From: Sipunculus nudus
Lineage: Eukaryota > Annelida > Sipuncula > Golfingiida > Sipunculidae
NCBI GenBank assembly: GCA_026874595.1
Contig: CM049314.1
Span: forward strand, 24,377,729 to 24,441,728
DNA: 64,000 bases
Direction of reading: 5' to 3'
Part shown: piece by piece, positions 1-64,000 of the stretch
Numbering within the stretch: the first letter of the stretch is position 1
Layout of the letters: the number at the start of each line of letters is the position of its first letter
Made by a program: the position numbers and the translations under genes
Notes under the pieces: generated by a model
Seen by the model: only the letters and a program-made list of their open reading frames with translations
The model's database searches: none
What the model was told of the DNA's origin: nothing

Positions 1-928
1 AAGCGTTAGAAGTGTAGAGCATGGTTACCATTTATATTATTCTCAAGAAATTTAACAATTAAATGAGACTTACCTGTAAGATGAATTTTTTTTTTTTGGG
101 GGGGGGGGGGCAGAAATTCTTATGAAACATAGCTGAGTATGTAAAGGGTCATATCTCACGTGGACCTCTATATAAAAGGCTTTGTTAAGGCAGATTGTAG
201 ATGTTGTCTAAAGGAAATGAGGTCTTATGTTGTGGAAATGAGTTGTAAAGTGTTCAGGGGCAGGCAGAGTAAAAAAATTTGGAGACACAATAGCTTAGTT
301 CTCTCCCTGCCCATGTGGCCTGCAGGGTTTCGTATTAAAATGTGAGAAATGGAAACTTACAGAACAGGAATGAAAACCAGAAATATACACCAAAAGTAGT
401 ATATATATATATATATAAATATGTTACGTTTGCTGGAATATCTGTACTGCTACAATTATGTTCGCGTGCATCCATTATGATTAATATAATAAATGTCATC
501 ATTTATGTGTTGTGTTAGTGTGCTTTCTGGTCAGCAGAGGTCAGCACCAGCATATTGTGCTTCTTTAATATAATTCGATTGAAATATATTTCTGTGGTTT
601 CCTCATTTGCTCTTTAATTGATGTCCTGATAATGAAATTAATTTGATTGTAAATAATAATGATTAACCCATTTATGTTCTAAAAGGGACATATTATGTAG
701 GCATATGCATTCGAACAATTAAAGCCGTCTACTGTGTTTGGTCTTCATTTGAACAGTTAATAATTTAATTATAATTAACGTGTTTTTCTGTTAATCGGTA
801 ATGAGAACCTACCAATATACCAACAAATTAAGTCCATTCTCTCTTAAGTTTTAAACAAGTGAAAAACAGAAATTATTGGGATTTATACCCCTTATGAACC
901 CTATGGAAAACAAAAATTCACAGATATT
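1..928. other. AT-rich sequence, no gene seen
   Basis: Mostly unique-looking AT-rich DNA with a poly-T/poly-G run near 88-111 and a short TA microsatellite near 400-416. The short ORF at 160-345 has no recognisable features. Confidence 0.5.
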
Positions 929-937
929 TTTTATACG

Positions 938-953
938 CCCGTCATATGACGGG
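938..953. repeat. Perfect 16-bp palindrome opening a dispersed repeat
   Basis: CCCGTCATATGACGGG is self-complementary throughout and is followed by GTCCATCCGTCCGTTAAC. This 'hairpin then GTCC-rich tract' layout recurs in several other families in the window, so it probably marks one end of a nonautonomous element that runs right toward about 1.38 kb; the far end is not clear. Confidence 0.6.
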
Positions 954-1379
954 AGTATTATGGTATACCCACCGTCCATCCGTCCGTTAACTTTTTGTTT
1001 CGCCGCGATAACTTACCGGGGCTTTGATTAATTTTCAAGAAACTATTTACCAACAGATTAACTCGCCCGGATTCGATTATCGACAACATCTACGCATATT
1101 GAAGTATTTCTTATGTTACTTATGCATGAATGAACCTGGGAATATGGGCCGAATAACTGCATGAATGATTTATATTCAAGTCGTTAATATTGCGACATAG
1201 GCTGCTACTTCAGTTATGGCCAAGAATAATTCTGAATTATACTTAACATGCATTATTATTTTTCTCATTACAAATTAAAGTTATAAGGCAGAACATCTAC
1301 TTCTGAATATATAAATTAATTATGATACCATCGATATCCAGTGGGATACGATTCCTTGGCAATGCCGTAAACCATATTA

Positions 1380-1390
<11 letters not shown>

Positions 1391-1411
<21 letters not shown>

Positions 1412-1550
1412 CGAACATGATAAAATAACTATTTTAATTTCAAATTGAAGCAAAAGTTTACTTTTTTTTCAATTAAAGCGTAGGTTCTAATTCACAACTA
1501 TAGTTCAAGTGGACAACGATTAGTCTACTGGGGGCGCTTGGGATCTTGAT
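1391..1550 (-). repeat. Dispersed repeat of about 150 bp, copy 1
   Basis: The reverse complement (CAAGCGCCCCCAGTAGACTA ... GTTGTCCACT ... TTAGAACCTACGCTTTAATT, ending in poly-C) matches 6078-6225 in order. The poly-G run 1391-1411 corresponds to the poly-C end of the other copy. Confidence 0.7.
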
Positions 1551-1806
1551 TATATTTGGTCATACTTGCTTTCGTAAATTACACGGAGTGGACAGTGGTC
1601 AGCCCTTTGCCACTAGGTGGTGCTGGTGCCTTTAGTGGTTTAGAAAATGAGAAAAAATAGCCTAATCCTTTGGACAAACATCAAACCCTGTATTATATCT
1701 AAAAGTTCTTATAAAAAAGTTATTATCCATCTTAAATTCCCGCAATGTTGCCAATATTTTCAAGATGTTCACGTGCTTAATTATTATTATTATTATTTTT
1801 AATTTT

Positions 1807-4800
1807 TAGCTCAGCTGACTATAAGTCATCTGAGCTATAGTCGTGGTCCGTCGTCCGTCCGGATGTCCGTCCGTAAGACTGGCACGTTTCGACACCGTTG
1901 GACCTACGAATCTGAAATTCGGCATACAGTTAGATGTCCCCAAAATCTCCTACCATGCCGAAAATTGGGTCAATAGGACTTCGTTCCTTCGAGATATTAA
2001 GGAAAAACCTCAATTTTTTATTAGAAATCTATTTTCACACTTCAGGACTGCCTAATATCAAAACCACTCATCTGGTTTTCTTCATATTTACCATAAATAT
2101 TCCTTTATATAGTTCCTATGTACATGCCAGATATTAAGTCAGTATTGTATAATTTAAAAAAGTTATGGGCCCAAACATAATGGATTTTGTAAAAAAATCA
2201 GGAAGATATTTGGTCACTTAAGACCAAAAGTGTTAAAGGTAGGGACTTTTTCCAGTAATACAACTTTAATTAATCAAAATTTAATTGTATACCAAAAATT
2301 AGATCAAAATCTGTTAAATTTTTTTAAATATTGGCAAAAATATAAAATTGGTACCTTAAATTTTGCCCAACTTTGGCCACGGCACGTTTTTTCCTGTAAG
2401 TACTGTGGATTTAATTTTCACAGCATGTATACATACGGATTTAATCTGTTAAAATCTGAAATTTGAAAATAAAAGCTGCAAAATTAGGCTAGTTATTGAA
2501 TTTTTTTGGTGGCTCTTGTTGTATTCCCTTACATTGTCAAGCAGTCCACTTTGATGACTGTAGGTCATTCAGTGCACATCTCTATGCTCCCCAGGCTGTT
2601 GGCATAATTTTAGATGTCTCCAATATCTCCTACCATACCGAAAATTGGGTCATTAGGACTTCGTTCCTTCGAGATATTAAGTAAAAAAACTCTGTTTTCC
2701 ATAAAAAAAAGCCATTGTTACACTTCAAGGCTGCCTAATATCAAAACCACTGATCTGTTTTTGATTGTATTTAGTATTCACATTCTTTCATACATTTTCT
2801 CTGAACATACCAAAAATTAGGTCAGTATTGGGTATTATTTTGAAGTTATGGGCGAAAACATAATGCAATTTTTTTAAAAATCAGGAAATATATTTACTCG
2901 CCTAACATGAGTGTTGCTGAACCTAGAGACTTTTTTTCAGGAATATAACTTTATTTAATCAAGATTCAATTGTTTACCCAAAATTAGATCTGAATTTTTC
3001 AAATTTTTCAAGTTATTAGCATAAATAAAAAATCAGTACCTTAAATTTTGTCCAACTTTTGCACTGTTGATTTAATTTTCACAGCATATATACATAAGGA
3101 TTTAATCTTTTAAAATCTGAAATTTCAAAGAAATTGATTGGAAAGAATAGCTTTTATTCATGTTTTCATACACCATGTCAAGTGTTGTTTACATCTAATC
3201 CACCTAGTAGTACAGCCTTCACTTGCATTATGTAACCCACCCTAGGCAGCTTGCCTTGGCCCAGCTTGGCCACTACCAGCAGGCTTCCCCTCTGCCCTGC
3301 ACTCACCCCCCCCCCCCCCCAGCTGGTGCATAAACTAGATGAATGTTATAATTTTCTGTATTTTATTTTATTCTTGGACATGCTACATTTTAGATTTTGT
3401 ATTGTACCACCAGGGTTACAATGATTAAAGTGTACATTTAATTGTGTCCACAAAGTGCTGTATTGCTATGAAAGTGTGGATGTTCATGAGATAAGTAATT
3501 CCTTACTTCAGAGGAGTAAAAACTTCACCAGGTGTGAAATTGACTATTAATTCCAGAAATAAATAAAACCTGGGATAGTAATTAGCACAATGATATTGTT
3601 TGTCCCTCATTCAACCAACAGTGTGTATACTTTATTTGAAAAGATGTTTTATTTTATCAAATTTACTTTTATTTTATTTTGGTGAATAAAATTAAGCATG
3701 TACTGAAAACTCCAATGCGCAAAACTTTTTAATAGTGATTCAAGGAATATTCTTGTAGATGCCATGTTGTGGCATTATTTTCTTTTAAATTCAGTTTCAA
3801 CATTTATGATTAAAAAATAATAAAATATATGTGTATGCATAATATGACCCAATATGAGCTACACTCTGGATATATGATGATTGCAACTTTTGCAACAATT
3901 CTAATATTTTAACTTATAGTTTCAGTTTTTTACTCTGTATATATAATGATTGCATCTTTTGCAACAATTCTAATATTTTAACTTATATTTTCAGGGTTTT
4001 TTTTATTAAAAATTTATAAAACCTGTAAATGAAAAATTATTCAGATAAAAACTTCTTAATGGAAAAAGTGGATATGCTTAAAAAAAATAGGATTATATAT
4101 AAACTGAAATGCATTATTCCCTTGAAAGTGAAATAAAGGTATTAGTCCATTCTGTCCACTTGCCTGTCCATCTGTAAATTTTCATATGCATCACAGTATC
4201 TCAAAATTTTACTGTTTTTCTTCATGACAGTCTTGTCAGAGTATTAGTTTGCAATCATATATTTAGAACTTTACTATAACGAAGTAGGAGGGCCCCTTTC
4301 CTCTTAGCTTTTCATATTCTTATATAAATGAAAAACATTACAATAGAATATTTCTACATCCACCTTCGTGCTGCCCTCACTTTTCCCGTCTCCGAACCCC
4401 ATCCCAAAGTCAGCCTCAGTAAGCAAGAACAAGATGAATCAGATATATTCATACTTTAATATTTTGTATAACTATTCGTCCATAGGTACCTATGTACATG
4501 CCAGAAATTATGTCAATATTGTGTAATATGTAGACATAGTGGGCATCACAATAATGTACCTTGTCAAGACTAAAGAGATATTGTGTCATAGTCACAAATT
4601 CATAAATCACTTCATCAGCATAGTTAATCATAACATCATATCTGTCAAATTGAAAGCTTGCAGACTACCATACACTTTAGATCCTTCAACAAATAGCCTT
4701 ATCATCAATCTACTACTGCTTATTACTGCTGTCATTGCATTCATATTTGCTCAAATATATCACAATTTTCAACCCCTTCTAAATAAATAAAAAATAAACC

Positions 4801-4998
4801 ACTATATTTGACTCTTTTAATCCATCAGTCAGGTAGTTTCATTTATCATTTACTCACATATTACATTACATTCCTTTATAATAGCCCAACATGTCCATGA
4901 TATTCATAAGCTTTATCGACTCGATATAGTATCACAGTGGAGAAACATTTGTAGTACAATCACGATCAGCTGAGCGCTGTGACCCATGGGTCCCTTGT
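1807..4998 (+). mobile_element. Hairpin-ended nonautonomous element, family A, 3.2-kb copy 1
   Basis: Starts with TAGCTCAGCTGACT-ATA-AGTCATCTGAGCTA, a 14-bp stem with one mismatch, then a GTCCGTCGTCCGTCC tract. It ends with GATCAGCTGAGCG, whose core inverts the start, and the palindrome GACCCATGGGTC followed by CCTTG. It is nearly colinear with 28750-31726. There is no long ORF or recognisable transposase, so it is nonautonomous. The body contains an internal partial duplication (about 1900-2470 versus 2590-3130 share phrases such as ATACCGAAAATTGGGTCA). A poly-C tract lies at 3307-3320. Confidence 0.85.
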
Positions 4999-6077
4999 TT
5001 TTTATATTGAGAGAAATATTCATCATTATGACGATGATTTTGGTAACCCAATTAGTGTAACATGTTTCAATTTTAAGGGCATTTATGCTAACTTTTTTTT
5101 TCAACTTGTTCGGGAAATAAATAAAAAAAAACATTTTAATATGTTCCAAGGAAATCAGCATTTGGTTTAAGTTGGCCCAATTGGAATATAAATGGTTTTA
5201 GGTGCTTTCAAATAAAGAGCTGACATGTAATCCTAAATTCCCACATACTTTATGTCGACACAGGATTGCGTTAATGTTAAAGCATAAATCATTAAAATTA
5301 GAATAATATGATTATAAATATGTAAATGTCTAGATTTAGGGAAGTCCTATGATACTGATCACTTATATGTCGATGTCAAATATTAAAACTGTTTAAACTG
5401 TTGTTATTTTAAGGGTTTTGAGTCATATTCAGGCAGCGCATTTTGTAGAGGTAAAATAAATGTAAATATGACTGCAGCTCTTCACGCGAGCGCAGCGCAA
5501 ATGACTCTAAATATTTTCCAACTGGAGGATTAAATCAAATGTGGCAGCCACTTTTTTCATATTACTGAAAATCATTAAAGATCAAATGGTGATACAACTA
5601 ATATTATGGATTAGTTTTATGGTATTTTTATCAGGCTACTAAATTTGAAATTGGGTTAAATGTCTAAAAAAAAACTTTATTTGATTTGAATTATATTTTT
5701 TGTTTTGCCCATCAAATGTTCAAAACTGCTGTTGACAATTACAAATTTTAAAGCAGGTTGGGTGAAATTAGTTTTAGACTTGTTTAGAGTGAAACTGTGA
5801 TATATAGGTGTTGCATAAAGGAATCTATCGCATAGTGACTGGGTGAAAGGCACAAAGGCAGCCGAGAATATGAGGTATACCACCAGTTGCACGATTATAC
5901 CCATTTTTTTTCATTTTTCTCCGATATTACAGACCCCAGTGACGTCAAGTGGCCGTTGGCTGACAATTTACTATTATTTGAAATCAAATATGACCAAATA
6001 TATTCAAACTGGGCCATCATTTCATACAATATGAACCGTTTAATCTTTTCATTTTAGTCATGAAAGAGGCTTTAAGT
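4999..6077. other. No gene seen
   Basis: AT-rich sequence with scattered short ORFs on both strands, none with a recognisable motif or supported splice pair. Confidence 0.4.
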
Positions 6078-6230
6078 TCATCAAGTCCCTAAGCGCCCCC
6101 CAATAAACTCATCATTGTCCACTCTGACTAAAGTTGTCGATTAGAACCTAAGCTTTAATTTGATACCAAAAAGTAAAAATTTGCTTCAGTCTTGAACTAC
6201 TGGTTGCCCCCCCCCCCCCCCACCCCTTAT
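6078..6230 (+). repeat. Dispersed repeat of about 150 bp, copy 2
   Basis: Opposite orientation to 1391-1550, sharing CCTAAGCGCCCCC, TTGTCCACT, TTAGAACCTAAGCTTTAATT and the terminal poly-C. The two copies bracket family A copy 1 as an inverted pair. Confidence 0.7.
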
Positions 6231-6334
6231 ATATGACCATCAGCTCTCCCTTTTTATGGAAAGTCGCTGTGCCGATATATGCATGATGTTGGTTCCCTAT
6301 TTCCTATAAAAAAAACGTGCAAACACACACACTC

Positions 6335-6416
6335 AGATGGAAGAGCGACAGACAGAAAATCGTAAGGTCATGGGTTTGATTCTCATTCTAAGTGAACCGT
6401 CCGGCCTGTATTCATG

Positions 6417-6450
<34 letters not shown>
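6335..6450 (+). repeat. Possible SINE-like tail with TC microsatellite
   Basis: GGTCATGGGTTTGATTCTCA resembles a tRNA-type B box (GGTTCGANTCC) and is followed by a (TC)n run at 6419-6450. No clear A box, so this is weak. Confidence 0.25.
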
Positions 6451-6453
<3 letters not shown>

Positions 6454-7065
6454 AAATGGGGGTTATATATATATGCACACGAGTTGGCTTTATTTTAAGA
6501 CGGGGAAGGGTATATTTAATATTTGAGCAGAACTCTAAAAGGTGCATTATTTCCCTTTCATCTGGATCACCACGGGATAAAAAGTATACTCAGACAGATA
6601 TGCACACAAATAAGCATAAACGATAACACGTGTATATGTTACATATTACAGGTTCGCCCGTGGATATTGTTGAAAGAGGTTGACACATATATAGCACGCA
6701 TCCATCTCCAAGCACTAACTTCAAGCACTAACTTCACATTCTGCCAGAAATAATAAATGTAGACAATGTGTGATGGATTATGCAATGTATATATTTTAAT
6801 TTATACAGTTTACAAATATACATATTGTCTAACATATATATTACAAATACTTAGATTGAATCTGACATTTATTGTGAGTTGTTCAACACCTATAAGTATT
6901 AAAAAAATAATCAACTGCAGTTATATAAATCCGATTCCGAGCACTGATAATGCAAATGTATCTAATACAAATTACTCCCTCACCATGTGCGTACGTTAAA
7001 ATGTCTTGATTTCAAGGATCTACAATATGCTCAATCATGTTATCTCAATTCTTTGTGATAAATAG

Positions 7066-7336
7066 CATAGGCTTAGAAACCGGGGAGGGGCACTTCGACT
7101 CTGGAGGGCATAGAGGGGTTGCGCCCACTTTTCAGGGTTGGACACAGGAGTTGAGAATCGGGGAGAGGGGGTGTAATGACGTATTCAGGGGGTACTTTAA
7201 ATGCAACATGATGGAAGGCCCGGCACAGTGTTGAGAGTTTTTGTAGGTACGTCTTTCAGGTCGAAAAAAGGGGAGAGGAGCTTTCCTTGTGCCCCCCGGG
7301 ACGCCCCCCCCCCCTCAACCTTATCCGCCCCTGCTT
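7066..7336. repeat. Decayed MITE with 'GGATCCGCCCCTG'-type ends
   Basis: Starts near AAACCGGGGAGGGG and ends CTTATCCGCCCCTGC after a poly-C run; style and end match the CAGGGGCGGATCC elements at 8834-9056 and 10176-10371. Interior G/C-rich. Confidence 0.45.
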
Positions 7337-7387
7337 GTAATGCTCATATTCTAATATACAGCCAGGATCCTGCAACGAAAACCACCG

Positions 7388-7681
7388 ATGCTTTTAATTT
7401 GTTTTGGGGTTTGTTTTTATAAGAATTTAGAGTCCTGTTCATGCTTCCCTAACCTGCACATGGTTCGGGAATTCCAGGCGGGACTTGAATACTGTTCTCG
7501 AGTGAACTTTCTGTATGTTCATGCGCAAAATGATTCCTTGCAGTTAATACATATGCAACTACTTGTGACTGAAGACTTAGTGGCTTACGGAGAGTTTGCG
7601 AGCTTGGCTAGGGACGTACCGGCCAAAATTCTCTTTTCAACTGAATCAAAGTTCGATGAATTCATAAATATCCAGCAGTAA
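7388..7681 (+). CDS. Hypothetical 97-residue ORF
   Basis: An ATG-to-stop ORF in sequence with more balanced composition than its surroundings. The C-terminal part (EFQAGLEYCSRVNFLYVHAQ, then LQLIHMQLLVTEDLVAYGEF and a further FDEFINIQQ) looks protein-like, but I recognise no family. It sits between a MITE (7066-7336) and the 130-bp tandem array, so it may be part of a larger decayed element or chance. Confidence 0.2.
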   Translation: MLLICFGVCFYKNLESCSCFPNLHMVREFQAGLEYCSRVNFLYVHAQNDSLQLIHMQLLVTEDLVAYGEFASLARDVPAKILFSTESKFDEFINIQQ

Positions 7682-7744
7682 CCTCATGAGGTATTATTGT
7701 TTTTGACAAAGCCCTCGGTGCATTATTCATAAGTTGGTAATGGA

Positions 7745-9330
7745 TTCTTGGCACTACCGTTTTTGATCATGGAAGCGGCGCCACGCCCTATACTTTCTTC
7801 GACATACCCCACAATACGATCTTCGATACCGAAAATGTTTTACAGTAAAGTATGGAAATTCCTGGCCGTGATCCGACTAATGTTTTGGACCAGAAATCCA
7901 TGGATGCGGCGCCAGGCCTTACTATTTTTGGACATACCCCACAATACGATCATCGATATCGGAATTGTTTTTCAGTAAAGTATGGGAGTGATCTAGGCCG
8001 TGATCCCATCACTGTTTTGGACAAGTAAATCTTTATTATTCATTACAAGCCATACTTTTGGACATATCGCTCGATACAATTGTCGATACCCAAGATATTT
8101 CTAAGTAGAGCACGGAAATTCCTAGTGGTGATCCAACTACTATTTTGGATCAGGGAATACCTATCATTAATGAGAAGCCCTTCTGTTCTGAACATACTGC
8201 TCGGCATGATCTTCGGTAACGTAAAAAAATAGTAGAGTACGGAAATTATTCGCCATGTTCCATTACCGTTCTGGATCAGAGAATCCCTGGTAGTGGCACT
8301 TAGGCCTATGCTGGACATATCGCTCGATACAGTCTTCTTTACCGAGGATATTTTAAAGTTCCTGGTCTTGAATCCATTATTGTTTTAGATCAGAATATCC
8401 AAAATTTCATACAAATAAGTCTGTAGCGGCTATGCTTTAGATCTACCGTGATTCAGCGAGCCGCTCTGGCGTCTATTTCATGGATAATAGAGACTGCAAA
8501 TGTTCGGGGCGAAATCACAACTATCGATCAGATCAAATGAACAAACTGTGAACAATAGGCCTACACTGTTCACGTGCCAACTGAACAAAAATAAATCATC
8601 GGACAGCTTTATATGGCTTTATACGGGGTAGAACAACTGAACGCAAGTCATTTGATTCAAATGCACTGTTCATTATTCATGAATTGCATATAGACGCCAC
8701 AGCTGCTCGCATAATCAACGTCTTGGAAAGACTGGATAGTATAAAGAATGGAAAACCCTTGCAGCCTCTACCCCTATAATGCTTTGAACATACCGCTAAG
8801 ATTCAATATTCGATAAAAAAATCTGTTCAATTAAGAAGCGGATCCAGGGGGAGGGGGCCAGGGTCTTCGGACCCCCCCCCCCCCCCCCTCACTTTTCATC
8901 CACCGCAACCTTTTTCTAAGGGTTTCAGACAAAATCTTGCGGCCTAGAGCCCCCCCCCCCCCCCCCCTTTACCGGGCCTGGGGACATTTTTTTAGGGTTT
9001 TCATTAGTCCTCCTGGGTTGGACTCCCCCTTTTCCGAAAACCTGGATCCGCCCCTGGAGAAGAAAATCTTGGCTATGAAAGCACTATACTGTTTAGAACC
9101 AGTGAATTACTGAAAGTGACTACCGGTATGAGAATACTGCTTGATACGATATTCGATACCGAATCTTTTTTTTTTTTTTTTTTGGTTGATTACGTAAATC
9201 TTGCAAGTAAAATCACTACTGTTTGAACCTTGGAATTCTTCGCAATGACTCAAGCTCAATACAGCTCAATACTTTCGATACCGAACATATTTTTCAGTGG
9301 AGCACGGAGATACCTTGGTTTCATCCCACT
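7745..9330. repeat. Tandem array of a unit of about 130 bp, interrupted by a MITE
   Basis: The unit carries 'GGACATACCCCACAATACGATC', 'TTCGATACCGAA', 'TTTTACAGTAAAGTATGGAAATT' and 'GTGATCC...ACT..TGTTTTGGA' in order. Anchors fall near 7806, 7937, 8065, 8196 and 8319 (spacing about 123-131 bp), then more decayed units near 8790, 9130 and 9255. Units diverge noticeably from one another. Not coding: every frame has stops. Confidence 0.8.
8834..9056. mobile_element. MITE inserted in the 130-bp array
   Basis: Ends GCGGATCCAGGGGGAG and CCTGGATCCGCCCCTG are inverted copies of each other. The interior has two poly-C runs. Same family as 10176-10371. Confidence 0.65.
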
Positions 9331-9479
9331 GCTGTTTTTAAAACTTATTTCACATAACATGTATAAATAGTTACAAAAGTATAATGCGAGGTGCTCCTCG
9401 AGCCTCAGCTGGTGTTGTTCGGTATTCGCTAGGGGGGGGGGGGGGGCGGAGAAAACCATGTACGGATCTCGGATGGACT

Positions 9480-9545
9480 ACTGCACTCCAAGCTAATAGC
9501 CACGCGGGGATCGAACACGGGTTGCAGTGACTGAAGTCATTTTTT
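9480..9545 (-). repeat. Possible tRNA-derived SINE fragment
   Basis: The minus strand carries GTGTTCGATCCCCGC, close to a pol III B box, preceded by CAGTCACTGCAACCC. No acceptor-stem pairing of a true tRNA was found. Confidence 0.3.
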
Positions 9546-10175
9546 AATTATTTCTGATAATTATAGCTCTTTCCTTAATGAATTAAATAATTCCGACTTA
9601 TTCAGTGTTGTCTTATACATTTTTTACAGATGACTATTTGGTCCCTTGGCCCAGGTAAAATTTAAGCTCTGGCGAAGTTCGAAACAATTTAGACCTTAGT
9701 TAAAAGAAAACCCACGCCATAGGCTTTAGGCCATCTTCTCTCTCTCTCTCTCCCCCCCCCCCCCGAATTTTGAATTTTGACCTGAAGTATTGTTAGCTTT
9801 CAGGACATCATCATTCCAAAGGCAGTAATTTCCAGCTGGTACGAATATATTTGTTTATGCGAGGCTTTTCCTGTGGTACAGGACATTATAAGAACAGTTG
9901 GAGAAATTTTTAGATTCTGTCAACTCTAATTTTAAATAATTTCAGCTAAATTCGTAATTATAACTAAAAGATTAGATGAACACACACACACACATATATA
10001 TATGCTTTTGTATCTTTATATTTGGTATTTTCTATCTATCCATCCTTCTATCTATCTATCTATCTATCTGTCTATCTATTTATCTAGATATCCAAATATA
10101 CCATTGAGTGATTGTTAATGTCATTGCATACAATTCTGGTCACAGGATATTCGGCCATTGTTCTGTAAGTTATGT
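9546..10175. other. No gene seen; short microsatellites
   Basis: AT-rich sequence with a TC/poly-C run (9736-9764), CA/TA repeats (9980-10003) and a CTAT-type tetranucleotide run (10030-10085). Confidence 0.5.
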
Positions 10176-10371
10176 CAGGGGCGGATCCAGGATTTTAGAA
10201 AGGGGCGGGTTCAACCAAGGAGGACTACAAGAAAACCTAAATAAATGTCCTTTGATCCGGAAAAGAGGGAGCCCCGATCGCAAAATTTGGTTTGAAACCC
10301 TAAAATTTTAATTTTGGCTCAAAGAAGGGGGGGGGGAGGGTCTAGACCCCTCCCCTCTGGATCCGCCACTG
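10176..10371. mobile_element. MITE of about 196 bp with terminal inverted repeats
   Basis: Begins CAGGGGCGGATCCAG and ends CTGGATCCGCCACTG, inverted matches. It is flanked on both sides by TATGT, a likely target duplication. CAGGG/CAGTG ends resemble hAT-type MITEs, but a clean 8-bp duplication is not visible. Confidence 0.75.
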
Positions 10372-10689
10372 TATGTGCACATATATACAAAATATTAACA
10401 AATACATGTATACGTATTTGATAAAGCATGTTCTATTATTATAAGGAAGGACGAAACAGTGGCATAAAATATGGAACAGCCAAAATAAATAAACCTAAAA
10501 ATTATAAATACAAAATAATAAAAAATGGCTGTCAGCCTTTTATACAGATTTTTGACACTCTTTTTAACCGTCGTGCAATTTTCTTGGGGGAAACAAACCA
10601 GCAGAGAACAGAACAAATAACACATGGATAACGGGAAGTTTTGAGTTGGCGAATATGAGTAATCAAAACACATCAATCATCTCTACCAA

Positions 10690-10910
10690 CAAAACAAGAA
10701 AGATGGTGTTGTGACCGGTAGGTAGAGACATCTGTTGACAATGGACGGTACTAATTCCACCCAGCGACACCACGTTTGTTTACGATCTGGATCGAACTAT
10801 TGTTACGTCATAATGACATCTGCACGAGACCATCGTCTGCCGGCGGGTCAACCGTTGTCTATTTTACTATGAGATAAACAACAAAGGCACTGTCAGGCGC
10901 AAGAGTGGGG
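10690..10910 (+). promoter_or_regulatory. Possible promoter-like segment with CRE motif
   Basis: A stretch clearly richer in GC than its flanks and free of the repeat motifs seen elsewhere. It contains TTACGTCA (CRE-like, near 10804-10811) and a second TGACATC half-like motif next to it. It could be a promoter for the plus-strand exon candidate at 11434, or simply older unique sequence. Confidence 0.2.
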
Positions 10911-11433
10911 AAGATCACACGGTTTGATTGAAATCAGAATATTATTATATAATATAATTAATATATGATATCTCCTGTAACAAAGCTAGCTATCGTTATA
11001 ATATGAACTAATGTAATAGTAATACACTATTTCTATGGAAGCATATAATATTAACTGGTGTATGATCTCACAAAAATGCTTAATATTTTATGAGTGACTG
11101 GATTTTATTTACATTTTAAAAAATTATAATCATTTCTACAGGTGGACGGGTATAGTGTATATATGAGATATATTTGATATTTCTCATGCTAGCAATGTTT
11201 GTCAATACATATGCTTGGTTGCGTGAGGCTTTTTTTAATAAATCTTAGATCTATAATTCTAGTTCATTTCTGACATGTTTCAATATAATGCAAGTAAAAA
11301 AATGAGTTTGTATGCCCCCCCCCCCCCCCCCAGGTCTACACACAGAGACCATTAAAAGACCATAAATGGTTGGTTTTGTATTTTTACAAAGAACCTGTTA
11401 CCTATATACAGTACTTCCTATTAATTCTATTCA

Positions 11434-11538
11434 GATCCAGGCCACTGAGCTCCTGAGAAGAATCAAGGACTTGTTGTGACGTGTCAGAAAACAAAAGTCG
11501 AAACAGCGCTGCAAAACTGCTTGTTAAAACCTTCAAAA
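11434..11538 (+). other. Possible plus-strand exon (UTR or short coding)
   Basis: A pyrimidine-rich tract ending TTCTATTCAG precedes about 105 nt that end in AAAAG|GTAAGTGT, a strong donor. In one frame it reads IQATELLRRIKDLL then stops; no frame is open throughout, so it would be UTR or carry a C-terminus. It is convergent with the 3' end of the NLR gene. It may go with the GC-richer CRE-bearing stretch at 10.7 kb. No homology recognised. Confidence 0.25.
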
Positions 11539-11553
11539 GGTAAGTGTATATAT

Positions 11554-11559
11554 TTTATT
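11554..11559 (-). terminator. Possible polyadenylation signal of the NLR gene
   Basis: AATAAA on the minus strand, about 440 nt beyond the stop codon at 12002, is the first canonical signal I noticed downstream. In AT-rich DNA such hexamers arise by chance, so this is only a candidate. Confidence 0.25.
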
Positions 11560-12001
11560 TTCAATACATAAACAAACAATTAAAGGTGGTGGAAACACAA
11601 ACAAACAAAACGCATCTACCCCCCCCCCCCCCCCCCCCACCACCACCGACGATGAATATCAATGAATTATGTGACATTTAGGGGGCCTAAGTGACTGCTG
11701 ACATTAATTTCAGACGACCGTTCAAAACAACAATTTCAGTTATTCCTGTCAAAATAAAACAGAACAAAAAAGTAAATAAAACCGACCACGAGAACTGACA
11801 GATCACGTGAACTGTGTACCCCACACCTGTAATAGGCTGTATAAGCATGAAGACAGCGAAAAATAGTTACAAGAAAGAATGACCACTAAAATCAGGGTAA
11901 ACTGGGGTGATTCAGTAACGGCAGGTGAGCTGTGTGTACCCCACCCCCTGTACAGACAAGCTGGACCTGCCCGGTGTTTGACTGATCTATAACCAAATGA
12001 T

Positions 12002-13915
12002 CTACACGTACAGCGTCAGCTGAGAGAGATCCTCACTGAGCTGTCGTCTGATCCTGTTTTTCACGTGACCAGACAGATTGTTGTACCACAGGGACAGCTT
12101 CCTGAGTCCCGCCATGTTTGGTGTCAGGTTGACGATTTCCTCCAGTCCGTCACCGAGGTTATTGTGGGACACAGAGAACTCTGTGAGAGTCTGACAGTTC
12201 TTTATAATCTCCAGGACGGCCCCGGCGTCACTAAGGTTACACCAGTACATCCAGATGAGGTGAAGCTGTTTTAGGTGAGAGACGCGCCGTGATAACTGTC
12301 TTGTACTCTCGTCTGTCATGTCATTCCATGACACGTTCAACCACATCAGGGACTGAGGCAGAGACGCCATCAGTGACGGCCAGGGGGCGCCAGGTACATC
12401 CCGTCCAACAGCCCTCCCCAGGTCCAGTGTTGTCAGTTGAATGTTGCTCGTTGTTAGGATGTGACTGAGCGTCCCCAGACCGGACACTGACAGGGAGAAC
12501 CACCCAAACCTTAACTCTGTGAGACGAGACATGTTACATACAGATGGCAGGACAGCTCTGTCTGTCACAGACGTGTAACCCCGGGCGGCATCCACAGTGA
12601 GGTGAGTGACACAGCCACAGTCACCTGACATGTATTGTATGTACACCGCCTCCCTGTATCTGTAACTGATCTCTAAGTGCACACGAGACGGAAGCTTCAG
12701 CTGAGCGTTCATGTTTTGAGCCTGGTTACTGAGCTGTAATGCAGGAATTATTTTAGCCAGATCTCCTTGAGGCCATTGAACAAATTTGCGTATTTCATCC
12801 ATTATCGCCTCCCCACCTAAACCATTCATAAACGTGTATATCATTTCTGACTCAACAAAAGCATTAACAGAACCATAAAACTTAATTAATAATTTCTTTC
12901 GCTTCCACCAGAAAGAATTAACAATGAAGTATGCAGTAAAAAATTCCTGCATTGTTTTATGAGGGAAGGCAACCATCTCCCCACCCTCCATGTTGCTCTC
13001 CCTCTTACTCAGGAAGCCCAGCAACCAGGCTTTTTCTCCAATTGTCTTGATCACTTTTTTATATAGAAATGTCAGCCGTAGCTTACCATCCTCAACTCCA
13101 CTGACACTGACCTTATTAATTTTCATTAAACAAGAATGATATTTTTTAATAATATTCCCAGATTTTGTGGGTTTATCATATTTTGATTCATACCGGTCAC
13201 AGATATATTCCACAAATTTCAGAAAAAATCCAGTAATTGTGTCAGGGAGAGAATTCTCGTGTGCCCAGAGAGTGCACATCAGTAATAAGATAGCAGGGAA
13301 GCGGCTCAGATCTGTCAGCTCCCCCGATTCTTTAATTCTAGCCAAAAGACTATCAGACTTAGATTGATCTATATGTTCAAAATAGTTATGTATGTACTGG
13401 GAGACACCTTCAGAATTAAATCCTTTCACCAACACATGATTATCTGGCAAGTATGCTCCGTCCTTTACATTAGGGAAATGGAAAGAAGGTGGATGTCTAG
13501 ATGTTATTAATAGAGTGGCCTCTCTGAGTATTTTTCTCTGTGCTATGTTTGTAATATCTTTGGAGGTGGACTCTAGATACTCATCATAGCCTTCTAAGAC
13601 TATGAGTGTGTCTTTAGAGAATTGTGACATCTTACTGTACAACAGACTGGCTGTTCCAAGTTCTATGCAATATTGATGCTGTATGACATCATGTAGCTTC
13701 ATTCCTTTCTTAACATATCTTAAAATTATAAGGAGAACATACTTAAATTTAGAAAATACAGTTTCCTCTTGTTCAGATATCTGGACACTCTTTTTCAGCC
13801 ATCTCCTTTGAACCAGCTTACACCACTTCATCGTCAGTTTCTGAACTAGGGTTGATTTGCCAGAGCCAGCCGCACCCTGCAGAAACACAAAGGTAGCTGC
13901 TCTTTCTTCAGATAC
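12002..13915 (-). CDS. NLR receptor, last coding exon (NACHT ATPase + LRRs)
   Basis: This large exon encodes residues 199-835 of a predicted 835-residue CARD-NACHT-LRR protein, a cytosolic sensor whose NACHT ATPase is expected to drive nucleotide-dependent oligomerisation. The acceptor is a pyrimidine-rich stretch ending in AG just right of 13915; reading starts in phase 0 with VSEERAATF and ends at TAG (12002-12004). Visible motifs: P-loop GAAGSGKST (about 212-220), Walker B LIVLEGYDEY (302-311), sensor-like TSRHP (336-340), the proline of FPAILLLM (404-411), and FPHKTMQEFFTAYF (515-528), which matches the conserved segment after the winged helix in NLRs. From about residue 630 on there are several ribonuclease-inhibitor-type leucine-rich repeats (LTTLDLG, LMWLNVSWNDM, LKQLHLIWMYWCNLSD, LTEFSVSHNNL, LRKLSLWYNNLSG). 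The frame is intact and richer in GC than its surroundings. The usual DG of Walker B is EG here. Family assignment is firm; ligand and pathway are unknown. Confidence 0.96.
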   Translation of the reverse strand, partial: VSEERAATFVFLQGAAGSGKSTLVQKLTMKWCKLVQRRWLKKSVQISEQEETVFSKFKYVLLIILRYVKKGMKLHDVIQHQYCIELGTASLLYSKMSQFSKDTLIVLEGYDEYLESTSKDITNIAQRKILREATLLITSRHPPSFHFPNVKDGAYLPDNHVLVKGFNSEGVSQYIHNYFEHIDQSKSDSLLARIKESGELTDLSRFPAILLLMCTLWAHENSLPDTITGFFLKFVEYICDRYESKYDKPTKSGNIIKKYHSCLMKINKVSVSGVEDGKLRLTFLYKKVIKTIGEKAWLLGFLSKRESNMEGGEMVAFPHKTMQEFFTAYFIVNSFWWKRKKLLIKFYGSVNAFVESEMIYTFMNGLGGEAIMDEIRKFVQWPQGDLAKIIPALQLSNQAQNMNAQLKLPSRVHLEISYRYREAVYIQYMSGDCGCVTHLTVDAARGYTSVTDRAVLPSVCNMSRLTELRFGWFSLSVSGLGTLSHILTTSNIQLTTLDLGRAVGRDVPGAPWPSLMASLPQSLMWLNVSWNDMTDESTRQLSRRVSHLKQLHLIWMYWCNLSDAGAVLEIIKNCQTLTEFSVSHNNLGDGLEEIVNLTPNMAGLRKLSLWYNNLSGHVKNRIRRQLSEDLSQLTLYV

Positions 13916-14389
13916 CTATGTAGAAGAAATCAAATCGGTTATCATTACTATAGGGTAATTATCAGGTGGCTGAAGCAACATTTTGAGATGTACATTAAAA
14001 ATGATAGAAAGATGATCTTGGTGTAATTTGAATTGCAAAAGTCTGTAGAGTGACCCAGTCAAAAACTGCTAAATTCGGCTATGGGAAATTATTTTTATAA
14101 TGAGTTTAAATTTTAATATTTTTTATAATAAAAAATAAAATTGAAAGTACCTTATAAAAGTTATAAAGTGATAAACTTTACTAAAAACTAAACTAAAAGA
14201 AGCAGTTTTAGATGTATCTTTGCTGTGACTCTCCACTTGTAACTCATTATAACAAAAAAAAAATTTTTTTTAGATATTTACATGCTTGAAAAATATTCCC
14301 TAAATACAAATAAATTTTCGGTTCCCATTTTAAATATCAGAAAAACAAATTTTTGGAAATACGGCATTCGGAAAAACAGCGCTCTACTG

Positions 14390-14420
<31 letters not shown>

Positions 14421-14425
14421 TTATA

Positions 14426-14462
<37 letters not shown>

Positions 14463-15030
14463 AAAGAAAAAAATGCATTTTGTTAAACATGATACTTTCA
14501 ACTCTTTGAATTTACGTGAAGCAAAAACCTTTTATCAATTATTTAAAGGCAAATATTTTAAATTAAAATAAAATTAATTTTAAAATACTACGCTAAATTT
14601 CGAAGAAAAAAAACTTTTGGAAAACAATATTAGTCAATTTATTTGATTAAATTTAGGACAATGCCTGCAGTGTTTAACAGTAAAAGAATATTTTAAATAT
14701 AACCAGATTTTAAAATTTATTTAAATTAGATTTACATTTATAGATTAAAACATAAAAGCTGAACTGGTAAATGCTTCTACCGGGACCAAATTGTGTATAA
14801 TGGATGCTTTAATGGCTTTAACACAAAATGCCCAATAAGCTTTGATTATGGATGTACATGTATTTTCATATTTTTTTAATTTTAATTTAATATAAATTGA
14901 AAAAATTAATTTCTGGAGACCAATCTTGTGGAATCTCTATACCAAGTACACTTCTCTAAGTGACTGTAACATGCTGTATGTGCATTATTGTGAAAACTGG
15001 GCTCCTGATAGCATGTAATAAGGTATTTTT
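13916..15030. other. NLR intron 5, gene-proximal part
   Basis: Very AT-rich intron next to the NACHT exon. It includes a (TA)n microsatellite interrupted by TTTATA units at 14389-14459. The small ORFs arise from the microsatellite and AT richness. Confidence 0.6.
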
Positions 15031-15044
15031 AGCGAAACTAAGAC

Positions 15045-17056
15045 TATGTCATCTGAGATATAGCAATGGTCCCTTGTCCGTTGTTCATCTGTCCAGCCAT
15101 CCGTTAACAAGGCACATTTTGAAAACAGATCTACGAATCCAAAATTCTACACACAAGTAGATATCCCAAGTTCGTCTACCAAACTGAAAACTGTAACACT
15201 CTGCCTGTTTTTTTTAAGGTAAAAACCACCATTTTCCATTAAAATCCTTTTGTTACACAACAGGAATGCCTAATTTCAAAACCACTGGTGTTGCTTTGTT
15301 CATAAATGAATCATATTTGGCATAACTATTCCTTAGTATGTTTCCTATAAAATTCCCATAAATTAGGCCCACATTGTGTAATTTGTAGTGTTATCATTGA
15401 ATTTTAATTTCAGTATTCAATTATAGTTGAGATAATAATTAGGATAATGATATTGTTGCTCTATCATGCAACCAACAATGTGTATACCTGATTTGAAAAG
15501 AGAATTTTTAATCATTTACTGTATAACTGTATCTTTTATTTCAATAAATAAAATTTAAGGGGCCCAGTCACCTATCTGACCTTTATAAACTAAAGATAAT
15601 CCCATGGAGCTTTTATAAAAATAGGCCAGAAAACGTGGATATAACTGCACATATTCTGCTTGTTTTGTTTATCTCAACGTCTCTATAATATGTGGGGGCC
15701 CGCCAAAATAAGACAAATTCAACAAAGGCATCTGGCAGCATGTCAGATAAGCCAGAGCTTTGCAAATGGCATTTTACTTAAGTGGCCATTCTACCTCAGC
15801 ATATATGCAACCTACCACCTTAGGTAACATGTTTTCCTTGTTTGTCAACACTGCTGTGTTTACAAACATGTATGATAAACAAGTTCATACATCCTTTTCA
15901 AAGGCATTATAAAAACTTTTCACAATCAAAATTACCCTTAGATCATTAATATACTAGTATATACAGAGCAAACCAGAAATCACATATTCTTTTTCCAGTA
16001 GTAGGTGGATGAGCACCTTTAACTTTTTAAGCATTTACATAAAAATGAAAATTCTTATGTACAAAACATTTTTGGAATAGTGATCCTTAGTATTACATTA
16101 TAGTTTTTAATCAGTATTACTGAATCTTTTATATTAGTCATTAAAATTAAGCATGTACATCAAACTAAAAACTCCAATGTGCAATTCTTTTTCAAACAGT
16201 GATTCAAATAATAATCTAGAAGATGCCATGTTGTGGGAATATTTTTTTAGTTATTTATATTGATATAATTAATTATCCTTTAAATTCAGTTTAAAACTTT
16301 TATGATTATTAAGAAAATAAAAAGTAGAGTATGCATACTTTGACATGATATGAGCCAAGCTAAAGATAAATAATAATGCAACTTTATAAAATATCTAAAA
16401 TTAAAAAAAAAGAATATGATAAAAATCATTCTTTAGTGAATAATTATTCTTCTGCAAAAAATGGATATTCGAGAAAAATAGTATTTGATATAAACTTAAA
16501 AGCATTATTCCCCTGCCTCAGCAGAAAATGAAATGAAGTGATCAGTCCTTTCGGTGCACCTGTCCGACCATCTATATATTTCATGGCAATCATATCAGAG
16601 TATAAGTTTGACAATCATATATTTAGTACACGATTATCACCAAATAGCAGGGCCATTTCATCTAATCTTTTCAAATGCTAATATATATAAAAGAATAACA
16701 ATAGAAATAAGTATATGTTGCGTTCGAAAAAATTTTACAAAATTCAGCAAGTCCCTTGACTTATTTTTTATTTTAAATATATTAAAATTTATAATGGCTC
16801 TAAAAAAATGTCTCAAAATTGAATTATATCAGATGTTAGATATGTCATTCTTCAGACTCTTTGCATCGACTGACACCAAGATCAGCTTTCCACCATTTTT
16901 TCACATGTGAAATGCTCCATATATTTATGTTCTTGTAGATAGGGGTCATTGCATGTACTCTAGAATAATAGCAAAAAAAAGACTAAATAAAAATATCAGT
17001 GAATGAATCATGCATCATCTGTAAACTAGGGACCCATGGGTCTCGACACTCAGCTG
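15045..17056 (+). mobile_element. Family A element, diverged copy with MITE insertion
   Basis: Starts at a decayed hairpin (CATCTGAGATATAGCAATGG, then TTGTCCGTTGTTCATCTGTCC) and ends GACCCATGGGTCTCGACACTCAGCTG, the family A end signature. A MITE at 15556-16025 interrupts it. Substantially diverged from the 1.8-kb and 28.7-kb copies. Confidence 0.7.
15556..16025. mobile_element. MITE with TTAAAGGGGCCC-type ends
   Basis: Left end TTAAGGGGCCCAGTCACC; right end GGATGAGCACCTTTAAC, an imperfect inverted partner. The same left end occurs at 40140. No coding content. Confidence 0.5.
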
Positions 17057-17094
17057 CATTTGTCTATAAGGATATCTGTTTATGAGGTTTTCCA

Positions 17095-18480
17095 AAATAT
17101 TGGTCCTGTGATCAGTTTGAAGCCAAAACTGGAGTTATCATCCATAAACTAATTTGTGAATAGATGGGCCCTGTGACCTTACCCTGTGACCTAATGACCC
17201 AAAAATCAAAAGGAAACTTCCCCTATTGGCAGATGCACCACATGTTGATGATAGATTGATTGAGATGAAAAGTTTAGCTTAAAATGCATCCACAATCTTT
17301 CTAAAGTAGTGGGTCCTGTGACCTTGACCTTTGATCTCATGACCCCAGAATCAACAGTTCTTACTTTAGTGGTGGGCCATATACAAGTCAAGTTTGAAAC
17401 CAATATATCAAACCAAACTGGTTTTATCACCTGAAAACTAATATGTGGATTGATGGCCCCCATGACCTTGACCTTGTGACCCCAAAAGCCATAAATTACT
17501 TCCTCTATTGGCAGGTGAGCAACAACTGGAAGATAGAATGTTCGGGACAGAAAGTTTAGCTAAAAATACATCAACAATCTTTTTAAAGAAGTGGGTCCTG
17601 TGACCTTGACCTTTGGCCTTATGACCCCAAAATCAAAAGGGGTCTTACATTATTGGTTGGTCATATATAAGTCAAAATTGAAACCAATATGTCAATCCGA
17701 ACTGGAAATATCAACCAGAAACAAATATGTGGACAAATGGGCCCCTGTGACGATGACCTTAGACCTTGTGACCCCCAAATCAATCAGTTTCTTCCCCTAT
17801 TGGCAGCTCGGCTATATGTGCTAGATGGAAGTTTTGGATGAAAAGTTTGACTTAAAATGCATCCACAATCTTTTTAAATAAGTGGGTACTGTGACCTTGA
17901 CCTTTGACCTCATGACCCCAAAATTGAACAGAATCTCCCCCTATTGGCAGGTTAGCAATATCTTGAAGATGGAAGATTTGAGATGAAAAGTTTGGCTTCA
18001 AATGCATATGCATTCTTTTTAAAAAAATGAGTCCTGTGACCATGACCTTTGGCCATTGGAACCCAAAATTCACACGGTTCTTACTTTAGTGGTGAGTCAT
18101 ATATAAGTTAAGTTTGAAACCAATATGTCAAACTAAACTGGAGTTCATCTGGAAACTAATTTGTAAACAGATGGCCCCTGTGACCTTGACCTTTGACCAT
18201 GTGACCCCAAATTCATTTATGCTCTCCCCATATTGGCAAGTCAGCTAAATGTGCAAAATGGAAAGTTTTGGATGAAAAGCTTGGCTTAAAATGCAGCTAT
18301 AATCTTTATAAAAAAAGTGAGTCCTGTGACCTTGACCTTTGACCTCATGACCCCAAAATCATATAGGTTCTTGCTTTAGTGGTGGGCAAATAGGGCCATA
18401 TGTTAGTCAAGTTTGAAATCCATGTGTCAATACAACCTGGAGTTATCATCTGGAAACAAACTTGTGTGGATCGACGGATG

Positions 18481-18513
<33 letters not shown>

Positions 18514-18560
18514 GGGATAACTGTATGGCATCCACTTGTGATCAATAAACACACCAGGTT
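17095..18560. repeat. Tandem array rich in TGACCT half-sites
   Basis: Alternating half-units of roughly 145 bp make a period near 290 bp. Each carries GTCCTGTGACCTTGACCTTT or CCCCTGTGACCTTGACC, and 'CCCTATTGGCAG' recurs. It ends in a GACAGACAGACA tract (18478-18513). Exact TGACCTTTGACCT/A sites, nuclear-receptor DR1 type, lie at 17898-17910, 18187-18199 and 18333-18345. Not coding. Confidence 0.85.
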
Positions 18561-18654
18561 TTGGGACACTAGATATAATTACAGCTGAGAAACTGACATG
18601 ATTGTTGTCATTTTATAGTAAAAAAAAAATTTTTTTAATTTGTTAAAATGACAA

Positions 18655-18997
18655 AAAATACAGGTGGGGCCACCACTTTTAGGGAACTGACAAAACTAGT
18701 CATGGTCAATATTCAAGGCAAGATTCATGACAATCCATGCATTAATTATCAAGATATTGGAGGTTTTGTATTATATTTTTGATTATTCTGGGGGGTATTT
18801 TCAAGAGGATATAGGTCGCAGTGACCTAATTTCAGTAACCAAAGAGATTTTTTTATTGACCTCCCTAGATATTCACTTAGAATTTTCTAGGTCCAGCAGT
18901 TACGATTTTTGCCCTGCTAACGGACGGCCTGACGGATGACAGATAAAGCGCAATTCCTATACCTCAGTTGACTTACAGTAAGCTGAGCTAAAAAAGC
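18655..18997 (-). mobile_element. Hairpin-ended element, minus orientation, partial
   Basis: The right border reads, on the minus strand, TTTTAGCTCAGCTTACTGTA then AGTCAACTGAGGTATAGG, the family hairpin in decayed form, followed by a CCGTCAGGCCGTCCGTTAGC tract. It belongs to the subfamily seen at 32206-32985 and 41379-42962 (shared 'CTAGGTCCAG', 'ATTCTGGGGGGTA'). Confidence 0.6.
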
Positions 18998-19049
18998 AAA
19001 CCAGGTAGTACATTGAAATAACACATTTTGTATTTTAGTTACATGTTTG

Positions 19050-20480
19050 TAACAATAGACATAATAAGTGGCCCGTGGGCCATGACACTAAGCTAAATTT
19101 AGAAAACAGGAAATGTTCAAATAGATAGGAGAAATGAGAATGTTTACAAATGGTGAAAGAGAAAATTTGAGAACACCTTGAGATGATTTCTTTCATACTT
19201 TGCAAGATGAAAGGAGACTGATGACGTGAATGATACAGATGGGTTAAATTTGATAAATCAATGGAATGTATGGAACTGCTGGAAATTGTCAGTCTGACTT
19301 TACAATTAGAACTGTGTTTACAATAGGGGCAGCAGTTTTCAAATTCCCCAGAGAACTTGGTTGAGATACTTTTTATCACATGTTCGTATAGTCCCTCAGT
19401 ACGTGTCTAACAAGAAAATTATGTCAATATATAACCAAGTCTGGCAAAACACCTTTCAAATTAAATATACACGCAAATATAAGATTGAATAAAAATTAAA
19501 TACTTGCATTTATTTTTCCAGATGTGCTTCCATTTTAAATAGGAGCAATGGGAAATCTTAACTACGCACATTTAAACAAGAGACACAAGTGTAAGTCCTG
19601 AAATTGATTCAAATACTGTGGATGATCAGGGGTAAGAAAACAAACAACAAATTGAAAATAAAAGTATTATCCATAACATGGGTTTGGCGGGGAATACTGG
19701 GCCAGGTGAACCTGGGCGGGTAATTCCTGGGTAAACCCAAGTTGGGCAATAAATCTTAAAACCCACATGGTTTTATGGGCAATATGATGTGGACTTTTAA
19801 AAAAAAATTTGTATTTATAAAACTTTATATATAAATTCTTAAATGTTTGGTAGTGTAATACAGCATATCCTGAAATATATGTACAGATTACTATCAGTGA
19901 TTCCATGTGATTGAATTGAAAACAATCAAGCCAGTAACTGTGCTTATGAGTGAATTTAAATAAACAGTGTCATCAATTCTCAATGTCATCGATCCTTATC
20001 AGAGCCATATGGAAACATCAGCTTGTTACCCTTCTTTGACCCAGTAAGTTTTATACTTCAATGTGAATTGCTGTCTCATTCAGTACTGCTTATGAGCATT
20101 TACATAGAAATAACATTAGGTCAAGCCAGTCAGGACAGTCTGACAAGACATGTTTCAGTTGTATTAAGGTTACCCAGGTTTCCCTTCTCATCCAACACGT
20201 AACTCCCCTGTATCTGCATCTTGACATTCGTTAATTTGCAATGCACAAGTCCCCCTTAGCCTGTTCATAAATACTGGTAACAACAGAGGCTGGGGTGTGC
20301 AGTGCACAAGCTTGGTGGCTGATGGCAGCAAGTCTATGATGAATGAGCAGGTGATTGTCAATTGGATATCAACCAGTCTGTGGTAGATCATCTGGGTGGG
20401 ATTGTGGTACCCCCATGATGCAGATCATTAAAGAATTCTATATTTAAGAAGTCACGTATACAACTTCAGGGGTTTTTACT
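19050..20480. other. NLR intron 5; element end and no gene seen
   Basis: TGGCCCGTGGGCCATGACAC near 19070 resembles the GACCC(A/G)TGGGTC palindrome that ends family A elements. Beyond it I see no supported gene. The 114-residue minus ORF at 19035-19379 is low-complexity and unrecognised. Confidence 0.35.
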
Positions 20481-20484
20481 TCTT

Positions 20485-21600
20485 TTAGCTCAGCTGATCG
20501 TAAGCTATAGGCTTTCTGTTAGATTTGACACCGTTGCACCTACGAGACTGATATTTGACATATAGTTCGATATGCCCGAGTTCTCTCACCAGACCAAAAA
20601 TTAGGCCAATGTGACTTTGTTCCTTCGAGAAATTGACGAAAAAGCTTAATTTTCCATTAAGATCCTATTGTTACACTTCTAGATTGCCTAATATCAAAAA
20701 TACTTTTTTTGGTGTTCATATTTAGCATAATTATTCATCTATTCCCCTATTCAGGGGAGAGGTCGTTTTCAGTGCCATTGTCTGTCATCTTCATTCGTAG
20801 TCTGTAGGATATCTTGTGAACCCCATAACTTTTGAGCTATTTCACATTTTGTTCACAAATTTGGTACAAAATTGTTCCTGCCAAGTTCTTCAAAGTGTTC
20901 AAAAACTGGTGACCTCGACCAGGATCTTCAAGATCAAATAAGTCAATTATAATTATTGTCTTGTGAACAAATATAGTATTATATACTTATATAGTATTGA
21001 AGATCTATTTTCCACACATTTGGCACATAAATGGTTTTAACTTAGTTCTCGGAATATTGTGGGTACTGGTGACCTTAACCTTGATCTTCATGTCAAATTT
21101 GCGCAATTCTAGGATTATTGTGACCCCGTAACCTTGGAAGTACTGAAGATTTTTTCTTCAAATTTGACACACCAGTCCTTTCTGCCAAAATCTCAGAGGA
21201 GAAAAGCGGTGACCTTGACCTTTATCTTCAAGGTAAAATCTGCTGAAATCTAGAATCATTGTTTTGAGTGCATAATTTAACCCCTAATGTTTTGGAAAGG
21301 CCCATAGGGGGGGATACATATCTCTGTTATTGCAGCACAAAAACAAAGCCATTCTAGTTTTCTTCCTGTGAGCACTGTTAATTTATTTTTCACAGCTGGT
21401 ACACATATGTATTAAATCTTTTATAATCTATTATTTAAAAGCAGTTGGTAAAAAACTGTACATAGCTCAACATTCTATTCAGGTTCTCAACCACCATATC
21501 AAATATTGTTCACATGAAGCCAGCCCAGTACAGTGGTGGGCACAGTATATGTTACAGTCCTTGGCTTGTTTTAACATGCTTATTAAATTTGCTTTACAAT
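20485..21600 (+). repeat. Family A fragment with a second element inserted
   Basis: Starts TTTTAGCTCAGCTGATCGTA; the body follows family A to about 20740. Sequence from about 20735 (CTATTCCCCTATTCAGGGGAGAGG, itself an inverted repeat) to about 21330 belongs to another family with GGTGACCTTGACC phrases. Family A-like sequence resumes near 21340 (TTTTCTTCCTGTGAGCACTG). Confidence 0.6.
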
Positions 21601-22330
21601 TATAATTTGAAAATGGAAAACTGATTATTTTAACACCCTCTTATTTCAGGTTAATAAACTAAACCTGTGTTCTTATGCTTTGATCAAATCTTCTCCACTC
21701 TCTTCCTATTCTTATGATTTACTTGCATATAACGGTCACTTGGTTGAGATAACGATACATATATAGAAATATGTAATCATGTATATCTTTCATGTAGACA
21801 ATAAAAGTACACTGGTAACTCTTGAGGTGTGTATTTTGCACATTTTAAATTTTAATAATTATTTACAAAAAAAAGTTTCTTTTGCCGGATTTCAGTATGT
21901 TAGTTTTTATTTTAAAAAAATATTCTTATAATAAATTTAAGCTGAGTGCCATCCCTTGTTGACACATAAGCGTAAAAAAGTTTTAACATGATATTTATGA
22001 ACAGTGTAAATGAAGTCCGTGTAAAAGGCTTGCCAACAATGCTGCATTTTAAGTTCTCTGTTCACACCGAAAAAATCCAAAATAAAATCCTAGTCAGTAG
22101 GCACTTCTGCTTAAATGTGTCTATACACCAATAAAGTGATCCACTTACACTGAAATAAATTCCTGAAAAAAGTGAAATGATACGCTGAGATATAAGCACT
22201 GTATGTATCTCCGCCTAAAAACTCAAGATTTGTTTAAGTGTATCATAATAATTGTATTACCGGTATATTTATATATTGTTAAATATTCTAACTCAAGAAA
22301 TGAATCTTGACAAAATGTGTTTGTAAGATG
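21600..22330. other. No gene seen
   Basis: AT-rich intronic sequence with nothing recognisable. Confidence 0.4.
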
Positions 22331-22334
22331 GAAC

Positions 22335-23450
22335 CTGTTTCCCATATAAGTTCAATCACATTGGGCAGCGTTCATCTGCCATCCACCATACACTAACCTA
22401 TGCCATCTCAAGAACCGTTAGATCTAGCAGCATCAAATTTTGTGGTAGCATCAGCATATGTCAAACTTTATCAGATTGAACTTATTTTTTTGCTATCTTT
22501 ATTGACTTAGATTTTATAGAAAAAAAACTTAAAAACCTTTAAAAATCTGTTTCCCCGAAACTGTCTAGCCGAATTGTCCAGTATTTTACAGAAATGATTC
22601 CAGGAACAATCTCTTTCAAGTTTGCTCGAATAGTACCAGTTCTGTGATTTTTGGCCGAGTTACAGGAAGCTGAACTTAAGTCATTTGGCCAAAAAAGCGT
22701 ACAAAATTTACAATCTCAGAAACGGCTGGAGCCATCATCATCATATTTTATGGAAATGTTGGTCACATGAGTCATATTGGAAATTGAGGTATTGGTGGCT
22801 CAACTTGCATTAACATTTGTTGTACAAGGGTCATTGGTCGTCAGTACATTAACCCATAATTTCTCAGGAACAACAGTAGCGGTGACAACACGACTCAGTA
22901 GGCAACCAGATAATCGGGCTGGTAAGCCTACTTGAGTCGTGATACAAGTAATATCAAAGATTGTATCCCAGAGGTCTTGCATCAGGTTGCATTCATATTG
23001 TGGTAAACGGCCCATAATCTCAATATTATGCTAAGAATGGTGAATTTACACAAAAGTATACATGTGAGCTCACAACCCAAACTGAAACACCGTCTCCATG
23101 GACACAGGTCATTTCCTGTATCGCCTGCAAGCTGCCTGCATCCTGTTACTCATGTGAGCCATGCTTGTGTTCATGCGGTCATAAATTCAACAAACATGCC
23201 GAGGGGTTTACCAAAATCATTCAGCCATATTGTTCAATATTTCACAGGAATGATCCTAGAGATAAGCTCTCCCAAGTTTGTTCAAATGGTTTGGCCGAGT
23301 TACATTAATTTGAACTTGATCATTTGGCCATGTAAGCATACTAACATAACAATCTCACAAATGGCAGAAACTAGCATCACCAACTTTTGTTCAAATGTTG
23401 GTCACATGACTCATATTTGAAATTGAAATATTTGAATTTTTTGGCTAAAC
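22335..23450 (+). repeat. Family B dispersed repeat, copy 1
   Basis: Shares with 25020-25480 and 52390-53050 the ordered phrases 'CCATCTCA.AAACCGT.AGA.CTAGCA', 'TTTTTGGCCGAGTTACA', 'CAATCTCA.AAACGGC', 'TTGGTCACATGA' and 'GAAATTGAGGTATTGGTGG'. An internal duplication repeats the second half (about 22560-22800 and 23210-23430). ORFs here are chance. Confidence 0.65.
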
Positions 23451-25015
23451 AGGTAAAAGCACTACAAAACAAAGGAAATCTTATCTACATTGTATTATTT
23501 TATCTTCTTGAAAGAAACGTCCGAGCAGCTGGGGCTCAAATTTGCTAAGTTTCTATTGAAAATCAAAATAAAAATTTTTGATGCAGTGGTTAAAATTGAC
23601 ACGCTCGGCGCCTGAGAACCATATCTTTTATTCTTTTTGGCCTTATCATAATTGTGCTAATGCTACCATTTGTATTTACTTAAAGGAGCCATTTCGAAAC
23701 TAAAACGTTCAAATGATTCTCATTTCCCTTGTTCTAAGATACGGTTCATCAAAGATTCATGATATTAAAGCTAAATTGAAAATAAACAAAAAATACCATT
23801 TTAGCTCAGGGGAAGTATTCTATTACAGATGGCCCCGTGTGCAGGTAAAAATCCCTGGCAAAAATATTTCTGCCACATTTTGTAACGATTGGTGTGGTCG
23901 TGTATGGTGTGGTTGTGTGTGTGTAATAAAATCTAGCAAATTTTGCACTATGAATGCAAAAGACAAAAAAAAAAAACAATCAGTAAAATTTAATTCACTG
24001 TTGAAACATAATTTTGAAAATTCAATTGTCTTGCTCCAGTGAATCCTTGTATATGATCTGAAAGCTGACTGAACATGAGGTAGAAAGGACAGTTTTGGGT
24101 TGTAGAAATTGGTTTATCAGAGGTGGTACCACCTGCAGGTTCTTAATAATACATGCCTGCCATGTGATGAGTATGTCTGTCACCTGGCGTGTATTTACCC
24201 GTGGGTTATTTGTTCATTTGTCTTAACTGATATAACTATGTTATAATTCTGTGAAAGAATATTTATTTATAATGTGCTGTTTGTTGTTTAAATTATGTAC
24301 TTCTTCAATTTCTAATGTTTATTTACAGACTCCACCCTTGTGAAGCGGCCCTATAAGGAAAACTGTTATGGATAGTCACCGCTAACAGTGAGACCATGTG
24401 GGGGGTTTTGGGTTCCTAGGGGGGCATTTACACATTCTCGGGGATGCTGTTGCATCAGTTTGTGTACAGCAGCAATAGGCTACGATTTAGTAGTTTTTAG
24501 TACTTGGATTTTTATATATACTACACATAGACTTTTTTCAATTCTATGAAGATTTGTTCAAATACATATATATATATATCTGTTGTGAGTACAACCACTT
24601 ATTGTTGTATATAAAAACACAATATAGACATACCAAAAACAAGTTATAAAAATTGCTTTTAGTCTAGGCTCAGGAAATTCTCATGTGAACAGTAATGCCA
24701 CAAGTTTAAACAAATTGTTTAAAATGTAATATTAACAAGAATGCTGTTCAAAGGATGACAAGTTGGATAACTAAAGCTTATACTCTCTGTATATTTCACA
24801 ATCTGTTCTATAAAAGACAAAATTTCTGTCAATTTGCTGAATTTGTTATTTTTATTTAATAAACTTGGCTTGTCTGGAGTTTCTTATACAGCTTACATCA
24901 TTGATCAACATGGTTTAAATCATATACTTTATGTAACTAACCATGTACTATAGTGCAGTTTGTATGTTTGTGTTGTGACATTTATTGTGTTTGTTTTGGT
25001 TTACCCCTGTACTTC
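23450..25015. other. NLR intron 5; no supported gene
   Basis: AT-rich. A TTTATTTACAG acceptor-like site at about 24329 is followed by GC-richer sequence to about 24480, but no frame or partner exon supports an exon. The 109-residue plus ORF at 23713-24042 has low-complexity lysine-rich ends and no recognised domain. Confidence 0.35.
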
Positions 25016-25019
25016 ATAT

Positions 25020-27150
25020 TAGCAAACCTGTGTGTTTATACAGTGTTGGGGCGTTGTCCGTTGTCCGTCCATTAACCAATACCATCTCAAAAATGGCAAG
25101 AGCTAGTGTCACTAAATTTTGTGCAAATATCCTATCATCTGTAAAACCCAGATTCACTTATTTTGAACTTATCTTTTGGTTATCTAGATCTGCGTTGACT
25201 TAGATTTTGTATACGGAAAAGTTAAAGCTAAAAAACTCTATTCTGAAAGCTGTCAAGTTAAATTGTTTAACAAGCTCTCTCGGTTTTTTTCGAATGGTTT
25301 CGGTTTGGTGATTTTTGGCCGAGTTACATGAGGCTGAAATTAATCGTTTGACCAAATAAGCATAGTAACATAACAGTATAAGAACCGACAGGGGCTTGCA
25401 TCGCCAAGTTTTATGCAAATGTTGGTCATATGACATATCTGAAATTGAGGTTTTTGTGGCAAACCCTGCATCGTCCTGGCTTATAAGTTGGGAAACTAGT
25501 AATTATAGCCTCTTTCAGCCACTACTTTAAATATCTTTTCTGATGAAACTGTCAATCCAAATTGTGTAATATTTCACAAAATTGATCCTGGGGTAGGGTT
25601 TTCTGAAAACCATATAAAAGATCAGTTTTATTGATTTTGCTAGATTCATGGAAATCTGAAGCTGGTTGTTTTGCCAAGTTAGTCTTTATCATATTGAGAA
25701 ATAAAATAGTCTTCTCCTGTAAAACTGATCTATCTTATTCTTTAACTTCGTACAAAAAATGATTCTTAGGTGGCCTTTGTTCAAGATTGCTCAATTGATT
25801 TTGGTTAAATTATTGGACCTTTACAATGAAAGGACTATCAGGCATTCTCGTTAACAAAGCTAGTAGATGTTTGTAGTAATAAATTGTCAGCTCTGTGGGT
25901 TTATATGCAGAGTTGTGCGACTATATAAAATATATTTTTATTCAGAAAATGCTTTCAATCTGTTATTATTCTAAACTTTTTGAAAAAAATTGTATGAAAA
26001 TGTCAGCTTGCAAAACCAATTCAGCAAAAAAACTTTCAAAATGTATAAAAAGATTTTGCAACAGGCAAAGATTTTGTATCTATAAATTGCTTGCCAGATT
26101 GCCAGCTATTTCTGATTTTGCAACATGCCAAGTTTCAGTCTGTATCTATTTTAAGCTTTGGCAGAGTGTCAACTGTATCATTTCTAGCTACAGGTCAATG
26201 GTTGAGTCAGTGCAGTAGTCTTGACTAGCACATTATTTACGCCTGACTGGGGAGGGGGGGACTTCCATTGTCAGCTGACCTTGGTCAACCGAGTGCACAT
26301 AACTCAAGAGTAGTTAGATGTATTGGCCTGATATTTTGGCATGCTTCTATTATGGCTTTCTCGTACACAAGACTAGTGTGCGTATCTATACAAGAATGGT
26401 GGGCTGTCTACAATATTTTCGTGCCTGAAATTGTGCATGTCCACACAGCCAAGGTTTTCTCATACACAAAGATGTTTGTTATGTATATACATACCAGTAA
26501 TTCAGGAGTAATTTCGCATATTAGCCTGTATTTTTGCATGTCTGGGCATCTCGTACAGCTTTCTCCTACACAAGACCTGTGATGCCACCTATAATAAGTT
26601 TGTGTATTTTGTTCATTCGTGACAGTAGTTCAGGAGTGATTTGACTGAAAATTTGAGTGAAATTGTGCATGTTTAGACATCTCAGAAAAATTTTATGCAT
26701 TCAAGTCTAGTGACGCCACCTACAATTGCTTTTGCATTGCTTACATCCGTGCTATTGACTCAAGAGTGGTTTGACATATCTGCTTAAAAAATTGTATGTC
26801 CATGCATACATCTTATGGCTCATGTATACACTAGAATGGTTGCGCCACCTACAGTCATTTTTTGGAAGTGTACGCTCATGTCAGTATCTCAGGATTGGTT
26901 TATATAATTAGTGCTTATACTCAGGTTCGAAGTGGTAGTATTTCCTCTGGCCAGCATATGTAATTATAAGGTAATCAAGTAATTTTCAAATATTGGTCAA
27001 GTATGCTTCCAGGGGAGGAATATACCTGATATTTATCCATTGCAGACAGGTGACGCCACATACCTTACCATTTTTATAGTATAAAATAATCCCCTTTTTC
27101 TCAAGAGTGATTCTCCGTAGTGGCCCCCATATTTGGTAAAAAGTATTGTA
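25020..27150 (+). repeat. Family B repeat, copy 2 and related tail
   Basis: Opens TTAGCAAACCTGTGTGTTTA then GTTGTCCGTTGTCCGTCC, as at 52390. The tail from about 26280 repeats a motif of about 130 bp built around 'GCGCCACCTACA', 'CAGGAGTGATTTGACATAT' and 'TGCATGTC..TACATCT', ending near ATACCTGATATTTATCC at 27040. The same tail is seen at 43160-43600 and 53740-54050. Confidence 0.65.
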
Positions 27151-27221
27151 TAGATGGAAGAAACCATGGTGGCTTGCCAAGTGTCAGTTTATGCTGTTTA
27201 AGATTGGGCCTATTATTAAAG

Positions 27222-27236
27222 GGGGGGGGGGGGGGG
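27222..27236. repeat. Poly-G tract
   Basis: Uninterrupted G run of about 15 in the NLR intron, one of many long C/G homopolymers in this window. Confidence 0.8.
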
Positions 27237-27239
27237 ATA

Positions 27240-28350
27240 TTGTCTGGGGATGCTATGGCACCTGCAGTGCCAAGAAATGTCTAGTCTTCAATTTATTATT
27301 CAAAGTAATAAATTACTTTTTTATATTTTGGGAATTTATACCTTTCATGATACAATATTTGAGGTTCCTTTATTTTCAGAATTTTGTCAGTTTAAAAGGC
27401 CATCCCCTCGGCTTCTCTGCCGCATTTATTGGATATTGTATATCTATTATTAACTTTACAATAAACGACTTAATACTATGGTGCCATATAAATCCTATAA
27501 AACAATATATGTATATCTCTAGAAACCATAAAAGAAGTGTTCCTGTGTCACATATAGACATTTTGCCAAATGGTATAACACTTGTTCCTTATGCTTAACT
27601 TTAAAATTAAAGGTTGGCAACCAGCTTGTATAAAGCTAAACTAAAGTTATTTCAGTTATAAACATATTCACTCATTCCTATATTTGCTCATACGTAGAAT
27701 ATTTTTTATTTTCCCCTTCATTTTAAAATCTTAAAAAATGTATATCTGTTTAGCTCATGTGAGTAAAAATCAAATGCGCTATAAGAATAGATCTATGTCT
27801 GTCTTGTAATCAACAGGGCACAAACTGCAACCAAAGACACAGGAAGTTCTGACTTTACAGGTTTGCTTATATGTCTTCTGCAGAAAATGACTAGCTATCT
27901 GTGCACTATATTGTCTGAAATATGAAACAAAAACTTCAGAAGTTATCCATCCAGAAGCCAACCACACGTCGCAACCTTAAGGCTACGATAATTACTGAAA
28001 GTCTTGTCGATACTGAAAAGTAGGTAATTGTTGTACATATCGTTCATTGATTTCAAGTTATGGAGTGAATCCATCTCTTTCCAAGGAAGTCCTTGGCTCA
28101 CAGGTTGATCGGTCGTAATATGCCCTCTGAGTAAGCCCAAAAAGAAGGTCACTGCGACCTATTTGTTTTCCAAGATCCTGATTGCAAATTTCAGAGGCCA
28201 TCCATTGATATAACAACAGAACACAAATCTTAACCGTAAGGCTAAGGACGTTCTAACTTTACATGCTGACAGTTCCTGATAGCTTTCCAAAATGGCATTG
28301 ACACACATATTTAAAAGCACGTTGATAAGCAATCACCATTATCTAACAAC
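27240..28350. other. NLR intron 5; no gene seen
   Basis: AT-rich sequence. The 150-residue plus ORF at 27146-27598 runs through the poly-G tract and has no recognisable domain, so I treat it as chance. Confidence 0.4.
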
Positions 28351-28462
28351 AAGAAGCGGACCCAAGGGGATGGTCCAGAAGGTCCGTTTTCTTGCCATCT
28401 TTTTCGGCCTGGAAACACCCCCCCCCCCCCCCCCCCCCCCTTCCGGACTTTTGATCCTTTTT

Positions 28463-28748
28463 TAGCTCAGCTGACTGAAAGTCAACTGCTCAAGATATAG
28501 GTATGGCGCTTTGTCCTTCGTCGTGCGTCCGACCTAGAAACGTCTAAGTGTACATCTGTGGAGGTCAATAAAACATCCCCTTGGAAACGTCAAATTAGGT
28601 CAGAGTGACCTTTATCCGACGACCTATGGGGCTTGTAACTACCCCCAGAAAAATATTTTTATGCATTTTTCCTTTATTTTGAGACTGCCAATTATATAGG
28701 TACTATCAGATTTGCAGCTGTGGTGTCATCTGTGTCCTGAAACCTTGT
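28463..28748 (+). mobile_element. Hairpin-ended element fragment (5' end)
   Basis: TAGCTCAGCTGACTGAAAGT then CAACTGCTCAAGATATAGG and GTCCTTCGTCGTGCGTCCGA mark the start of a subfamily like 41379-42962. It is cut short where family A copy 2 begins at about 28750. Confidence 0.6.
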
Positions 28749-28749
28749 T

Positions 28750-31726
28750 AGATCAGCTGACTATAAGTCATCTGAGCTATAGTCATGGTCAATTGTCCGT
28801 CCGTCTGTCTGTCCGTCCGTCCGTCCGTCTGTCCGTCTGTCTGTCTGTCCGTCTGGATGTCCGTCCGTAAGACTGGCACGTTTCGACACCATTGGACCTA
28901 CGAATCTGAATTTCAGCATACAGTTAGATGTCCCCATAATCTCCTACCATGCCAAAAATTGGGTCATCAGGACTTCGTTCCTTTGAGATATTAAGGAAAA
29001 ATTTCAATTTTTTATTAGAAATCTATTTTCACACTTCAGGACTGCCTAATATGAAAACCACTCATCTGGTTTTCTTCATATTTACCATAAATATTCCTCT
29101 ATATAGTTCCTATGTACATGCCAGATATTAAGTCAGTATTATATAATTTTAAAAAGTTATGGGCCAAAACTTAATGGACTTTGTAAAAAAATCAGGAAGA
29201 TATTTGGTCACTTAAGACCAAAAGAGTTAAAGGTAGGGACTTTTTCCCAGTGATACAACTTTAATTAATCGAAATTAATTGTATACCAAAAATTAGATCA
29301 AAATTTGTTAAATTTTTTTAAATATTGGCAAAAATATAAAATTGGTACCTTAAATTTTGCCCAACTTTGGCCATGGCACGTTTTTTTCCTGTAAGTACTG
29401 TGGATTTAATTTTCACACCATGTATACATAAGGATTTAATCTGTTAAAATCTGAAATTTGAAAATAAAAGCTGCACAATTAGGCTAGTTATTGAACTTTT
29501 TTGGAGGCTCTTGTTGTATTCCCTTACATTGTCAAGCAGTCCACTTTGATGACTGTAGGTCATTCAGTCCACATCTCTATGCTCCCAAGGCTGTTGACAT
29601 ATTTTTAGATGTCCCAAAAATCTCCTACCATACCAAAAATTGGGTCATTAGGACTTTGTTCCTTCGAGATATTAAGGAATAAAAACTCTGTTTTCCATAA
29701 AAAAAAAGCCATTGTTACACTTCAAGGCTGCCTAATATCAAAACCACTGATCTGTTTTTGATCGTATTTAGTATTCACATTCTTTTATACATTTTCTATG
29801 AACATACCAAAAATTAGGTCAGTATTGGGTATTATTTTGAAGTTATGGGCCAAAACAGAATGCAATTTTTTTTAAAATCAGGAAATATATTTACTCACCT
29901 AACATGAGAATTGCTGAACCTAGACTTTTTTTCAGGAATATAACTTTATTTAATCAAGATTCAATTGTTTACCCAAAATTAGATCTGAATTTTGCAAATT
30001 TTTCAAGTTATTAGCATAAATAAAAAATCAATACCTTAAATTTTGTCCAACTTTGGCACTGTTGATTTAATTTTCCCAGCATATATGCATAAGGATTTAA
30101 TCTTTTAAAATCTGAACTTTCAAAAGAAATTGATTGGAATGAATAGCTTTTATTCATGTTTTCATACACCATGTCAAGTGTTGTTTACATCTAGCCCACC
30201 TAGTAGTACAGCCTTCACTTGCATTATGTAACCCACCCCAGGCAGCTTACCTTGGCCCAGCTTGGCCACTACTAGCAGGCTTCCCCTCTGCCCTGCACTC
30301 ATCCCCCCCCCCCCCCACCCAGCTGGTGCATAAACTAGATGAATGTTATAATTTTTCTGTATTTTATTTTATTCTTGGACATGCTACATTTTAGAGTTTG
30401 TATTGAACCACCAGGGTTACAATGATTAAAGTGTACATTTAATTGTGTCCACAAAGTGGTGTATTGCTGTGAAAGTGTGGATGTTCATGAGATAAGTAAT
30501 TCCTTACTTCAGAAGAGTAAAAACTTCACCAGGTGTGAAATTGACTATTAATTCCAGTAATTAATTAAAACTGGGATAGTAAATAGCACAATGATATTGT
30601 TTGTCCCTCATTCAACCAACAGTGTGTATACTTTATTTGAAAAGATGTTTTATTTTATCAAATTTACTTTTATTTTATTTTGGTGAATGAAATTAAGCAT
30701 GTCCTGAAAACTCAATGTGCAAAACTTTTTAATAGTGATTCAAGTAATATTCTTGTAGATGCCATGTTGTGGCATTATTTTCTTTTAAAATCAGTTTAAA
30801 AATTTATGATTTAAAAATAATAAAATATATGTGTATGCATAATATGACACAATGTTTTTTACTCTGTATATATAATGATTGCAACTTTTGCAACAATTCT
30901 AATATTTTAACTTATATTTTCAATCTCAAAACTTTTACTGTTTTTCTTCATGACAGTCTTGTCAGAGTATTAGTTTGCAATCATATATTTAGAACTTTAC
31001 TCTAACCAAGTAGGAGGGCCCCTTTCCTCTTAGCTTTTCATATTCTTATATAAATGAAAAACATTACAATAGAATATTTCTACATCCACCTTCGTGCTGC
31101 CCTCACTTTTCCCTTCTCTAAACCCCATCCCAAAGTCAGCCTCAGTAAGCAAGAACAAGATGAATCAGATATATTCATACTTTAATATTTTGTATAACTA
31201 TTCGTCCATAGGTACCTATGTACATGCCAGAAATTATGTCAATATTGTGTAATATGTAGACATAGTGGGCATCACAATAATGTACCTTGTCAAGACTAAA
31301 GAGATATTGTGTTATACAGTCACATATTCATAAATCACTTCATCAGCATAGTTAATCATAACATCATATCTGTCAAATTGAACGCTTGCAGACTACCATA
31401 CACTTTAGATCCTTCAACAAATAGCCTTATCATCATTCTACTACTGCTTATTACTGCTGTCATTGCATTCATATTTGCTCAAATATATCACAATTTTCAA
31501 CCCCTCCTAAATAAATAAAAAATGAACCACTTTATTTGACTCTATTAATCCATCAGTCAGGTAATTTCATTTATCATTTACTCACATATTACATTACATT
31601 CCTTTATAATAGCCCAACATGTACATGATATTCATAAGCTTTATCGACTCGATATAGTATCACAGTGGAGAAACATTTATAGTCCAATCGCGATCAGCTG
31701 AGCGCCGTGACCCATGGGTCCCTTGT
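28750..31726 (+). mobile_element. Hairpin-ended element, family A, copy 2 (about 3 kb)
   Basis: Nearly colinear with 1807-4998 from GATCAGCTGACTATAAGTCA to GATCAGCTGAGCG and GACCCATGGGTCCCTTG. It differs by small indels, an expanded GTCC/GTCT tract (28795-28865), and loss of parts of the segment corresponding to 3850-4185 of copy 1. High similarity suggests recent movement or duplication. No transposase ORF. Confidence 0.85.
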
Positions 31727-31736
31727 GTTTTTTTAG

Positions 31737-31880
31737 AGCCCCGCTTGAATAAGCGGATGGCCTATATCAATCACCCTGTCCGTCCGTCTGATCGTCTTTC
31801 TGTACGTCCATGAAATTTGTTTCAGATGATAACTCCAGCTTAGATTGACATATGGATTTCAAACTTGACTTATATATAGC
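31737..31880 (+). repeat. Fragment of the CCGCTT-AATAAGCGG element family
   Basis: Opens with the palindromic CCGCTTGAATAAGCGG then CCTGTCCGTCCGTCTG. Same start as the element at 46889. Truncated by MITE-like sequence at about 31885-31950 (GGGTTGGACACCTCC ... CCTGGAACCGCC). Confidence 0.6.
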
Positions 31881-32205
31881 CCGCCTCATTTGTCATTTGT
31901 TCTCGTGGGTTGGACACCTCCTTTTTCTAAATCCTGGAACCGCCTGACAAATGATGCACCATGTGAAGGGAAAAAACAGATGTTAATATGGATGACCTTG
32001 ATGGATTATCAAGGTTACAGGGAATCTTGCTAAGAGATATTAACGCAATTACTTGAAAAGAATTTGAGTGACAGTCACCAGACCTCCACATTTGATGCAA
32101 CACCTGCATGCTTTAAGGAGGTTTGAATATGGGTGACCTTGACACAATTTTCGTGTTCATAAAGGCGATAATTAAAAAGAAGTGCGCAATAACTTGAAAT
32201 AAACA

Positions 32206-32985
32206 AGTGACCCGTGGGTCATGACGTTCAGCCGATTGACATGTTGAAAATATGTGTATATTTTGCATTATTTCTAGGTCGCTGTAACCCTCCCCTTAAA
32301 ACTCTGAGAATATAGTTCACTGTGACCTAATTTCAGGTTTCCAAGGAGATTTTCATAGACCTCCCTGGATTTTAGGTTAAAAGATTCCAGGTCCAATGTT
32401 TATGATTAGTGCCCCGCTTTGGTACAAAATTTTTAATTATGATGGGGGTGCTTACAAGCCCAATAGCTCAGTGAATATTGGTAACAGAGATCTAATTACA
32501 AGTTTCCATGGAGACTTTTAATGTGCCTCCCTGGATATAAAGTGAGAATATTCTAGGTCTAGTTGTCACGATTTGAGCCCGGTAAACAGATGACCGCATC
32601 TTTTAAGGTCTAAAAAATAGATAAAAAAATAGTAAAAAATCGAAAAAAAATACAGATGGCATCACCAGTCTGCAGAAACTGATGAAAAACTCCATGATCA
32701 ATATCCATGCAAAGAATCATGGTGATCAATGCATTAGTTGATCAGATACTTGAGCATTTGTATCAAATTTTTCATTATTCTGGGGGGTACTTCGAAGCCC
32801 CATAGCTTAAAGAATATTGGTAACAGAGCCCTAATTCCAGATTTCCAAGGAGATTTTTCATGTACCTCTCTGGATGTAAAGTAAGAAGATTCCAGTCCAG
32901 GGGTTACGATTTGTGCCTTGTTAACGGACAGACGGCCGGACGGACGACGCACAAAGGATGATCGCTATAGCTCGGATGAGGGCTA
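32206..32985 (-). mobile_element. Hairpin-ended element, minus orientation
   Basis: Left border AACAAGTGACCCGTGGGTCA with GACGTTCAGCCGA mirrors the right end of family A. The right border on the minus strand has CTCATCCGAGCTATAGCGAT and a GTCCGTCCGGCCGTCTGTCC-type tract. Internal repeats ('CCAAGGAGATTTT', 'CCTCCCTGGAT', 'CTAGGTC') recur two to three times. Confidence 0.65.
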
Positions 32986-33520
32986 TTTCAAGTTCAAATA
33001 TGGAAGACCTTGATATATATATTAAGGTCACAGGTTCCGTTTGGACCACATTATTGGAGAACAGCGCCAGACACACTCGAAACCTGCAACGCTGATGCAC
33101 CACATGATGAGCTGAGTCGTTAAGATTTAGGACGTTGCCGCAGTTTACAAGGTCACCCAGCAATATTGCTAAAATATTGGTGACACAAAAAGGGGAAAAC
33201 AGGTTGGCATACAGCCTCATAATTTCACACCCTTGATGTCACTGTACCCATAAAATATGCATATTTTCCTTGGTGTTAACGAAATTGCTCTCAATTTAAG
33301 GAGTGGATCTATAATTTCAAACAGGTTTAAACACCTTTTTTTGCCAGTTACTACCCTGACTACCAAGTAGTTGACTAACCAGTTCTGTTCCAAAGATAAA
33401 CTTTTCTCGTGTATATAACAGTGGAAAATTAATGATTAATAATATACTCATGTGAATTAAAATGCAAAACAAACCATAAACAGTGGGTGGTTTGGATGAA
33501 AAGTTGAGCTTAATATTCAC
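32986..33520. other. NLR intron 5, sequence next to the pre-NACHT exon
   Basis: No second gene seen. The region from 33317 to 33520 is in frame with the pre-NACHT exon on the minus strand only because the frame happens to stay open past the donor at 33520. Confidence 0.45.
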
Positions 33521-33714
33521 CTTGAACATTTCCATGTAGTTCCCCAGTTTTTCACTTCTATCAAGTGTTTGTCCGCCGCTTGTAACCCACAGGAGATCGG
33601 TGAATATCCGATCAATTGGGACGTAGCACTTTTCTGTAGCCCATGCCCAGGTCTCCACCTTATCGCATCTTCTCAGCAGGGAATCCCGGATTTTCAGTTG
33701 AATGTCCTTTAGAT
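33521..33714 (-). CDS. NLR receptor, pre-NACHT exon
   Basis: A 194-nt exon with acceptor TTTCAG and donor AAG|GTGAAT. It enters in phase 1 (its first two bases complete a GAT codon begun in the previous exon) and leaves in phase 0. It encodes DLKDIQLKIRDSLLRR, then a stretch with WAWATEKCYVPIDRIFTDL and ending YMEMFK. In invertebrate NLRs the segment just before the P-loop has the same character: a helix, then VP-x-x-x-IFT-D-L. Joined to the 1.9-kb exon it reads YMEMFK-VSEERAATF and places the P-loop about 13 residues after the junction, which is the expected spacing. The intron to the next exon is about 19.6 kb and full of repeats; a small skipped exon cannot be excluded, but phase and domain order need none. 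Confidence 0.9.
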
Positions 33715-33889
33715 CTGAAACGTATTTTTGAATAATAAATATCTAGTTATAATAGGAAATGATCATACTTCTAAGAATGTAAAATCAAAATGTAAATAAC
33801 TAGAAATAAACTTGCATATTTTGGTTCTTCTTAGACAGGTAGTTTTTTCAGAAGTCAAAATATTAACAGTATAATAGTACTGCTTTATT

Positions 33890-34440
33890 ATTTTTGCTCA
33901 GCTGATTTTCAGTCAAGCTGAGCTAAAGCGAAGTCTATATTCAGTCCTTCCTTCGGACCAGTCATTATTGCTAGAAATTTTCTCCTCAGAGTGAGACAGG
34001 ACTTGGCAGGTTAAATCTCCTTGAAATGAAAAAAAATTAGGTCAAAGTGACCTACATGGCAAAAACATGCTATTTGTCACAGTGAAGGTAAACTCTTCTC
34101 ATCATTGGAGGTATTGCATATTAATTCATCAAATTTAATTTGATTGGCCAAATTTCCATTCAAACATGGAAGGAGGGAACACGATTATCCCAGAGTCAGC
34201 CAGGCTCTGTGAACTGCACCTGTTAGTCCTTGGGATTAAACACCGAGCAACCCCAGAAAGACGCACCCAAATCTTTGTGAGTGAACACGATTGTGGGATA
34301 CAGTCTCCAAATAAAGCCTGTACACTGCCCACCGAGAACAATCTCACCGCTCCCGGTAATGAACTCTATGCATGCTCTATCTCTAGACCACAGAAGCCGG
34401 TCAACAGGAAAAGTTTAATCTCTGATGCTTAAAGTTACTT
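33890..34440. other. NLR intron 4 with an element fragment; no gene seen
   Basis: GCTCAGCTGATTTTCAGTCA then AGCTGAGCTAAAG at 33897 is a decayed family hairpin. The 34166-34432 stretch is GC-richer with overlapping ORFs on both strands but no recognised domain; probably an old retroposed sequence or repeat. Confidence 0.3.
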
Positions 34441-34518
34441 TTATTCAACCGAATTAGCCACACACTGGCCGCTTGTAGCTTGAGTAAAATGATCAAGGCA
34501 TCTTCATAGGCGGCGGAG

Positions 34519-34625
34519 ACGGGGGGCGGGGGGGGGGGGGGGGGGGTGGAAGGGTCATAACCCCCCTAGTGATTGAAGTGGGGGGGGGGGGGATATCATA
34601 TGTTATATACCCCCCCCCCCCTGAT
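34519..34625. repeat. Poly-G and poly-C runs
   Basis: GGGGGGCGGGGG extending about 25 nt, a second G run near 34580 and a C run near 34610. They can pair with one another and complicate sequencing. Confidence 0.8.
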
Positions 34626-34958
34626 TTTACACCAGGAAATCTAAACTATCCCCATTTTGTATATTGGCATGCGGTTGTAGGCCTATTTGCAGGTATCACT
34701 TGTTTTACGGGGTACAGGGGGCCATGTCAATCTTTAATGAAATTTGTCAAGGCTGTTAGTCTGATCAAGTAGACCATACTGTACCCCACCGTACAAACCA
34801 AGCTGAGCTTTCCCTTTTCTGAGAAACCTAAGGTGTAAAAAAAATGAATAAAATAAGTATTGTCCCATTAGCTGATACAACTGAATTACCTGAAGACCTA
34901 TCTCAGAGCTTCTATGACACAGAAACACCTGAACAACTGTATGCTACTGCATGTACAT

Positions 34959-35255
34959 CACCGTGTTAACACCATGTTGCATCCATAGTGATCCTTGGCG
35001 CACCGGCATGTTCAGAGAAAAAATTAAACCTGCACAATTTTTCGTCCCGGAGTACACGGATTACAAATCATCCGTATCACTCCTTGTTGGCACCGTGCAC
35101 CTCCGTGTAGCCACCGTACACATCCGGGAGTCACCGTGTAGCCACCGGGAGCTCCGTATTGAGACCGGCACTTTCCGGGTGCAGGTTTAAGTTTTTCTCC
35201 GATCATGCTGGTGCACCAAGGATCACTTCGGATGCAACACGGTGTTAACACGGTG
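34959..35255. mobile_element. Foldback element with arms of about 77 bp
   Basis: The left arm (34959-35035) begins CACCGTGTTAACAC and includes ATCCTTGG.GCACC and AAACCTGCAC. The right arm (35179-35255) is its inverted partner, ending GTGTTAACACGGTG. The loop of about 140 bp has further CACGG/CCGTG pairs, and similar CCGTG-rich sequence continues to about 35430. Confidence 0.75.
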
Positions 35256-36297
35256 ATACCCGGTGTTTACACGGCGATTCCGTAGATAACACGGATGATT
35301 CCGGAACGATACTCCGGGTTTATCCGTGTTGCTATCCGTGAATATGTGAAAGCCCCATTTACGAAATCGTGCTGCTGTCCCCGGAACACCACGGATTAAG
35401 GTCCGGGGTGATCCCTGTTGCTATCCGTGAATGTGTGATAAGGGCTTCAGTAAGTGGCCGTAAATGGGAGTTGAACTTAATAGTGAGAGGGGTTGGGGCC
35501 AGGTACTTGTACCTGTACCTAAGTATACAATGCAGGATACATGTTCCTGTACCTGGCTTTCATCAATAGGAAGTACCTGGTAGCTGTACCTTGTATAAGG
35601 TACTCCAGGTACACCTGTGACACAAGAAATGGACACCAGACATGGGGTCAGTAACATGTACAAAGCTATCTTGCCTGTCAGGGCAGAAACCTTGTAGGAT
35701 TTTCCCCACAGATAATAGAAAACAACACAGAATTTTAGGTTTAAATTACCAAGTAGCCGAAATATCTGTCCTTTATATTATACTGCCAGTCTGATATTTA
35801 CACGTGATAAACAGGGAGCTAGAAGGGTCGCGGCAGACTCCTGAACTTCGCCTTATGTCGATTATCCTTTAGCCCCTTAACACGTCTAAAAGACCAAACC
35901 TAGTGCTGACCATACGTGTGCTATCTGCATAATTCAAATGCACGCGGAAGAATGAGTAGGCCTGTAGATTTCCCGGCCGTCGGCCAGCCTGCTTTACAAT
36001 AGGGTTGGTATTAATGGGCGAGTCCAAATACTGATAGCTGACGGATAGTAGGCCTGATGTCTTACACCTATCTTAGGCCCCTTTTCCATGCGAGCGGAAA
36101 CGCGCGCGTTTCAGCGCGCTGAAAAAAACGCGCTGAATTTAGCTTTTCCATATGCGCGGAAACGCGCGCGTTTCCGCGGAATCCCCCTCCGCATAACGTG
36201 CTCCTATAAGGGAATCCCCATCCTAAATCGTTCCCAGTAACATGTCAAGCATGTACATGTATTTGTACATGTCACTGTACATGCATTTATAACTTTC

Positions 36298-36392
36298 ACT
36301 GTTAAAAGTTGCACGTAAAATAACGGTGCTTTGCACCGGCAGCAAAGTTGACAGTGCAATGCACCGTTATTTTACGGTAATTTTTAACAGTG
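36298..36392. mobile_element. Hairpin MITE of 95 bp nested in the harbinger-like MITE
   Basis: CACTGTTAAAA ... GTAAAATAACGGTGC pairs with GCACCGTTATTTTAC ... TTTTTAACAGTG, leaving a short loop. Almost the whole element is an inverted repeat. Confidence 0.8.
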
Positions 36393-36445
36393 TTCGTTAT
36401 ATTTACAGGAACGTATAGTTTTCATTACTATTGACATTCAGAATA

Positions 36446-36449
<4 letters not shown>

Positions 36450-36493
<44 letters not shown>
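36450..36493. repeat. (TA)n microsatellite
   Basis: Pure TA repeat of about 44 bp inside the nested MITE. Confidence 0.95.
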
Positions 36494-36497
<4 letters not shown>

Positions 36498-37424
36498 TAA
36501 AGTTGAAAAGCAGAGCAGCGATAAAGTAGGATTTGTCACCATGATCAATGCTGGGGCGTCTGCAAGCAGAGAGCATTCGTGTACTTGACCTCTACAAGAA
36601 GACTCACCCGCGCGCGTTTCCGCGCGCATGGAAAAGGGACACATGATAAACACTGGTGCGACTTTTCCGCGCGCGGAAACGCGCGCTGAAAAATCGCGCA
36701 TCGCACGATGTCGATTTCACACGCGCGCGGAAACGCGCGCGTTTCCGCGTGCATGGAAAAGGTATATCTGATTAACACTTGCGCGATTTTTTCAGCGCGC
36801 GGAAACGCGCGCATGGAAAAGGCCCCTTAGGCAGGCGTAATTACGAATGATTAATCCCCTCTGCCTTTGAAGTTGTGTGGGCTAGGACTAGTTGCTGGTC
36901 TACAACCAGCCTCCAAGCAGGAAATTCTTAGTTGCATTGGTATGAACAGGGCTGCTCGCATGCCCTAATTAGATTAGTGGTCTAATATACACAAACTTCT
37001 GTTGAAGAGTAATTGGTGAATTGAAGAAAATATGTATTTTATCCCTGAACTTTCTGTTCAGCTTCGTATATTTATCACTTCTACCAAAGACAATCCAATA
37101 TATTTGCAAGGCTTGTATTTTTCCTGAAGATATGGAGGGGGTCATTCAATACTTCTGACAAATATTTTCTGCTATTTTTTTAACTTATTATTGCCTATCT
37201 AGATGAAATATATGCAATTAGGATTGTTTTTGATGGTACCTGTACCTAGGTGTTACACAAAAGTTCTGTACCTGCACCTGGACCTGTACCTTGTCATTTA
37301 ACAAGTGCCTGTACCTAGGTACTGTTACATGCATGTACCTGGCCCGAACCCTGGTAGGGAGGTGCCCGTAAGGCGAGGTTCCACTCTCTTTCTCTTTCTC
37401 TCTCTCTCTCTGTTTATATATTTA

Positions 37425-37429
<5 letters not shown>

Positions 37430-37475
<46 letters not shown>
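37430..37475. repeat. (TA)n microsatellite
   Basis: Pure TA repeat of about 46 bp, preceded by a CT-rich run, just right of the outer inverted-repeat element. Confidence 0.95.
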
Positions 37476-37478
<3 letters not shown>

Positions 37479-37602
37479 TTCAATCATTATTTTTGTTTTA
37501 TTAGCAAATGGCAAACAGACACAATTTAAGACACATACTAGTGTGTCGAATTGAAATCTCCAGATAGATACCAGGGCGCAGGCACGACTATTACATACAT
37601 CT

Positions 37603-37623
37603 GATGGGGGGGGGGGGGGGGGG
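37603..37623. repeat. Poly-G tract
   Basis: About 20 consecutive G about 150 bp past the linker exon donor (downstream on the minus strand). Confidence 0.85.
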
Positions 37624-37772
37624 ACACGTTTTTTTTTCTAGTGTGTCCGACAAATATATTCAATTGAGACCTAGGGACTTCCCATGAGAATCAGCCAATT
37701 CCATAAAGTATAAAATCCGCAGATATTAATGCAACATTCCAACTGAAGCCTGCTTAATACAGCAACCCTTAC

Positions 37773-37836
37773 CTGGGGAAGACGTATCTTCATGGGATCC
37801 GCTCTGCGGTGCTGGTGGAAGTAGAGAACCTGATAC
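37773..37836 (-). CDS. NLR receptor, short linker exon
   Basis: A 64-nt exon with acceptor TTACAG and donor CCCAG|GTAAGG. It starts in phase 0 and ends after one base of a codon, exactly what the CARD exon upstream (phase 0 exit) and the pre-NACHT exon downstream (two leading bases) require. The encoded 21 residues, VSGSLLPPAPQSGSHEDTSS plus P, are proline/serine-rich and look like a flexible linker between CARD and NACHT. There is no recognisable domain; the support is the splice signals, phase agreement and position. It could be an alternatively used exon. Confidence 0.8.
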
Positions 37837-38490
37837 CTGTAAGATATACATTAAAAGACTTTCAAATATACAACTACGACAAAAGAGAACCAGTTTTATT
37901 ATTTGTTAACGGAATTAAAATTACATTGAAACATGCCTCCCTGTCAAGTTTATAGTTTAACAAGATTTAACAATTATCAGATTCGTTTATTGCAGTAAAT
38001 GCTTTACAGTATTTTTTTTATCTCGTATCTTGGTGAACCTAGATTTTAAATGAAAGGGTGAACCAGCTGGTGTAAGGCTTCATCGTAAGAATTATAAGTT
38101 TATGCCAACTGATTTATTTTATTACTATTTAATATTCCCTGCAGAACCAGTGGCGAAAGAGGATGGTACCATTCTATTTATATACACGTGTGATTCAAGT
38201 AGTTGAAGACTAAGTATTTCCACGTTTTAGAGCTTAACTGCTAATAACCCAAAAGTATGGGTAAAGGTATATACAGTATAATTTCCACACATTTTGTTTC
38301 ACTTTCCCATCTTAAATGGAGGGAATGTTGACTATGTATATGAACATATATCATCGTACAAAACTACGGATTTGTATAGGTGTATACAAACAGTGTAGAA
38401 TGTATACCAACTGTGGAGAATGAAAGACTCGTACTTTACAGCGTATCATCTAATATTGTAGGTTTTTCATCGTGAACTCGTTGTAAATTA

Positions 38491-38754
38491 GGCCGCATCC
38501 GCACGTTAATCCGGATCGTGAATTGGCTTACTATGTCCGCACTAGGCCACTAATCCGCATCAGTTCGGTTTACTGTAATCTGCCTAAAAGACGGTCTAAT
38601 GCAGTTTGACCGCAAACTCATGTTTCATGGAATAAACCGTTTTAGGCTTTTCCAAAGCGAACTACATTGCGATCGCAAAGCGCACTGCTTCAAAGCTAAA
38701 GTAAACTTGTTGAGTATAATCCTATTTAGATGCGAACCAAGTGTGAGTACGGCC
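38491..38754. mobile_element. MITE beside the CARD exon
   Basis: Ends GGCCGCATCCGCAC and GTGTGAGTACGGCC are imperfect inverted partners; flanks TTA and TGA may be a decayed 3-bp duplication. It lies in the intron 46 bp from the donor at 38800. No coding content. Confidence 0.6.
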
Positions 38755-38799
38755 TGACAGGGATAAGGATGCGTGAGTTTGGACGAAGTGCCGTCTCAC

Positions 38800-38943
38800 C
38801 TGGTCCCCCTGTAGTAAACCCACCAGGTGCCTTTGTTCGGTCTCCACTAGTGCCCGTAGGAAATTGAAAAAACACTCATCGTTCTTTCGTTTCAAAATTC
38901 GAACCAGATCAAACACCTGTTCTTCATCTGAACTGCCTTGGCC
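38800..38943 (-). CDS. NLR receptor, second CARD exon
   Basis: A 144-nt exon, phase 0 at both ends, with acceptor TTTACAG and donor GACCAG|GTGAGA. It encodes GQGSSDEEQVFDLVRILKRK continuing NDECFFNFLRALVETEQRHL and VGLLQGDQ. This is the C-terminal half of a caspase recruitment domain: the 'R..VFDLVRIL..K.DE.F..FLRAL.ETEQ.HLVGLL' pattern of helices 4-6 is characteristic. With the preceding exon it makes a full CARD of about 90 residues (roughly residues 20-112). CARDs recruit partner CARD proteins by homotypic contact, which suggests signalling through a CARD adaptor or caspase; the partner is not visible here. A harbinger-like MITE lies 46 bp past the donor. Confidence 0.93.
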
Positions 38944-39375
38944 CTGTAAAATGCAAGAAAGCAAAATTGATAATCAGGAATTGACAGAAATGTTAATCTA
39001 GTTACTGTTGTATGTATGACTTGAGAGAGTCACTGGTGCTGTGATCCTCCATAGAAAACATGAACCTTTGATTTACTCCAAAACCACAGTCTTCAAACAA
39101 TAAATCTAGTCTTAATAGTCGACGCAACAGCCTTTACTTGTAAATGCTCGTACAATATAAAAAGTTAACGCTGACCATTCAATGTGATTTAACCTTCCTA
39201 AGATTTTTATTGAGAAATGACAGGTCCTGGAAGTGTATAATTCTTAATACGATGGTAGTTTTGGTGGAAATGCCTGGAAATAGCGATTCATATTTTTTAT
39301 TGATTAGGTCTGCATGGCCTATTTATAATTTTTTTTTGCATGAGGCTATGTAAATAATGGAAATTATTGCATCAC

Positions 39376-39547
39376 CTTAATACACTGCACGTCGTGTTCA
39401 GTAAGCACAAGAAGGCTGATGAGCATCGCCCAGAAGCGGGCAGTGAGTTGGAGACCAGTCATCAAGGCGGGACGATGCTTGTTTAAAGCCTCCTTATGTT
39501 CCTCTGTCATCGGCTCTCTAGATAATTGTTTGCTTGTTTTCACCGTG
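39376..39547 (-). CDS. NLR receptor, first CARD exon
   Basis: A 172-nt exon with acceptor TTATTTTGCAG and donor ATTAAG|GTGATG (phase 0 exit). It encodes STVKTSKQLSREP, then MTEEHKEALNKHRPALMTGL, continuing through LTEHDVQCIK. The second part is the N-terminal half of a CARD; 'EEHKEALNKHRPAL...L..LLVLTEHDV..I' is the usual helix 1-3 pattern. The internal ATG (39508-39510) is a possible start giving an 816-residue protein. The AG acceptor upstream, and the fact that one leading base must be completed by two bases from elsewhere, point to an upstream coding exon instead. The MAEGYS exons at 50.6-52.1 kb end in exactly two spare bases (AG) and would give MAEGYSSTVKTSK. Confidence 0.92.
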
Positions 39548-39599
39548 CTGCAAAATAACAAAAAACACTTATAAAGCCCAAAACACACTAATCTGTCAA

Positions 39600-40139
39600 T
39601 GGGAAAAAAATGGCATCAGCCTAACGTGTCCGCCAATCGCGAGTCAAAGGTCAACAATCACTCCTGCAATCATAATTTGATGCGTGACGCGTCAGTTGCT
39701 AATAATAACATACTTCAGAAGGTTTTGATCCTTTGGTTTTACTCACAGAACGCGCATTCAGGATAACACTGCTGGTAAAATTTGTAATAATCTAAATGAC
39801 ACTAATTACATTGATGTATATATGGATAGAAAACGTGCAATAATCACCATAAATATATTAATAACATTAACAGTTGTAAAAGCGTATTAATCGCATATGG
39901 ACCTAAGAGAAACATAATCGTAAGCATTTCTAATGCTGATTATCAAGATTATCATTTTCATTTAAGTAAATAAAGGGTTTGTTTAATATCTTTCGATCTG
40001 TTGCGTGTCGTTCGCGTTGTGGAATTATTAGTGTGTTTTAAACTTGTCGTCTTTCGAAGGCTCGACGCTTGACGTTCGCTTGACGCGCGATTGTCCGTTC
40101 TGTCCTTTATACGGTCAGGTTTTTATATTTTGATAACAG
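39600..40139. other. NLR intron 1; no gene seen
   Basis: Mixed sequence with CpG-containing motifs, including the palindrome TGACGCGTCA near 39684, and AT-rich stretches. Confidence 0.4.
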
Positions 40140-40648
40140 TTAAAGGGGCCCAATCACCTATAAAGCATGTTGAGTTAACACGATAAATAGCTTCTTCCCT
40201 TTAAAATAAATCTGTACCTGCAGAAATATTGCCTTGAAACCGTTTGCTTACTCCTGTAAACGAGTGTTAAAAACAGTGAACCGGGCGCAATCGCAGGTGT
40301 CAACATAAACACAGTGCGTCGGGCCGGGTGCTGCGCGGAGCCACAACACGTGCCAATCAGGAGATGCCCTGACTGACTTGGCTAAAAAAATGTAATACAT
40401 GTTCCCGCTGGCTGGAAAACCGCGTTTTGCCCCTCTTAATCGGACCTCCGGTTACGCGGCCTTGTTATGGTAAACAGACTGTGTTTACCAACATGCAGGG
40501 CTATAACTAGGTGTTAAGCAGTCGTATGCGAGGAAATGAGACTGTGTGTTGCAATGTGTTTTCTTGGAAACTTTTGTATAAAGCAAAACTGAACTGATAG
40601 TGTGAAGGAATAGGCATAATATTGCTCCTGATTATGTCCCTTTAAATA
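40140..40648. mobile_element. MITE with TTAAAGGGGCCC-type ends
   Basis: GTTAAAGGGGCCCAATCACC at the left and TGATTATGTCCCTTTAAA at the right are imperfect inverted partners. Related to the element at 15556-16025. The interior is GC-richer than its flanks. Confidence 0.6.
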
Positions 40649-41340
40649 TTACAGCTGTATCTGTTGTAAGGCATTAGTGTTTAACATCTCATCACCTTAA
40701 AAGACGGCCAATATAGCTTTCCTGTTTCTGCATTATACTTGAGTGACATAATTTATGTACTTTTGGAACACCATTGTTAATTATCAGGTTAAAACTGTTA
40801 AAGACACAGGCCATTTCATTCCTCAGGACGTATTCTTGATTTTCTTAATTAATGACATTACTTTCTAACATGTTATCTTGTATGTATTAAGACACATGCA
40901 TAATGTTGAGCAATAGTTCAATATTTAGCCATGTGTCTAACAAAGATCATCCTTCTTTCAGTTTCAGGTTGTCAATCATATATAACATTAACGATTTATG
41001 TGAATTGCATGTCAAGTTATCACTATGCATCAAAGCAGTTCTCCCAAAACTCTGTAGCATGTATGCAAATTTTCGCAAGAATTATCTTAGTATAGGGTTC
41101 TTTTAACTGTATAAGAACAGATCGGGTTGACTTTTTTTTTTGTAGAGTCATGGAAAGCTGATATTGGTCTTGTAGCCATTGGTAAACCTATTTAAAACTC
41201 GGGGCTGTATCAGTTTTCTTCTGCAAAACTGTTGTTTCTCCTTCTGTTACATCGTACAAAAATTATTCTTAGGTGGCCTTTGTTCTACTTATATGGTTTT
41301 TGGCAGAATTATTTGACCTTTAACAATGAAAGGAGTGTGA
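40649..41340. repeat. Family B-like fragment
   Basis: From about 41130 to 41335 it matches 25600-25840 (TCATGGAAA.CTGA, AAAACTG.T, TTCTTAGGTGGCCTTTGTTC, ACCTTTACAATGAAAGGA). The left part is unrecognised. Confidence 0.5.
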
Positions 41341-41378
41341 AATACTATGGAAAACAAAGCGAGTAGTTTTTTTTTTTT

Positions 41379-42962
41379 TGCTCAGCTGACTGAAAGTCAT
41401 CTGAGCTATAGCAATCCCCTTTGTCCTTCGTCCGTCTGTCTGGCTGTCCGTCTGTCTGTCTGTCTATCTGTCCGACTGTCTGTCCGTCCTTCCGTTAACA
41501 GGGCACAAATCATAACCACTGGACCTAGAATTTTGACAACCGGGGAGGTCCATAAAAAAATGAAATTAAGTCTGTTACCCATATCCTCCCGAGGTATGGG
41601 GCTCAGAAGTACCAACCAGAATAATTAAAAATTTGATACAAAAGCTCAATTTTCTGAATAACTAATGCATTGATCACCATTATTCTGTGCATGCATATTG
41701 ATCATGGAGTGTTTCATCAGTTTCTGCAGACAGGTGGCGCCACCAGATTTTTTTTTCGAATTTTTACGCATTTTTTCTCTATTTCTAGGAACCTGAAATT
41801 AGGTCTCTGTTATCCATATCATCTGAGCTATTGGGCTCAGAATTATACCAATACTAATTAAAAAAAGTTTGATACAAAAGCTTTAGTCCCTGAACAAATA
41901 ATGCATTGATAACATGCATATTGATCATGAAGTGTTACAGTAGTTCCTGCAGACTTGTGGCTCCACCTGGAATTTTTTTTCAAATTTTACGCATTGTTTT
42001 CTCCATTTTTGAGACTTTTAAAGATGCGGTCTTCCGTTAACAGGGCATAAATCGTGAACACTGAACCGAGAACCACTTCTAATTTGATATCCTGGTAGAT
42101 CAATTTAAATTATCCTTAGAAACTTGAAATTAAGTCTCTGTTACCCATATTCTCCGAGCTATGGGGCTTATAATTACCCCCCTGAATAATTAAAAACTTG
42201 ATAAAGATGCGGTTGTCTGTTAACAGTGCACAAATCTTAACCCTTGGTCCTAGAATCTTCTTACTTGACATCCAGAGAGGTTAATGAAAAATCTTTTGGG
42301 AAACCTGAAATTAATCTTTGTTACCCATATTCTCTAAGCTATGGGGATTATAATTACCCCCTGAATAATTGAATGTTTGACACCAAAGCAAGGCACAAAT
42401 CTTAATCATTGGACCTAGAATCTTCTTACTTGACATCCAGGGAGGTCTATGAAAAATCTCCTTTGAAACTTAAAATTAGTTCTGTTTCCTATATTCTCCA
42501 AACTAGGGGGTTCAAAATTACCCTCATACTAATTAAAAGTTTGATACAAAAGCTCCAGTATCTGAACAACTTATGCATTGATAACCATTAATTTTCGATG
42601 CATATTGATCATGGAGTGTCCTGCAAACTGGTTGGGTCTCCAGGATTTTTTCGAATTTTAAAGCATTTTTTTTCTCTATTTTTGAAACCTTTAAAGACGC
42701 GGTAATCTGTTAACAGGGCACAAATCATAACCCCTGGACCTAGAATCTTCTATCTTGACATCCTGAGAGTTCCTCAGAAGTTCTCGAAAACCTGAAATTA
42801 GGTCACCGTGACCTATATTTTCTGAGTTACAGGCTATGTTTGAGCTCCCCAGAAAATAATGCAAAATACACACAAATGGCCAGATTCCTCAGAAAGAGAT
42901 GAATGGGTTGTCATCAAATTTGATGTGATTATGGGTCTTGATGAACATGGGTCACTTGTTTA
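41379..42962 (+). mobile_element. Hairpin-ended element with internal repeats
   Basis: Starts GCTCAGCTGACTGAAAGTCATCTGAGC, a clean hairpin, then a GTCCGTCTGTCTGTC tract. It ends near ATGGGTCACTTGTTTATTAA. Inside, 'GTTAACAGGGCACAAATC', 'GGACCTAGAATCTTCT', 'TTGACATCC.G.GAGGT' and 'AAAATTAGTCTCTGTTACCC' recur about four times with variable spacing. No long ORF. Confidence 0.75.
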
Positions 42963-43600
42963 TTAACAAACTAAGCTCGTTGGGCGTGCAAGCAGAGCTA
43001 TACAGGCAACATTAATAATTTGTTCCATATCCAGCTTTTATGTAAGATAAATCCATGAATAAATATACATATATTCCGATTTTGCTTTCAGAAGGCATCT
43101 GTTGTATATCAGCTTGAAATTTATCATGTGTTTACATCGCGGATAGTTTTTTCATATTCAATACTGGTGGCGTTACCTTAAATAATTTTTCTATAGTATA
43201 TGCTCCTGCTTATTTCCCAGGAATGATTTGACATATTCGCCTGAAATTATGCGTGTCAATACATTTCGGATAATTTTGTTATATGTAAGACTTGTTTTAG
43301 ACTTTGTGTGAACATAGCCTAAGAGTGGTTTCAAGTATCTGCTTGCAATTTTGCAAGTCTATACATCTTTTATGTCTCTCTCTTACACAGGACTGTGGCG
43401 CCACCTACAGTCATTTTGTGTTGTGTACACCCATGAAAGGGTTTCAGGGGTGACGTTTGTCTAATTTGTGCTTTGGTGCTTATACCTTGGTTCAAAATGT
43501 TTAGAACCTGCATTGTACATATGCATGTCACACGTATACTTAAAAAGTATTAGTCCGGTATGAAAACATGATACCTGATTGCACAGGTTCGCATTAGGCC
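42963..43600 (+). repeat. Family B tail fragment
   Basis: Shares 'GCGCCACCTACAGTCATTTT', 'GTGTACACCCATG', 'TGTCACACGTATACTTAAAAAGTA' and 'GATACCTG.TTGCACAGGTTC' with 53740-54040 and 26700-27050. Confidence 0.6.
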
Positions 43601-44480
43601 TGTAGATCTTGTGATAGAGATTTGGCACCTGATCCGATGTGTTAATCTACAGACGTAAACCTTCTTTAAAAGGTGCTATTGGCAATTTCTCTGACCTTTA
43701 CGTTATAAAATTCCAATATCACAATGAATTCAATAAGCGCTTCTGTTATTATTACAGCTGGTTAGGTCTCACATTCATATAACACGTGTAAACTACCTCT
43801 CCCTTTCCTGCTCTCTCTCAAATATTTAAGGATGACCAGAGACCATTCAAGACCGTGTAGTCCAGCTAGGCCACCATCAACTGGTTATTATCTGTTTTAG
43901 CAACTGAACCGTTAAGTTCGTAGACAGTGAAAACACATCATTTCAAATTTCTCATGAACGGCTGGATGCATTGTCATGAAACTCAGAAAATTAATCCATC
44001 ATGAAGAACCTTAACTGCTGCCGGGGACTGTTGCCATAACCAGCAATATTTCTCATTTTTTTGTAAAAGTATCCATAAGACCCGGGAAGTTCCATCTTAA
44101 CCTGTTGAAACCAATTGTCATATTTGATCCAAATAATAATCCTTAAAATAATAGTAGCAGTACTTCTTTTCTTAAGTTATCTAAATATTTTGTCAAACTT
44201 AATTTGAAGGAAATACCTATATAAGTGTATATAGGGTACTGAAGCGATGGTGTATAAAACAGAAAGTCCGGGGGATCTAACGTGTGCCCATGTTATACAG
44301 ATCACAGAGGTTATTGATTTCCAAATTGATCCAAGAGAAATTCACGAACGAAAGTATGATTAATCGTGATTAACCGTGAAAACCTAGTGTGTTTGCTTAT
44401 CAGACACTGATACATGTATATTTACTCTTATTTTAACAATACGTCCTATCGGGATTCGCCTGGGCCTACGTCTAAAAAAA
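43600..44480. other. NLR intron 1; no gene seen
   Basis: AT-rich sequence without recognised repeats or splice pairs. Confidence 0.4.
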
Positions 44481-44489
44481 ATTGCGACT

Positions 44490-44830
44490 GAATATGTCCT
44501 ACCAAACCAGAACATAATGCATCTTGTAAAACACAGCAGGATAGTTATTTACTCCCTAAACATGGTAACTGTTTAAGGTAGTGAGTTTTTCTAGCACATT
44601 AATCAAAATTTTATTTTATACCAGAAAATGGATCGGATTTAATTGCATCATATGAAATCATTACATTAAAAATTTTGTCCCATTTTGCCCGTGAAACATT
44701 TATGTCGTGTATGCACTGGTGATTTAATTTTCAAATTAGGCAGATCGTAAGGACAAAAATATGGGTGGTTTTAACTATTTACTGTTAGCCAAAAGGGTAT
44801 ATTGAACTTCCTTTCAATGGAATGCATTTA
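44490..44830 (+). repeat. Family A internal fragment
   Basis: Follows family A order: 'CATAATGCATCTTGTAAAA', 'CAGGATAGTTATTTACTCCC', 'AACATGGTAACTG', 'TATACCAGAAAATGGATC', 'AAATTTTGTCCCATTTTG', 'TGATTTAATTTTCA'. No hairpin end. Confidence 0.6.
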
Positions 44831-44999
44831 GGTAGCCCCGCATATGGGATTTCAGTTTCGTTGTATTTTTGCAGCTGAGTGTCATGAATCATGACCTGCT
44901 TGTTTATAGTGGGGTTCTTTCAGTTCATTCAGTTCTGTTCTATTTTATTAGTCACAATCAGCAACCTCATTTTGCTAAAATATCTACACACACTATAGC

Positions 45000-45760
45000 T
45001 CATTGTGTTCCTCTAGACTTTCTCCATGCAATGGTCTGGTCAAATGTCATCTCCGATGTATCAGTGTGTCTGTATATCTGTCTGTTTGTAAAGTTGTCCT
45101 CAATTTCGCTTGTTTGCTGGTTCTTGTGCTTTGCATATACCATTCTACAGGACACAGTTCTGAAGGAATCCTTTTGAAACTGGTTTATCTTATGTCTTAC
45201 ACTAAAACCTCAAAAATGTTTTTTTTTTTTTATTTTTAGAAAATAGCCGCTTGGGGCGCAGCATTCGAAACAATATCACATGGGTTTTTTTCGCCAATTC
45301 TCTAAAACTATTAACCATAGCTTCATAAATTATAGCTCAACTTTTGACCTGTTTGCTGGTTCTTGTGTCTTACATATACCGTTCTACAGACCCCACGTGT
45401 GCAGGAATCCTTTGGAAACTGGTACATCTTATGTCCTACACTAATATATCTAAACTATTTTTTTTTTCGGAAAATAAACGCTAGGGGGCGCTACATACGA
45501 AACACTACAAGACAGCCTTTTGATCGTATCTCCCAAACTATAAACCTAAGCTACATAAATTATACCTCAATGTGTTTCTCTTTTCTTTCCCCAGCTGATG
45601 GTCTATTCAATTGTCATCTCTGATCTCTCAGTGTGTCAGTATGTCCGTCATCATGTCAGTTGTCGTCAAATTCGCCTCCCTGTTCGTTCTTTCGTCTGAT
45701 ATTTGGCTTTCCACAGGCTAGATTTTATAAACAGTCCCTCTGAATGTTATACTGTTAATA
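45000..45760. repeat. Local duplication of about 240 bp
   Basis: 'GTTTGCTGGTTCTTGTG', 'CATATACC.TTCTACAG', 'GGAATCCTTT.GAAACTGGT', 'CTTATGTC.TACACTA' and 'GAAAATA..CGCT.GGGGCGC' occur near 45110-45265 and again near 45350-45500. Confidence 0.7.
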
Positions 45761-46885
45761 CAGTTCTAGAAGTTCTTATGTCTTTTAGACTAAATAGTCC
45801 AATGGTAAAGGTCAAGGTCATAAAAAAATCTACAAAATAGTTTTTTTTTCTTCAAATCTTCATCAAAATTTATTGTAGCCGCAAAAACTGTTCCTCATTT
45901 TTCTCACTATTCCATGGCCTTTCTTCTGGTATGAAGCTGTTTTAATCTGCTGTTACAATGGTTATGCATTTTTTGGGAAAATTTATGATATCCAAACATA
46001 TGGGGTCTCATTTATCTAAGGTTGTCACTTAGCTAGAGGGGTTTCAGGCACTATTGGAACAGTTTCACCGTACTTATTACTAAATCTCAAGAAATCTCGT
46101 ACCGTTTCTCGTCAAACGGGATTTCACAACATTTCACTTTTTTCTCTCTACAAGCCACCAATCTCAAGCAATCACTCTAAAAGTTATACAGTTGATAGAA
46201 AAACGGAACTCCTGCAAGTCTTATGTTTTTAGTAGAGATAGGTCAAAGCTCAAGGGCAAAGTCACCAAAAAAAATATTATTTTGCTCATATCTACAGCTC
46301 ATATCTATAGCTCATTTTATTACACTTTGCATCTCCCATTCTGTCTGTCTGTTTCTATTCAATTTTCGGCAAGCGCTCAACCTATGGTCGTCTAGTTTTT
46401 AAAAATTCTTTCGTTGGATGAAACCCCCTCCATTTTTAAGCCAGCTCAATCAAGTATATAAATATCTGAAGATGTTCACTCGACCAACTCCTCAATATAT
46501 GATCCTTATCTAATTTCACCCTTTTTTGTATGAATAGACTGGCTGCGCAGTTACCCTTCAAGCAGACGCGATCGCCTCTCATCGACTCTTTATGGTGATT
46601 TAATGGACAGTGGTACACCGTGTCAATACATATTTGAGTAGGTCTGATACAGAGATACCGTATTTCATTCCGAGCAATGCTCTACCTGTATGTCGTAAAA
46701 AGTGAAATAAAGCGAGGAAAATTCCGCAAGGCCTATAGGTCATATGAATTCTACAAATCAAAAAGTTACAATTGACTTACCTTGCTCTTAATGAAATGAC
46801 ATTTGCTTTCAAATACGTGTGCAATTGTTTACGTGTCTTAACATACATTTATAGTAATTGATTTTTATAATATTATATTTATAAT
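45761..46885. other. NLR intron 1; no gene seen
   Basis: Mixed repeat-like sequence. Short ORFs on both strands lack recognisable motifs. Confidence 0.4.
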
Positions 46886-46888
46886 ATT

Positions 46889-47950
46889 AGGGTTCCGCTT
46901 TAATAAGCGGATGCCGTAAAGTACTCACAATGTCCGTTCGTCTGTCCGTCAGTCACCATTTTTTTCCGGATTGGATTTGCAAATGAATTTCAAATTTGAC
47001 TTCTATATTGCCCACCACAAAAGCGATTTTAATTTAGGGATCAGTAGGTCAAAGTCACAGGACCCATAACTTTATAAAGAGTGTGGATACAAAGGTCAAT
47101 GTCACATGGATCATCTGTCCGCTAGTTGGTTTCATAACTCCAGTTTGGATTGACTCATTAGCTCCAAATTAGACTTTTCTATGACCCACCAACAAATTTT
47201 CGGTCAGGAGATTAAAGCTTAAGCTCAAAGGAACCACTCTTTTAAACAGATTGTGGATGCACTACAGGCCAAACTCTTTTCGTCACAACATCTTCCACAT
47301 GTGGCACACTGTCAAGGAGGGAATATGTGTCAAAGATCAAGGTATTTGACCCATCTGTTCACAAATTAGTTTATTTACGATAACTCCAGATTGCGTGGAC
47401 CGGTTGTCTTCAAACATTATTAATTAAGGGCTCACCACTTTAATATGATTCTTTTGGATTTCTAGGCATGGGGTAAATGTGAAAGTGACAGGACCCACAT
47501 TTTAAAAATATTGTGTATGCATTGTATATCAAACTTTTCGTCCCAGAGCTTCCATCTTTCATATATACCGATTTGCCCAAAATGGAGGGAATCTATAGAT
47601 TTTGAGGTCACCAGGTCAAAAGTCAAGGTCATTGAACCCACCTTAAAAAAGATTGTATATTTTTTAAGCTAAAATCTCTACCAAACTATCAATATGGTAA
47701 GACAATTGTAAATTTTGAAATCCTTATCTCAAAGGTCAAGGTCACTGCACCCACTCTTCTAAATAGTTTGTAGACACATTTACGCCAAAGGTTTAATTCC
47801 AAATCTGCACGTCTTGCATATGGTTTCCCTGGCAATAGGAGAATACTTTCAGTTTGAGGATACAAGGTAATAGGTCAATGTCACACAACCCACTTCTTGA
47901 AAAAGCACATAGACATTCTATTAATTTTGACATCATAAACTCAAAAACCA
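46889..47950 (+). mobile_element. Element opening with CCGCTTTAATAAGCGG palindrome and AGGTCA-rich body
   Basis: Begins with the inverted repeat CCGCTT-TAAT-AAGCGG, then GTCCGTTCGTCTGTCCGTC. The body has diverged units containing 'AAGGTCAAGGTCAC', 'AACCCACTCTT' and 'AAA.ATTGT..AT.CA', each roughly 140 bp. It is related to the array at 17095-18560 in opposite orientation. Confidence 0.7.
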
Positions 47951-48698
47951 CGGCTGCATGCCCATCCTGCTGATTTATGTGCTGACCAGGCTAACAGTTA
48001 AATCAGGTGTAATATTGTCTCTCGTGCTTGGATGTTCCAGCCATATACACACAATTAGCACTGATTCAAACCATAACATATTTGTTCAGTTGTTAAAATA
48101 CTGGTTTGAGTCAGTTCCCTCTCAGCATGTGATCAGGTCCTTTATTATTTTCAAGCATCGCTCAGCCTGTTAGTTTATGATCTTTTTGAGGGATCTTTCT
48201 GACCTGTCAGTGTGTACTATATTGCTTCTATATAAATGGCCTACCTGCTATATAACCTTCGTCCTTGTTTACTTTTACAAAAGTGGCACTTCCATTTATT
48301 ATGGACAATAAATGTCAGAACAGTTGCCCACGTCGCTCAAGCTAACAGGTGACATATGAACGATCGGGGGTATGCAACACGCACTCACATAAAACATATA
48401 ACAAGCGATAACGCCTAATCTATTCGGCCTTACGTCATAGCATGCACATTTCGGACCCTTGGACTGGTTGCTCGAAAAGCGTATATATACTGACAACCGA
48501 GCTCGTTTATCAGATAGCTATGACACTTCATCTCTACATAAATAATATGTCCATTCTATTCCATGTTCGTAAGATTATTAATCAAAAAGGGCGTTGTTGA
48601 AGGCAAATGTTAGCTGATACAAATTAAGGTTAATGAAAATGTTTCTCAATATCTCAAATGGGTTTCTGATCAACTTGCGATTTTGTTTGTAAGTGACA

Positions 48699-48700
<2 letters not shown>
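47951..48700. other. NLR intron 1; no gene seen
   Basis: AT-rich sequence, no supported feature. Confidence 0.4.

Positions 48701-48759
<59 letters not shown>
48701..48759. repeat. (TA)n microsatellite
   Basis: Pure TA repeat of about 59 bp; the overlapping ORF on the minus strand (tyrosine-isoleucine run) is an artefact of it. Confidence 0.95.
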
Positions 48760-48762
<3 letters not shown>

Positions 48763-49094
48763 ATACATTATAAGATTGGTTGGGCCAATTATTAGTGTTG
48801 AATACTTGTAGAATTTCTTTAATGCTCTTTATTATGAAAAAGTTGATTAACAGATTCATAAGCATTAAGCAAAATATGTTACACACATATAATCATATTC
48901 CGTTGGTTTTATGGATTGTCACATATGTAACCGAGTTATCTGAATGTTATTGTTCCCATAAACGGATGTTTTCGATGGAGTATAAATTCTTGAAATATGT
49001 TATATACCGAGGCCAACATTCAGAGATTTGTGGAAAATTTAATTAGTTAAATACACTGCATTCAGTCCATGCGTGTGCCGGAAATCGTAAAGGA

Positions 49095-49165
49095 CCTGCC
49101 CAGGGGTGTGTTTAGAGGGGGGCACAACAGGCGTGCCCCCCCCCCCTTAAAATCCGTTTAACATT
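49095..49165. repeat. MITE-like fragment
   Basis: GCCCAGGGGTGTGTTTAGAG with GGGGGGCAC opposite GTGCCCCCCCCC suggests a short inverted-repeat element remnant; the outer end is unclear. Confidence 0.35.
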
Positions 49166-49519
49166 TTTTAGGAGGCGCCCAATATCGTAAGTTGTCAGTG
49201 CCTGCCGAAACCTAAAATGCAAAATAAGCTCATACAGTCGTATTTCTAAGGCCCAGACCCTAGTTAAAAAACTAGTTTAACTTTAGTAACAGTATAGGAT
49301 GACACCCTTTATTGGCTATAATGGACCAAACAAAATCCTTATTGGAAGCTGCTGCTCATGCATAGGACATATCTTGTTATGCATGGAGCACGACATTCCT
49401 GGAGGTTATAGCCAATAGATACCGGTTCCCACTTCTGTGATTAGTTCAGGTAACGTCATAATGTGGTGTTTAGTCCCCGTCGTGGTTTATCTAACTTAAA
49501 GCAGACCCTATGAAAGGGG

Positions 49520-50300
49520 GGGGGGGGTAGATCGATCAGGAATTTCTTATCGAGTAGAAAAATATGTTTGGAAATGTACAAGTCTCATATTGCTCTATTT
49601 TAGCTCACATGAATTTTAGTTAGGAGACCCCGCGAGGTTCCGGGTCGGTAAGGTGTGTCCTATAAAGGGCAAAAAGAAATGCACATCATGTTTGCCATTT
49701 AAGAAGCATGTGTACGGGGTTTTCAATCGATACTGAGGAGCCTATATTAAAGGACCCGTACGGGCCGGGAATTTCCTATAGGACCCAACGATATGTTTGA
49801 AAATGTAGAAGTAACTTAGTTTTATTATAGCCTAGGAATTCCCTATAAAATACAAGATGTTTATGTCATGTGATTAACGAAAAACGTAAATATAGAGTTT
49901 CTAATAGTGAGTGATACAAAGGGGCCCGGCTCGTCAGGAGTTTCCTATGTGAAGAACACCAGAAATTACTTGAAAATGAGAAAATCTCTCTCTCAAACAG
50001 CCCGAGCTCGGGCTTTGTCTCCTATAGGGCTCAGTTAAACCTAATTGTTAATGCGGAACTTCGCGTTTTCTCATTGGTTTTAGCTTATAGTTTTAGATCG
50101 GGCCTATGGGACTCGGGGGCCAAGGAGTTCCCAAGGGCACAAGAACAGACATGACGATGAAGTCTAAAATTTAAGTCTCTCATTTGTCTTAAATAGCATT
50201 AGCAAGTTTTAACCAGTTGGGTCCAAAGGGCCTTGATAGGCCAGGAGTTCTTGAGGCCCATTAGAATGCATGGAAATCGTAATCTTTCGTTTCCGGAAGT
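49520..50300. repeat. Degenerate tandem repeats beside the promoter array
   Basis: Variants of 'CAGGAATTTCCTATAGGA', 'ATGTTTGGAAATGTA' and 'GGGCC(C/T)GTACGGGCC' recur near 49537, 49767, 49937, 50122 and 50235. Spacing varies (about 110-230 bp) and divergence is high. Confidence 0.5.
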
Positions 50301-50611
50301 ACATGCCGTTTTCCCAATTTATTCATGTAAGCTTGCAGCTTTCATGCAGCTTGAAGTGAATGTGTCATTTAGGTGGAACAGAGCATACTATGGACAAATT
50401 TTCGGCATGTAATATTTATGTATAATGCACAATAAATGGACAGTCATGTAACAGGGGTTAGCAAATATTATTAGAGCCCACAGCGTAAAGGCTGCAGTAG
50501 AAAAAAAGTTAAATCAACTTTACTACCTCTTGGATAGTGTATACCAATGCGGTTGAATAAAATGAGTAAAACGTCAAGCGCATTGTATTGACAGGTAAAG
50601 ATAAAACTTAC

Positions 50612-50631
50612 CTGCTGTAACCTTCAGCCAT
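50612..50631 (-). CDS. Candidate first coding exon, copy 1 (gene-proximal)
   Basis: A 20-nt coding segment, ATG GCT GAA GGT TAC AGC AG, followed by a strong donor GTAAGT. It encodes MAEGYS plus two bases (AG). The next minus-strand exon at 39547 begins with the one base needed to finish the codon (AGC, Ser). It lies in a tandem unit of about 730 bp present three times. A TATA-like stretch sits 46-58 bp upstream of the ATG, so the 5' UTR would be only a few tens of bases. Assignment to the NLR gene about 11 kb away is inferred from strand, phase and the absence of any other candidate exon between. Confidence 0.6.
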
Positions 50632-50677
50632 ATTGAATTCTTGTTTCAAAAGAAGTATTTCTTTCACAGTCTCTGTC

Positions 50678-50689
50678 TAATATATATGG
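50678..50689 (-). promoter_or_regulatory. TATA-like box, promoter unit 1
   Basis: Minus-strand CATATATATTAG lies 47 bp before the ATG of first exon copy 1. The position is conserved to within 1 bp in the other two units, which argues for function over chance AT richness. Confidence 0.4.
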
Positions 50690-51342
50690 GTATAATAGAA
50701 AAGACGTTTCCTTTTTGATATTCACCTAACCGCAGCAAGAGGCAAACTGATAAGCGAACGCGCAAACCTTCCGTGTACGCCCTCTATGGTAAGACCCAGC
50801 AAAGGGGAGCGAGGAATTGTTGGTACACAGATCCAGGTACTTCGGTTGCTTGGTTGCGCTTCCAACGACCAAGTATCAGTTACTCTATTCACAATGAGAG
50901 GGGGTTCATCCGATAACCTCTGTAGAACTAAAAAAGTAGGACTTAATCAACTTATGTGACACAATCACGTGCTCCGAATCATTATTTGAAGTAATGGTTC
51001 AAGGACAGACCAGAGATTGTGAGGAGGAGTTTATTTTTATTCGTAGTCCTTGCTCAATCCTTATCGGTACACAGTACATGCACACACAACTTGTCTAGAA
51101 AAAATTATTTTATTATCTGTGTTGTCTCTGGGTCGGAGACCTTAAAAGCAGCTAATCCTATTTAATTATAAATATATGATGTGGGTAGAGTACTGAGTGT
51201 TCTTAACTAACAGCGTAATGGCTGCAGTAGAAAAAAAGTTAAATTAGCTTTACTACCTCTTTGATAGTGTATACCAATGCGGTTGAATAAAATGAGTAAA
51301 ACGTCAACCGCATTGTATTGATAGGTAAAGATAAAAATTTAC

Positions 51343-51362
51343 CTGCTGTAACCTTCAGCCAT
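51343..51362 (-). CDS. Candidate first coding exon, copy 2 (middle)
   Basis: Same 20-nt coding segment as copy 1, encoding MAEGYS plus AG, inside the second tandem unit. Its donor reads GTAAAT instead of GTAAGT and is expected to be somewhat weaker. Upstream sequence is retained for the full unit length, including the TATA-like stretch. Confidence 0.55.
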
Positions 51363-51407
51363 ATTGAATTCTTGTTTCAAAAGAAGTATTTCTTTCACAG
51401 TCTCTGT

Positions 51408-51420
51408 CTAATATATATGA
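51408..51420 (-). promoter_or_regulatory. TATA-like box, promoter unit 2
   Basis: Minus-strand TCATATATATTAG, 46 bp before the ATG of first exon copy 2; same arrangement as unit 1. Confidence 0.4.
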
Positions 51421-52088
51421 GTAGAATAGGAAAGACGTTTGCTTTTGGATATTCGCCTGACTGCAGCAAGAGGCAAACAAACTGATAAGCGAACGCGCAA
51501 TCCTTCCGTGTACGCCCTCTGTGGTAAGACCCAGCAAAGGGGAGCGAGGAATTGTGGGTACACAGATCCAGGTACTTCGGTTTCTTGGTTGCGATTCCAA
51601 CGACCAAGTATCAGTTACTCTATTCAAAATGAGAGCGGGGTCATCCGATAACCTCTGTTAAACAAAAAAGTAGGACTTAATCAACTCATGTGACACAACC
51701 ACGTGCTCCGAATCATTATTTGAAGTAATGGTTCAAGGACAGACCAGACATTGTATGGAGGACGTTTAATTTTATATGTAGTCCTAGCTCAATCCCTATG
51801 GGTTCACAGTACATATACACACAACTTGTCTAGAATAAATTATTTTATTATCTGTGTTGTCTCTGGGTCGGAGACCTTAAAAGCAGCTAGTCCTATTTAA
51901 TTATAAATATATGATGTGGGTAGAGTAATGGGTGTTCTTAACTAACAGCGTAAAGGATGCAGTAGAAAAAAAGTTAAATCAACTTTACTCCCTCTTGGAT
52001 AGTGTATACCAGTGCGGTTGAATAAAATCAGTAAAACGTCAAGCGCATTGTATTCACAGTATAGATGACAGGTAAAGATAAAACTTAC

Positions 52089-52108
52089 CTGCTGCAACCT
52101 TCAGCCAT
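52089..52108 (-). CDS. Candidate first coding exon, copy 3 (distal)
   Basis: Third copy of the 20-nt coding segment with donor GTAAGT. One substitution changes Tyr5 to Cys (MAEGCS). The unit is shorter than the others: after the TATA-like stretch the sequence jumps to the unit's far end (GTTCTTAACTA), so about 500 bp of upstream sequence is missing. It may be the oldest, or a partly disabled, copy. Confidence 0.5.
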
Positions 52109-52153
52109 ATTAAATTCTTGTTTCAAAAAGAGTATATCTTTCGCAGTCCCTGT

Positions 52154-52166
52154 CTAATATATAAGG
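52154..52166 (-). promoter_or_regulatory. TATA-like box, promoter unit 3
   Basis: Minus-strand CCTTATATATTAG, 46 bp before the ATG of first exon copy 3. Sequence beyond it is deleted relative to units 1 and 2. Confidence 0.35.
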
Positions 52167-52389
52167 GTAGAATAGGAGTAGGTGTTCTTAACTATATGCA
52201 CATTTTGTCGAGAAAATATATTTTTTTATTTGTTGATGATTTACACAATGGGACGCTTGTGCTGTATCTTGGTTGTAAAGAATATCCGGGGATTTCCTTG
52301 TATAAGAAGAGTTGCATAGACACTTCTCGGGTATGACGGTGAAAGTCAGTCACGTCCTTAATATGCATACATTACAATATTAATAATTT

Positions 52390-54060
52390 TTTTAGCAAAC
52401 CTGTGAGCTTATGCGATGGCGCAGCGTCGTCCGTCCGGCGTTCGCGGTCCGGCGTCCACCGTCCATGGTTGTAAGTAGGTTTCCCCATGCTATCTCAGAA
52501 ACCGTCAGAGCTAGCAGCTCCTAAGTACACGTAAGAGTTAGTCACATAATAGACTTAATCGGATTAAGCTTATTTTTTTGGTATCTGCATGAACTTAGAT
52601 TTTATAGGGGAAAAGCTTAAAAACCTTTACAATTCTTCTTCTCCAGTACTGTCCAGCCAAATTGTCCAATAATAAAAAGAAATAATCCGAGAAACGATCT
52701 ATCTCAAGTTTGTTCGAATGGTCCCAGTTCGGTGATTTTTGGCCGAGTTATAGGAAGTTGAACTTAGTAATTTGTCCCAAAAAGCATTTAAAATCAAAAT
52801 CTCAGAGACGGCTGGAGCTATCAAAACCAAATGTTATGCCAATTTTGGTCATATAAGTCTCGTTTAAAATTGAGGTATTGGTGGCGCCACCTGCATCGGC
52901 CTTTTGTATGGGGGTCATCAGTGCATGTATCATACTGCATGAGGGCTACAAAAAACTTCTTCTCACAAACCATACGGCCAAATTGTTTAATATCGCAAAA
53001 AATTGTCATAGGGTAGTGCTTTCTTAAGTTTGTTCATATGGTCTCTGTTCAATCAGGGGAGTTTAGATCAGTGGCTACAAAGATCTTCTTCTCAAAACCA
53101 CTGGGCCAAATTCTTAAATCTCACACATAAATGATCCTCAGTTGTTGGTAATTCAAGTTTGTTCAATGTTTTTTTAGTGATTTTTGGCTGAGTTATGGAA
53201 AGCTGAACTTAGCGAGTATGCTGTATTTTCCTATTTGAGTTATAAACCTGCAAAACATTTTTTGACTGACGCTTCTGAAGCCAGTTTGTGTAATATTCTA
53301 CAAAAATAATCCCCAGAATATATTCTTGTAATAATTGACTTTTATGATTCCAAATGAATGATTTTTGGCTGAATTATGGAGGGTGAATTGAGTCGCTTAA
53401 CCAAAATATTAGCTGTGTGAAGCAATTACATCTAGCATGGCACCAGTTTATTAGCTTCTATTACATCATACCACTAGACATTTTGATTTCAGGTTATCAA
53501 TTGATGATATTGACAAGAATGTTTTCAAAAGCTTTTAAAAAAATTTAGAATAATGATTTAAATAAGTCATCATACCAGATCTTTTAATAAATTAATGCCC
53601 TTTTCTCAGAGTTTTAGTCCACTATATTCAGGAGAGGTGTGATATTAGACTTCATCCATCCCTCACTTTACCTATTTCACCCTGACTTTGGCGGATACAC
53701 ATTGTCACTTATCGACTACTCGTTTTTTAGTTGTTTCATGCATCTGTGCACATAGCCTAACAGTGGTTTCACGTATCTGTCTGAAATTTTTCATGTCCAT
53801 ACATGTTTGATGGCCTTCCCGTACGCAAGACTGGTGGTGCCACCTACAATTATTTTCGTGTTGTGCGCACCCATTGACATATTTGCAGTGACTTTTGTGT
53901 AATTGGTGCATGCACACAGGTTCAAAATGTTCAATGCTTGAATTATACATATACATGTCACACATGTACTTGAAAAGTAACGGTCCAGCATGAAAACATT
54001 ATACCTGGTGTATATCCCATTGCACAGGTTCACATTTAGGTCTTGTTTTGATTAATAAAT
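52390..54060 (+). repeat. Family B dispersed repeat, longest copy
   Basis: Opens TTTAGCAAACCTGTGAGCTT and GTCGTCCGTCCGGCGTTCGC. It continues with the family B phrases (AGAAACCGTCAGAGCTAGCA; TTTTTGGCCGAGTTATAGG) and ends with the GCGCCACCT / CACATGTACTTGAAAAGTA / TTGCACAGGTTCACATTTAGG tail. A TTGGCGGATACAC ... CGACTACTCG segment at 53690-53730 matches, inverted, the left end of the 61.08-kb element. No coding capacity. Confidence 0.65.
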
Positions 54061-54479
54061 TCTTAGACCGACACTACAAATCAACATAATTGCAAAGCTC
54101 TCTCGTCACAATGGACAGAAGTAAACATCATTCCCATAGTACAGCGTATGCAACAGTAGCTGGTAGCTGATATTTGGTGCAGGCTAATAAGGACAGTTAA
54201 AACAAACATGTCACTTGATTTATATATGCAGTCTTCTGCATGTAGCTTACTTGCAAACGTTTACCCGAACTAAATACATAGAAGCGATCTTCTGACTTTA
54301 GGCCATCATAATTTAATATTTATAGCCAGACACATTAAATGCCCTTGGTTTAGTGTTGATTTAAAAATCAAAGACTCCACAGAATGGCGGCCAATTAACA
54401 GAGAGACAAACAATGGTTTCTCAAAGTTAGTTAAAATCTGTACTGATAACTCGCCCGTCAATCTGTTAACGTTTGGAAA

Positions 54480-55620
54480 GCGTTGGACCGCCCATTCCAA
54501 AATTCAACATGCAGTTAGATGTTCTTAAATTCCCCTCGTCGAAATTCTGGAAAGCCTCAGTTTGTTATTAAAAACATATTGTTTATGTTCATATTTTGAA
54601 TTTTTTTTTCATCATATATTTCCCATGCACGTGCTAGTTTTAGGTCATTAATGTATACTTTATAGAGGTTATGGGTACAAACATAATGTACCTTCTTAAT
54701 ACATCAATATAGCTTTATGATCACCTAACATGGTAATTGCTTTAGCTAGAAAGTGTGTTTGTGCATGTTACTGTTTCTAACTCAGATTTATTTTAATACC
54801 AGAAATTTGATAAGAATTTTGTAATTTATTAAGTTATTAGCATAAATGCAAAATGGTTACCTTAAATTTTGCCTAACTTTGACAATGGCTTTTTGTAATT
54901 TAAATACTGTTGATTTATTTTTTACCAGTGGTGAAGTGCATGCACAGGGCTTTGTATAGTGACTATTGCTGTAGTGTAGTGTAGTTGCTTTGTTTACTCT
55001 CTTTCAGCTGCAGACGCCATAAAGGGCAACTGACCGAAAAGAAGATCGAGTGCGTAAGTCCTTCCTGGTGGTACATAGCCTCTTCTAAGTCAAGTCCTTT
55101 ACTGTACGGTCCCTCCCTGTGGCTCACCACGGGAAATGTGTACCCGGGCAAAATTGTAAGGAATCTCGGAGTAGGTAGAGCCCCAGAGGTGCAGTGTACA
55201 GGCCCACTTGCATGTGGACACCCCTGGAACTTACTAGTCAACCCCAATCACACACACACAGACACACTGCCTTGTGGGGAAGGCCTTTTTGGCAAAGGCT
55301 AGGAGTGGGGTAACCCCACAGAGACCTAGAGTGTTGAAGACGGAGATGCCAAGCCGCAAGGCGCACTCTGATAACCATGGTGCCACGCACTTCAGCCATA
55401 TGACTCTTGGAGTTGGAAATTTTCACCTGGTGCACATATAGGGATTTAGGCTTTCACAATCTGAAATGTGAAACCTATTTCAATTTCGATAAAAATTATA
55501 ATGTCTCAAAATGTTCAAATTAAAAAAAGGAGAGGTGAATGAATAATTTAACATTTTTTAAAAATGTATCTATAAACTTAAATAAAAATGGAAATGCTTG
55601 AATGTGTGGATCTTAGACGA
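54480..55620 (+). repeat. Family A fragment interrupted by a GC-rich insertion
   Basis: Family A phrases in order: 'TTCAACATGCAGTTAGATGT', 'GTTCATATTT', 'TTAGGTCATTAATGT', 'CATAATGTACCTT', 'CACCTAACATGGTAATTGCT', 'AAATTTTGCCTAACTTTG', then a break near 54920 and resumption near 55420 with 'ATAGGGATTTAGGCTTTCACAATCTGAAA'. Confidence 0.6.
54922..55422. mobile_element. GC-rich insertion of about 500 bp, identity unknown
   Basis: Clearly GC-richer than the family A copy it splits. The bordering phrases ATTTTTTACCAGTGG (left) and ATTTTCACCTGGTGC (right) are similar and may be a decayed target duplication, as left by retroposition. It holds a CTCTCTTTCAG acceptor-like site and a (CA)n stretch (55249-55266). 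Overlapping ORFs on both strands show no recognised domain. It could be a retroposed transcript or a SINE. Confidence 0.45.
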
Positions 55621-56990
55621 AAGGTCTCCCTATTATTTTGCTTTATTAACCCTATAGAGTCCTTCAGCCTTGAAAGGTGTTGACGAAACTGCATATAGAT
55701 CTGCATATATTCTGTAATCCAAAGTCAGTAAATATAAAGACTATGTATATGTCAATATCATGATAAAATCATCATTAGAGATTATAAAGTGTTCCTATAA
55801 TGCACCATAGCAACGTGAATTATTTACTTAAGTCAATGTTTCCGCTAAATCCTAATACGGCGGAATTTCCTAGACACATGATAATTTTGTCCTTCCTTTG
55901 TATACCTTCACTTCTTAATGTAATGGCCAAGATGACTTGATGCTCATAATTCGATAATAAACATTAAATAATTAAAATAGCCAATAAGCGGCTTTGCAGT
56001 TGTGGGAAGGGCTGTCTATCAGTCAACGATCAGTTACTGCTAAGAGTTTCGCTCATAAAAAAAAAACGAAATTCGTTCTGCCGTCATTCGCTGAAAAGGT
56101 TCTGTACGAGTGGACCAATCTGTCCGAATCCCAATGGCTCGGGTATTCAGGCGTGGTGGCTGCCTCTCTTTTGACTAATCGAAAATTTTGTCCTTTCATC
56201 CCTATCAGATGGTCCGGAGCTAACCTGGGAATACATCTTGGATAAATCTTCATTTTCTCCATACAATATATATAAAGGCCAAATACCTTGAAAATAACTT
56301 GTTTATCTTTCGTCGTTAGCGAGGGAGCTGGGTCGGGCCTCGGCTTGCGGAATTCAAATTGATTAGCTTTTTTGTTCGTTCGTGCTCGAAGTCTCTGGGA
56401 CAACATGCGTAGCATTGGGAAAAGATATGGTTAAGAAATTGTTGCGCGGGAGAGGGCATAAGAAATCTGAATGCTGATTCCAATCTCGCAAACTGGCTGA
56501 CCAATAGAGAACGTTAGAATTCCTGGTCGCATATCACGGGAGCTAGTGTACCAGTTTATTTAATATGTGTACTTATTTCGCACTCTTGTACACCTTGGTT
56601 TGTGTTTCCATTGGTTTGCAACAGAGAAAAAAACAAATACCAAACAAGCAAATGCCTGAAATTTATGTCCTCCGCTTCTGTCTCTTGTTATTTTAGCTTC
56701 ATGTGATCTTCACGCTTGCCTTCTCAAGCCTTCTCTGTTTAGGTTTTATTTTCCCCTGAAGATGTCTGCACATGTCATAGCGCCGATGTTTAAGTTTTCA
56801 TTGTCCCCTGAAGATGTCTCCACGTGAAATAGTTTTTGCTGTGAATTAGGAACAAAAGGTAATGTTTTTTGTTTGTTTCGGAGTGGTTGATAATAAATAT
56901 TCAGACATACACTCCAAAACTAATGCCAACCAATGTTTTCATTAGAGCAATCACTGACCCAAATTTGAATGAAATCGGAAAATATTTAGG
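55620..56990. other. No gene recognised
   Basis: The 55990-56500 stretch has balanced composition and overlapping ORFs on both strands (for example a 120-residue minus ORF at 56053-56415), but none carries a motif I recognise and no splice pair stands out. The rest is AT-rich. Confidence 0.35.
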
Positions 56991-57120
56991 AAAGTTATGG
57001 CACGAAAACATAAATCCTGACGGACGGACAGACAGAGGGACAGGCAGACAAACCCATATCAATATCTCCCAATCCGCGGAAGCGGGGGACAATAACTTTC
57101 ACGGGATTGAATAGCGAAAA
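56915..57120 (+). repeat. Short dispersed repeat with GGAC tract
   Basis: 'AATTTGAATGAAATCGGAAAA', 'GTTATGGCACGAAAACA' and 'GACGGACGGACAGACAGAGG', then CAATCCGCGGAAGCGGGGGA. This is the typical layout of invertebrate dispersed repeats in this window, in the orientation opposite to the GTCC-type tracts. Confidence 0.5.
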
Positions 57121-57199
57121 AGGCACGACAAAATAACCCTGTTCTTTGTAAGACAACCCTTTGAGGTAAAGTCCCACAGGCTTGGTGTTCACTTCAGAA

Positions 57200-58260
57200 A
57201 GGTAATAAAATAGTTCTAATTCTAAAATTCAAATTTGCAAAATAGTTACTACTATACAAGAAGGCTGCTGGTGCAATATACTTGAAATTTGGAACCCATC
57301 CCCTTATGATTCCTCAAAAGAGTTCAAAATAATATATTACCCGTATAGAAAACATAATACGCACATGGTTGTAAGACATAAAATCTCATGACATAAGATT
57401 AATATGAATCTTATATGAGATATCAAATCACGCGTAAAGCTGTGGAAATAACATTCGGCAAAATCAACGCGGCTATATCTGTATTATAAGTAATACTGTC
57501 CAAATATTTTGTTATATATGGATAAAATTATTTTAGAGAACGCAACATGGTATATGATGAATGTGAAATAGACCGTATGTTATAATAAAATGTGGCTTCC
57601 TAACGATTACTATGGGATATTAGCTGTATTCTTTGGAAGTTTGCTTGCCTGTTGCAAGCTCAGTCGGACTGTAACCTATAATGATACGTTACAAGGACTA
57701 TGGCTGTAGGGTCTAACCTATTTTCTTATAAACTTAAGGCGTAGTCAATCGTTTACGATGTTGAAAATGACTACACGCATATTTATAGACACACACCATG
57801 CAGCAAAGTGAATATTAATTTGGCAATGTATATGAGTGATATATAACATGTTACATTGATAACTATTTCTTACTTATAGGACGTAACATGTATAAGTCTG
57901 CGGGCTAAATACGACTAGCAGAACGATATTAAATTAATAATACTGAATCATGGGGCTGGTTTATCATGACTATAGCTATTTATATACGTTGTTATACCTT
58001 CCTAATAATACTATAGTTACATTGCATATTATATCATGTTGGATTCTTAATATGAATATGGCTGTATATTATTTCTTTTCATGAAGCAAAATTAGTGTTA
58101 TGAGGCAAGCGTAATATGACTACAGGTGTTTAAACAAAACCGACTGGTATATCGCTGATTGTTTAGTCCTCCATATCATACACCGTATATTTATTCCTCG
58201 TGCTAAGGAAAGCATAGTCATAGTAAACAGATATAATATACATATAACTAATAAATTTAA
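57200..58260. other. AT-rich, no gene seen
   Basis: Nothing supported. Recurring 'TAATATGA..ATGGCTGTA' and 'GACTA.AGCTAT' phrases around 57700-58140 hint at an old degenerate repeat, but no period is clear. Confidence 0.4.
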
Positions 58261-58264
58261 ACAG

Positions 58265-58422
58265 ACCGTCTGGGGGCATATCAACATTTCCTGATGAAGA
58301 AAGAACGAGATCTGCGGCCTCCACGGGTTATCTCCACGTGTGGTTTAAGGAACAGTAGTGGAGGGAGTGGTGCTGATTGTCCCTTGAAAATCATAATTCA
58401 CGATCCATCAAACGGAAACGGG
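58265..58422 (+). CDS. Possible isolated internal exon, unknown protein
   Basis: A 158-nt open stretch bounded by a branch-point-like ACTAAT and TTTAAACAG on the left and GGG|GTAAGA on the right. The open frame reads RLGAYQHFLMKKERDLRPPR, then VISTCGLRNSSGGSGADCPL and KIIIHDPSNGNG. Local GC rises within the segment and drops at the donor. No domain is recognised. The frame stays open past the donor to 58629, so a 111-residue ORF from the ATG at 58294 is an alternative reading. No partner exon found in the window. Confidence 0.3.
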
Positions 58423-58779
58423 GTAAGAAATAGTAATTCCCCTTTCTTCCACATTAGTTACATCTTTTCATATATTAATAAAATTATGAGTCACAGTTAT
58501 GTAGGCCACTTTACTGTTTTGGTTAAGGAAAAAACATGCCATAGACTCTGGGAGGAACATCGACTTTATAGGTACTTTAATTTCTTGAGACACATATCAG
58601 TTTATTTACCATATTCACATGAACAGTAATCTTCATATATATCAAACATATGTCAGAAATTATTTTATCCTATTCCCTTTTCATCCGACAATTGTACATT
58701 TAGGTCAAACATCTAGCATCCTCCTAAAACTGCCTTGAAAGCATACATCTAAGGTCTTTTGATTGGAAACAAACCATTT

Positions 58780-61050
58780 TAGCTCAGCTGACTATAAGTC
58801 ATCTGAACTGCAAGGATGGTCCTTTGTCCGTCGTCCGTTTGACTGTCCGGCCATCCGTCCGGACGTCCTTTAACAAGGCACGAATTGAAACTTTTGGACC
58901 TACGAATCCGAAACTATACATACAGTTAAAAGTTCATAAGTTCTCCTAGAAAACCGAAAACTGTGTCACTGCGACTTCGTTCCTTTAAGAAATGAAGGAA
59001 ACCCCTCCAGTTTCCTTTCAAATTCTGTTTTCACACATCAAGACTTACTAATATCAAAACCACTGGTGTTGTTTTATACATATTTCACATAACTATTCCT
59101 CTATATGTTTCCTAAAGACATGCCATAAATAAAATTTATATTGTGTATATGTAGGAGTCATGGGTTCGAACGTAAGGTATATCGCCAAAATATCAGGAAA
59201 GCTAGTTACTTGTTGAAGCTAGGCAGCCTTCTTCAAGCATGCACCTTTATTTAATAAACACATAACTGTATGCCCGAAATTAGACAAGAATTTTGTGATT
59301 TAAGTAATTGATAAGCATATATGTAAAATCAATGCCTTAAATTTTATGCAACTTTGAATATGGTACATTTTTCCCCTGTACCTGTACACACTATTTATTA
59401 AATTTTCACAGCATAAATACCTAAGGATTAAATCTTTTAACGTCTGAAACTTGAAAGGAATCGATTAAAATGAGTAGCTTTTATTAAAGTTTTCAGACAC
59501 CATGTTAGGCATTTTTATACTTTAAATCAGCCTAGTACAATTCTGTGTAATGAGTGATGCAGCCCTCACCTCACCGCTATTTTGGGCCGCCGCCAGTCGA
59601 GTTGAGATCAAGCCGAGCCGCCGCTATTTCATTAAGCCAAAGTGAGCCGATCTTTTGGAGCTCAGTTTAAAAAGATACAGAAAGATCAATATTTTATATT
59701 TAAATTGTCCAAAACAAATGTTCAGGGTTTTATATTGTATCTTGTCGCTGAAAGTAACCGCGTGATTTTTTAGGTATGAAAGTTTTGGCTTATGAAACCT
59801 CCACTGACAAGGATTAACTATACTCGATATTTATTCACAAATTAGTTATATGTAAAATGAATACAATATGTCACACATAATATAGATAACGTGTTAGAAT
59901 AAATTGGGTACTTTGTTACATCGTCAAATGAATAGGCCTTCAGGACAATTTAAGCCAGCCGACGTCTTGCAAGCAGAATCGAGCAACGAAACTCGTCTTA
60001 CCGCTAAAGTCAGCCGTCTTTTTGTCTAAGCAAGCCGCATTTCTGTACCTAACACGACTCTCACCTGTGTTATAACCTGTTTTACTCCAGACAGTACCAT
60101 TGGTTTAGCTCAGCTAGGCCTCCCACTCCCCCCCCCCCCCCCGACTGGATGCATAAACTAGATGAATGTTATAATTTTCTCTATTAAATTCATTCTGGAC
60201 ATTTGCTACATTCTGGATTTTGTGTTAGATCTCATGGGCTTACAATGATTAAATTGCACATTTAATTGTGTCCACAAAGTGATGTATTGCTATAAAAGGA
60301 TGGATGTTCCCATTACAAAGAATTCCTAACTTCAGAAGAGTAAATACTTTCCGTTCTTAATTTTTGAATCAGTTGCCCCCTCATCCAACCAGCAGGGTGT
60401 ATAATTGATTTAAAAGGGTATTCTAATAAAATATACATAATCTTTTATTGTAATCTTGAAGAAGCCATGTTGTGGCATTATTTGTTTCAGTGCTGTTATC
60501 TTAAAAAATAATTTCCTTTTAAATTCAGTTAAACATTCTTGATTTTACAAAGTAATAAAATATATGTGTATGCATAATTGTACATGATATGAGCCAGATT
60601 GATAATGATGCTACTTACAGTTTTGAATTAACTTATAATTCCATATTTTTTATCATAGATCAATAAAATTTGTAAATAAAAAAAATAAATATGATAAAAA
60701 CTGGGATAAAATTGATATGCTTGAAAAATAAGGTTTAATTTCAACTTAAACTGATTATTTAGCTTACAGTGAAATCAGGGATCAGACCTTTCTGTCCTAT
60801 CAGTCCATCTATAAATATTTCATATATTCTAGAAATTTTCTCAAAACTTTATCGTTTTTTCATGGCAGTCACGCCAGAGTAATAGTATTTAAATAATTTA
60901 TTTAGTACTTTACTATAACCAATAGGAGTGCCACGTCTTCTTACCTTTTCAGATGCTAATATATATATAAATAAAAGAAATAACAATAGAAATAAGTAAA
61001 TTTTGTATTTGCTAAAATTTTTCAAAATTCAACTGAGTTTATGTGTAGAA
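58780..61050 (+). mobile_element. Family A element, diverged copy with internal insertion
   Basis: Starts TTTTAGCTCAGCTGACTATA then AGTCATCTGAACTGC and CCTTTGTCCGTCGTCCG. Family A body to about 59560 and again from about 60110 (poly-C tract, then GATGCATAAACTAGATGAAT). Between them is about 550 bp bounded by GCCGCC...CAGCC-type sequence (59575-60060), probably another insertion. The right end is eroded near 61050. Confidence 0.7.
59565..60070. mobile_element. Insertion with AGCCG-rich ends
   Basis: The left side has GGGCCGCCGCCAGTCGAGTT and AAGCCGAGCCGCCGC. The right side has AAGCCAGCCGACGTCTTGCA, AGTCAGCCGTC and AAGCAAGCCGCA. These recurring AGCCG motifs on both flanks, absent from other family A copies, suggest an inserted MITE-like element. 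No clean terminal inverted repeat found. Confidence 0.4.
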
Positions 61051-61201
61051 CTAGAATACGGGTAGTCGACAAGCGACTACGTGTATCCGCCAAAATCAGA
61101 GAAGGACGGGTGAAGTGAGGCATGGATTGAGTGGCAAGGGGATATAGAGTTACATATGTAAAATATTAGTATTGGATCTCTGCCACATAAACATGATTGT
61201 A

Positions 61202-62200
61202 GGTGGCGCCACCTGTTATTTGAACGAGAAACTATCCAAGATATATACACATGCAAAATTTCAAGTGGAAAAGTCAAACCACTGCAGAGATATGAGTGAT
61301 TTTATCCCACAGCAAACAGATGGACGCTGTGCAAACATGGTTGCAGGTGGCGCCACCTTTTGTTGTGTATGTTATAAAGCTATCCCAGGGCTACATTTGT
61401 GTAAAAATTTTTTCCGGATCGGTCAAACGGTTCCCGAGATATGAGCTTGGATGTCTGCAGCGTTAACATGAATGTAGGTGGCGCCACCTGTCATAAAATC
61501 AAGGAAGCTATCTAGGATGTATACGCATGCCGAATTTTAGGTGAATTAGTCAAACCATTGCAGAGATATGAGTGATTTTAACCCCAGGCAGATGAACAAA
61601 TGGACACTGTGCAAACATGGTTGCAGGTGGCGCCATCTTTTGTTGTGTATGTTATAAAGCTATCCCAGGGCTACATTTGTGTAAAATTTTTTTCCAGATC
61701 GGTCAAACGGTTCCCGAGATATATGGGTTTATGTGTGGAGCGTTAACGTGAATGTAGGTGGCGCCACCTGTCATAAAATCAAGAAAGCTATCTAGGATGT
61801 ATATGTATGCCGATTTTTAGGTGAATTAGTCAAACCACTGCAGAGATATGAGTGATTTTAACCCCAGGCAGATGAACAAATGGACACCGTGCAAACATGG
61901 TTGCAGGTGGCGCCACCTTTTGTTGTGTATGTTATAAAGCTATCCCAGGGCTACATTTGTGTAAAATTTTTTTCCGGATCGGTCAAACGGTTCCCGAGAT
62001 ATATGGGTTTATGTGTGGAGCGTTAACGTGAATGTAGGTGGCGCCACCTGTCATAAAATTGAGAAAGCTATCTAGGATGTATATGCATGCCAAATTTTAG
62101 GTGAATTAGTCAAACCACTGCAGAGATATGAGTGATTTTAACCCCAGGCAGATGAACAGATGGACACTGTGCAAACATGGTTGCAGGTGGCGCCACCTTT
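61202..62200. repeat. Tandem array of GGTGGCGCCACC palindromes
   Basis: The 12-bp perfect palindrome starts near 61202, 61346, 61476, 61757, 61907, 62037 and 62187, with one mutated copy (GGTGGCGCCATC) near 61626. Spacing alternates between about 130 and 150 bp. Later units are nearly identical to one another, so the array expanded recently or is homogenised. Confidence 0.9.
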
Positions 62201-62449
62201 TGTTGTGTATGTTATAAAGCTATCCCAGGGCTACATTTGTGTAAAAAAATTTTCCGGATCTGTCAAACGGTTCCCGAGATATACGGGTTTATGTGTGTAA
62301 ACAGACGCACAAACGGACGCTGGGCAGAGATGAAAGGTCAGAGGTCAAGGTCACTTGGTTAGGCACCAGTTCACATGTGACCCGATAATTTGTGTAAGTT
62401 TCGGAAAAATCTGTCCAGTAGTCTCAGAGGAGTTCTCCGGAAACGAACG

Positions 62450-62476
62450 CGGCGGCGGCGGCGGCGGCGGCGGCGG
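62450..62476. repeat. (CGG)n microsatellite
   Basis: Nine consecutive CGG-type triplets near the right end of the 61.08-kb element. Confidence 0.9.
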
Positions 62477-62534
62477 AACCCGGTCAAAAACATAGTATCC
62501 GCAAAACTTCGTTTTGGCGGATACAATTAAATGC

Positions 62535-63480
62535 AAGTGTTCTGCAATCCTTTGTTAACTCAGCATATTGTAAAGCAAAACTGGGTCACTGCGACTTTGT
62601 TCCTTTGATAAGCTTAAGAAAAACCTCAATTTTCCATTAAAATCCTATTGTTAAACTTCAGGCCTGCCTAATATCAAATCCACTGGGGTTGTTTTGTTCA
62701 TATTTTAAATGACTATTCGACTATAAGTTTACTCCGCACGCGCCATAAATTAGGTCAATATTGCGTTATGTACAAGAGTCTGGGGCCAGACTATAATGTA
62801 TATTGTCAAAATATCAGGAAAAATATTTACTTTTTTTATATGGCAACTGATGATGGTTTGAGAAAATTATTCCAATATGTAACTGTTTTTATTTGAGATA
62901 ATTGGTTATCAGTAATTAGGTAAAAATTGTGTATATTTTATCATTGGCATAAGTGTAAGAACTTTAAACTTTGCCCAACTTTAACAAAGGCACGTGTCCC
63001 GTAAGCACTGTTGATATAATTATCACATCATGCAACCACAATGTCATAATCTTTAATAATCTGAAATTTGAATGCATTTGATAAAAAAAAAACTATAATT
63101 TACATAAGTTTTTGGAAGACCATGCCACCGTCAGGCACTCCAGAGAGTATGTTCCTTCGCCCCCCCCCCCCCCCCCCCCCCCCCACGGCTGAATTCCTGT
63201 ACTGGCCTGTAGTCTGACTGATTTGTCATTGTGTTGTCTAGGCCAGAGGCAACTTCCATGTGACCCCAGTAAAGGTGATCTGTTACATCACTTGGTGGGA
63301 TGGCCACTCAAGTGAAATCCAACTCTGCGAATGCATGTTGTTAAGAAGTTACATGTTTCCCATTCAGTTACAATCACACATGAAATTATGTAATCTTTAA
63401 TTCTCATGTTTAAGAAAGTTTTGTATTAGTTTATGTTCTCAAGCGTTTCGACTGATCTCTCCTAATGTCATTAGGTACAG
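62535..63480 (+). repeat. Family A fragment
   Basis: Family A phrases in order (CTGGGTCACTGCGACTTTGT; CTGCCTAATATCAAATCCAC; CATAATGTATATTGTCAAAA; TTTGCCCAACTTTAACAAAGG; TAATCTGAAATTTGAA). No hairpin end, so it may continue the 58.78-kb copy, split by the 61.08-kb element. A poly-C tract lies at 63161-63184. Confidence 0.6.
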
Positions 63481-63596
63481 TGGTCATAGAAACTGACTGA
63501 TGGACTGAGTCAACTGCTGAGGGAGAGAGTGCAGGTCTTTGAATTTCTCAGCTGCTCCCCCCCCCCCCCCCCCCCACACACAGTACATATACACAC

Positions 63597-63780
63597 TAGG
63601 GCCCTGCGCGGGCTGAAAAATTGAACCCGCACCCGCCCCGCATCATGCCCTGTCAGCCCGCCCCGCAATCAAAGAATTAAATTCAGCCCGCCCCGCCCCG
63701 CAGTTACTATGATTCTTTCAGCCCGCACCCGCCCCACGAAATTTTCTTTCAGCCCGCACCCGCCCCGCCCCGCGGCTTTA
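63597..63780. repeat. CCCGCCCCGC-rich element
   Basis: Opens TAGGGCCCTGCGCGGGCTGA and then repeats CAGCCCGC(A)CCCGCCCCGC about four times, separated by short AT-rich spacers. Probably one end of a MITE-like element; its partner end is not clear. Confidence 0.6.
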
Positions 63781-63789
63781 GGTTTAGGA

Positions 63790-64000
63790 TGTTCATTGAG
63801 ATCTAAACATGACCAGAGCGTTGTTTCTTATAGCAATCATCAACACATTATGCTGTGACCAAACAGGGATTTGACCAGCCAGTGGTCAATGTCAGTTACA
63901 CTTAGCACATGGAGTTACAATTAGATAATCAGTCCACCTTATAGGCTTTGTGCAGTTCCAGGTCAATTGAGTCACCTACAAAGCCAGCTGTAGCCACACA
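63790..64000. other. Window end, nothing recognised
   Basis: Ordinary-composition sequence without a supported feature. Confidence 0.4.

Follow-up and report, generated by a model that had tools for sequence, protein, structure and literature searches.

The window, i.e., the whole 64-kb stretch of Sipunculus nudus DNA analyzed here, carries on its minus strand a gene of 835 codons and about 40 kb (gene A), which is predicted to encode a CARD-NACHT-LRR receptor. Downstream of its putative first exons, the gene body comprises five exons:

39376..39547, minus strand: exon 2, first half of the CARD, its phase completing AG|C
38800..38943, minus strand: exon 3, second half of the CARD
37773..37836, minus strand: exon 4, linker VSGSLLPPAPQSGSHEDTSSP, found by a phase-fitting exon search
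33521..33714, minus strand: exon 5, linker ahead of the NACHT domain
12002..13915, minus strand: exon 6, NACHT domain and putative leucine-rich repeats, with the stop codon

Exon 4 was sought because exons 3 and 5 do not fit together in phase, and the search returned two overlapping candidates, namely 37836-37773 and a shorter segment contained in it. Both candidates recur in paralog C, and the peptide was also found in paralog B, which failed the donor rule of the scan (both paralogs are described below). In the protein version starting from copy 1 of the first exon, Pfam assigned residues 26-110 to a CARD (PF00619, 4.1e-08, above cut-off) and residues 208-379 to a NACHT domain (PF05729, 4.3e-15), and the P-loop GAAGSGKST is present in the translation. 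The putative C-terminal repeats matched LRR_6 at 4.5e-4, which is below the curated cut-off of this family, as well as NLRP3 chains (best 5.1e-06). A sequence search of the PDB with the CARD gave a best E-value of only 0.14.

Upstream of exon 2 lies an array of three repeat units, each with a putative first exon:

50480..51209, minus strand: repeat unit 1 (upstream region, core, exon, intron start; by alignment)
51210..51944, minus strand: repeat unit 2 (by alignment)
51945..52175, minus strand: repeat unit 3, truncated, restricted to core, exon and beginning of the intron (by alignment)
50612..50631, minus strand: copy 1 of the first exon, coding part, MAEGYS + AG, donor GTAAGT
51343..51362, minus strand: copy 2 of the first exon, coding part, MAEGYS + AG, donor GTAAAT
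52089..52108, minus strand: copy 3 of the first exon, coding part, MAEGCS + AG, donor GTAAGT

The start codons of the three copies (52108, 51362, and 50631 on the minus strand) are each located within the 11-mer ATGGCTGAAGG, for which no further occurrence was found in the 64-kb window. Every coding segment consists of 20 nt and ends with CAGCAG followed by the donor, and the TATA element TATATATT ends 47 bases 5′ of the ATG in each of copies 1, 2, and 3. The TATA-like box, leader, 20-nt coding segment and 5′ splice site which the first-pass annotation had reported for each copy were thus found where it had placed them, and the same applies to the weaker donor of copy 2 (GTAAAT vs. GTAAGT in copies 1 and 3) and to the exchange Tyr5Cys in copy 3, which is visible as MAEGCS in the translation. 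Its description of a 730-735 bp unit occurring three times has to be modified: three units are present, but the exon-to-exon spacing amounts to 731 and 746 bp, and the likeness of unit 3 to the other two units is confined to about 52175-51945. Units 1 and 2 are identical in 686 of 736 aligned columns, 7 of which are gapped; counted as substitutions, copies 1 and 2 differ at 43 of 729 columns, plus gaps. The tandem triplication of the first-exon units is confirmed as real. On the minus strand, two acceptor-like sites TTTTTTTCTACTGCAG, situated at about 50491 (near the end of unit 1) and at about 51221 (near that of unit 2), were considered as possible beginnings of a second exon and discarded, since the frame following them stops soon after (judged by eye); unit 3 reads CAT where these sites have CAG.

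The exon at 39547 opens with one base after its acceptor, and its frame joins the AG at the end of the first exons. In agreement with the earlier claim that these bases complete each other in frame, each of the three first exons combined with the five downstream exons yields one open frame of 835 codons without any stop.

To what gene the short segments belong was addressed by a search of the genome (1.43 Gb, 153 contigs) with a pattern composed of exon plus donor, allowing for up to 3 mismatches. This search returned five sites, namely the three array copies and one site each upstream of the paralogs B and C, while the backwards control of the pattern gave 0 sites genome-wide. In paralog B, whose CARD is 95% identical, the first exon lies about 3.4 kb upstream of the CARD exon and in paralog C (CARD 86% identical) about 9.8 kb upstream, in both cases on the same strand. 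It reads ATGGCCGAAGGTTATAGCAG|GTAAG in both genes, with MAEGYS kept and two differences from copies 1 and 2, both of them synonymous. A genome search with the CARD exon gave 36 matches, 30 of which were made into loci, and B and C proved to be the closest ones besides gene A. In line with this, the CARDs of the three genes cluster as a single clade (96/86) in the locus tree, which was computed from 29 of the 30 loci (L037 was left out as a misfit to the anchor) over 46 columns and is poorly resolved elsewhere. The acceptor and phase of the CARD exon are the same in all three genes. Since the MAEGYS exon precedes exactly the two closest CARD paralogs, the array segments are most likely the first exons of the CARD-NLR gene A, so that the corresponding assignment of the first-pass annotation is well supported; the pairing of exon 1 with a CARD-NLR, as predicted here, is conserved. 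Furthermore, of 27 other loci that were retrieved, 26 have an in-frame Met a short distance ahead of the conserved Met of MTEEHK (20 of them reading MAS). Genes A and B have no such Met, which implies that the upstream exon would supply the start in both of them, whereas C does have one (VMTSK).

Other users of the first exons were considered as well and rejected. A Pfam search at E 0.01 for another gene served by them, covering 28803-60399 of the minus strand and 40403-60199 of the plus strand, only found one half of the known CARD, below cut-off. Searched in three frames at the same threshold, 38803-60399 of the minus strand and 40403-60199 of the plus strand yielded no other domain. Paralog B cannot use the exons of the array either, because in the direction of transcription the whole of B precedes the array.

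The fetched DNA of B and C, including about 20 kb upstream, contains one first exon each. A weak second likeness to the end of the first exon and its donor was seen about 145 bp downstream (L040 8861-8827, E 0.23; L045 1144-1188, E 0.076), with no matching frame by eye. Paralog B carries a stop in the NACHT domain at residue 169, and paralog C a stop in the CARD exon together with a disrupted NACHT exon. Hence both are possible pseudogenes, and the presence of exon 1 in them is no proof that it is used today.

With regard to the array itself, the longest run identical between units 1 and 2 extends from the TATA through the donor GT:

50610..50688, minus strand: core of copy 1 from TATA to donor, its 79 nt unchanged in copy 2 (by alignment)

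A hypergeometric test of this 79-nt span gave P = 0.0028, with the span picked from the observed run itself; it nearly equals the span from TATA to splice site that had been named beforehand in the first-pass annotation. For any identical run of this length anywhere in units 1 vs. 2, P is 0.135. A scan for a TATA, an ATGG with a purine at -3, and a phase-2 donor, which is descriptive because the rule was set after the units had been seen, detected exactly the three copies on the minus strand of the window and 0 sites on its plus strand. When the region 39548-52200 was shuffled (n = 200), three sites occurred in 0 of 200 shuffles and the maximum was one. Copy 3 differs from copy 1 at 10 of 70 leader positions and at 4 of 132 intron positions (Fisher P = 0.006), and this excess of leader change could be due to relaxed constraint or conversion.

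Farther upstream, an 18-bp block is found in two of the units:

50748..50765, minus strand: promoter block TTGCGCGYTMGCTTATCA, copy 1, common to paralogs B and C
51483..51500, minus strand: promoter block TTGCGCGYTMGCTTATCA, copy 2; absent at copy 3

The block is located at -134 in copy 1, -138 in copy 2, -112 in B, and -121 in C. Even with 3 mismatches allowed, the window contains only these two sites (shuffle mean 0.09), so that copy 3 is without it. Genome-wide, TTGCGCGYTMGCTTATCA, which was defined from copies 1, 2, B, and C themselves, has four exact sites corresponding to these four copies, and its backwards control has 0 sites in the whole genome. A single site with 1 mismatch exists elsewhere, on another contig (G000:C1:108067485-108067502, L059). 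The sequence GCTTATCA, read on the opposite strand, presumably contains a GATA-type site. Because both paralogs as well as copies 1 and 2 carry the block and copy 3 does not, the difference is best described as a loss of upstream sequence in copy 3, as the first-pass annotation had proposed. The sequence upstream of copy 3 was also compared with the 500-bp upstream region as a possible diverged version of it, but 33 of 500 shuffles scored as high, too many to demonstrate such an origin. Immediately upstream of copy 3 there is a dispersed repeat (52386-53498), which also occurs at 22389-22880 and 25019-25607 and resembles pieces of the loci L041, L046, and L047.

Between B and C, the sequence 5′ of the exon agrees in 100 of 111 aligned columns. 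The upstream flank of copy 1 is weakly like those of B and C (76/110 and 69/115 columns in a permissive alignment, with 40 and 30 gaps set aside), and for the downstream flank of the exon 68/110 and 77/110 columns agree with B and C, again in a permissive alignment with gaps set aside. In place of the TATA, C has ACATTCAAC, i.e., the element is not kept, and B has ACATATAAC (judged by eye).

In addition to the three open copies, a profile covering -200 to +150 of B and C matched the window at one more position in an nhmmer search:

48240..48325, minus strand: fourth first exon, decayed, with start codon lost and a 2-bp insertion; includes part of the leader (nhmmer)

This match at 48325-48240 has an E-value of 6.2e-4 and 13.1 bits (E 0.0022 in the larger set), compared to 2.8 bits for the best match in 355 kb of control DNA, which consisted of the reversed window plus nearby and paralog-region loci in forward and reversed orientation, minus the two loci holding exon 1 of B and C. 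As its ATG is replaced by AAG and two bases are inserted, this copy cannot start the protein. In whole-region local alignments it beat 500 of 500 shuffles each vs. B and vs. C, and 466 of 500 vs. copy 1. Tests of the flanks only were not significant (upstream scores reached by 73/500 and 25/500 shuffles, downstream scores by 414/500 and 478/500), and the identification accordingly rests on matches that take in the exon. The copy number given by the first-pass annotation therefore stands for the open units, while it had missed the fourth, decayed first exon.

For the history of the array we infer an ancestor with a single promoter and first exon, as in B and C. Gene A would then have gained copies, of which the one at 48.3 kb died and the outermost one lost its upstream block, now adjoining a repeated element shared with other loci. 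The distance between copies 1 and 2 (43/729) is below the A-to-B synonymous distances of exon 2 (0.28) and exon 3 (0.23), which fits a duplication after the A/B split; the dS of 0.039 in the NACHT exon is at odds with such a clock. In comparison to B, dN vs. dS is 0.033 vs. 0.276 in exon 2, 0.112 vs. 0.227 in exon 3, and 0.020 vs. 0.139 in exon 5. For the NACHT domain, dN is 0.040 and dS 0.039, with no sign of purifying selection. The dS of the NACHT exon (12002-13915) to paralog B (L042) is 0.039, against 0.14-0.28 in exons 2, 3, and 5, as if the NACHT had recently been exchanged between A and B.

The explanation we favor, with a probability of roughly two in three, is that the promoter and tiny coding first exon of gene A were tandemly duplicated and that alternative starts now feed one CARD-NACHT-LRR gene. 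Transcripts would begin inside any one of the units, and splicing would connect the 20-nt exon with the CARD exon (39547) across 11-12.5 kb, intervening first exons being skipped, so that the same protein would result from all copies except for Tyr5Cys via copy 3. Copies 1 and 2 would represent equivalent, complete cassettes, copy 3 with its upstream block lost is probably weak, and the 48.3-kb copy is presumably dead. The likely effect would be additional or more robust transcription, or an opportunity for regulatory divergence between the copies. Splicing, exon skipping, promoter activity, and the effect on expression are here inferred from the arrangement of the DNA.

Alternatively, only one promoter (that of copy 1 or 2) might work, with the other copies being passive by-products of duplication or conversion that decay like the fourth. 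This appears unlikely, if well conceivable, as one copy has already decayed, copy 3 shows an altered residue and is without the promoter block found in the others, and the donor of copy 2 is weaker; however, none of the three copies has lost its TATA, start context, frame, or donor, and the 79-nt core of copies 1 and 2 is unchanged while their units differ at 50 of 736 columns. It is quite improbable that gene A itself is no longer functional, which would leave the first-exon copies without consequence. The nearly equal dN and dS of the NACHT vs. B and the stops in both nearest paralogs could be taken to point in this direction, but gene A is open through all six exons, and dN is smaller than dS vs. 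B in exons 2, 3, and 5. Highly improbable is a role of the segment as a conserved seven-codon uORF (MAEGYSR-stop) or as a non-coding leader, with translation beginning inside the CARD exon, at Met20. Without splicing, the frame is indeed closed within the donor (GTAA), Met20 is located just ahead of the Pfam CARD match (which starts at residue 26), and C has an in-exon Met, yet the acceptor and phase of the CARD exon are shared by all three genes, and the upstream in-exon Met present in 26/27 other loci is missing from A and B. False haplotype copies are usually much longer than 730 bp, and an assembly or haplotype artifact with only one true unit is hardly to be expected given the 43 substitutions in 729 columns plus gaps between copies 1 and 2 and the different upstream flank of the third copy.

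In the consulted portions of the literature, the closest counterpart of the duplicated promoters and first exons proposed for gene A is PEP1, the FLC orthologue of Arabis alpina, in which parts of the promoter, the first exon and parts of intron 1 are tandemly duplicated and two overlapping transcripts arise, one from each duplicated first exon (PMC7927791); these transcripts are differentially expressed (PMC3527215). Similar to PEP1, gene A has promoter, first exon, and the start of intron 1 repeated before one gene body, with copy 3 lacking the promoter block. Unlike PEP1, a plant MADS-box gene with two copies of about 2 kb and demonstrated transcripts, gene A is an animal NLR with units of ~0.73 kb, three open copies and one decayed copy, and its transcripts are predicted. 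Among NLR genes, CIITA is described with the promoters pI, pIII, and pIV, each with its own first exon; two of the resulting isoforms are extended at the N-terminus, by 101 and by 24 residues, and the remaining one is not (PMC7866136). Gene A resembles it as one NLR gene with three first exons, its promoters being predicted, but while the N-termini of CIITA differ, the exons of gene A are near-identical tandem copies in which only residue 5 differs. For NAIP, alternative promoters derived from LTRs were reported (PMC1781489). NAIP and gene A are both NLR-superfamily genes with several promoters (predicted ones in gene A), and NAIP shows promoter turnover between lineages; there, however, retroviral LTRs supply the promoters, whereas in gene A the gene's own promoter would have been copied. 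Abalone and oyster are among the animals from which CARD-NACHT-LRR NLRs as such have been reported (PMC11508797). When the whole array was used as a DNA query, only its own place was found, and as the same search missed B and C its reach is limited. In its predicted arrangement, gene A represents a well-supported further case of the PEP1 kind of layout, in an animal NLR. It may be the first promoter/first-exon multiplication in an animal NLR, with the open-access text consulted being too narrow to claim this.

Immune sensors are costly when over-expressed, so that copying the promoter instead of the gene would change dosage or inducibility with the protein unchanged. The locus offers a direct test of this, as three near-identical starts with scorable differences (Tyr5Cys, donor, leader) are found in one gene, with the single-start paralogs serving as controls and the dead start as negative. 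Because three cassettes are open, one is dead, and both close paralogs are damaged, one might go further and assume an ongoing birth and death of promoter/first-exon cassettes, whose number, varying between individuals, would tune the dosage and inducibility of the sensor, with the Tyr5Cys copy adding an N-terminus with its own stability or modification; this seems rather doubtful.

Concerning the surroundings, 29 of the 36 CARD-exon matches and 28 of the 30 loci are located at about 20.0-42.2 Mb of one contig (C9 of G000), which suggests a large CARD-NLR cluster on it. Two of the loci, L030 and L031, are identical across the 46 residues compared. Within the window, a 280-bp unit is present in four tandem copies at 61190-62297, with 92% matches.
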